From contig JAAVFP010000031.1 in the NCBI GenBank assembly GCA_014800735.1, forward strand, positions 45,685 to 84,021: a DNA stretch of 38,337 nt. Reading direction: 5' to 3'. The stretch comes from Bacteroidales bacterium. Lineage in GTDB: Bacteria; Bacteroidota; Bacteroidia; Bacteroidales; Muribaculaceae. Positions 1 through 38,337 of this stretch are shown in pieces. The notes under the pieces were generated by a model that was not told where the DNA came from, searched no databases, and was given only the letters and a program-made list of their open reading frames with translations. The position numbers were made by a program, and so were the translations under genes. Within the stretch, counting starts at the first letter, position 1, and each line of letters begins with the position of its first letter.

Positions 1-165
1 GAATCGCTGGGCGAGCAGTTCACGCGTGTTCACCGCTCGTTCATAGTCAATCTGGACAAGGTGCGCGTCATTGAGCGCAACTGCATCATCATGGCCGACC
101 GTGCCATTCCGGTGTCCGAAAGCTACCGCCGCCGGTTCCTGGGGCTCATAGGCGCCGAGGAGTGA
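1..165 (+). CDS. LytTR-family response regulator, C-terminal fragment
   Basis: The window opens inside this gene; the last 54 codons are visible and end in TGA at 163-165. The residues read FTRVHRSFIVNL followed by IPVSESYRRRF, which is the end of a LytTR DNA-binding domain: the H-R/K-S-(F/Y)-I-V/I-N strand and the final P-V-S-x-x-(Y/F)-R-x-x-(F/L) helix. The LytTR regulator at 34379-35092 ends the same way (IHKSYIIN, LPVSRNFRKQ). Proteins of this type usually carry an N-terminal receiver domain and bind direct-repeat operators, but that part lies outside the window. Its kinase is probably upstream. A strong hairpin follows 19 nt after the stop. Confidence 0.85.
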   Translation, partial: ESLGEQFTRVHRSFIVNLDKVRVIERNCIIMADRAIPVSESYRRRFLGLIGAEE

Positions 166-183
166 CTCAGAAGGTATAAATTA

Positions 184-231
184 AAGAAGGCTCCGAAAAG
201 TCAGCGCGACTTATTCGGAGCCTTCTTATTT
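184..231. terminator. Bidirectional intrinsic terminator
   Basis: A perfect 14-bp stem has its left arm AAGAAGGCTCCGAA at 184-197 and its right arm at 214-227, with a 16-nt loop. It is followed by TATTTATTG on the plus strand and by a T-rich run on the minus strand. It lies between the end of the LytTR gene (+) and the end of the M16 protease gene (-), so it can serve both. Confidence 0.85.
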
Positions 232-250
232 ATTGTTAGGGCCGGGCTGA

Positions 251-3103
251 TTATTCAGCGGCTTTTTCCTCGGGGTTGAGGAGGATTACGCGGTAGTTGT
301 TCTGGTCAAGCACGGCGCGGAGGAAGTTCTGAACATCCTCAACGGTGATTGTGGGCAGAATAGCTTCGGTTTCAAGCCAGGTGGGGATGTCGTTGATCAT
401 GGAAGCGGTCATGTTGCTTGCCCACTCGTCGTTCTTCTCCTTGTCCTCAGCCAGTTTCTTGGCCATATACTCGATGGCGGGCTTGATTTCCTCCGGAGTA
501 ACATCCTTGGTTGCGTTCTCGAAGATAGCGCGGATTTCTGCAAGCACGGTCTCGCGCTCCTCGGGCTTGATGGGCGCAGCCACCTGGAATACGGTGTTGA
601 GCTCGGCTGTACGGCTCATGTTAGCACTGCAGCCGATTGAGTAGGTAGCACCCATTTCCTCGCGAATCTTGTTGAGGAGGCGCTTGCTGAGCACCTGGGC
701 GGCAACACTGGTCACAACCTTATTCTTGGTGTTGTAAGGCATGTTGGCGAAGGTGCCCACGAACATCCAGGTCTGGGGAGTTTCCATTGCGGTGGTGAAC
801 ACGTTGGTATCAACGCCGGTGGGCAGACCGAATTCGGGGTTGAGGGTGAAGCCGGTGGTAGCGGTGGCAGCCTCGCCGGGAAGAGTGGCGATGTACTGTT
901 CCATCATGGGGATGAAGGTTTCGGGGTCAATCTGACCGACGAACACAAAGGTGTAGTCGGCAGCGTTGGCGGTGGCGTTCTTCACGATGTCGATGATAGT
1001 CTGGCGGTTGGCAGCCTTTACATCGGCAGCGGTGAGAGACTGCTGGAGGGGAGTCTTGAAGAGGGCCTTCATCAGGTCCTTGCCGAAGATGAAACTGGGA
1101 TTGTTTTCCTGGTTGGCGAGGATGCCGGCCAGAGCAGCCTGGTTGGCGGCGAATTCCTTTTCATCCAGGCCGAAACCGGTGAAGAAGCTATAGAGGAGCT
1201 CCATGAGCACGGGAAGGTCCTTGATGGTGGTTTCGCCGCTTGCCTGACGGGTGTAGGCGTCCATGCTGAAGTTTAGAGCGGCCACCTTGCCCTGGAGGTA
1301 CTTGGTGAGGTCGGAGTTGGTGTAGTCGTTGAGGCTCATGCTCTCAAGAGCGGCACCCATATAGAGCACGCTGGGAGCTTCGGCGGGGTTGATAGTGGCA
1401 GTACCTTTGCCCTTGGCAATGGCTTCGAACACAATCTGATTGTTCTTGAAAGTGGTGGGCTTGATGATAACCTTAGCACCGTTGCTGAGGGTGTACTCGG
1501 TGGCATCCCACAGTGTGAGCTGCTGAGTGCCGAGCACCTTGCCGGGAGCGGGCAGCGAGGGAATCAGGGGGTCCTCGCGCATTTCGTCCTTGTAGGGCTC
1601 GAGTTCTTCGTTGTTGATGCCGTCAATAACATCAAGGAACTGCTGCTCGGTGGCCACGGGGAAGTTGGGGTTGTCGGGGAGCATTGCAAGCAGGGCGCGG
1701 TTGTCGTCGTCGCTCAGGAGCATGCTGAAGTATTCGTTGATGTTCTCAACCTTGATCATAGCGGAGAGCTGGTCGTACATCTGCTTTTCGAATTCGATGC
1801 CGGGAGCAGGCTCATTGTCGATGAACAGGTTGACGTATTCCTGCGAGTAGCTGTCGGTTTCGCGGTTGGCGCGCTCCTCGTACTGCTTGTCAATCATTGC
1901 AAGGAACTGTGCCTTGGCGCGCTCGAATTCACCGACGGTAAAGCCTGTCTTGGCAGCACGGGTGAGCTCGCGGTAAGCCTGAGCGAAGGCGGGGACAATA
2001 TCGGTGTCCTTGGCTACAACCTGGAGGGTAACAGCACCCTTGGTCTTGGCCACAAAGTATTCGCCGATGCTCATGCTTGCGCCGGCAAACTCGGTTTCGG
2101 GCTGGTTGGCCAGCTCTGCCAGGCGATTGTTGAGCATCATCTGGGCCATGCGACGCATGAACTCAACAGGGAAGAAGGCCTGGGTATTGCGGTACTCGCG
2201 GGGCAGGAGGGCGTTGTCGTTCTTGGCGAAGTAGAGAACCACGGGCATCTGCATTTCCTTGTCGGTGCCGATGGCCACGATGGTTTCGTCCGTATCGTCA
2301 ACGGGCAGGTATTCGCGCTCGGCAGCGTTCTCGGGCATGGGGATGGTGGAGAAAATTTCCTTGATTTTGCCTTCGATGTAGTCAACGTCGATGTCGCCCA
2401 CCACGATAATACCCTGCAGGTCGGGGCGGTACCACTTGTGGTAGTAGTCCACGATGGCCTGGGGCGGGAAGTTGTCAACCACCTCCATGGTGCCGATGGG
2501 CAGACGCTCGCCGTAGCGGTTGTCAGGGAACAGTTTGGGGAGCTGGTTTTCGAAGATACGCATCTGTCCGGCCATGCTCTGGCGCCATTCCTCGTGAATC
2601 ACACCGCGTTCGGCGTCGATTTCGGCGGGGTCGAGTGTAACCTCGCAGGCCCAGTCATGGAGAATCATCAGGCAGGAATCCTGCACGCTCTTTCGGGCAA
2701 CGGGCACGCTGGAGATGTTGTAGATGGTTTCATCGATACCGGTCTGCGCATTGAGGTTGCGACCGAAAGCCACACCAACGCTCTCCAGCCAGTCAATCAT
2801 CTGCTTGCCGGGGAAATTGGTGGTGCCGTTGAAGCACATGTGCTCCAGGAAGTGGGCAAGGCCACGCTGGTTTTCTTCCTCGAGGATGGAGCCTACCTTC
2901 TGGGCAATGTAGAAGTCGGCCTGACCCTTGGGGGTTTCGTTGTGACGGATGTAGTAAGTGAGTCCGTTGTCAAGCTGGCCGATGCGGAGTTCGGGGTCCT
3001 GAGGCAGCTCGGGGAGCTGGCCGGGAGCCTGGGCGAAGCCGACGCTTGCGGCACCGATAAGGAGCGTGAGCGCTGCCAGGCCGCGGAGAATCATCTTTTT
3101 CAT
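251..3103 (-). CDS. M16 family zinc metallopeptidase (pitrilysin-like), secreted
   Basis: A 950-residue protein with an N-terminal signal peptide (MKKMILRGLAALTLL, cleavage near FAQA-P, residue ~26). The inverted zinc motif HFLEH is at residues 84-88, and the third zinc ligand is probably Glu165 in AERGVIHEEW, the usual spacing for M16. The length fits two fused M16 halves; the second, inactive-type half has the R/Y-containing stretch EEMGATYSIG near residue 840. Family members degrade peptides in clamshell chambers; with this signal peptide it should act in the periplasm. It is a single-gene unit with its own promoter (3146-3175) and a terminator at 184-231. The start is the ATG at 3101-3103, directly before the signal peptide. 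Substrate is not predictable. Confidence 0.93.
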   Translation of the reverse strand: MKKMILRGLAALTLLIGAASVGFAQAPGQLPELPQDPELRIGQLDNGLTYYIRHNETPKGQADFYIAQKVGSILEEENQRGLAHFLEHMCFNGTTNFPGKQMIDWLESVGVAFGRNLNAQTGIDETIYNISSVPVARKSVQDSCLMILHDWACEVTLDPAEIDAERGVIHEEWRQSMAGQMRIFENQLPKLFPDNRYGERLPIGTMEVVDNFPPQAIVDYYHKWYRPDLQGIIVVGDIDVDYIEGKIKEIFSTIPMPENAAEREYLPVDDTDETIVAIGTDKEMQMPVVLYFAKNDNALLPREYRNTQAFFPVEFMRRMAQMMLNNRLAELANQPETEFAGASMSIGEYFVAKTKGAVTLQVVAKDTDIVPAFAQAYRELTRAAKTGFTVGEFERAKAQFLAMIDKQYEERANRETDSYSQEYVNLFIDNEPAPGIEFEKQMYDQLSAMIKVENINEYFSMLLSDDDNRALLAMLPDNPNFPVATEQQFLDVIDGINNEELEPYKDEMREDPLIPSLPAPGKVLGTQQLTLWDATEYTLSNGAKVIIKPTTFKNNQIVFEAIAKGKGTATINPAEAPSVLYMGAALESMSLNDYTNSDLTKYLQGKVAALNFSMDAYTRQASGETTIKDLPVLMELLYSFFTGFGLDEKEFAANQAALAGILANQENNPSFIFGKDLMKALFKTPLQQSLTAADVKAANRQTIIDIVKNATANAADYTFVFVGQIDPETFIPMMEQYIATLPGEAATATTGFTLNPEFGLPTGVDTNVFTTAMETPQTWMFVGTFANMPYNTKNKVVTSVAAQVLSKRLLNKIREEMGATYSIGCSANMSRTAELNTVFQVAAPIKPEERETVLAEIRAIFENATKDVTPEEIKPAIEYMAKKLAEDKEKNDEWASNMTASMINDIPTWLETEAILPTITVEDVQNFLRAVLDQNNYRVILLNPEEKAAE

Positions 3104-3145
3104 TCTATTAATTATTGGTTATTGATATTTCTGTGTTATAGGACG

Positions 3146-3178
3146 CAAAGTTACGCAAATACTTACATTGAACAATGT
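3146..3178 (-). promoter_or_regulatory. Promoter of the M16 protease gene with an overlapping palindrome
   Basis: On the minus strand a Bacteroidota -7 box TAACTTTG is at 3146-3153 and a -33 TTG at 3173-3175, separated by 19 bp. The inverted repeat ACATTG-AA-CAATGT (3165-3178) covers the -33 element and is placed like a repressor operator. The operator role is inference. Confidence 0.7.
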
Positions 3179-3232
3179 TAAAATACGTTTATTGGCTTAA
3201 GCATGATATTTTTTTGCCGACGCGTAGCTTTT

Positions 3233-3267
3233 TTTGAACCACCTTATTCCGAAAAAGATTATATTTG
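3233..3267 (+). promoter_or_regulatory. Promoter of nadE
   Basis: The -7 box TATATTTG is at 3260-3267, with TTTG at 3233-3236 as a loosely spaced -33 (23 bp). The box lies 24 bp before the ATG at 3292 and overlaps the in-frame TTG at 3265, which rules out that upstream codon as the start. Confidence 0.65.
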
Positions 3268-3291
3268 CAGAAAATCTATACAGTAAACACT

Positions 3292-5232
3292 ATGCAGTAC
3301 GGTTTTTATAGAGTGGCAGCTGCGGCTCCGAAAGTCACTGTTGCCGACCCGGTAGCCAATACCGACGAGATAATCGAACTTTTCCGCCAGGCCAACCGTA
3401 GCGGTGCCGATGCGGTGGTATTCCCCGAAATGAGTGTGACGGCCTACACCTGCGGTGAACTGTTTCACAACGCCACGCTGCTTGAGGGCGCACGCCAGGG
3501 CCTGCTGCGCATTGCCAGGGAATCACTCACGATGCCCGGCACAGTAGGCATTGTCGGCGCGCCGGTGCGAGTGGGTGCCGCGCTCTACAACTGTGCATGC
3601 TTCATTGCCGAGGGGGTAATCCACGCCCTCGTGCCCAAAACCTATATTCCGAACTACAACGAATTCTACGAAAAACGCTGGTGGAAAGGCGTGCCGGCGG
3701 GCTTCCGCGCCGAGGTGGATTTAGGACTGCCCTACCGCGTGCCGATGGCCCAGCATATGATTATCCGGCACAAGGGCGTGGGGCTGGCTGCCGAGATATG
3801 CGAGGATGTGTGGTCCACCATCCCGCCCAGCTCCCGACTGGCGTTGCAAGGTGCCGAGGTGATTTTCAATCTCTCGGCCAGCGACGACCTCATTGGGAAA
3901 TATAACTACCTGCTCCAACTCATCAAGATGCAATCGGCCCGCTGCCTGAGCGCCTATGTCTACTCCTCGGCCGGATTCGGCGAATCGTCCACCGACCTTG
4001 TGTTCGACGCCAAACTGGTGGTGGCCGAAAACGGCACTATCCTTGCCAAAAACCGGCGCTGGCAGAGTGCCAATCAGATTGTGATGGCTGATACTGACAT
4101 AGAGGCACTGCGGCGCGACCGCCTGCACACAACCACTTTTGCCGACTGTGCCGAGCGCGAGATTGCCGGACGACAGCCGCTTGAGGTGGTGATAGAGCAT
4201 AATTCAGCCCCGAAACGTCCCTTCGAGCTGATGCGCAAGGTGGATGCGCACCCCTTCGTGCCCGCCAACGACGAGCATCTGCATGACCGCTGTGAGGAAA
4301 TCATCAACATCCAGGTGGCAGCTTTGGCCCAGCGCCTCAACGTGACTCACACGAGCAATCTGGTAATCGGTATTTCGGGCGGACTGGATTCCACGCTTGC
4401 GCTGCTGATTGCTGTGCGCACCTTTGACCGCCTCGGCCTTGACCGCAAGGGCATCCACGGAATAACCATGCCGGGCTTCGGCACTACGGGCCGCACACGC
4501 TCCAACGCCCTCATACTGATGGAGGCACTCGGGGTGAGCACGCGCGAAATACCAATCGGTCCTGCCGTGAATCAGCATTTTGCCGACATTGGCCATGACC
4601 CTGCGGTGCAGGATGTGACCTACGAAAACAGCCAGGCGCGCGAACGCACACAGATTCTGATGGATGTGGCCAACCAGGTGAATGGCATGGTACTGGGCAC
4701 GGGCGACCTCTCGGAGCTGGCCCTGGGCTGGGCCACTTACAACGGCGACCACATGTCGATGTACGGCATCAATGCCAGCGTGCCCAAAACGCTGGTTGTG
4801 CACCTAACCCGCTATTTTGCAATGGAGTGTGGCGATGAACGCATCCGCACTGCCCTACTTGACATCGTTGACACGCCCATCAGCCCCGAGCTCATTCCGG
4901 CAGCTGCCGACGGCACCATCAAGCAGAAAACCGAGGACCTTGTTGGTCCCTATGAGCTGCATGATTTCTTTCTGTACTACGTTCTGCGCTACGGTTTTAC
5001 GCCTGAGCGTATTCTCCTGCTTGCTCGCAAGGCGTTCGGCGAAGCATACACCGAAGATGTGATTCGCCACTGGCTCCGCACGTTCATGCGTCGCTTCTTC
5101 CGCCAGCAGTTCAAGCGCTCCTGCCTGCCCGACGGGCCGAAAATCGGCAGTGTGTGTCTGTCGCCCCGCGGCGACTGGCGCATGCCCTCCGACGCCTCGC
5201 CCGACCTCTGGCTGTCAGAAATTCCTAAATGA
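3292..5232 (+). CDS. nadE: Glutamine-dependent NAD(+) synthetase
   Basis: Makes NAD from deamido-NAD, ATP and glutamine, the last step of NAD synthesis. The 646-aa protein has two domains. The N-terminal nitrilase-type glutaminase has the triad Glu46 (FPEMSV), Lys116 (VPKTYIP) and Cys170 (AEICEDVW). The C-terminal synthetase has the ATP PP-loop SGGLDS at 362-367 and the LGTGDLSELALG segment. Length and order match the large, glutamine-using NadE type rather than the short ammonia-dependent type. The start is the ATG at 3292, because the longer in-frame TTG start at 3265 lies inside the -7 promoter box. The stop lies inside the 3' end of miaA on the other strand. Confidence 0.95.
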   Translation: MQYGFYRVAAAAPKVTVADPVANTDEIIELFRQANRSGADAVVFPEMSVTAYTCGELFHNATLLEGARQGLLRIARESLTMPGTVGIVGAPVRVGAALYNCACFIAEGVIHALVPKTYIPNYNEFYEKRWWKGVPAGFRAEVDLGLPYRVPMAQHMIIRHKGVGLAAEICEDVWSTIPPSSRLALQGAEVIFNLSASDDLIGKYNYLLQLIKMQSARCLSAYVYSSAGFGESSTDLVFDAKLVVAENGTILAKNRRWQSANQIVMADTDIEALRRDRLHTTTFADCAEREIAGRQPLEVVIEHNSAPKRPFELMRKVDAHPFVPANDEHLHDRCEEIINIQVAALAQRLNVTHTSNLVIGISGGLDSTLALLIAVRTFDRLGLDRKGIHGITMPGFGTTGRTRSNALILMEALGVSTREIPIGPAVNQHFADIGHDPAVQDVTYENSQARERTQILMDVANQVNGMVLGTGDLSELALGWATYNGDHMSMYGINASVPKTLVVHLTRYFAMECGDERIRTALLDIVDTPISPELIPAAADGTIKQKTEDLVGPYELHDFFLYYVLRYGFTPERILLLARKAFGEAYTEDVIRHWLRTFMRRFFRQQFKRSCLPDGPKIGSVCLSPRGDWRMPSDASPDLWLSEIPK

Positions 5233-6133
5233 TTTTGCTCAGTACGCTCAGGGCCTCGGCTGCGTTGCGCACCCACTCCACCTGCTCATCCTTTTTGAGC
5301 CAGGTTAGTTGCTTTTTGGCATATACGCGGGTGTTTTTGGCAATGCGTGCCACGGCGGTGTCGTACTCCATATCGCCGCGGAAATACGCCGCCATTTCCT
5401 TGTAGCCCACGGTGTTGAGCGAATTAAAATCGCCTTGTGCAAGTGCGCGGCGGGCTTCGGCTTCAAGGCCCGCTGCCATCATTGCATCCACTCGGCGGTT
5501 GATGCGGTCAAAAAGCTCCTCGCGCGGACGGGCGATGGCGAATTTCACCACATCGAAGTCGCGCTGCTTGCCTGTGCCGGTCCGGAATTCGGAATAGGGA
5601 CGCCCCGCTTCCAGGCAAATCTCCAGCCCATGAACCACGCGGCGAGTGTTGGCGCGGTCAACCTCGGCATAATATTTCGGGTCGAGAATCTGCAACTGCG
5701 CCAGCACGGCCTCCAGACCCTGCTCCTGGAGCAGACGCAACACATAGGCGCGGGTGGCGGCACTTACGGTGGGAATATCATCGATGCCCTTCACAAGCGC
5801 ATCGACATACATCATCGACCCTCCGCACACCACCGCGACATCGTGGCGGGTCCATATATCTGCCAGAATTCTCAGTGCATCCGCTTCGAAATTGGCGGCA
5901 CTGTAATAGTCGGCCAGGCCGAGGACTCCCACAAGATGGTGAGGCACACGCGCAAGCTCATCGGGCGTAGGAGCAGCTGTGCCGATGGGAAGGTCGCGAT
6001 AAAGCTGACGCGAGTCGGCCGACACGATTTCGGTGCCGAAGTGCTCCGCAAGCTCTATGGCAAGCGACGTTTTGCCCGAGGCCGTCGGCCCGGTGACGAC
6101 AATAAGAAGAGGTTTTTTGAAAGTGGAGGTCAT
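5225..6133 (-). CDS. miaA: tRNA dimethylallyltransferase MiaA
   Basis: Transfers the dimethylallyl group from DMAPP to N6 of A37 in tRNAs that read codons starting with U. The 302-aa protein has the P-loop GPTASGKT at 15-22, then the family motif SADSRQLYRDLPIGTAAP near residue 38, which includes the general-base Asp40. The motif VPHHLVGVL and the C-terminal segment YAKKQLTWLK are also typical. Length is normal. It overlaps the convergent nadE gene by 8 bp. No TAnnTTTG box is visible in the 106 bp upstream, so it may be read through from pepT past the two small hairpins at 6144-6207. Confidence 0.95.
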   Translation of the reverse strand: MTSTFKKPLLIVVTGPTASGKTSLAIELAEHFGTEIVSADSRQLYRDLPIGTAAPTPDELARVPHHLVGVLGLADYYSAANFEADALRILADIWTRHDVAVVCGGSMMYVDALVKGIDDIPTVSAATRAYVLRLLQEQGLEAVLAQLQILDPKYYAEVDRANTRRVVHGLEICLEAGRPYSEFRTGTGKQRDFDVVKFAIARPREELFDRINRRVDAMMAAGLEAEARRALAQGDFNSLNTVGYKEMAAYFRGDMEYDTAVARIAKNTRVYAKKQLTWLKKDEQVEWVRNAAEALSVLSKII

Positions 6134-6143
6134 TAAAAAGCAG

Positions 6144-6207
6144 GGACGCGCCGGGGCGCGTCCACATAGTATTTTGTTAGGTAAGTCGGCCGTGCCGAGG
6201 CACGGCC
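6144..6207. repeat. Two short GC-rich palindromes (REP-like)
   Basis: GGACGCGCC-GG-GGCGCGTCC (6144-6163) and GGCCGTGCC-GA-GGCACGGCC (6188-6207) are perfect 9-bp stems with 2-nt spacers between pepT and miaA. Neither is followed by a real T run, so they are weak terminator candidates. They resemble the GGGACGTGCC-TTT-GGCACGT units of the array at 19.45-20.04 kb and may be diverged single copies of that family. Confidence 0.55.
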
Positions 6208-6239
6208 TTATCCGATTATTAGGGCATCGGTAACGCTAA

Positions 6240-7469
6240 TTACTTCCCTTCGGCAACCAGTTTTGCGATTTCAACAATTACGCCCGAAGCCTTTTCCATG
6301 GAGGGGATGGGTACAAACTCGTAGCGGCCGTGGAAGTTGAGTCCACCGGCAAAGATGTTGGGACACGGCAGACCCTTGAACGACAGCTGCGCTCCGTCCG
6401 TTCCGCCGCGGATGGGCTGAACCTTGGGCTTGATGTCCTGGCGACGCATAGCCTCCTCGGCAATGTCGATGATGTGCATCACCGGCTCGATTTTCTCGCG
6501 CATGTTGTAGTACTGGTCCTTGATTTCGATGGAGCAGCACTCGGGGAATTCATTATTGATTTTGCGCGCCAGGTGCTCGAGCTCCTTCTTGCGGCGCTCA
6601 AAGCGGTCGCGGTCGTGGTCGCGGATGATGTAGGTGAGCACGGTTTTCTCCACCGTGCCTTCCATGGACACAAGGTGGTAGAAACCTTCGTAGTCCTCGG
6701 TGTGCTCGGGGGTTTCCCATCGGGGAAGCATGATGACAAACTGGTTGGCGATACGCATGGAGTTAATCATCTTGTGCTTGGCATAGCCGGGGTGCACGTT
6801 GCGGCCGTTGAAGGTAACTTTAGCCACGGCAGCGTTGAAGTTCTCGAATTCCAGTTCGCCTATTTCACCACCGTCCATAGTATAGGCCCAGTCAGCAGCA
6901 AAGCGCTCAACATCGAATTTGTGCGCGCCCAGACCGATTTCCTCGTCGGGGTTGAATGCAATGCGGATTTTGCCGTGCTTGATTTCGGGATGCTTCTGCA
7001 GGTAGTCCACCGCCGAAATAATTTCGGCGATACCCGCCTTATCGTCGGCGCCAAGAAGTGTGGTGCCGTCCGTCACGATAAGGTCCTGACCCACATAGTG
7101 TTTTAGCTCGGGGAAGTCGGCGGGCGAAAGCACTATGCCCTGCTCGGCGTTGAGAGTGATGTCGCCGCCGTCGTAGTTGCTCACGATGCGGGGCGACACA
7201 TGGCGGCCCGACATGTCGGGCGACGTGTCCAGATGGGCGATGAAGCCTACGGTAGGCACTTCCTTGCCGTCCTCAAGGTTGGACGGGAGTGTGGCCATGA
7301 GGTAGCCATTATCGTCAAGGCTGATTTCCTGAAGGCCCATTTCCTCGAGTTCCTCGCGCAGATGACGTGCAAAAATCATCTGGCCGGGAGTGGAGGGAGT
7401 CATGTTGGTCAGTTCGTCGCTCTGGGTGTCGAACTTCACATATCGTAAAAAGCGGTCTACTAAGTTCAT
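6240..7469 (-). CDS. pepT: Peptidase T (tripeptide aminopeptidase)
   Basis: A cytosolic M20-family dinuclear zinc aminopeptidase that removes the N-terminal residue of tripeptides. The 409-aa protein shows the whole catalytic set: AHLDTSPD with His79 and catalytic Asp81, GADDKAG with bridging Asp142, NPDEEIG with catalytic Glu176 and metal ligand Glu177, TMDGGE with Asp199, and the C-terminal NFHGRYE with His380. [11 protein letters not shown] is typical of the PepT dimerisation-side motif. There is no signal peptide. It lies 14 nt behind the lipoprotein gene at 7484-8272 on the same strand, so the two probably form one transcript. Confidence 0.95.
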
Positions 7470-7483
7470 ATCGTGTTTGTATA

Positions 7484-8272
7484 TTAGTCAATGAAGCGCC
7501 AGGGAATGGCGGTTTTGATTTCCTTTGTGCCGGCCTCGTCGGTGTAGACAAAGCGGTAGCCGTCGAAGCCGAGCGACTTGAACACGTCCATTACAAACGT
7601 GCGGCAGTAGCCATAGCCCTCATACTGAGGCTGGAGAGCGCTGCGATAGCGACCCTGGAGCGAGCCCTGGCTCTGATTGGCAAAGGCCTGGGCGGTGGGG
7701 AAGATGAGAGTGTACTGGGCAAAACCGCCGGAGAAGGAAAACTCGCAGGTGTTGGCCTTTACAGCCTTGGCGAACTCACTGCAGTGCGACTCGAAAAGTT
7801 TGCAGGCAACGGTGCGGGCCTCGGCGAAATTCAGTTCGCTGTTGGGGAGCTTGTAGAGCTGTTTGAGGCGTGCGGCGCTGATTTCGAATACTGCCTTTTC
7901 AGCCGCAGGAGCGCTGATGGCAATGGTGAGCGAGCCTTTTTCGTCGCCGAGAGTGTTGAGAATAACGGCCAGATTTTCGTCGGCGTGCGACTTGAGATAC
8001 TGAGCCACTACGTATTCCACAAAGGCTTGGTCGAAAGCGGCAACGTCGACCGTGTCAGCAAGAACGACGCCGACAGCAATCTTTGCGTCACCATAATTGC
8101 AAGTGAGCGAATCAAGAAACATGGGGCTTTCCTCGGCCACGGTGCGGAAATCACCGTTGAGGCGTTCGCACTGAGCCACGAGAGCAGATGGCTCCTTGGA
8201 GGAGTTGCAATTTGCCAGTCCGATCATCATGCACACGGACAGCAGGATTAAGTATAGGCTTGAATATTTCAT
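7484..8272 (-). CDS. Predicted lipoprotein of unknown function
   Basis: A 262-aa protein that I do not recognise. It starts with a lipoprotein signal peptide and lipobox L-A-N-C, with lipidation at Cys22, followed by NSSKEPS. The rest is mixed alpha/beta without transmembrane segments. Two stretches have even spacing of hydrophobic residues (about 60-120 and 175-262), and the C terminus ends [10 protein letters not shown]. The layout loosely resembles DUF3298/RsiV-like periplasmic lipoproteins, but I see no diagnostic motif. It is the first gene of a probable two-gene unit with pepT and has a clear promoter just upstream (8293-8323). Confidence 0.75.
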
Positions 8273-8292
8273 TGGTATTACATTTTATCTTG

Positions 8293-8323
8293 CAAAATTA
8301 GGCATATTTGCCCATATTCACAA
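8293..8323 (-). promoter_or_regulatory. Promoter of the lipoprotein-pepT unit
   Basis: On the minus strand a -7 box TAATTTTG lies at 8293-8300 and a -33 TTG at 8321-8323, spaced by 20 bp. The -7 box is about 20 bp before the ATG of the lipoprotein gene. Confidence 0.7.
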
Positions 8324-8379
8324 TTTTTTCGATGGAAATAACTTGTACGGATAAATTATATATGAGGATTTTTTAGGGG

Positions 8380-8413
8380 TTGGCATTCTTCCCGAAAATT
8401 TTCACTAAATTTG
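8380..8413 (+). promoter_or_regulatory. Promoter of the AI-2E permease / MFS unit
   Basis: The -7 box TAAATTTG is at 8406-8413 and a -33-like TTGG starts at 8380. The start codon follows at 8455, giving a leader of about 35 nt. Confidence 0.65.
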
Positions 8414-8454
8414 CACTTTGTTTATAAGAACGCTTAATCAGCAAGCGCTTTAGC

Positions 8455-9579
8455 ATGATGTCTGAACCGAATTTCCCTAAAATACCTCCCGGGCGGCCGT
8501 TTACTTTCGACCGTGTGATGCGTATTGTTGTCACTATTGGTGCGGTACTTGCCGCCATCTGGATTATCGGCTTGCTCAAGGATGTACTTCTGCCTTTCCT
8601 TGTGGCATGGCTGATAGCCTACATGCTGGAGCCGTTTGTGCAGTACAACAGCCGCTTGCTACATGTGCGCAACCGGTGGCTGCCGATTGCCGTCACACTG
8701 TTCGAGTGCGTACTGATACTTGCAGCGCTGTGCACTTTCCTACTGCCATCGATTTTCGAGGAAATGCACCAGGTGGCTTCCTTCATCAAGGAATATACTG
8801 AAAAGGGCACAGAAATTCCGCTGCTGCCGGAATCGTTCCACAGCTATCTCCGCAACACTATCGACTTCGACTCAATATCGCGCGAACTTACCCGCCAGGA
8901 TATTAAATCCATCCTCGAAACGATGGGTTCGTTTATCGCCGGCGGATACAATTTTGTGATGGGCATTTTCAGCTGGTTCATCGTGGTGCTCTATGTGGTG
9001 TTCATCATGATTGACTACGAGCGTATCACCCGCGGCTTCCGCCGACTGGTGCTTCCTAAATATCGTCCGCTGGTGTACCGCATCGGCGACGATGTGAAGA
9101 ATTCCATGAACCACTACTTCCGCGGCCAGGCTCTGGTGGCCTTCATTGTGGGTATTCTTTTCTGCATCGGCTTCCTGATTGTGGGCTTACCTATGGCCGT
9201 GGTGATGGGTCTTTTCATCGGCTTGCTCAACATGGTGCCTTATCTGCAACTCATATCGCTTGTGCCTGTCACGCTGCTGTGCCTTGTGTGCTCGGCCGAC
9301 ACCAACGTGGATTTCTGGTCGATATGGTGGGCTTGCATGGCGGTGTATATCGTTGTGCAGGGTATTCAGGATTTTTTCCTCACACCAAAAATCATGGGCA
9401 AGGCCATGGGCCTCAATCCGGCCATCATCCTGCTTTCGCTGTCGGTGTGGGGCACGCTCCTGGGTTTCATAGGCCTGATTATAGCCCTGCCGCTCACCAC
9501 CCTGCTGCTGGCTTACTATAATATATATATTAGTTCGCGCGAGGATGAGTTCGCCGAGGATAGTTCCGACAATAATTAA
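8455..9579 (+). CDS. AI-2E family (PerM/YdiK-type) membrane transporter
   Basis: A 374-aa integral membrane protein. A paired hydrophobic region lies at about residues 23-60, a third segment near 80-100, a soluble loop of about 70 residues, then a block of membrane segments from about 160 to the C terminus. Family marks are FLVAWLIAYMLEP near the N terminus, GLPMAVVMGLFIGLLNMVPYL, and the C-terminal LLGFIGLIIALPLTTLL. The family includes the AI-2 exporter TqsA and Na+/H+ or PerM-like carriers, so the substrate cannot be named. Two ATGs stand at 8455 and 8458; I use the first. The next gene begins 15 nt later, so they are probably co-transcribed. Confidence 0.9.
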   Translation: MMSEPNFPKIPPGRPFTFDRVMRIVVTIGAVLAAIWIIGLLKDVLLPFLVAWLIAYMLEPFVQYNSRLLHVRNRWLPIAVTLFECVLILAALCTFLLPSIFEEMHQVASFIKEYTEKGTEIPLLPESFHSYLRNTIDFDSISRELTRQDIKSILETMGSFIAGGYNFVMGIFSWFIVVLYVVFIMIDYERITRGFRRLVLPKYRPLVYRIGDDVKNSMNHYFRGQALVAFIVGILFCIGFLIVGLPMAVVMGLFIGLLNMVPYLQLISLVPVTLLCLVCSADTNVDFWSIWWACMAVYIVVQGIQDFFLTPKIMGKAMGLNPAIILLSLSVWGTLLGFIGLIIALPLTTLLLAYYNIYISSREDEFAEDSSDNN

Positions 9580-9594
9580 CCAATCAATAATCAA

Positions 9595-11277
9595 ATGACA
9601 CTAAACGACAAAGCTTGGGCAAGATGGACAGCGCTGGGCCTCCTGGCATTGGCCATGTTCTGCTCGTACATTTTCATGGACATCCTGTCGCCTATCAAGG
9701 ACCTTCTGCAGTCCACCCGCGGCTGGGATTCCACTGCTTTCGGCACCATGCAGGGTTCCGAAACGTTCCTCAACGTATTCATTTTCTTCCTGATTTTCGC
9801 AGGTATTATCCTCGACAAGATGGGCGTGCGCTTCACCGCCATCCTTTCGGGTGCCGTGATGCTTGTGGGTGCCACCATCAACTGGTATGCCCTCACCGAT
9901 GCCTTCATCGGCAGCTCGCTTGATGTCTGGTTCACCAACCATCTGAACTACATCCCCGTGTTCGACGAGCTGGGCATCTCGCCTTTCTACGAGGGCATGC
10001 CCGCTTCGGCCAAATTCTCGGCCGTAGGCTTCATGATTTTCGGCTGCGGCGTTGAAATGGCCGGTATCACCGTGTCGCGCGGTATTGTCAAGTGGTTCAA
10101 GGGCCGCGAAATGGCTCTTGCCATGGGTTCCGAAATGGCTCTTGCCCGCCTGGGTGTTGCGACCTGTATGATTTTCTCGCCCATGTTCGCCGAGCTTGGT
10201 GGCGACATCAGTGTGTCGCGCTCCGTGGCTTTCGGTGTCATCCTGCTGATGATTGCGCTGATCATGTTCATCGTGTACTTCTTCATGGATAAGAAACTCG
10301 ACGAGGAAACCCACATGGAGGAAGAAAAGGACGAGCCCTTCAAAATCAGTGACCTCGGCAAAATCCTCACTTCGAGCGGCTTCTGGCTTGTGGCACTGCT
10401 GTGCGTGCTCTACTATTCGGCCATCTTCCCCTTCCAGAAGTATGCCGTGAATATGCTCCAATGCAACCTGACGTTCACCGACGTCGACCCCACCTCGTTC
10501 TGGGGTTCGGATGCCGTGACAGTGTGGCAGTACATCGTGATGATTGTAGTGGCCGTTGCCGCTTTCGCCAGCAACTTCGGCAGCAACAAGGCCATGCGTG
10601 GTGTGATGGTCGTTGTTGCCGTTGCAGCCCTCGTCTGCTACTGCTGGATGGGCTATATGCGCCAGAGCGCGGCAGCCATCTTCGCCGTGTTCCCGCTGCT
10701 CGCTGTGGGCATCACTCCGGTGCTTGGCAAGTACGTGGACTTCAAAGGCAAAGCAGCTTCCATGCTCGTGCTCGGCTCGCTGCTGCTCATTGCCTGCCAC
10801 CTCACTTTCGCGTTCATCCTGCCTATGTTCAAGGGTAGCCCCGTTGGCGGCGTGATTGTGGCCTACCTCACCATCCTGGTGCTTGGCGCATCGTTCTCGC
10901 TGGTGCCTGCCTCGCTGTGGCCCAGCGTGCCCAAACTGGTGGATGCCAAAATCATCGGTTCGGCCTACGCGCTCATATTCTGGATTCAGAACATCGGCCT
11001 GTGGCTGTTCCCCATGCTCATCGGTAAAGTGCTTGACAGCACCAACCCTGAAATCACCGAAGCAGTGGCCAACGGCACCATGAGCGAGGAAGTAGCCTCC
11101 GTGAGCTACAACTACACCGCTCCGCTTGTGATGCTCGCCTGCCTGGGCGTGGCTGCTTTCTTCATCGGCCTTATCCTGAAGGTTATCGACCGCAAGAAGG
11201 GCCTCGGCCTTGAACTTCCCAACGTGAAGCCCACCGACGACGTCCTCGAATCAGAAATCGTTGCCGCCGAGGATTAA
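9595..11277 (+). CDS. Major facilitator superfamily transporter
   Basis: A 560-aa polytopic membrane protein with about 12 hydrophobic segments and a charged central loop (DKKLDEETHMEEEKDEPF, about residues 229-246) that divides the two six-helix halves, as in MFS carriers. The loop-2 signature is present as DKMGVRF near residue 77 (G-x-x-x-D-(R/K)-x-G-x-R type). It is longer than a typical 400-450-aa MFS protein because of extended periplasmic loops, one near residues 102-140. The C-terminal tail is cytosolic and acidic. Substrate is unknown. It follows the AI-2E-family gene by 15 nt and ends just before a very strong terminator. Confidence 0.85.
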   Translation: MTLNDKAWARWTALGLLALAMFCSYIFMDILSPIKDLLQSTRGWDSTAFGTMQGSETFLNVFIFFLIFAGIILDKMGVRFTAILSGAVMLVGATINWYALTDAFIGSSLDVWFTNHLNYIPVFDELGISPFYEGMPASAKFSAVGFMIFGCGVEMAGITVSRGIVKWFKGREMALAMGSEMALARLGVATCMIFSPMFAELGGDISVSRSVAFGVILLMIALIMFIVYFFMDKKLDEETHMEEEKDEPFKISDLGKILTSSGFWLVALLCVLYYSAIFPFQKYAVNMLQCNLTFTDVDPTSFWGSDAVTVWQYIVMIVVAVAAFASNFGSNKAMRGVMVVVAVAALVCYCWMGYMRQSAAAIFAVFPLLAVGITPVLGKYVDFKGKAASMLVLGSLLLIACHLTFAFILPMFKGSPVGGVIVAYLTILVLGASFSLVPASLWPSVPKLVDAKIIGSAYALIFWIQNIGLWLFPMLIGKVLDSTNPEITEAVANGTMSEEVASVSYNYTAPLVMLACLGVAAFFIGLILKVIDRKKGLGLELPNVKPTDDVLESEIVAAED

Positions 11278-11287
11278 TCCTTCCCGC

Positions 11288-11339
11288 AAATCACAAAAAA
11301 GGCATAAACGTGCATGCGTTTATGCCTTTTTTGTGATTT
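11288..11339. terminator. Strong bidirectional terminator
   Basis: A perfect 23-bp stem (11288-11310 with 11317-11339) around the 6-nt loop TGCATG. The stem has A6 and T6 tracts at its base side, so it carries a U tract in either direction. It lies between the convergent MFS gene (+) and metH (-), which ends 12 bp further on. Confidence 0.92.
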
Positions 11340-11350
11340 GGACAGCAATT

Positions 11351-14300
11351 TCAGCTGCGGGGAAGGAGGTCGGTGATACGGCTCAGGGGGAGACCGCGAC
11401 GCCTGGCGTAGTCGGCTTTGGCTTCGTCGCTGACCGGACCGACTTCGAAATAGCATGCCTCCGGTGCGGCGAACATGAAGCCGGTTGTTGTGGCCGAGGG
11501 GTTCAGCGCGCCGTTTTCGGTGAGCGTGATGCCCATACCGGCGTAGTCTAGCAACGGTGCAAGCAGATGCGTGATGGTCTGGTCGGGCAGCGAGGGATAG
11601 CCTACGGCCGGGCGAGGACCTCGCTTTCGGTTGCCGAGTGCCCACAGCTGTTCGTGCACACGGCGGTGAAGCCACTCGGTGGCAGCTTCCACCAGACGGT
11701 CGGCCAGCGATTGGAGAAGCAGATGACGGTAGGGGTCCGTGGCCGAGTCGATTTTGGACTGCACGGCATGGCCTACGGTCACGGCAAACACACCGGCATG
11801 GTCATCGGCCTCGGCAACGAAATCGGCCACGGCGTGCCCTGCCCCGCTCTCCTGCCGGAGGGTGGGGATGCGCGTGCCGCCAATCACCAGGTCGAGGTCC
11901 TCGCGGTGAGCTTCGGCAAGCACCACTCGGGCGGAAATACTTACACCTTCTGCGACGAACTCGCTCAGAATCGCGCGGGCATCGCCAAGAAGGCGCTCCG
12001 CCTCGCTTGAAGCATCCCGGACAGGAATATCCCACACATGCAGGAAGGCCTTCCAGTTTATAAGTTCAATAAGCTCGCTTACCGGCACGCTGAAATCCGA
12101 ACGACCGGCAACGGCAGGAGCCGGCATAGACTCAGCAACGGCCTTGGCCCGGGGAATATCCGCAGCAGCGGCGCGACCAGAACTCCGCTGCGCATACTCG
12201 TTGCGCAGGGTGGCCTGTGCCTCGCGGTTTTCAGCTGTGATAGCCATGCGTGTGGCTTCGTCGGCCACGCGGCCGGCCACATCAGGTAGCGAGGCAGCAT
12301 CGCGCGTGTGAAATACTACCCCGCTGAACTCCGGTGCAATTTTCACGGCAGTGTGCAGGGCCGAGGTGGTTGCGCCACCCACAAAGAGGGCCACATCCGT
12401 CAGTCCTTCGGTTTGCAGTCGCCGCGCCACCTCGGCCATTTCGGAGAGCGATGGGGTGATAAGGCCGCTGAGGCCCACGAATTTGGCACCGGTTTCACGC
12501 ACGGCAGCCACAATCCGGTCAGCAGGCACCATAACGCCGAGGTCAATAACCTCAAAACCACTGCAACGGAGCACCACGGCCACGATATTCTTGCCAATAT
12601 CGTGCACGTCGCCCTTGACAGTGGCGAGTACCATGCGTTTGCAGGCGGAAGTACCGTCGATGTTTTCGGCGGCGGCTTCGCGCTCTATGTGCGGAGTGAG
12701 CCATGCTATGGCCTGCTTCATGACTCCGGCACTGCGCACAACCTGGGGCAGGAACATGCGGCCGGCGCCAAAGGCTTCGCCAACACGGTTCATGCCATCC
12801 ATAAGCCGTCCCTTTATCACAGCCATGGCCGAACCATCCTGCTGCATGGCCTCGGCCAGGAGTTCCTCCAGGCGGTCGGTGCGCCCGGTCATCACCATCT
12901 CGGCCAGAGTAGGCTCGGCAGCCTCGGGCTTGGGTGCTTTGGCAGGAGCCTTGGCAGCCTCGGCCTGGGCCATCATGCGGTCGGCAATCTCGGTCAGGCG
13001 CACGGCAGCATTGGCGTCGCGGCAGAAAATCACGTCTTCTATCGCCTCGCGTAGCTCGGGCTCAATGGTGTTGATGTCCAGCGAGGTGGTAGGGTTGACA
13101 ATCGCCATATCCATACCGCGGGCAATGGCGTGGTGCAGAAACACGGTGTGCATGGCCTCGCGCAGACGGTTGTTGCCGCGGAAAGCGAACGACAGATTGC
13201 TCACACCGCCGCTCACCTTGGCTCCGGGCAGGTTTGCCTTAATCCACTCCACAGCTTCAAGAAAGTCAAGGGCATAACGGTCGTGCTCAGGGATACCCGT
13301 GGCCACAGTCAGCACATTGGGGTCGAAAATAATTTCCTCGGGGCACAAGCCGGCATGGGTGGTGAGCAGATTGTAGGCCCGGCTCAGAATTTCAACACGA
13401 CGTGCGAAAGTTGTGGCCTGGCCCATCTCGTCGAAAGCCATCACAACCACTGCAGCGCCGAGGGCCTTGAGCTCACGGGCATGCTCCAGGAATTTCGCCT
13501 CGCCCTCTTTAAGACTGATCGAATTGACCACGGCACGGCCCTGAACCTTGCGCAGTCCGCGGCGAATAACATCGAAGTCCGACGAGTCAATCATCACTGG
13601 CACGGCGGCAGTTGAAGCATCCAGCCCAAGCATGGCCGTGAAGCGCTCCATTTCGGTGGCGGCATCCAGAAGGCCATCGTCCATGTTCACGTCCAGCATC
13701 GCGGCACCCTTGCCAATCTGTCCGGCAGCTATGGTGAGCGCTTCGGCGTAGGAGCCCTCATTGACAAGGCGCAGGAATTTGCGGCTGCCGGCCACATTGC
13801 AGCGCTCGCCAACTTTGACGAAACCATGGGCATCCACATCAAGCACATCGAGTCCGGCCGTGCGCAGATGGCCGTCGCGTGCGGGCACTTTGCGTGGTTC
13901 GGCCTTGGCGGCAAGCGCGGCGATGGCGGCAATGTGGGCCGGGGTGGTGCCGCAGCAACCGCCGATGATATTCACCAGACCACGACCGAGGTATTCGCCC
14001 ACGGTTGCGGCCATTCGCTCGGGTGTTTCGCTGTAGCGGCCCATCTCGTCCGGTAGGCCCGCGTTGGGGTAAAGGCTTATATAATAAGGTGCACTCTGCA
14101 GTCGCTCCAGCCACGGTGCCATGCCTTCGGCACCGAAGCCGCAGTTCAGACCCACGCTCAGGGGCGCAACATGCTCCACCGAAGCCAGAAAGGCCTCCAC
14201 GGTCTGACCCGAAAGCGTGCGGCCACTCTCGGTGAGTGTCACCGAAATCATCACCGGCACGCGGCGTCCGCAGTCGGCCATTGCCTGCTCAAGACCGTAG

Positions 14301-14860
14301 ATAGCGGCCTTGGCATTGAGCGTGTCGAAAATTGTTTCAAGCAAAATCACGTCCACACCGCCTTCGATAAGGGCAGCACACTGCTCGCGGTAGGCTTGGG
14401 CCATAGCGTCGAAGTCAACCACCGGGTCACCGTCGGCCTCGACGGGCAGCGACAGCGACACATTGGATGGCCCCACGCTGCCGGCCACATAAGCGCGGCG
14501 CCCCGTGGCACGGTGATGGCGCTCAACTGCCTCACGGGCCAGGCGGGCGCCGGCCAGATTGATTTCGCGCACATAGGAGCCGAGCCCATACTCACTCAGC
14601 GATATGGCGTTGGCGTTGAAGGTGTCGGTTTCAATAATATCGGCACCGGCGCCCAGATAGTCGGCGTGAATTGCACCAATCACATCGGGGCGCGTCAGGG
14701 TGAGAAGGTCGTTACACCCCTTCAGCACACCGGGATGCGTGGCAAAGCGCTCGCCGCGGAAGTCGCTCTCCGTCAGGCTGTGGCGCTGAATCATAGTGCC
14801 CATGGCGCCGTCCAGCACCAGCACTCGGTGCTGCAGTTCTTCAGTTATATTGCTGTTCAT
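11351..14860 (-). CDS. metH: Cobalamin-dependent methionine synthase
   Basis: Methylates homocysteine to methionine with 5-methyl-THF through methylcobalamin. The 1169-aa protein has all four modules: the homocysteine-binding barrel with zinc cysteines Cys240 (GLNCGFGAEG) and Cys302/Cys303 (GGCCGTT); the pterin-binding barrel from about residue 340 (VGERCNVAGSRKF); the B12 module with DVHDIGKN, where His753 is the lower cobalt ligand; and the C-terminal reactivation domain that binds AdoMet (RPAVGYPSLPDQT). The reading frame is open far upstream, but the ATG at 14858-14860 starts exactly where homology to other MetH begins, and it overlaps the metF stop by one base (TGATG). That suggests translational coupling. 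Confidence 0.96.
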   Translation of the reverse strand: MNSNITEELQHRVLVLDGAMGTMIQRHSLTESDFRGERFATHPGVLKGCNDLLTLTRPDVIGAIHADYLGAGADIIETDTFNANAISLSEYGLGSYVREINLAGARLAREAVERHHRATGRRAYVAGSVGPSNVSLSLPVEADGDPVVDFDAMAQAYREQCAALIEGGVDVILLETIFDTLNAKAAIYGLEQAMADCGRRVPVMISVTLTESGRTLSGQTVEAFLASVEHVAPLSVGLNCGFGAEGMAPWLERLQSAPYYISLYPNAGLPDEMGRYSETPERMAATVGEYLGRGLVNIIGGCCGTTPAHIAAIAALAAKAEPRKVPARDGHLRTAGLDVLDVDAHGFVKVGERCNVAGSRKFLRLVNEGSYAEALTIAAGQIGKGAAMLDVNMDDGLLDAATEMERFTAMLGLDASTAAVPVMIDSSDFDVIRRGLRKVQGRAVVNSISLKEGEAKFLEHARELKALGAAVVVMAFDEMGQATTFARRVEILSRAYNLLTTHAGLCPEEIIFDPNVLTVATGIPEHDRYALDFLEAVEWIKANLPGAKVSGGVSNLSFAFRGNNRLREAMHTVFLHHAIARGMDMAIVNPTTSLDINTIEPELREAIEDVIFCRDANAAVRLTEIADRMMAQAEAAKAPAKAPKPEAAEPTLAEMVMTGRTDRLEELLAEAMQQDGSAMAVIKGRLMDGMNRVGEAFGAGRMFLPQVVRSAGVMKQAIAWLTPHIEREAAAENIDGTSACKRMVLATVKGDVHDIGKNIVAVVLRCSGFEVIDLGVMVPADRIVAAVRETGAKFVGLSGLITPSLSEMAEVARRLQTEGLTDVALFVGGATTSALHTAVKIAPEFSGVVFHTRDAASLPDVAGRVADEATRMAITAENREAQATLRNEYAQRSSGRAAAADIPRAKAVAESMPAPAVAGRSDFSVPVSELIELINWKAFLHVWDIPVRDASSEAERLLGDARAILSEFVAEGVSISARVVLAEAHREDLDLVIGGTRIPTLRQESGAGHAVADFVAEADDHAGVFAVTVGHAVQSKIDSATDPYRHLLLQSLADRLVEAATEWLHRRVHEQLWALGNRKRGPRPAVGYPSLPDQTITHLLAPLLDYAGMGITLTENGALNPSATTTGFMFAAPEACYFEVGPVSDEAKADYARRRGLPLSRITDLLPRS

Positions 14861-15795
14861 CAATAGATTTGTTCGGCAACTTTGCGCACGCTGTCGGTGC
14901 CCATCAGGGTGTAGAAGTGCAGGCCCTCCACACCGTGGGCAATTAGGTCGCGGCACTGCTCCGTGAGCCACTCCACGCCCACGGCTTTGGCCTGGTCGTC
15001 GGTGGTGCACTTGCGCAGCTCCTTGGCAAAGGGTTCGGGAATATCGGAGCGGAACACACGCGGAAGCACGGTGAGCTGATTGCGATTCACCACCGGTTTC
15101 ACACCGGGGATGATGGGAACCTCAATGCCCGCAGCGCGGCAACGGTCCACGAAGCTGTAATATTTCTCATTGTCGAAAAACATCTGCGTCACCAGATATT
15201 TCGCGCCGTTCTCAACCTTCTTCTTGGCCCAGTAGATGTCCGATTCGAAGTTGGGAGCTTCCTCGTGCTTCTCAGGGTAGCATGCCATGCCATACTCGAA
15301 GGGAGTTTCGATGCCCTCCAGGCGAGTGCCGTCAAGCGAAAAGCCCTGGTTGAACAGGTTCACCTGCTGCTGCAGGTCGGTGGCATGCTCGTGGTAGAGC
15401 TCGGGGTCCTGGCTGACAGTGTCGGCGGATTTACTGTCGCCCCGCAGCAGAAACAGATTGCTGATGCCCAGGAAGTTGAGATCAAGCAGCGCATACTCCG
15501 TCTCCTCCTTGGTGAAACCCTTGCAGATGATGTGGGGCACGGCCTTGATGCCGTACTTATTCTGGATGGCCGCGGCGATGGCTACCGTGCCGGGGCGCTT
15601 GCGCACACTCAGGCGACGCAGGCTGCCGTCGGGCTGCTCCTTGTAGACGAACTCGCTGTGGTGCGAGGTTATATTGATATAGGCGGGGTCGAAATCCCGC
15701 AGCTTGTCGATGATGCCGAACACCTTGTAGATACTGTTGCCCTTGAGCGGCGGCAGAATCTCGAAGGAAAAGGTCGGTAATTTATTATCGCTCAT
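14860..15795 (-). CDS. metF: 5,10-methylenetetrahydrofolate reductase
   Basis: Reduces methylene-THF to methyl-THF, the methyl donor for MetH, using FAD. The 311-aa protein is close to the usual bacterial length. It shows the family N terminus FSFEILPPLKG with the catalytic Glu, the ITSHHSEF strand, LFLLRGDS near residue 115, YPEKHEEAPN near residue 175, and KYLVTQMFFDN with FVDRCRAAGI-VPIIPG. It is the second gene of the methionine operon: 18 nt after the PLP enzyme gene, with its stop overlapping the metH start by one base. Tight stoichiometric expression with MetH makes sense biochemically. Confidence 0.96.
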   Translation of the reverse strand: MSDNKLPTFSFEILPPLKGNSIYKVFGIIDKLRDFDPAYINITSHHSEFVYKEQPDGSLRRLSVRKRPGTVAIAAAIQNKYGIKAVPHIICKGFTKEETEYALLDLNFLGISNLFLLRGDSKSADTVSQDPELYHEHATDLQQQVNLFNQGFSLDGTRLEGIETPFEYGMACYPEKHEEAPNFESDIYWAKKKVENGAKYLVTQMFFDNEKYYSFVDRCRAAGIEVPIIPGVKPVVNRNQLTVLPRVFRSDIPEPFAKELRKCTTDDQAKAVGVEWLTEQCRDLIAHGVEGLHFYTLMGTDSVRKVAEQIY

Positions 15796-15813
15796 TGTGA
15801 ATTGGGTTGCGGA

Positions 15814-16995
15814 TTAGTGAACAGCCTTTTCGATGGCCTGGCGGAGATCGGCGATTATGTCGGCCGGTGCCTCCAGACCGATGGACAGGCGGATTAAGCG
15901 CTCGGACACGTCCATGCTCCGGCGCACCTCGGGGGTGAGAGTGCCGAAAATCGTGCTTGCCGGGTGGATGGCCAGTGTGCGGTTGTCGAACAGGTTTGTA
16001 GCACGCTTCACCAGCCCGAGGGCGTTGATGAAACGCTTGCAGCTGTCCTCGCTCGGCAGTGTGATGGTAATCATCGCTCCGAAACGGCCACCGAACTGGC
16101 GCTTGCACAGTTCGTGCCAGGGATTATCGGGCAGCCCCGGATAGCACACCTCGATTTCCGGCATCCCGGCCAGCGCGCCGGCCACTTCCATCGCGTTGCG
16201 CTCCTGGGCCGTATAGCGGGCGTCGAGGGTCTCGAGGCCGAGGGTCTGCATATAGGCGGCATGCGGGTTGAGATATGCGCCCAGGTTCATCAGCAGGTCC
16301 TTGCGCAGGGTGGTGTCGAAGCCCGGCAGGGTGCCGTAGTCAATCACCAGGCCGCCAAGCGACGTGGCACCGCCCGAAATATACTTGGTGGACGAAAGCA
16401 CCTCCACGTCCACCCCGAGTGCCTTCACGTCGGCGTAGACAAACGGAATCATAGTGGTGTCGGCCACCAGGGCTGCCCCGTGGGCATGAGCCACATCGGC
16501 CAGCATGGCCAGGTCGGCAACCTCCATCTGGGGGTTGGTGACAGTTTCGAGATATACCATGGCGGTGTTGTCGTCCACGGCCGCGCGCACGGCCTCAGGG
16601 TCGGTCAGGTCCACCAGCTCGGTCACCACACCGAAGCGTGCCAGGGTTCGGGTGAACAGCAGATATGTGTTGCCGAACAGATGGCGCGATGTCACAATCT
16701 TTTTACCCGCCCCGGTCAGAGCCATAGCCACGGCCGAAATGGCAGCCATGCCGGAGTTGAACGCCACGACGTCGCGTGCGCCTGCGAGCGCCTTCACTAT
16801 GTTCTCGAAATGAATGACCGTGGGGTTGGTCACGCGGGAATAATCCGGATCTGTGCTCCGCCCGGTGAAGGAATCAATCATCGTGTCGGCGTCCGGGAAC
16901 TCGTAGGCCGCACAGTGATACACCGGCATCGAAAGGGCTCCGTAGGCGTCCGGACTCATGTACGGAGTGTGTATAGCTTTTGTCGTTTTTTCCAT
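15814..16995 (-). CDS. Cys/Met-metabolism PLP-dependent enzyme (sulfhydrylase or lyase)
   Basis: A 393-aa fold-type I PLP enzyme of the trans-sulfuration family. The internal aldimine lysine is Lys204 in SSTKYISGG. Other family marks are DPDYSRVTNPT near residue 55, FNSGMAAISA near residue 85, VADTTM with the PLP-nitrogen Asp near residue 180, and NLFDNRTLAIHPASTIF near the C terminus. It could be an O-acyl-homoserine sulfhydrylase, a cystathionine synthase or lyase, or methionine gamma-lyase; sequence alone does not settle this. Its position at the head of a metF-metH operon favours homocysteine formation. The frame is open up to 17037, but that ATG lies in the -7 box (17035-17042), so the start is the ATG at 16993-16995. 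Confidence 0.88.
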   Translation of the reverse strand: MEKTTKAIHTPYMSPDAYGALSMPVYHCAAYEFPDADTMIDSFTGRSTDPDYSRVTNPTVIHFENIVKALAGARDVVAFNSGMAAISAVAMALTGAGKKIVTSRHLFGNTYLLFTRTLARFGVVTELVDLTDPEAVRAAVDDNTAMVYLETVTNPQMEVADLAMLADVAHAHGAALVADTTMIPFVYADVKALGVDVEVLSSTKYISGGATSLGGLVIDYGTLPGFDTTLRKDLLMNLGAYLNPHAAYMQTLGLETLDARYTAQERNAMEVAGALAGMPEIEVCYPGLPDNPWHELCKRQFGGRFGAMITITLPSEDSCKRFINALGLVKRATNLFDNRTLAIHPASTIFGTLTPEVRRSMDVSERLIRLSIGLEAPADIIADLRQAIEKAVH

Positions 16996-17034
16996 TGTTG
17001 TGAATAAAATATTGCACCTATTGGTAAGGGATGA

Positions 17035-17042
17035 CAAATTTA
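17035..17042 (-). promoter_or_regulatory. -7 box of the methionine operon
   Basis: TAAATTTG on the minus strand, 39 bp before the start codon of the PLP enzyme gene. I do not see a convincing -33 TTG, and no SAM-I riboswitch core in the leader. Confidence 0.6.
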
Positions 17043-17113
17043 GCTATAATTTTCCAATTTTTCGACCATTTTGCAGATATTATAATTTCAACATCGAAAC
17101 CTGCATCTGAAAT

Positions 17114-17127
17114 ATTTTCATGAAAAT
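17114..17127. promoter_or_regulatory. 14-bp perfect palindrome between divergent genes
   Basis: ATTTTCATGAAAAT is a perfect dyad, about 72 bp upstream of the -7 box of the methionine operon and 80 bp upstream of the small gene at 17208. It is placed like an operator, but it is AT-rich and could be chance. Confidence 0.3.
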
Positions 17128-17207
17128 TCCACTTGTGGCTCAACAATAATTCCGTTCATCAGTTATAAACATAGAACATTAAACGAATCATTAAATAATC
17201 TGCTCCA

Positions 17208-17561
17208 ATGATAACCCGCCAGGTAATACAGACCCTATATAAAAAATACAACAAGCTCCCCAAAAGCCCCGATTGCCTTGATATGCCCCTGCTTTTCGAT
17301 TATGCCGCCGAGCACCACAACATCGAAATCGACATGGAGGGTCCATTGGAAGCGCTGATTATCAATAGCATTACCCCCGATTCGCCCTTTCATCGCATTC
17401 CCCTGGAGCGCATCCATGCTATCGTGCCCTTCGAGGAATGGGTGGCCGTGGTGCTCCACTCATCCATTATTTTCCTCAGCAAAACATCGCCCAAAGTGAG
17501 TGTGCATCTGCGCAGCGAGGCGCCCTCGATTACGGACCGCCTCAAGGCCATGTTCAGCTGA
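17208..17561 (+). CDS. Small conserved-looking protein of unknown function
   Basis: A 117-aa protein I do not recognise. There is no signal peptide or membrane segment, so it should be cytosolic. The N terminus is basic (VIQTLYKKYNKLPKSP); the middle has an acidic, hydrophobic pattern (FDYAAEHHNIEIDMEG); then come alternating beta-type segments (LEALIINSITPDSPFHRI; WVAVVLHSSIIFL). Codon use and GC match the neighbours, which supports a real gene. It is transcribed away from the methionine operon, from a 212-bp intergenic region. No TAnnTTTG box is evident for it. The next gene on the strand has its own promoter. Confidence 0.75.
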   Translation: MITRQVIQTLYKKYNKLPKSPDCLDMPLLFDYAAEHHNIEIDMEGPLEALIINSITPDSPFHRIPLERIHAIVPFEEWVAVVLHSSIIFLSKTSPKVSVHLRSEAPSITDRLKAMFS

Positions 17562-17615
17562 GCTGCATTAATGTTTTTTAGTTTTTAAGTAATCAATCGT
17601 CTCTTGAAATTTTCG

Positions 17616-17623
17616 TAACTTTG
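17616..17623 (+). promoter_or_regulatory. -7 box of the RsmI-like methylase gene
   Basis: TAACTTTG at 17616-17623, only 11 bp before the ATG at 17635, which implies a leader of just a few nucleotides. The in-frame GTG at 17623 overlaps this box and is not a credible start. Confidence 0.6.
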
Positions 17624-17634
17624 TGCATAAAGTT

Positions 17635-18342
17635 ATGACAAGAGGCAAAATTTATCTTTTTCCGTCCTTTCTGTCGCCTGTTCCGGCTGGCAATGTTTTG
17701 CCCGCGCTCAACCTTGAGTTGATGCGCGCGGTTCGCTATTTTGTGGTGGAGGATTTGCGCTCGGCGCGCCGTTTCCTCAAGGCCTGCGACCGCACCATTG
17801 TGATTGACGATCTCCACTTCGAACTCCTCAACGAGCACACGCGCCCCGAGGAAGTGGATGCCATGCTTGGCCCCGCCCTGGAGGGCCATGACATAGGCGT
17901 GATAAGCGAGGCCGGTTGCCCCGCCGTGGCCGACCCCGGTGCCGATCTGGTGGCCGCCGCCCAGCGACGCGGAATCCAGGTGGTGCCACTGGTGGGACCA
18001 TCCAGCATCCTGATGTCGCTGATGGGCTCCGGATTCAACGGCCAGAGCTTCACATTCCTGGGCTATCTGCCTGTGGACGCACGCCGCCGTGCCGACCGCC
18101 TGCGCGACATGGAGCGCGAAATCCGCCGCGACCGCCGCACCCAGATTTTCATCGAAACACCCTACCGCAACAACCGTCTGATTGCCGAACTGGCATCCTC
18201 GCTACCCGGCCAGATGCTGCTGTGTGTGGCTTCCGACATCACAGGCGAGCACCAGTCCATCATCACCCGCCCTCTGGCCGACTGGAAAAGAGCCTCCTAC
18301 GACTACGACAAACGTCCCACCATTTTCCTGCTCTACAGCTAA
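17635..18342 (+). CDS. RsmI-like SAM-dependent methyltransferase (tetrapyrrole methylase fold)
   Basis: A 235-aa protein of the tetrapyrrole-methylase fold, which includes RsmI, the 2'-O-methylase of C1402 in 16S rRNA. RsmI-like segments are VVEDLRSARRFLK (the family has AEDTR), GVISEAGCPAVADPG (the family has SDAGTP-x-x-DPG), VVPLVGPSSILMSLMGSGF, FTFLGYLP and TQIFIETPYRN. The N terminus is altered: KIYLFPSFLSPVPAGN replaces the common LY-V-TPIGNL, so the first SAM-loop is unusual. Many Bacteroidota carry a paralogue of this kind beside a true RsmI, so the target is uncertain. A metallohydrolase gene follows 18 nt later in a probable two-gene unit. Confidence 0.85.
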   Translation: MTRGKIYLFPSFLSPVPAGNVLPALNLELMRAVRYFVVEDLRSARRFLKACDRTIVIDDLHFELLNEHTRPEEVDAMLGPALEGHDIGVISEAGCPAVADPGADLVAAAQRRGIQVVPLVGPSSILMSLMGSGFNGQSFTFLGYLPVDARRRADRLRDMEREIRRDRRTQIFIETPYRNNRLIAELASSLPGQMLLCVASDITGEHQSIITRPLADWKRASYDYDKRPTIFLLYS

Positions 18343-18360
18343 TTATCACTCATCCGCACC

Positions 18361-19335
18361 ATGACCCGACACCGAAACAAACATACCGACGATGCCTTCT
18401 GGAGTAACCACCCGGGGCTCTTCGATACGTTCGATTCGGACGACGCCGATGCCCTCCTCTCCCCCATGGCCGACGAAGCCTTCGAGGCTCCGGAGCGCCT
18501 GCGGTTCATGTCGTTCGGCAGTGGGTCCAGCGGCAACTGCTCGTATATCGGCACCAGCTCATGCGGCCTGCTCATCGACGCCGGGGTCGACAATAACTTC
18601 GTCACCCAGCAGCTCCTCGCCAACAGCATCGACCTTGCCTCTATCCGCGGCATCCTGCTTACCCACGACCACGGCGACCACGTGCGCTACGCCTACGCCA
18701 TCCTGCGCCGCAACCAGCACATGCGCCTCTACGCTACCCCCAAGGCCCTGCAGGGCATCCTGCGCCGCCACAGCATGAGCCGCCGAATCGTGGACTACCA
18801 CACCCCGGTCTACAAGGAATTCCCATTCAAGGTCGGCCCACTCACCATAACGGCCTTCGAAACCAGCCACGACGGCACCGACAATGCCGGCTTCCACATC
18901 GAGGGCGCCGGAACATCCTTCGTGATCACCACCGACACAGGCACCGTCACCGCGCGTGCCGACCACTACATGCGCCTGGCCCGCAACCTGATGATCGAGG
19001 CGAACTATGACCTCGAAATGCTCCGCAACGGCCGCTACCCGCAATATCTCAAGGCACGCATCATGGGTACCTCGGGCCACCTCGACAATGCCGACACGGC
19101 TCGCTATCTGGCCACGATAGCTCCGGTCACCCAACTGCGCAACATCTTCCTGTGCCATCTTAGCCAGGATAACAACACGCCCCAGATTGCCATCAGCACT
19201 GTGCGCACGGCCCTCGAGGAGGCTCAGATGTCCATCACATCGTCCATCACTCCGAACCCCGACCCTACCTCGGACCGCATCCACCTGTCAGTGCTCCCCC
19301 GCACCGCCTGCACTCCACTGATTGTGCTCAAATAA
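18361..19335 (+). CDS. MBL-fold metallohydrolase (YycJ/WalJ-like)
   Basis: A 324-aa protein. The first ~47 residues are a polar, acidic extension (FDTFDSDDADALLSP) that typical members lack. The core starts at LRFMSFGSGSSGNCSYIG, characteristic of the YycJ branch, followed by LLIDAG and the zinc motif THDHGDHV near residue 101, then ETSHDG, TDTG, EANYD and the late histidine in FLCHLSQDN. YycJ-type enzymes are thought to be DNA/RNA exonucleases involved in mismatch repair and cell-wall homeostasis; the exact substrate here is inference. It lies 18 nt after the RsmI-like gene. A small hairpin follows its stop. Confidence 0.9.
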   Translation: MTRHRNKHTDDAFWSNHPGLFDTFDSDDADALLSPMADEAFEAPERLRFMSFGSGSSGNCSYIGTSSCGLLIDAGVDNNFVTQQLLANSIDLASIRGILLTHDHGDHVRYAYAILRRNQHMRLYATPKALQGILRRHSMSRRIVDYHTPVYKEFPFKVGPLTITAFETSHDGTDNAGFHIEGAGTSFVITTDTGTVTARADHYMRLARNLMIEANYDLEMLRNGRYPQYLKARIMGTSGHLDNADTARYLATIAPVTQLRNIFLCHLSQDNNTPQIAISTVRTALEEAQMSITSSITPNPDPTSDRIHLSVLPRTACTPLIVLK

Positions 19336-19344
19336 TCCCATTGT

Positions 19345-19364
19345 ACCTAAGGCACTTAGGTTTT
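19345..19364 (+). terminator. Short hairpin with T4 after the metallohydrolase gene
   Basis: ACCTAAG-GCA-CTTAGGT (19345-19361) forms a 7-bp stem with a 3-nt loop and runs into TTTT, 10 nt after the stop codon. The stem is short, so termination may be partial. Confidence 0.45.
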
Positions 19365-20060
19365 GGACCAAAGAACCACAGAACTATAGTTTTTTAGAAC
19401 AAGAGCGGCAGAGTCGCCCCGTAACGATAAACCCATAACGCTTGCGCAGACGTAGTGACGTGCCTTTGGCACGTTGGCGATAACACGCTTACTACCAGCG
19501 TCAAACTAATTGAAAGCGGCGGAGCCGATAACACTCGGATTCCAACCCACACGTGCCAAAGGCACGTCCCTACAAACACGCATACCGAAAAAGCGGCGGA
19601 GCCGCGCCGTAGCGACAAAAAGCGCACAAGAGGAATGTAGGGACGTGCACACCGAAAAAGCGGCGGCGGCGCACCGTAGCGAAAAAGCGCACAAGAGGAA
19701 TGTAGGGACGTGCCTTTGGCACGTAGCCGTAACACCCTGATGCTCACCCACACGTGCCAAAGGCAAGTCCCTACAAACGCGCACACCGAAAAAGCGGCGG
19801 AGCCGCGCCGTATCGACAAAAAGCACACAAGAGGAATGTAGGGACGTGCCTTTGGCACGTGGGCGGAACACCCTGATTCTCACGCACACGTGCCAAAGGC
19901 ACGTCCCTACAAATACACGCCGAAAAAGCGGCGGCGGCGCACCGTAGCGAAAAAGCGCACAAGAGGAATGTAGGGACGTGCCTTTGGCACGTGGGCAGAA
20001 CACCCTGATGCTCACCCACACGTGCCAAAGGCACGTCCCTACAAATACACGCCGAAAAAG
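19365..20060. repeat. Array of REP-like palindromes (BIME-type) between convergent genes
   Basis: Eight full copies of the palindrome ACGTGCC-TTT-GGCACGT start at 19458, 19551, 19708, 19752, 19844, 19888, 19976 and 20020, and a half copy stands at 19643. The last six form three head-to-head pairs with a constant offset of 44 bp; the pairs recur every 132-136 bp. Pairs are separated by GC-rich spacers of a shared type containing GCGGCGGAGCCGC or GCGGCGGCGGCGC and then GCGCACAAGAGGAATG. The copy at 19752 has one mismatch in its right arm. An AT-rich element of the ACCACAGAACTATAG type precedes the array (19365-19400). The long open frames that cross the array are by-products of the repeats. No protein gene is supported in 19336-20150. 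Confidence 0.92.
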
Positions 20061-20072
20061 CGACAAACGCGA

Positions 20073-20119
20073 TAACAAGAAACCCCACACCCGGCGCCCA
20101 AAAACGCGGCGTGTGGGGT
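20073..20119 (-). terminator. Terminator of the five-gene exported-protein operon
   Basis: On the minus strand, arms of at least 9 bp (ACCCCACAC at 20082-20090 against GTGTGGGGT at 20111-20119, extended by 3 bp through a bulge) are followed by TTTCTTGTT. It begins 31 bp after the stop of the last lipoprotein gene. Confidence 0.65.
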
Positions 20120-20150
20120 GGGTAACAACATCTCGTTAGTACTCAAAATA

Positions 20151-20972
20151 TCATTTCGGAGCCTGATACCCCGGATTTCCTATGAACCGCTCATGGTTCT
20201 CACGCCAAAAATCCGTGTCGAGGATTTCCTCAGGGATAGGTATATCATTATACTGCAGATTGGGGAGCGCGTAATTATCTGACATCCATGTCTCCCAACC
20301 GCCATCAAGACCTGTGAATTTATTGTGACTTAAATCCACAGGGGTTATAAATCGCCTGAACTGTGCGTCTACATTGCCATCCAACTGATTATTGGATATA
20401 TCCACAATTGAAGTATAGTAAACCATAGCATTCATGTAATTGACATCAAGCCAATGTACTACAATTTTTTCGAATGCAGGAAGTACATTCGTCGTATCCC
20501 ATTTTCTATCAACTACATTAATGTATCCCGGTACCTCAGGATTAATCTTATCGACTAATATTGAGTCGCAGCCGTATGGAATACACCCGGGCCTAAAAGT
20601 TGCACCGGGACATGCGTACAATTTAAAATCCCTAACATTCTTAAGCAGACCTAAATATCCGTCCATCGGGTCGCTCGGTTCGGTGATGTAGAGAGTCAGT
20701 GCACCGACCACAAGATATGGGGTATTCGTGTCCGTGTCAACGATAGTATCAAGTTCGATATTACCTTTCCACGAGGAGCGATCGGCCATAGACCACGGAT
20801 GCGGATAATCCGTAGATTCTGTGTTAAAGTTCGCAGAGATATAGCTCAGTGCCAACGAGTCCATCGGCAATAGATAAATCTCAGGCTGCGCCGTTGGCTC
20901 ATCGTCCTTGCTGTGACAGCCCCACGCCGCGGCCATCAGTAAGGGCAGGAATACCAATAGTATATTTTTCAT
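20151..20972 (-). CDS. LRR-like lipoprotein, cassette copy 1
   Basis: A 273-aa predicted lipoprotein. The lipobox is A-W-G-C with Cys19, followed by HSKDDEP, which fits the Bacteroidetes surface-export signal. An N-terminal domain (about 30-165) has four cysteines in YACPG, CIPYGC and nearby. Then come leucine-rich-repeat-like turns: IVDISNNQLDG and PVDLSHNKFTG, about residues 190-225, and a tail IPIPEEIL...FWRENHE ending GNPGYQAPK. It is a clear paralogue of the protein at 22781-23623; the last nine residues are identical. Its first 74 nt overlap the end of the upstream 613-aa gene in another frame. It is the last gene of the operon. Function is unknown; a surface binding role is inference. 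Confidence 0.85.
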   Translation of the reverse strand: MKNILLVFLPLLMAAAWGCHSKDDEPTAQPEIYLLPMDSLALSYISANFNTESTDYPHPWSMADRSSWKGNIELDTIVDTDTNTPYLVVGALTLYITEPSDPMDGYLGLLKNVRDFKLYACPGATFRPGCIPYGCDSILVDKINPEVPGYINVVDRKWDTTNVLPAFEKIVVHWLDVNYMNAMVYYTSIVDISNNQLDGNVDAQFRRFITPVDLSHNKFTGLDGGWETWMSDNYALPNLQYNDIPIPEEILDTDFWRENHERFIGNPGYQAPK

Positions 20973-22740
20973 CGGGAATTGGGTTTACTCTGAGATATGG
21001 GTTATAGTTAGAGGATGTTATCAGGTACGTTTGTGGCGGTGCATTTACAACTGATTCGTTAAGCGGAGTATAATTATATTTGTATTCCACATTATAAACG
21101 CGTGATTCAGTGAACTCCTGTTGCTTATTGCCATAATTCATAGTCCAGGTCACAATCACTGCTACGGCACGATAACCACTCGCGTTAGTTCCCCAATCGT
21201 AATAGAATTGCGTATTCTCATTGATATCCACATCATAAGGAATATCATATACTAAGCCTCTTATCGGCTGAGTAGCATTAAAACTGATACCGTAGGTACG
21301 TATGCCGTCCTGATTATAAATCAAGTTGCTGTTGTTATAGTTGAACGGATTAGGTTTGTTAACCGAAAGTGTTCTATTACCACCAACTACATCAAGCATT
21401 GCAGTCTTTACCGAGTACGAGACTACGTAGGGTTTGATGTCTGGATTGAATTCAATTTGAATATCACTCTCTGTCATTTCAGGTAAATGAACTATTCCAT
21501 TTATATCAAAATTATGAGGATCTTCGTTCGGGAGGGGTTCATAATTTTCAATTTTAGAATAGCGGCAGTAACTGATAGTAGGCATTTTCTTGAGATTCCA
21601 GACTCCTAAGTGAATCTCCGAGCCTTGTTCTTTTGCAAGACTCGCTATCTTGTTCGATGAGACACCATTCTTAGAAAGAATAGCGTTCAAATCAAAAGTA
21701 AACTCCTTAACACTCGAAAGGAGGTGGGTCTCTCCATTTCCTGCTATCTTAACTGAACCAACAGAACTAAGCGATACCTCGGATACAGTCACCTTCGGTT
21801 TTGAAAATGCTTTAAAGATGAAGCCTAAACCATCTGTCACAGCAGCTGCGATATTACCGGAAACAACTTTACTAACAATATTCCCTAAGTCAATACCAAC
21901 GAAGCTCTTCTTTGGAAGTTTGCCAGCAACTTTATTTCCGAAATTCTTTGCTTCGTCACCCGCGGCGGATAATAGTGCTTGCGTAGTTGGATTATCCATT
22001 AATACATTGGATAAACCATTCACTGTTGTAATTTGACCTGTTATCTGTGAAGAAGTAGTGCCATAGAAATTGAAATCAGAGTATACAGTATTATATGCTC
22101 CAATAGTGATGTTGTTGGAGCTGATTTGTGGATGATACTCACTCACATGCATTTCAAACCCGTTCCATCCATTAGGAAGATAGGAAGCTCCAACGGTTGC
22201 GTTTTCTAACATTACGGAGTGGGTTGAGTATTGGTTACTTCCATTAATTGGACTTGAGAAGTAATCGTAGTGAGAAAATAGAGGTTGACATACATTGTCT
22301 GTTGTGGACTTCACGTCCCAGACAGTTCTCGTTCCTTTATCCTCGGTATGAGAATAGTAAAAGAACTTCATCATACCCGTGCACTTATTATAGAAGCACA
22401 TATAATTAAGATCCGGGTCGGTGGTAAGATCTGCAAATGTATGGAAAAGCATTATCCAGCCATCTGCTTTCTTAATATCCTTTGCGAAAGTTTCCTCAAG
22501 GCCTGAGTTTGTCACTGGCGACCATGGAGTCGCAACTGAAATCTTCGTACCTTGCTTTCCTAGAATCTGTATAGTACTACAAGACTCCCAGTTGGTTAGT
22601 AGAGTTGGATTTACGGTTGTCGATGCTCGCGACTGAACATCGGTTTTCGGAGTTGGAACCTGCGGTTCGATGTCCTCGCTGCTGCATGAAGCCGTAACAA
22701 GGACAAGCACTCCAAATAGAAATCTTAATATATTCTTCAT
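20899..22740 (-). CDS. Large predicted lipoprotein of unrecognised family, cassette copy 1
   Basis: A 613-aa predicted lipoprotein (lipobox T-A-S-C, Cys19, followed by SSEDIEP, a probable surface-export signal). I do not recognise a named domain. An N-terminal domain (about 45-250) contains NPTLLTNWES, DGWIMLFHTF, YMCFYNK-TGM and NGWNGFEMHVSEY. A linker rich in small residues (about 255-325, LPKKSFVGIDLGNIVS, GLGFIFKAF) looks amphipathic. A beta-rich C-terminal part (about 330-590) includes IEFNPDIKPYVVSY and QFYYDWGTNASGYRAVAV. It is a paralogue of the 612-aa protein at 23559-25397, aligning end to end. The gene starts 40 nt after the previous LRR lipoprotein gene and overlaps the next by 74 nt. 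AT-rich relative to the core genes. Confidence 0.85.
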   Translation of the reverse strand: MKNILRFLFGVLVLVTASCSSEDIEPQVPTPKTDVQSRASTTVNPTLLTNWESCSTIQILGKQGTKISVATPWSPVTNSGLEETFAKDIKKADGWIMLFHTFADLTTDPDLNYMCFYNKCTGMMKFFYYSHTEDKGTRTVWDVKSTTDNVCQPLFSHYDYFSSPINGSNQYSTHSVMLENATVGASYLPNGWNGFEMHVSEYHPQISSNNITIGAYNTVYSDFNFYGTTSSQITGQITTVNGLSNVLMDNPTTQALLSAAGDEAKNFGNKVAGKLPKKSFVGIDLGNIVSKVVSGNIAAAVTDGLGFIFKAFSKPKVTVSEVSLSSVGSVKIAGNGETHLLSSVKEFTFDLNAILSKNGVSSNKIASLAKEQGSEIHLGVWNLKKMPTISYCRYSKIENYEPLPNEDPHNFDINGIVHLPEMTESDIQIEFNPDIKPYVVSYSVKTAMLDVVGGNRTLSVNKPNPFNYNNSNLIYNQDGIRTYGISFNATQPIRGLVYDIPYDVDINENTQFYYDWGTNASGYRAVAVIVTWTMNYGNKQQEFTESRVYNVEYKYNYTPLNESVVNAPPQTYLITSSNYNPYLRVNPIPDEKYTIGIPALTDGRGVGLSQQGR

Positions 22741-22780
22741 TGTTGTTAATTCTTTATTTTTGTTGTTTATTCTGAAATAG

Positions 22781-23623
22781 TCATTTCGGAGCCTGATAGC
22801 CGGGATTTCCTATGAACAGCTCGTGGTTCTTGCGCCAAAAATCGGTAGCAAGGATTTCCTCGGGTATTGGGATTTCGTTGTATTGCAGATTCGGAATCGT
22901 GCGGTTATACCACGTTTCCCATCCATAGTCGAAACCAGTGAATTGGTTGTGACTCAGATTAGCCGTATAGAGCAGATTTTCAAACATCACACCTACATCA
23001 TCCTTCAATTGGTTATTGGATAAATCTACAATAGCATCATATTTGAGTATCGCACTTATATACTGCATATCGGTGCCATGAATTGTTAATTTAGAAAACA
23101 ACCAACGGTCAGGCGACATACCTGTTACATACCATATCCCGTCAGGAACTACATTGATATATCCCTGAGAATCAGGATTAATTTTATCAATTAGAACCGA
23201 ATCGCATCCAGTAGGCACACAGCCTCCATCCACAATAGCACCCGGGCAAGCATAAAGTTTAAACGACTTTACATGTTCAAGTTCACTAATCCAATTGGTC
23301 ATAACATCTGTTTGACCCGGTTCAGGAATATAGAGCGTAAGAGCACTAACGACCAGTACTTTTCTATCTATTTCAAAATCAAAAATTGTGTCAAGTTCGA
23401 TCGATCCTTTCCACGAACTCCGGTCAGAAACCGACCACGGATATGGGTAATCCGTGGATTCGGTTTTGAACGATTGGGATATATGGCATAGGGCGACTGA
23501 ATCAGATTCTAACAAGTGTATCACTCCGTCCTCTACCAAGTTAGGTGCAGAGTCATCGTTACAGCTCCATGCCATTACTATAAGTAAAGGTAGGAGTATC
23601 AAGAGTATATTTTTCATCCGCAT
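22781..23623 (-). CDS. LRR-like lipoprotein, cassette copy 2
   Basis: A 280-aa predicted lipoprotein, paralogous along its length to the protein at 20151-20972. The lipobox is A-W-S-C followed by NDDSAPN. Shared segments include TESTDYPYPWS, DRSSWKG, LYACPGA, CVPTGCDSVLIDKINP and GYINVV. LRR-like turns read IVDLSNNQL and TANLSHNQFTG. The tail has IPNLQYNEIPIPEEIL and ends GNPGYQAPK. There are two possible ATG starts, 23623 and 23617; the second gives MKNILL and aligns exactly with the start of the copy-1 protein. The first is in a more AT-rich context. Either way the start lies inside the end of the upstream 612-aa gene. Confidence 0.85.
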   Translation of the reverse strand: MRMKNILLILLPLLIVMAWSCNDDSAPNLVEDGVIHLLESDSVALCHISQSFKTESTDYPYPWSVSDRSSWKGSIELDTIFDFEIDRKVLVVSALTLYIPEPGQTDVMTNWISELEHVKSFKLYACPGAIVDGGCVPTGCDSVLIDKINPDSQGYINVVPDGIWYVTGMSPDRWLFSKLTIHGTDMQYISAILKYDAIVDLSNNQLKDDVGVMFENLLYTANLSHNQFTGFDYGWETWYNRTIPNLQYNEIPIPEEILATDFWRKNHELFIGNPGYQAPK

Positions 23624-25397
23624 TATACTTATAACCGCTGTAACTAATGAAATTAGACTCGTCTAAGAGATAACTGGAAGGAGGATTGTTCACCACCCAC
23701 ATGCTCGGAGACGTTGGACTTATTTTATATGTAACATCGTACACACGCGATTCAGTAAATGATTGCGTTTTCGAACCATATTTAACTGTCCATGTTACAA
23801 TTACTGACACAGCACGATTACCTGTTACGTTGGTTCCCCAATCGTAGTACAGCTGCGTGCTTTCATCCACAGAAGCCCCTCCAGTATCAGGAATAAAACC
23901 AGCTAAACTCTGAATCTGCCCAGAGGATATACCATAAATCGTAACATTATCTTGTGTCGCAATTTTGTTATCTGTATTGATTGCAAATCTCTTTCCACTT
24001 GAACTTACGCTTCTATTACCTCCATTAACATCTAATATAGCGGTTTGAATATTCCAGGAAGTTATGTAAGGCTTTATATCTGGGTTGAATTCGATTTCAA
24101 CATCACCAATGTAGCAATCAGGTTGTTCAACAAAGCCATTGACATCAAAAGTTGTAGGAGCTTGCCCTGGGATACCGGCAAGATTTTCAACCTTTGAGTA
24201 CCTAGAATAGTAAAGTGTTGGAGTATATTTGAGATTCCAAATACCAAGTTCAACGTTATTACTTCGTTCAACTGCAAGAGTTGCAAAATTATTCTCAGAG
24301 GACCTTGTAGAGCCAGCAGTGAGTATCTCATTCAAATTAATTGTAATCGGTTCAACTCCCGATACATAGTAAGTCTTTCCTTCTCCTTCCATTTTAACTG
24401 TACCTTCGGTTCTGAGTGAAACTTCTGAAACAGTTGTCTTAGGCTTAATAAAAGACTTAAAGATGAAACCCAAGCCTTTAGTGACTGCACTTACTACATT
24501 CCCAGAACTTATCGTTGAAACAACTTCACTCAGATTAATGCCTAAGAAACTCTTTTTGGGTAGAGTGGGGCCAATTTTTTTTGCTAAATATTCTGCACCT
24601 TCACCAATTCCGGTTAAAGCCGCTTTTGTATCTTTATTAGAAGTTAGAGTGTTGACAGAACCATTGATTGTAGTGATGGTTCCGGTGGTTGTAGACTCTG
24701 TAATGCCGTTAAACTTATAGTCACTGTAAACTGTATTATAAGCGCCAATTTTAATTGAACCCGAAGCTACTTGTGAACGATACTCACTTAAATGAAATTG
24801 GAAGCCATTCCATCCTTTGTGTAATATAGTTTCATTATCTGTCTCATTATCAAGCGTTATGGCATAAGTAGCGTATTTGATATTTCCATTCGTTGGGTTG
24901 GAAAAGTAATCATAGTTTGCAAACATAGCCTGCGCTGTTTTCCCATCGGCAGATCTAACATCCCACACAGTACGAGTGCCCTTGTCCTCCTCAAATACGT
25001 AGTAGAATATTTTAATCATTCCCGAGAAACGATTATAGAAGCACATGTAGGTTTGATTAGGGTCACGGTAGCGATCTACAAAAGTATGGAAAAGCATAAC
25101 CCAACCGTCCTCTTTTTTCACATCACTCGCAAAATCGCTGTTCAGCCAGGTAGAAGTACCAGATTTCCATGGAGGAGTAGCTTTAATGCATACTCCGGAA
25201 GGATTGTACATTACGATGGCATCAAGCGATTCCCAATTAGTGAGCAACTGAGGATTGGTATTCGATTGAGTGGGCGGAGTGGTAGCGCGCGACAACACGG
25301 GGTTATCGGGCACCTGAGGCCCGATGTCCTCGCTGCTGCATGCAGCCGTTACGAGGGAAAGCACTCCGATGATGAAGAAAAATAGTTTTTTCGTCAT
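23559..25397 (-). CDS. Large predicted lipoprotein of unrecognised family, cassette copy 2
   Basis: A 612-aa predicted lipoprotein (lipobox T-A-A-C, Cys19, followed by SSEDIGPQ). It is collinear with the 613-aa protein at 20899-22740. Shared blocks include LLTNWES, DGWVMLFHTFVD, DKGTRTVWDV, YFSNPTNG against YFSSPING, WNGFQFHLSEY, GAYNTVYSDYKF, LPKKSF, TVSEVSL, IEFNPDIKPY, GGNRSVS, YYDWGTNVTGNRAVSVIVTW and FTESRVYDV. By eye about half the residues match. I do not recognise a named domain. It starts 57 nt after the small secreted-protein gene and overlaps the following LRR lipoprotein gene by 65 nt. Export to the cell surface is inferred from the acidic residues behind the lipidated cysteine. 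Confidence 0.85.
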   Translation of the reverse strand: MTKKLFFFIIGVLSLVTAACSSEDIGPQVPDNPVLSRATTPPTQSNTNPQLLTNWESLDAIVMYNPSGVCIKATPPWKSGTSTWLNSDFASDVKKEDGWVMLFHTFVDRYRDPNQTYMCFYNRFSGMIKIFYYVFEEDKGTRTVWDVRSADGKTAQAMFANYDYFSNPTNGNIKYATYAITLDNETDNETILHKGWNGFQFHLSEYRSQVASGSIKIGAYNTVYSDYKFNGITESTTTGTITTINGSVNTLTSNKDTKAALTGIGEGAEYLAKKIGPTLPKKSFLGINLSEVVSTISSGNVVSAVTKGLGFIFKSFIKPKTTVSEVSLRTEGTVKMEGEGKTYYVSGVEPITINLNEILTAGSTRSSENNFATLAVERSNNVELGIWNLKYTPTLYYSRYSKVENLAGIPGQAPTTFDVNGFVEQPDCYIGDVEIEFNPDIKPYITSWNIQTAILDVNGGNRSVSSSGKRFAINTDNKIATQDNVTIYGISSGQIQSLAGFIPDTGGASVDESTQLYYDWGTNVTGNRAVSVIVTWTVKYGSKTQSFTESRVYDVTYKISPTSPSMWVVNNPPSSYLLDESNFISYSGYKYNADEKYTLDTPTFTYSNGMEL

Positions 25398-25454
25398 AAC
25401 TGGTTTGTAAATAGTTGTTATTAATTAAGGGTTAGTTAGTATGAATGCTTATCG

Positions 25455-25841
25455 TTAGATATAAACATAGCCGGCATATACATCACCGTTGTCGGCGGTG
25501 CACTCGATGTAGTATTCACCAACAGGGAGAGGTTGTTCCCAGAACGGATTATCAAACGAAATGGTACCAAAGAAAATGACATGGGAGAGTAGATTCTCAG
25601 CTTGGATGTCAAGATTAATGACACCAAAGGGTAAATAAAAAGTTCCGAATCCTCTGTTGCAATTATAACAGAATTTGACATTCTCACTATAGACGGGAGC
25701 TAAGTATATCCCAGGATCAACAGGGATTTCCTTTTTGGGCAATGGATACTTTGGAGTATCATCGTCAGTGTCATCAGCAAAGCTTACAAAGCTAGTAAGG
25801 CTGCATAGAGATAAGAGCAGAAAGATTAATAGTCGTTTCAT
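25455..25841 (-). CDS. Small secreted beta-rich protein (DUF3244-like), operon leader
   Basis: A 128-aa protein with a cleavable signal peptide (MKRLLIFLLLSLCSLTSFVSFA, cut before DDTDDD). The mature part has an acidic start, a C-Y-N-C pair near residue 59, and an end PVGEYYIECTADNGDVYAGYVYI. That ending, G-x-Y-x-(I/L)-x-x-x-x-x-x-G-x-x-Y-x-G-x-(V/F)-x-(I/V), resembles the short DUF3244-type beta-sandwich proteins common in Bacteroidales; I hold the family name loosely. It is the first gene after the promoter at 25866-25873, and 57 nt before the 612-aa lipoprotein gene, so it heads the operon. Confidence 0.75.
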   Translation of the reverse strand: MKRLLIFLLLSLCSLTSFVSFADDTDDDTPKYPLPKKEIPVDPGIYLAPVYSENVKFCYNCNRGFGTFYLPFGVINLDIQAENLLSHVIFFGTISFDNPFWEQPLPVGEYYIECTADNGDVYAGYVYI

Positions 25842-25865
25842 ATTTATTTAGATTTTTGGATGTCG

Positions 25866-25873
25866 CAAAGTTA
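25866..25873 (-). promoter_or_regulatory. -7 box of the five-gene exported-protein operon
   Basis: TAACTTTG on the minus strand, 24 bp before the ATG at 25841. A -33 TTG at the right spacing is not evident. No other TAnnTTTG box stands before the later genes of the operon. Confidence 0.6.
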
Positions 25874-26067
25874 GCCATGAAAACACTATAAAATGAAATT
25901 TTCAGGTGTCGAAAATCCTTACATCTTCTCATATAATTAGTTGATTAACAAGCGATTATTCGCGGTAAGAAAATTTTTATTCTTACAGCGTGTATCTTGC
26001 TTATTTTTAGGTAGTTAGATATGTAGATGGTAACTATAGTTTATATACGACTGATTATCTGCATGTT

Positions 26068-26165
26068 ACACCGTCGGAGTGTCGCTCCTTCGGAGCTCAT
26101 GGGTGGGGAGGGTTCTGGCCGCTGGCTTACACCAGCTGTTGGAAATTATTGCGCCGCGTTGCGGC
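26068..26165. repeat. Series of four small GC-rich hairpins
   Basis: ACAC/GTGT (26068-26082), GCTCC-TTC-GGAGC (26084-26096), GCTGG/CCAGC (26121-26136) and GCCGC-GTT-GCGGC (26153-26165) follow one another inside an otherwise AT-rich spacer. The set looks like a mobile non-coding mosaic element rather than a single terminator. The stretch 25874-26067 before it holds nothing I can name. Confidence 0.55.
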
Positions 26166-26170
26166 TGTGA

Positions 26171-26660
26171 AAAACTATAGCGCTATGGTTCTATGGTCCA
26201 AAATTGAAGACCAGAGAACTAGAGAACTATAGGTTTTATAGGACGGCAGCGGCGGAGCCGCGCTGTAGCGAGAAACCCCACGTGCAACGTGGGGTGCAGA
26301 ATGGGTAACACACTAAGGAGCTTCGGAGATGCGACATCACTGCGACATCGCTTCTCCGAAGCTCGCCATGTATCGTTTTTTCCTACCCCACGTTGCACGT
26401 GGGGTTTCTCGATACTTCGCGGCTCCGCCGCTCCCCGGTTTGAGCCAAAGCTTCCGCTTTTGGACCAGAGAACCACAACAAAATTAAATCTATAGCGCTA
26501 TGGTTCTATGGTCCAAAACTGAAGACCAGAGAACTAGAGAACAAGAGACTTGAACTAGAGCACCACAACTATAGTATTAAATCTATAGATCTATAGTTCT
26601 CTGGTCTAAAATCGAAGACCAAAGAACCAAAGCCTTAATAAAAACCTTTGATTCAATGGT
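26171..26660. repeat. Repeat mosaic: AT-rich hairpins around a long inverted repeat
   Basis: Two near-identical AT-rich units of about 50 bp (from 26173 and from 26490; CTATAGCGCTATGGTTCTAT...GACCAGAGAACTAGAGAAC) flank a compound inverted repeat. In that repeat 26269-26295 and 26385-26411 are exact inverted copies of 27 nt, each containing the palindrome ACCCCACGT/ACGTGGGGT. The arms extend outward with mismatches to 26248 and 26432 through AGCGGCGGAGCCGCG. A second stem GAGCTTCGGAGA/TCTCCGAAGCTC is nested inside (about 26329-26364). Further units at 26580-26660 repeat TTCTCTGGTC and GACCAAAGAACC. No gene is supported here. Confidence 0.85.
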
Positions 26661-26667
26661 CCAAAAA

Positions 26668-28398
26668 TCAGGACAAATATGTTATGTAGTGCTGGGCGGC
26701 GGAGGGATTGGTTTTGAGGAGCTTTTGCTTCAGGCGGAATTTGCGTGTATAGATGGTGTTGGTGTCGACTCCAAGATAAAGAGCAATGGCCGGCGCCTTG
26801 AATCCGGCTACAATCAATGTGAACAGATGCACGTCGGTCTGCTTGAGCGCAGGGAAGTCGGAGCGCAGACGCGATATGATATTGTCGAAATACTCATTGA
26901 TATCCTGCTCTATTTCAGCCAGATTCTGAGGGGTAGCATGGCGTGAAATAAAGGCCTCGACACGCTTGTAGAGCTGTTTGGGATTGTCGGCCGAATCGGA
27001 ATAAAGGCCACAGACATCGTTGAATGCAGCCAGTTGCTTCATAACATGCTCTTTGGATTGACGTCGATATTCGGCCTGCATGCGTGAGCCCTCGGCGAGG
27101 TCGCCACTAAGCTGAGCGAGGCGGTCGGACGCGGAATTGAGGTTATCCGAAACCTCTGTAAGCCGCCCGCTAAGCTCGGTAATGCGGTCGGATTTAGTGT
27201 GGAGGCTCTCGGAAAGCTCGGCCACAAGCCCGATGGTTTTATTGATGCGCAGCTGCTTGCGCCTGACAAGGATAGCAGCGACTATAATCACAAGAACCAA
27301 TACGGCAAGCGCAATAATGGCAAAGACGTTGAAACTACGGCGGTTGCGGTTTAATTCAGCTTTTCGCTCAGCAATGGCCTGCTTATAGAAGCCGTCGATA
27401 ACAGCGCTGTAGTTGCGCTTATATATTGATTCAAATTCAGAATTTGTATAGTCAAAATCATTATCAATAAGTTGAAATATATGACCTGTATCCTTTGTCC
27501 TACGCGCAATTGCATAATCGAGACTCGTGTCATGCGGATTATAAACCTTCACAGAATCGCTGCAAGCCCGCGCTTCATCAATCATTCCGAGGCTAAGATA
27601 TGCTATTCCTAAATTATAGAAATCAAGAGGAGTAAACTCAAATTCATCATCCTTCAAAGCTAATAATAAATCGAGAGCTAGGGTATAGTGATGACTATTG
27701 AGATGCGCAAATGCACGAACACCTGTCACTGCGTGATTCAGGCGAGGGTTGGATAACACAACATCCAAGCATGCCAATGAATCGGCCAACTTAACGGACC
27801 TGTCATATTCCAACACATTATTATATGCGCGTGCAACATTGTATAGGCCCCAGAAGTAATACATGGAATCAGGATCTGCGCGGAAGGTTTGGGCTGACTT
27901 CCGGTAATACTCAAGTGCGCTGGCCTTGTCGTCCATGTTATCGAAAGCGTCGGCAATGTTGCGCTGGGCAAGACCGGCGAAGTGTACGTCGCCGAGGGCA
28001 AGGGCGATATCTTCGGCAGTAAGGAGGTCGACGATGGCATCCACATAGCGTTCCTCGCCAATCTTGCGGTATCCGCTCAGGAAATACGCGCGAACCAGGG
28101 TGGTCCCCGGCTCCTTGCGCGAGAGGGTGGCGATAATACCGGCGAAGGCGGAGTCGGACGGGAGCGGCTGCCGAAGTTTGTAGGCGGCCTCGGCCCGGCA
28201 AACATCGGTGCGGGCACGGAAGTCCGCGTGGGAAAGCGAGGCGGGGGTGATGCTATCCAGGACAGCAAGGGCGGAATCAGGGTAGCCGCGCACGAGGGCT
28301 TCCGCACGGTCCAGGCGGCTGCGGTCAGCGCCCGAGGGTCCGCATGCGGCCATCATCAGCACTATCAGGGCAGACAATATGTAACGCAAGGCTATCAC
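26668..28398 (-). CDS. Membrane-spanning TPR regulator with C-terminal HTH (DUF6377-type)
   Basis: A 576-aa protein. An N-terminal signal/anchor with lipobox-like M-A-A-C (Cys19) leads into TPR-like helical repeats (about 25-340). A single transmembrane helix follows (about 357-378) with RRKQ on its cytosolic side. Then comes a leucine-heptad coiled coil (about 390-450) and a C-terminal LuxR-like helix-turn-helix (about 515-565, LKQTDVHLFTLIVAGF...IALYLGVDTNTIYTRKFRLKQKL). The layout suggests that the TPR part senses something outside the membrane and the HTH binds DNA. The frame opens with GTG at 28398 just after a -7 box, so the mRNA may be leaderless; no ATG restores the signal peptide. 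It is next to the exported-protein operon and could regulate it, which is inference. Confidence 0.85.
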   Translation of the reverse strand: MIALRYILSALIVLMMAACGPSGADRSRLDRAEALVRGYPDSALAVLDSITPASLSHADFRARTDVCRAEAAYKLRQPLPSDSAFAGIIATLSRKEPGTTLVRAYFLSGYRKIGEERYVDAIVDLLTAEDIALALGDVHFAGLAQRNIADAFDNMDDKASALEYYRKSAQTFRADPDSMYYFWGLYNVARAYNNVLEYDRSVKLADSLACLDVVLSNPRLNHAVTGVRAFAHLNSHHYTLALDLLLALKDDEFEFTPLDFYNLGIAYLSLGMIDEARACSDSVKVYNPHDTSLDYAIARRTKDTGHIFQLIDNDFDYTNSEFESIYKRNYSAVIDGFYKQAIAERKAELNRNRRSFNVFAIIALAVLVLVIIVAAILVRRKQLRINKTIGLVAELSESLHTKSDRITELSGRLTEVSDNLNSASDRLAQLSGDLAEGSRMQAEYRRQSKEHVMKQLAAFNDVCGLYSDSADNPKQLYKRVEAFISRHATPQNLAEIEQDINEYFDNIISRLRSDFPALKQTDVHLFTLIVAGFKAPAIALYLGVDTNTIYTRKFRLKQKLLKTNPSAAQHYITYLS

Positions 28399-28402
28399 GA
28401 TG

Positions 28403-28410
28403 CAAAGATA
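28403..28410 (-). promoter_or_regulatory. -7 box of the TPR/HTH regulator gene
   Basis: TATCTTTG on the minus strand, ending 4 bp before the GTG start at 28398. Transcription should begin at or next to the start codon. Confidence 0.55.
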
Positions 28411-28439
28411 AGAAAATTTTTCGCCGATTGAGTGGTTTT

Positions 28440-28640
28440 AGGAGGCCAAAGCTCATATGGTTTTTAGACCAGAGAACCAAAGGACTATAGGTTTTAGGAC
28501 GGCAGCGGCGGAGCCGCTCCTCAATGTGGCCAACACCCCTAAAACTTTAAGACCAGAGAACCACAGATCTATAGATTTTATAGGACTGAAAATAGTCCTA
28601 CTTCACTATAGTTCTATGGTTCTCTGGTCTAAAGTCTAAA
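28440..28640. repeat. Repeat patch ending in a long hairpin behind nrdJ
   Basis: The stretch 28465-28520 holds AGACCAGAGAACC, GGACTATAGG and AGCGGCGGAGCCGCT, the same modules as at 26.2 kb. Then 28550-28574 and 28606-28630 are 25-nt inverted copies with two mismatches, with TAGGACT/AGTCCTA (28581-28600) nested inside. The hairpin begins 26 bp after the nrdJ stop and may act as its terminator, although the run behind it on the minus strand is not T-rich. Confidence 0.8.
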
Positions 28641-28655
28641 GCCCAAATGGGGGAA

Positions 28656-31202
28656 TCAGCCGCAGCGCGAGGTGCCGCAGTTGGTGCAGATCAGGCAGCC
28701 CTCCTGGTAGATGAGCGTTTCCTGACCGCAGTTGGGGCACTTCTGTCCCTTGGCCGAGGTACCGTTGGGGAGGTATTTTTTCAGCGCACGCTCCACACCC
28801 ATTTTCCAGGTGTTGATGGACTGCGAGTCGAGCTCAAGTGTACCTACCAGCTTCAGCACCTGATCGATAGGCATGCCGTAGCGGAGCACGCCCGAGATGA
28901 GCTTGGCGTAGTTCCAGTACTCGGGGTTGAACTTATCCGAAAGACCCTCGATGGTGGTTTTGTGGCCGCGCTTGTTGATGAACTGGAAGTCGTAGCGCTT
29001 CACACCGTTCTCGTCCACCGCTTTGATGATTTTGCCGTGGCTGATGTTCTTGGGGATGAAGATACCGTCGTCGTCGTCGGCCAGACCGGTGAAGATTTCG
29101 TAGGGGCGGCCGTCCACCAGCCCGACGAATGCAATCCACTTCTCTTTCTTGTTCTGGAAACGCACCACATCGGCTTCGAGCTCGATGGGACGCTTGGCCA
29201 TGATGGGCTGCTGCGAGGATTTGTCCTCCTTCTCTTTCTTTTTCTTATCCGGCTGAACGGACACGAGCACACCGGCACGCGAGCCGTCGCGGTAGACGGT
29301 GCAACCCTTGCACCCCACTTTCCATGCCTGGCGGTAGAGCTGCTCCACGGCATCGACGGTGATGTCGGCCGGCAGGTTGATGGTGACTGAGATAGAGTGG
29401 TCCACCCACTTCTGGATGCGGCCCTGCATGTTCACCTTTTCGAGCCAGTCGATGTCGTTGGCCGTGGCTCCGGCATAGGGTGAGCGGGCCACGAGCTCGT
29501 CGAGCTCGGCCTGCGTGTAGTGCTTGGCGGTGTCGATGCCGTTGATGCGCATCCAGTCCAGGAACTTTGGATGGTACACAATGTATTCTTCGAAAGCATC
29601 GCCGCTGTCGTCCACGAAATCCACTCGCACTCCTGCATCGTTGGGGTTGACCTTGCGGCGGCGCTTGTAGACGGGCATGAACACAGGCTCGATGCCTGAG
29701 CTGGTGCGGGTCATCAGGCTAGTGGTGCCGGTGGGAGCGATGGTGAGGCAGGCGATGTTGCGGCGGCCTACACGCTTCATGCGCTCGTACATGGCGGGGT
29801 CGGCCTCGGCCAGACGCATGATGAAGGGATTGGAGGCTTCGCGCTCGGCGTCGAACACCTCGAAGGCTCCGCGCTCCTGGGCCATGTTGACGGATTCGCC
29901 GTAGGCTGCCAGTGCGATGGCGCGGTGCACCTGCACTGAGAAATCGGTGGCCTCGGGGGTGCCGTAGCGCAGTCCCAGGGCGGCCAGCATATCGCCTTCG
30001 GCGGTTGTGCCCAGGCCGGTGCGGCGACCCTTGAGGGTCTTTTCCTTGATTTTGGTCCACAGGTTGCGCTCGGTGGCTTTCACCTCGGGACGCTCGGGGT
30101 CGGAGTCGATTTTGGCCAGGATGAGGTCGATTTTCTCCATCTCGAGGTCGATGATATCGTCCATGATTCGCTGGGCCTTGGCAATGTATTTGGCCAGGAG
30201 GTCGAAATCAAACTCGGCCTGGGGTATGAATGGATTCTTCACGAAGGAGTAGAGGTTGATGGCCAGCAGACGGCAGCTGTCGTAGGGACAGAGGGGGATT
30301 TCGCCGCAGGGGTTGGTGGATATGGTTTCGAAGCCGAGGTCGGCATAGCAGTCGGGCACGGATTCACGGCGGATGGTGTCCCAGAAAAGCACACCGGGCT
30401 CGGCGGATTTCCATGCGTTGCCCACGATTTTCTGCCAGAGTGCCCCGGCGTCGATGTCCTTCACGAAGTCGGGGTTCTCGGAGTCGATGGGATATTGCTG
30501 GCGGTAGGGGGTGCCGGATTCGACGGCTTTCATAAAATCATCGTCGATGCGGACGGACACGTTGGCGCCGGTCACCTTGCCGGGGGTCATCTTTGCGTCG
30601 ATGAAGGCCTCGGAGTCGGGGTGCTTGATGGAAACGGTCATCATGAGCGCACCGCGGCGGCCGTCCTGGGCCACCTCGCGGGTGGAGTTGGAGTAGCGCT
30701 CCATGAAGGGTACCAGGCCTGTGGATGTGAGGGCCGAGTTCTTTACGGGGCTGCCTTTGGGGCGCAGATGCGACAGGTCGTGGCCCACGCCACCGCGACG
30801 CTTCATGAGCTGCACCTGCTCCTGGTCAACGAGCATGATGCCGCCGTAGCTATCGGGCTTACCGTCGATGCCGATTACGAAGCAATTGGACAGCGAACCC
30901 ACCTGAAAGTTATTGCCGATGCCGGCCATGGGGCTGCCCTGGGGCACGACGTAGCGGAAGTCGCGCAGCAGCTCGAAGATTTCATCCTCGGTCATGCCGT
31001 TGGGGTAGCGGGCCTCGATGCGGGCCAGTTCGCGCGCCAGGCGGCGGTGCATGTCGTCGGGGGTGAGTTCGTAGATGTGGCCGTGGGAGTCCTTGAGGGC
31101 ATACTTGCTCACCCACACTCGGGCTGCAAGGTCATCGCCACCGAAATACTGCAGGGTGGCGGCGTTGGATTCGTCGAATGTATATGTTTTTTCCGGTATC
31201 AT
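28656..31202 (-). CDS. nrdJ: Adenosylcobalamin-dependent (class II) ribonucleotide reductase
   Basis: Reduces ribonucleotides to deoxyribonucleotides with a radical derived from adenosylcobalamin. The 848-aa protein has Cys107 in GSLSNCFVIG and Cys299 in STNPCGEIPLCPYDSC, the latter being the thiyl-radical finger-loop region typical of RNRs, plus GRRGALMMTVSIKHPD near residue 190 and the TGTTSLMT loop. A zinc-ribbon tail ends the protein (CPNCG...CLICTNCG). No separate beta subunit gene is near, as expected for class II. The frame is open upstream, but the start is MIPEKTYTFD at 31202, since the promoter (31234-31265) lies inside the longer reading. Confidence 0.95.
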   Translation of the reverse strand: MIPEKTYTFDESNAATLQYFGGDDLAARVWVSKYALKDSHGHIYELTPDDMHRRLARELARIEARYPNGMTEDEIFELLRDFRYVVPQGSPMAGIGNNFQVGSLSNCFVIGIDGKPDSYGGIMLVDQEQVQLMKRRGGVGHDLSHLRPKGSPVKNSALTSTGLVPFMERYSNSTREVAQDGRRGALMMTVSIKHPDSEAFIDAKMTPGKVTGANVSVRIDDDFMKAVESGTPYRQQYPIDSENPDFVKDIDAGALWQKIVGNAWKSAEPGVLFWDTIRRESVPDCYADLGFETISTNPCGEIPLCPYDSCRLLAINLYSFVKNPFIPQAEFDFDLLAKYIAKAQRIMDDIIDLEMEKIDLILAKIDSDPERPEVKATERNLWTKIKEKTLKGRRTGLGTTAEGDMLAALGLRYGTPEATDFSVQVHRAIALAAYGESVNMAQERGAFEVFDAEREASNPFIMRLAEADPAMYERMKRVGRRNIACLTIAPTGTTSLMTRTSSGIEPVFMPVYKRRRKVNPNDAGVRVDFVDDSGDAFEEYIVYHPKFLDWMRINGIDTAKHYTQAELDELVARSPYAGATANDIDWLEKVNMQGRIQKWVDHSISVTINLPADITVDAVEQLYRQAWKVGCKGCTVYRDGSRAGVLVSVQPDKKKKEKEDKSSQQPIMAKRPIELEADVVRFQNKKEKWIAFVGLVDGRPYEIFTGLADDDDGIFIPKNISHGKIIKAVDENGVKRYDFQFINKRGHKTTIEGLSDKFNPEYWNYAKLISGVLRYGMPIDQVLKLVGTLELDSQSINTWKMGVERALKKYLPNGTSAKGQKCPNCGQETLIYQEGCLICTNCGTSRCG

Positions 31203-31233
31203 CGAATAGAATTGAGAGGTCGATTTTGCGGTG

Positions 31234-31265
31234 CAAAATTGGGAATTTTTTTCCAAGTGGGCAAA
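31234..31265 (-). promoter_or_regulatory. Promoter of nrdJ
   Basis: On the minus strand, CAATTTTG at 31234-31241 is one base off TAnnTTTG, and TTTG at 31262-31265 is a -33 element at a 20-bp spacing. No B12 riboswitch fits in the 31-nt leader. Confidence 0.6.
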
Positions 31266-31310
31266 TAAAAACGGACGCTCCGGAGCCAAATCGGCCCCAC
31301 AGCTATCTGT

Positions 31311-31358
31311 GGCAAAGAAAAAGAGGCGGAAAAAGTTTTCAACACCTTTTCCGCCTCT
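31311..31358 (-). terminator. Terminator of the T9SS-protein gene
   Basis: A 12-bp perfect stem, AGAGGCGGAAAA (31322-31333) against 31347-31358, is followed on the minus strand by TTTTCTTTG. It starts 22 bp after the stop of the gene at 31380-32834. Confidence 0.85.
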
Positions 31359-31379
31359 GTTGATATCCTTTCGCGTGTA

Positions 31380-32834
31380 TTATTTCAGCGCAATCTTGAA
31401 AGTGCGGGTGGCACCCTGTCCGGCCACGCGGACAAGGTAGAAGCCTGTGCTCAAGCCGTTAAGGTCCAGGCTGAACCAATCAGCGCCCGCCTTCGAAGCA
31501 GCCAGACGGCCATCGGTGGTGAACACGCTCACAGCCGTCGCTCCGGGGCTGCTGATTTCCAGGCTTCGGCCGCTCAGGCGGCAGGCAATCTCGGTGGCAT
31601 CCACGGCCACGGTTGCCAGGCCTGACAGACCGGTAAAGGCGGTTACCACCACCTTGGTTTCAGGCACGGTTTCATCATCCTCGGAGTTGTAGACGGAGGT
31701 TAGTGTCTGGCACACAGCATCCTTGTCGGGGTCGATGGTATAGTCGTAGATAAGCTTCTCAACGTATTCCTCCTCGTCGTAGAGATAGGAAGCGGTTTCA
31801 AGGGTGATGAGGCCTCGCTCGCTGTAGGTGACTTCGTAGAGCTCGGTTTCGGTGAACACCTCGTCGTCCTCGGTATATTGCAGGGTGCGTTCGTCCACAT
31901 ACGAGCCGAAATCGTCGAGCACGGCATGCTCAAAGGCCAAGGCGTCGCCAGCGTAGAACTCGATTTCCAGTCGGCCCGACTGTTCGTCGGTGTACTCGCC
32001 CGTCACATCGGCCTCAGGCTCGCCCTCAAAGTAGAGTTTGGCCGCCTTGATGCGGTTGGCACCCACTGCATAATTCTCGGGGTCGAAACCCAGAGCCTGG
32101 CCATCGGTGTTTTCCCACACAATGTCGCGGTAGTCGAAGTACTCCTCCCACACGTAGTCCGCGCCGTCCACGCCGAGTTCTTCTTCTTTTACAGCGGTAA
32201 TCTTACCGTCGTTACCAACGGTGTTGGTCAGGCGCGCAATGGGTGTGAATTCATCCTGGAAGTTGGTGAGGCGTTCGGCACCGGTGACCACCTTGCCGCT
32301 GTTGCGGGTGATGGCGTACTTGGTGCCATAGCGGAGCACCCACTCATAATCCCAGGCATACATCAGGGTAGCCGTGCGGAAATCGGTCACGACGTCATCG
32401 TACTCGTTCTCGTATTTCGAGCTCGGTTCCCAGTTTTTGCCGCCGTCGGTGCTTGATTCCTCAAGAATCTGAGTGATGTTGCCGTAGGTGTCATATTTGT
32501 AGCTGGTGCGGTTCTGCCAGGTGGTGGATTCGGGGGTGGTAGACACCACGGTGAGCACGCGGCCCTGGTCGTCGTAGGTGTAGGATGCGTTCATAGCCTC
32601 CAACCACTCGCCGTCATCATAGAAATAGTAGGTTTCCTCCAGAGGCTTGTAGATGGTGTTGGCCTCGGCAGTGGCGCGGGCCTGAATGCGGGCACGCTGC
32701 AGGCCTTTCTGCTTTTTGATGCCGGTTTCTTTTTTCTGCTTCTCAAAAAGCATCTTGGCGCGGGGTGCAGCCATTGCCTCGCCGCCAACCATTGCTGCAG
32801 CAAGCACAGTGAGTGTTAGTAAAGTTTTTCTCAT
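31380..32834 (-). CDS. Secreted protein with type IX sorting domain and YD-like repeats
   Basis: A 484-aa protein with a signal peptide (cleavage near AMA-AP, residue ~23). A basic stretch (KQKKETGIKKQK) is followed by tyrosine/aspartate-rich segments such as YTYDDQGRV, YKYDTYGNI and YDYTIDPDKD, reminiscent of YD/RHS-type strands but not a full RHS shell. The last ~70 residues are a type A C-terminal sorting domain: a beta-strand set with VSVFTTDGRLAASK, LDLNGLSTGFYLVRV and the final FKIALK. This predicts export by the type IX system and attachment to the cell surface or release. It is very acidic overall. It has its own promoter (32856-32863) and terminator, so it is monocistronic. Confidence 0.85.
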   Translation of the reverse strand: MRKTLLTLTVLAAAMVGGEAMAAPRAKMLFEKQKKETGIKKQKGLQRARIQARATAEANTIYKPLEETYYFYDDGEWLEAMNASYTYDDQGRVLTVVSTTPESTTWQNRTSYKYDTYGNITQILEESSTDGGKNWEPSSKYENEYDDVVTDFRTATLMYAWDYEWVLRYGTKYAITRNSGKVVTGAERLTNFQDEFTPIARLTNTVGNDGKITAVKEEELGVDGADYVWEEYFDYRDIVWENTDGQALGFDPENYAVGANRIKAAKLYFEGEPEADVTGEYTDEQSGRLEIEFYAGDALAFEHAVLDDFGSYVDERTLQYTEDDEVFTETELYEVTYSERGLITLETASYLYDEEEYVEKLIYDYTIDPDKDAVCQTLTSVYNSEDDETVPETKVVVTAFTGLSGLATVAVDATEIACRLSGRSLEISSPGATAVSVFTTDGRLAASKAGADWFSLDLNGLSTGFYLVRVAGQGATRTFKIALK

Positions 32835-32855
32835 AGTTATATTTCTATTTGGCTA

Positions 32856-32863
32856 CAAAGGTA
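32856..32863 (-). promoter_or_regulatory. -7 box of the T9SS-protein gene
   Basis: TACCTTTG on the minus strand, 21 bp before the ATG at 32834. Any -33 element would lie inside the 3' end of the upstream ferredoxin gene. Confidence 0.65.
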
Positions 32864-32874
32864 GTGAAAATTTT

Positions 32875-33657
32875 TTATTCAATAAATTTCAGCGAGCCTT
32901 GCCACTGGCCTTTGCCGTTGGTGGTTCTGCCGTAGGCCACAGCGCGGCGGGGACAGATGTGATAGCAGCGCAGGCACAGCGCGCACTCACCGCCCCACTC
33001 CGGACGTCCGTGGGAAAGACGGATGTTGCACATCGGGCACGAGCGCGCGCACAGTCCGCAGCCAATGCAATCCTCAGTGCTGTGAAACGGTCGCGGCGAC
33101 ATTTCGAAGCGCACGAACCAGGGGTAGATTACTTTTGATTTTACCCACGGGAAGGCCCCGCGCACAGTCACGTCGGCATGGTTTTCGGATGCAATAAGCG
33201 CTGCGATTTCCTTTATTTTCGGTGTAGCATCGGCAATCTTACGCTCGGACAGTTCGGGTGCGTCCACATCGAAGCCTTTCATCGTCACATAAGTATTGGG
33301 CATCACGACGGCATAAGCCGCAGCCGCCACCCAAGCACGGCGGCCAATCAGGCGCCGCCATTGGCGGTCGGTGTAGCCCATGTCGTCGCCGCAGGTGGTG
33401 AGCATATAGTGTCTTGCCTTGGCCATGCCTGCACCCGCCTGAACTTCGGCAATATAGCGCGCCACCACCGGCGGCACGCCCCACGAATAGGTGGGAAAAG
33501 CCCATATCACACGCGCATCGGCCGTATCGACTGTGGAGCTGCATGGGTTGAGCAGTTCCTCGCCGGCAAGCATGCGCACGTCCGTTTCGCCCAGCAAGAC
33601 GCCGAGCATCCGGGCAGCCCGTGCCGTGTTTCCCGTTCCTGAAAAGCAGATAATCAT
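32875..33657 (-). CDS. EFR1-type flavodoxin/ferredoxin fusion protein
   Basis: A 260-aa cytosolic redox protein. The N terminus MIICFSGTGNTARAA is a flavodoxin FMN phosphate loop. The middle keeps the flavodoxin fold pattern (VIWAFPTYSWGVPP near residue 50). The C terminus carries two [4Fe-4S] ferredoxin motifs, CIGCGLCARSCPMC near residue 198 and CALCLRCYHICPR near residue 225. Proteins of this EFR1 type move electrons between FMN and iron-sulfur clusters; partners are not known here. The genes on either side are unrelated, and it has its own -7 box, so it seems to be expressed alone. Confidence 0.9.
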   Translation of the reverse strand: MIICFSGTGNTARAARMLGVLLGETDVRMLAGEELLNPCSSTVDTADARVIWAFPTYSWGVPPVVARYIAEVQAGAGMAKARHYMLTTCGDDMGYTDRQWRRLIGRRAWVAAAAYAVVMPNTYVTMKGFDVDAPELSERKIADATPKIKEIAALIASENHADVTVRGAFPWVKSKVIYPWFVRFEMSPRPFHSTEDCIGCGLCARSCPMCNIRLSHGRPEWGGECALCLRCYHICPRRAVAYGRTTNGKGQWQGSLKFIE

Positions 33658-33676
33658 ATCCTAATTTTTTTGTCTG

Positions 33677-33684
33677 CAAAGTTA
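33677..33684 (-). promoter_or_regulatory. -7 box of the flavodoxin/ferredoxin gene
   Basis: TAACTTTG on the minus strand, 19 bp before the ATG at 33657. No clear -33 element. Confidence 0.6.
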
Positions 33685-33766
33685 ACAAAATTCACATGAA
33701 AACTGCGATTGGTCGATAAAATTTGGCAGTTGGTATAATAACAATTCGTCAACCGAATTTGCTTCA

Positions 33767-33774
33767 TACCTTTG
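33767..33774 (+). promoter_or_regulatory. -7 box of the small Gly/Arg-rich protein gene
   Basis: TACCTTTG at 33767-33774, 25 bp before the ATG at 33800. The -33 region is not clear (TTCG at about the right distance). Confidence 0.65.
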
Positions 33775-33799
33775 CATCCGTAAACCAATTCAACAGCTT

Positions 33800-34327
33800 A
33801 TGAAACGTTTCACTCTAATTCTGCTTTTTGCCGGAATGATGGCATCGGCCTCCTTCGCCCAGGCCCCTCAAAACGAAGCCAACCATGACAACACTACCCT
33901 CACCTACCGTCAGGTGGACGAGGTTCGCAACGCACTCGGACTGGACCACAAACAGTTCGAAAAAGTCTACAAGGCTTATCAGAAATACAACAAGGAAGTA
34001 TTCGGCTCGGAGGAAGGTCCTCGCGGCCGTGGCGGCATGGGCCCCGGCGGTCCTCGTGGCGGTCATGGTCACCGCGGTCCCGGAATGGGCGGCGGTCGTC
34101 CTGACGGTCCCCGCGATGGTGCGCCCAGAGCCGACCGTGGGCAGAACCGTCCCGACCCCGAGAAACTTGAAAAGACAATGAAGGAACAGGAAGAAAAACT
34201 GCAGAAATCCATGCAGAAACTCCTGCCCGACACCGCCGCCTACAACCGCTGGATGGAAATCCGCACCACACAGCTAGCCAGGCAACCCCGCCGCGGCCGG
34301 CGCCCCGCACCCCAGCAGGGAAAATAA
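33800..34327 (+). CDS. Small secreted Gly/Arg/Pro-rich protein (DUF4890-like)
   Basis: A 175-aa protein with a signal peptide (MKRFTLILLFAGMMASASFAQA). The mature part begins with a helical stretch (VDEVRNALGLDHKQFEKVYKAYQKYNKEV, residues ~37-67 in pieces). A low-complexity linker follows (GPRGRGGMGPGG, GGHGHRGPGMGGG, RPDGPRDG, about 72-118). Then comes a charged helix (KLEKTMKEQEEKLQKSMQKLL) ending in RRGRRPAPQQGK. Small periplasmic proteins of this shape occur widely in Bacteroidales (DUF4890-like) and resemble Spy/CpxP-type helices around a disordered linker, but the function is unknown. It has its own promoter and terminator. Confidence 0.85.
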   Translation: MKRFTLILLFAGMMASASFAQAPQNEANHDNTTLTYRQVDEVRNALGLDHKQFEKVYKAYQKYNKEVFGSEEGPRGRGGMGPGGPRGGHGHRGPGMGGGRPDGPRDGAPRADRGQNRPDPEKLEKTMKEQEEKLQKSMQKLLPDTAAYNRWMEIRTTQLARQPRRGRRPAPQQGK

Positions 34328-34344
34328 AACCGACCTCTCGATAT

Positions 34345-34382
34345 CAGGTCCGACCATCTTCCGGTCGGGCCTGAATTTTTAT
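34345..34382 (+). terminator. Terminator overlapping the stop codon of the convergent regulator gene
   Basis: CAGGTCCGACC (34345-34355) pairs with GGTCGGGCCTG (34363-34373), 11 bp with one G-U pair, and is followed by AATTTTTAT. The T run (34376-34380) covers the stop codon (34379-34381) of the LytTR gene on the other strand. Confidence 0.8.
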
Positions 34383-35092
34383 AAAAGACGGTCGTGAATA
34401 ATCTGTTTGATCTGTTTTCGGAAATTGCGCGATACTGGTAATTTCTCGCCGATATCAAGCAGCACATTGTCACTTTCAGCAGAGCTAATTCTAAGTATGT
34501 TTATGATGTACGATTTATGAATTTGAGCAAATTGCTGTGCGGGGAGTGACGATGCTAATTCTTTCAACGTAATTCTCGTGACTATTTTTTCAGTATCTGT
34601 GTGTATGCGAACATAATTCTCGAGTGATTCCAGATACGAGATACTACTGACTCTGATTCGTTTGAGCATTCTATCGGCCCGAACAAATATAACATCTTCG
34701 CGCAGTTCTCCACGCTTGTAACCAAGATATTGACCAGCTTTGTCTACAGCCTGCAAAAATCGAGTGAACGAAGGAGGTTTGAGTAAGTAATCACACACAT
34801 TCAACTCAAATCCTTTTAAGGCATATTCTTCGTAGGCTGTCACTATGACGATTGCGGATTCTAATGTATTTGATGCAATAAAGTCCAAACCGGAAATCTC
34901 AGGCATATTTATGTCCATAAAAATAATATCCGGGGCGATATTATTTTGAAGATAATGCTCCAGTTCAGCAATATTCTTAAACTCGGCGAGGCAGATTAAA
35001 CCCGGAGTTTTGCAGACGTAGCTCCTCAGTCCATATCGTGCCACAGCCTCATCATCCACAATAGCACAAGTCGTTATCGGGGTCTGCGTCAT
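34379..35092 (-). CDS. LytTR-family response regulator
   Basis: A 237-aa cytosolic regulator. The receiver domain (about 1-125) has the acidic pair Asp13-Asp14, the phospho-acceptor Asp60 in IIFMDINMPEISG, the Thr of IVTAYEEYA and the Lys of YLLKPPSF. The LytTR DNA-binding domain (about 135-237) has ISYLESLENYVRIHT, IHKSYIIN and LPVSRNFRKQ. Its ATG overlaps the TGA of the kinase gene by 4 nt, so the kinase at 35089-36096 is its partner. It is the last gene of a three-gene operon headed by an outer-membrane receptor. LytTR regulators bind pairs of short direct repeats; I did not find such a site with confidence. Confidence 0.93.
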   Translation of the reverse strand: MTQTPITTCAIVDDEAVARYGLRSYVCKTPGLICLAEFKNIAELEHYLQNNIAPDIIFMDINMPEISGLDFIASNTLESAIVIVTAYEEYALKGFELNVCDYLLKPPSFTRFLQAVDKAGQYLGYKRGELREDVIFVRADRMLKRIRVSSISYLESLENYVRIHTDTEKIVTRITLKELASSLPAQQFAQIHKSYIINILRISSAESDNVLLDIGEKLPVSRNFRKQIKQIIHDRLL

Positions 35093-36096
35093 AGTTCAAT
35101 TTTAAGATATGAATTATATGAGTCGGGCGTTATTTCGTTTCTCAATATATACCGATTCGGGTATAAAAATTCCAATCGTTTTTTCAAGTTATTCAACCCA
35201 AGTCCTGGGTTTCCTGAATTATTTCCACATCGTGCCGACACGGTATTTTCAACTTGTAATTCCAAAACATTTCGGTTCCTTTTGAGTTCAATGCTCACTC
35301 TTCTTTCATTCCCTCCCACATTCCCTCCCAAATGTTTGAAAGCATTCTCAACAGTAGGCAGCAATAAATGAGGGAATATTAAATCTTCGTCGAACCTCCT
35401 GTCGATGTCGACTCTTACTTCAATATCGTCTCCGTATCTCAACCGACTCAATTCAACATAGCTTTCGATTACGGAAATTTCACGGCTGACGCTACACGGT
35501 TTATCATCGCTGTATAACTGCATCCTCAATAGATTTGACAGGTGCTCTATTGCCTCACGAGCTGAGCAATTATTCTCATCTACAGTAAAATAAATAGTAT
35601 TTAACATGTTAAACAGAAAATGAGGATGATATTGGTTCCTGAGCAGCTGAAGTTCCAGTTCCGTTTCCGCTGTGCGGGCTTTCTGCTCATTCAACAAAGA
35701 TTCTGTGTATAACTTATTGATTGAATGATTTTTCATTGCGAGATATATACCAAACGAAATAAGAACGGTGATCATAAGCGGAATAATTAAATTACGCAAA
35801 TCGGCTAACAATGAAAAACCATGAGACAATGCCATGACAGCAACCGCGAGCAAGCCCGGAGTAAATGCTGCCATCAGATATTCGAACCATGGGAAAGTCT
35901 GTCGGCGGTTACAATATGCAATCCACTTGGTAGCCAGATAAAAGAACAGATAGCCACCGACAATAACACCGGTTATCTCTATAGCTATAAATGTCCAGGT
36001 ATGAGCAAAATAATTATGTCCCGACGGGATATCGACGGCAAGACGTATTAATAAGAATAGTGTCAGTCCGTAAAGCAAAGGCAGGAGTCTTATCAT
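35089..36096 (-). CDS. LytS/YehU-type sensor histidine kinase
   Basis: A 335-aa inner-membrane kinase with four predicted transmembrane helices (about 4-20, 35-56, 74-92 and 103-121), almost no periplasmic domain, and a short coiled coil (about 130-152). The phosphorylation motif is NQYHPHFLFN with His159. An HATPase domain follows, with the N box LLPTVENAFKHLG near residue 240 and GLGLNNLKKRLEFLYP as the late glycine box. This layout is the PF06580 (His_kinase) type that pairs with LytTR regulators. With so little outside the membrane it probably senses through the membrane or through a partner. It starts 16 nt after the receptor gene and overlaps the regulator gene by 4 nt. Confidence 0.93.
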   Translation of the reverse strand: MIRLLPLLYGLTLFLLIRLAVDIPSGHNYFAHTWTFIAIEITGVIVGGYLFFYLATKWIAYCNRRQTFPWFEYLMAAFTPGLLAVAVMALSHGFSLLADLRNLIIPLMITVLISFGIYLAMKNHSINKLYTESLLNEQKARTAETELELQLLRNQYHPHFLFNMLNTIYFTVDENNCSAREAIEHLSNLLRMQLYSDDKPCSVSREISVIESYVELSRLRYGDDIEVRVDIDRRFDEDLIFPHLLLPTVENAFKHLGGNVGGNERRVSIELKRNRNVLELQVENTVSARCGNNSGNPGLGLNNLKKRLEFLYPNRYILRNEITPDSYNSYLKIEL

Positions 36097-36112
36097 AATT
36101 TAATCGATGGTC

Positions 36113-38269
36113 CTACAAATTTACACGATTCAGTTCTTCAATCCAAACGTTCCTTGATTCATCGCGGGAACTTTTACTTCCTCCGCTTAATTGAAAAGAC
36201 ACCGATAAACCAATTTTACGCATATCTTCGAATTCTTTCTCACTTAAACTTGCTTTGCAACCGGACAGAAGAATATGTGAAGTAAAATGGTTGGTATTGA
36301 ACAAGTCCTTTATGTAGAATGTAACAGATAATTTATTGGACAAAAATGTTTTCCGTACGCTCAAATTACTGTTCAGCACTGACGATATCTTCACCTGCCC
36401 ATACGCCATGGGGCCACGCCAGGAGGCTGCCAGTTCCGCCACAAGATTATAGGGTAGATTAAATGTATTTTTTACATCAATCATCGGAGTAACCATTTTG
36501 TTGGGTGATAATGACATAGACTCCGGAAAATGATAAGTTGAGTAAATTATATTAGCAGTGGCCGATACATTCCACCAGGTTCTGAGTCCTATTTCATTGC
36601 CCGACATCGACAATACCAACTGCAAATGCTCAGGCAGGTTTTCCGGTGTAACATATACTACCTTGTCAGTAAGTTCCCGGTAACATTTCACTATCTCATC
36701 AGTTGAATACTCGCTTTGGAGTGCAACACGAAAACGCACGTTATCCGACCAAACGGCTCCTAAAGAATACATGTGGGCTTCCTTCAAATTTATATTTCCT
36801 CCTACGTGCGTAATATCGTCAAACAGATGGATAAAAGGGTCCAAGTCGGAGAAGGCCGGACGAATGATTTTACTCGTATAGGACAGTGCCCAGGTTCCAG
36901 TCTGTTTCGTAGTCATGATAACGGAAACGGAAGGGTACAGATTGAATTTGTGCCGTGAAATATCACGCTTTACGGCACTCTCGTTTCCTGAAAAATAAGT
37001 GTAGTGATTGGTCTGCTCTGCCCGTAACCCTATAGAAGTCCGCACCCTACCATAGGCAGCCTTTCCCTCTGCATACAAAGCATTTACGTTTTCCTCATAA
37101 CCGAATGAAGAACCGAGTTCGTGTATTTCTGATGGTGCTTCCAAACCTCCGGCATTGAAGTACTCGCCCGAACTCTTTAACTTAACGTACGAGCACCGAC
37201 CACCGACCGATAATGTCCACTGTGGTGACATATCCCTATTAGCATCGATCGCGCCGACTATGCCGAATGTATTACCCAGCATACTTCCGTGGATGGATTG
37301 TGCCATATCGGCGTTCATCAGCTGTGTTTCATCGTTTTTATATTTAAAGAAATCGCATGTAGCAATCCAATCATTACCTCGTTTATTACCTTTGATGTAT
37401 AGCTCTCCGTATAGGTTGTTCGTTTTAAATTCAGCGTCATTCGTGGTGCGCGACGGATATGTGTTCAACGGTGCTGATGTAAGCATTTCAGCCGTTTCCT
37501 TCCTGTCAAAATAATTGTAATGCCACTCTGTACCGAATATCAAATTTGATAATCCGGTATATTCGTATGAAAATGCTGCATGGTGCATTTCATCATGCCG
37601 GCAACGATTATATACCTGTGTCAACCGCTCAGCATATTCAAGATAGGGCCTGTCCGTAAGGAGTTCGGAGGGATTGTGAGCCACATAGGCGGAATATGTT
37701 AACTTAACCCTGTGCCCCAGCTTTTTATATTCTCCAAAAACAGAACCGTAGAATTGTCGAGCCCGATATAACTGACCATCCACATTTATCCCCGAAGTGT
37801 AACCCGCATCGTTCGTACGGTTGCGTATGAGGTTAAGAACAGCTACCGGGTCGTCCCCGCCAGTGTGCACGCCGTCAAAATAATTAATCTCAATTTTAGC
37901 GATATCCGAAACCGGGATGGATTTAAGATAATTCAATAACTCCAATCCGTTCAATATAGATTTACGCCCGTCAATATAAACAACAATCCTATTCACCCCA
38001 TTGATAAACACCTGTCCATCAGCGTGAACGGTAACACCTGGAATTGTATTTATCACCTCATACATATTCCCTGTAGCACCGCCAATCATAGCCGATGGAA
38101 TATAGGATATGCCGTGGACCTTGGCCGTAGATGCTTTGCGCCGTGCCGTCACCACAATTTCATCCAATCCGAAATAATCACTTATTGAATCACTCCTCAC
38201 GTCTGCCATTAAATGAGGAGACGTGGAAATACCCGAAAGAACAAACATTAAAACACGTATTATTTTCAT
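36113..38269 (-). CDS. Outer-membrane beta-barrel receptor (TonB-dependent-receptor-like)
   Basis: A 718-aa outer-membrane protein. A weak signal peptide ends near LMADV. A segment DEIVVTARRKAS (about 36-47) precedes a plug domain (about 50-150) with YEVINTIPGVTV, VYIDGRKSILNG and ISKIEI-like DIAKIEINYFDG. The remainder is rich in alternating aromatic strands, as in a beta-barrel, with LSVTFYIKDLFN and IGLSVSFQL near the end. It is of the type grouped under OMP_b-brl_3. It lacks the N-terminal carboxypeptidase-like domain and any SusD partner gene, so it is not a classic SusC. A tail of ~24 polar residues follows the last strand. It heads the operon with the kinase and regulator. No TAnnTTTG box is visible in the 68 bp available upstream. 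Ligand is unknown. Confidence 0.88.
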   Translation of the reverse strand: MKIIRVLMFVLSGISTSPHLMADVRSDSISDYFGLDEIVVTARRKASTAKVHGISYIPSAMIGGATGNMYEVINTIPGVTVHADGQVFINGVNRIVVYIDGRKSILNGLELLNYLKSIPVSDIAKIEINYFDGVHTGGDDPVAVLNLIRNRTNDAGYTSGINVDGQLYRARQFYGSVFGEYKKLGHRVKLTYSAYVAHNPSELLTDRPYLEYAERLTQVYNRCRHDEMHHAAFSYEYTGLSNLIFGTEWHYNYFDRKETAEMLTSAPLNTYPSRTTNDAEFKTNNLYGELYIKGNKRGNDWIATCDFFKYKNDETQLMNADMAQSIHGSMLGNTFGIVGAIDANRDMSPQWTLSVGGRCSYVKLKSSGEYFNAGGLEAPSEIHELGSSFGYEENVNALYAEGKAAYGRVRTSIGLRAEQTNHYTYFSGNESAVKRDISRHKFNLYPSVSVIMTTKQTGTWALSYTSKIIRPAFSDLDPFIHLFDDITHVGGNINLKEAHMYSLGAVWSDNVRFRVALQSEYSTDEIVKCYRELTDKVVYVTPENLPEHLQLVLSMSGNEIGLRTWWNVSATANIIYSTYHFPESMSLSPNKMVTPMIDVKNTFNLPYNLVAELAASWRGPMAYGQVKISSVLNSNLSVRKTFLSNKLSVTFYIKDLFNTNHFTSHILLSGCKASLSEKEFEDMRKIGLSVSFQLSGGSKSSRDESRNVWIEELNRVNL

Positions 38270-38337
38270 CTATTTTTATTTTTGCCATAAAATTAATTCT
38301 GAATTATGGTCTTATAAAAACAGTGTGATAACACGTA

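Follow-up and report, generated by a model that had tools for sequence, protein, structure and literature searches.

What do two successive pairs of lipoprotein genes do for a bacterium of the Bacteroidales, and do the two proteins of each pair act together? The question arises from a stretch of 38,337 nucleotides from a member of the Muribaculaceae, here called the window, whose parent genome is 86% complete. An earlier note on this DNA described a large and a small lipoprotein gene, present twice, head to tail, on the minus strand at 20151-25397, and the four open reading frames (ORFs) are as described (Table 1). The paralogues align far beyond chance, the large ones over their full length with 51% identity (query residues 3-610, E = 5e-192) and the small ones with 59% identity (E = 1e-100). 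All four proteins carry a lipobox-like cysteine with acidic residues within a few positions (CSSED, CSSED, CNDD and CHSKDD, read by eye), so that the surface-lipoprotein signals claimed for them are borne out, and we infer that the four are exposed on the outer surface. The nine-residue C-terminus said to be common to the small proteins is present and is two residues longer (FIGNPGYQAPK, 11 residues).

Table 1. Features of the lipoprotein cassette and its surroundings, in window coordinates.
Feature	Position	Strand	Remarks
Large lipoprotein A	23559-25397	minus	612 aa; family missing from the libraries searched; no Pfam or NCBIfam match
Small LRR lipoprotein A	22781-23623	minus	280 aa; 65-bp overlap with large A
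Large lipoprotein B	20899-22740	minus	613 aa; 40-bp gap between small A and large B
Small LRR lipoprotein B	20151-20972	minus	273 aa; 74-bp overlap with large B
128-aa secreted ORF	25455-25841	minus	possible kinship with DUF3244; leads the probable transcript
TPR-HTH regulator	26668-28398	minus	576 aa; precedes the pairs
TAACTTTG	25866-25873	minus	presumed resemblance to the -7 promoter element of Bacteroidales; 24 bp ahead of the 128-aa ORF

The 128-aa ORF and both lipoprotein pairs are likely to form one transcript, given the short gaps and overlaps between the genes (57 bp separate the ORF from large gene A) and the single TAACTTTG element ahead of the ORF. This element, which we take to be akin to the Bacteroidales -7 promoter motif, has four exact matches in the window against 0.87 expected, a number reached in two of 100 shuffles. 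All four sit before or at an ORF start, and that preceding the 128-aa ORF is the only one within 17624-33676; the fuller two-part promoter pattern was not found there with one mismatch allowed. The 65- and 74-bp overlaps imply that the final stretch of each large gene also encodes, in a different reading frame, the signal peptide of the small protein; of the four large-small pairs in the genus, three overlap by 65-86 bp. Between the regulator and the unit that begins with the 128-aa ORF is a repeat-rich gap of about 830 bp. Palindromic repeat arrays flank the cassette at 19452-20045 downstream (TGTAGGGACGTGCCTTTGGCACGTG type) and at 26171-26666 upstream (ACCCCACGTGCAACGTGGGGT together with 62-nt repeats).

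The regulator has an N-terminal signal or lipobox-like segment, a TPR region, one transmembrane segment, a coiled coil and a C-terminal HTH; the TPR matches lie below the Pfam cut-off, and the transmembrane segment, coiled coil and HTH were assigned by eye. A weak library match to the ZorA coiled coil was set aside. The 128-aa protein is possibly a distant relative of DUF3244: hhalign places it with a DUF3244-type alignment at 95%, signal peptide included; hmmsearch with a DUF3244-type model built without it missed it, and it has no Pfam DUF3244 (PF11589) match at E <= 1. A TPR regulator stands beside 11 of 14 hand-picked DUF3244 small-frame matches (one of the 11 is split by transposase genes), a count made with a regulator model that had itself included nine of those loci. 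When the model was built from the three regulators of the window's own genome alone it recovered eight of the 11 at E < 1e-3 and missed those of genomes G327 and G624, which bear a weak likeness to the window regulator (33 and 30 bits). The combination of TPR regulator and DUF3244 gene also precedes C39-peptidase ABC exporter genes (L116 7944-13911 and L120 2661-11404), which suggests loci for peptide export, and on L117 and L118 it precedes a lipoprotein with no Pfam match.

The large protein resembles nothing that carries a name in the libraries searched. None of 13 family members matches NCBIfam at E <= 0.01, and Pfam at E <= 1 returns three families, each in a single member (best E 0.014). 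The family profile has no PDB match at E <= 10. PADLOC matches none of the four window lipoproteins, PHROGs matches neither large A nor the prophage-borne member described below, and keyword searches of the literature found no description of the large or small family. On these comparisons the large protein founds a family that is unnamed in the domain libraries searched. Its central segment appears glycine-rich and hydrophobic by eye and was considered as a pore-forming region; the hydrophobic maximum falls there in 9 of 13 homologues. This candidate was rejected, as the height of that maximum, the most hydrophobic 19-residue stretch, exceeds shuffles in none of the 13.

The family is patchily distributed. 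Large A matches 6 of 146 genomes, its own included and all of one genus; the profile matches 12 of 397 family-level and 7 of 393 order-level genomes, again counting its own. One of the latter seven, G624, was judged spurious, the match being confined to the signal peptide (E = 7.5e-4), and a match in G045 was discarded because it falls in a RecF/SMC_N-type frame. One distant member carries a T9SS sorting domain. Among plasmids, tblastn with large A found only a weak match (E = 1e-4) in Spirosoma, which covers 22% of the query and lies close to transposase genes, Tn3 among them, and the G764 member matched nothing. In genome G559 the large-family gene (L065 8165-9877) lies within a prophage, on the opposite strand, the prophage being marked by large and small terminase, ParB-like and weak tape-measure matches. 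An IMG/VR contig, perhaps the same prophage, holds an identical gene. This member had no match in 50,697 phage records, a pattern search of IMG/VR found no relative of large A, and no relatives turned up when large A, small B and the G764 member were used singly to scan viral sequences.

The LRR character proposed for the small protein holds, in that a profile of eight members matches plant LRR receptors in the PDB with a best E of 7e-16 summed over repeats; the best single stretch against the LRR ectodomains reaches an i-E of 1.1. About three clear repeats can be seen by eye, and single small proteins match Pfam LRR_1 only below the cut-off. Weak library matches of small B to DUF6610 and PRK13240 were set aside, and small B matched nothing in plasmids or phages. 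The search for the small family matched nine genomes, five of which were dropped as spurious LRR stretches within frames of about 1200 aa, leaving a strict family in 4 of 297 family-level genomes, own genome included. Its eight loci comprise pairs A and B of the window, loci C24 and C9, one each in G027 and G024, and two in G018. The FIGNPGYQAPK C-terminus characterises the family: the C24 copy has it unaltered, and it is retained with changes at C9, G027 and G024.

A large gene is adjacent or within one gene at six of these eight loci. The two without, C24 and C9, both belong to the window's own genome, which was searched with large A, and both lie near relatives of the window regulator. At C24 one such relative (27% identity, E = 4e-51) and the small gene are divergently oriented; at C9 the small gene lies two genes behind another (53% identity), in the order Peptidase C10, lipoprotein, regulator, 134-aa protein, unrelated 280-aa lipoprotein, small gene. 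The 134-aa protein is 49% identical to the 128-aa protein of the window over 100 residues. A Peptidase C10 gene, found here at L017 299-1195, also occurs several kilobases from a short large-family gene (L053 12726-14069). At L017 4053-6302 three adjacent genes of C9 contain many single ambiguous bases: the small gene has 51, of which 24 fall at codon positions 1-2, the preceding lipoprotein gene has 31, five of them at those positions, and the 134-aa gene has two. Five other genes checked have none, and these bases may mark strain variation or mixed reads.

How constant is the pairing? We assessed 20 large loci mostly by eye from ORF maps, three of which (G578, G465 and Spirosoma) are weak matches. 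An LRR lipoprotein gene adjoins the large gene at eight of them, in three genera, with the order large-small at both window pairs, G027, G024 and G159, small-small-large in G018 and small-large at the two pairs of G378. At the remaining 12 (G028, G021, G327, G304, G261, G437, G764, G749, G559, G578, G465 and Spirosoma) the LRR neighbour is missing; the G304 gene is broken, and G261 and G437 hold short N-terminal forms. The co-occurrence anticipated by the earlier note is thus seen across genera, but it is not constant and its order is reversed in some genomes. The strict pairing from which a complex had been argued fails at these 12 large loci and at two of the eight strict small loci, and the observation that the earlier note named as refuting it, homologues common on their own, applies in part to the large protein. 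The pairing is nevertheless genuine.

Two of the loci without an LRR neighbour, in G028 and G021 of the same genus as the window, have the order SusC-SusD-large, with Pfam matches that confirm the SusC barrel and SusD in each genome. A gap of 240 bp follows susD in G028, and the G021 large copy lacks its N-terminal part in frame. In both genomes a gene for a 146-aa lipoprotein is directed toward the SusC-SusD-large genes (L021 283-723 and L022 6746-7186). In G327 the order is TPR regulator, 116-aa DUF3244-like protein, large protein and an unrelated 354-aa lipoprotein. C9 thus retains the layout of the window locus but has another lipoprotein where the large protein would stand, G327 has the large protein with another lipoprotein where the small one would stand, and the partners can be exchanged.

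The partners in G159 and G378 required closer comparison. A combined profile of the three partners, aligned with the small-family profile, gives 97% over 231 columns, and 89% without the two G018 copies; the signal peptides were retained in each case. With signal peptides removed, the G159 partner scores 14.0 bits (E = 0.0015 for 1000 sequences) and the G378 partners 8.1 and 6.8 bits, all above 240 shuffles; the five other neighbours are absent from the 25 best in this comparison. When the small family was compared with 750 ORFs only the G159 partner passed (E = 0.0013), the G378 partners missing E 1. There is fair support in these scores for kinship of the G159 partner with the small family and modest support for that of the G378 partners, to which LRR repeats may contribute.

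The two window pairs had been explained as an old duplication. Large A is 50-51% identical to large B and 50% identical to the G027 copy, which belongs to another species, with large B and the G027 copy at 45%. The unpaired C24 and C9 copies are closer to small B (63-64% identity) than small A is (58-59%). Trees leave the splits of the large and small copies undecided. A simple tandem duplication of the pair in place is not supported by these identities. The two G378 pairs, which come from another genus, differ in another manner. Their small genes are 92-93% identical in nucleotides over codons 26-75 and 43-60% over codons 101-325, the LRR part, and their large genes 41-63% over codons 1-275, 84% over 301-325 and 87-99% over 376-450; the C89 copy noted with them has a stop near its start. 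Such mosaics suggest that blocks have been exchanged between copies and that the LRR part and the large N-terminus have diverged strongly. No long near-identical block comparable to those of G378 exists between window pairs A and B, in which short blocks are found (six of eight fourfold sites equal over codons 331-360 of the large genes and five of five in the tail overlapping the small gene). Over their last 43 codons small B and the C24 copy agree at 10 of 13 fourfold sites, elsewhere at 15 of 57.

The cassette has a GC content of 41% against 52.5% for the window, and a GC3 of 0.35-0.48 against 0.68-0.81 in four other window genes; a low GC3 is shared by an OMP gene of the window (0.44). The flanking genes are never on one contig in the 27 of 30 same-genus relatives that have both, so there is no empty site to compare. 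Stretches beside the RNR gene in seven relatives, some of them short, gave no regulator match.

We considered known systems of similar layout. According to the published account (PMC11169675), the CDCL toxins of Bacteroides have as neighbour a 30.4-kDa surface lipoprotein, BcdI, an immunity protein that protects the producer; CDCL-L and CDCL-S are likewise encoded by adjacent genes for surface-directed lipoproteins in Bacteroidota, and some CDCL genes are on mobile elements. Unlike the large protein, CDCL proteins match PF01289, and the small partner here is an LRR protein. The BSAP MACPF lipoproteins (PMC12853789, PMC4999547) are also large surface lipoproteins of Bacteroidales, whereas the large protein has no MACPF match. 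On sequence, we rejected membership of MACPF/CDC (BSAP, CDCL) because 13 members gave no PF01823 or PF01289 match at E <= 1. Kinship by hhalign was rejected too: the large family gave 20.5% with CDCL and 1.1% with MACPF, both within the first ~26 columns, the signal peptide, while controls with SusD and the regulator gave 7.6% and 8.9% and CDCL against MACPF gave 65% over 80 columns. BcpT has its lipoprotein immunity protein, BcpI, encoded adjacently (PMC9308784); the plasmid searches reported above, which covered large A and the G764 member, matched Spirosoma with the former and nothing with the latter. The plant-type LRR receptor kinases in the PDB share with the small protein its C-terminal LRR repeats. 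The small protein differs in being a bacterial lipoprotein with about three clear repeats, an N-terminal part of its own and the FIGNPGY motif, and single stretches match weakly.

Our tentative preference, held at somewhat less than even confidence, is for a surface module that is exchangeable and serves bacteria in antagonism or mutual recognition. This accessory set of two proteins would sit on the outside of a Bacteroidales gut bacterium, where the large protein would be a surface or released effector and the LRR lipoprotein its cognate partner, in complex with it and most simply an immunity or neutralising protein. The membrane-spanning TPR-HTH regulator would control the one transcript for the small secreted protein and the two pairs, gene overlaps would couple translation of large and small, and the unpaired small genes of the same genome would be orphan immunity genes. 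We favour this reading for the patchy distribution, the small genes that stand unpaired near related regulators and mosaics that resemble exchanged effector-partner genes, and for the precedent of Bacteroidales toxins with neighbouring lipoprotein immunity proteins (PMC11169675, PMC9308784). The recurrent LRR adjacency, the AT-richness and the mobile settings count in the same direction. So does a row of genes in G624 (L068 10805-14951) in which a TPR regulator of like plan, a DUF3244 (PF11589) gene and a gene for a MACPF protein that weakly matches a ricin-type lectin follow one another. Against it, sequence and profile searches found no toxin domain or fold in the large protein, its central segment is unremarkable, the G327 and G624 regulators are only weakly alike and low GC3 is not unique to the cassette. 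The 13 MACPF regions recovered by a family search, some cut by contig ends, all lack the regulator, and none has a clear DUF3244 gene (one weak match, E 0.024); with this and its varied cargo, the association of TPR regulator and DUF3244 says little about toxins. Large genes often stand without an LRR neighbour, and these would have no such immunity; C9 and G327, where the small gene follows and the large gene precedes an unrelated lipoprotein, indicate that neither partner is tied to the other.

Near-equal in probability is a surface complex for ligand capture or adhesion, in which the large protein would be an accessory like SusE/SusF or an SGBP, the LRR lipoprotein would bind protein or glycoprotein and the copies would differ in ligand. 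SusE, SusF and SGBPs are surface glycan-binding lipoproteins, and LRRs are common protein-binding modules. The large gene directly after susC-susD in two species fits ligand binding and speaks against antagonism, and the T9SS sorting domain of one distant member also suits a capture role. BSAP-1 and BSAP-2 genes adjoin a replacement of their target (PMC4999547), so a large gene in this position is compatible with antagonism or ligand capture. By eye, no SusC-SusD pair stands beside any of the eight LRR-partnered large genes, those of the window included; conversely neither SusC-SusD locus has an LRR partner, and no carbohydrate-binding, BACON or IPT domain was matched in Pfam searches of the large protein and its family. 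A common transcript and regulator without physical contact between the two lipoproteins is improbable: the partner missing from many loci and the exchanges at C9 and G327 would accord with it, but the genes are neighbours again and again in different genera, although their order changes, and the genus retains the long overlaps in three of its four large-small pairs. We think it still less probable that the large protein is a phage-linked factor for receptor masking or superinfection exclusion, borne by prophages and domesticated elsewhere. The G559 gene and its identical copy in IMG/VR are a single prophage case, perhaps one and the same, and set against them are the phage, PHROGs, IMG/VR and PADLOC searches reported above.

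If the reading of an effector with an LRR immunity partner is true, a new protein family would be added to the antagonism systems of gut Bacteroidales. Its fullest form, a new class of surface antagonism with a non-MACPF lipoprotein effector and LRR lipoprotein immunity, diversified by block exchange and leaving orphan LRR immunity genes near related TPR-HTH regulators, we consider unlikely. If instead the pair captures ligands, it would be a surface complex outside the usual Sus plan. Under either reading the large protein represents a family that the domain libraries searched do not name, and a pair of surface lipoproteins encoded close to a regulator of its own is a variation on what the Bacteroidota are known for.
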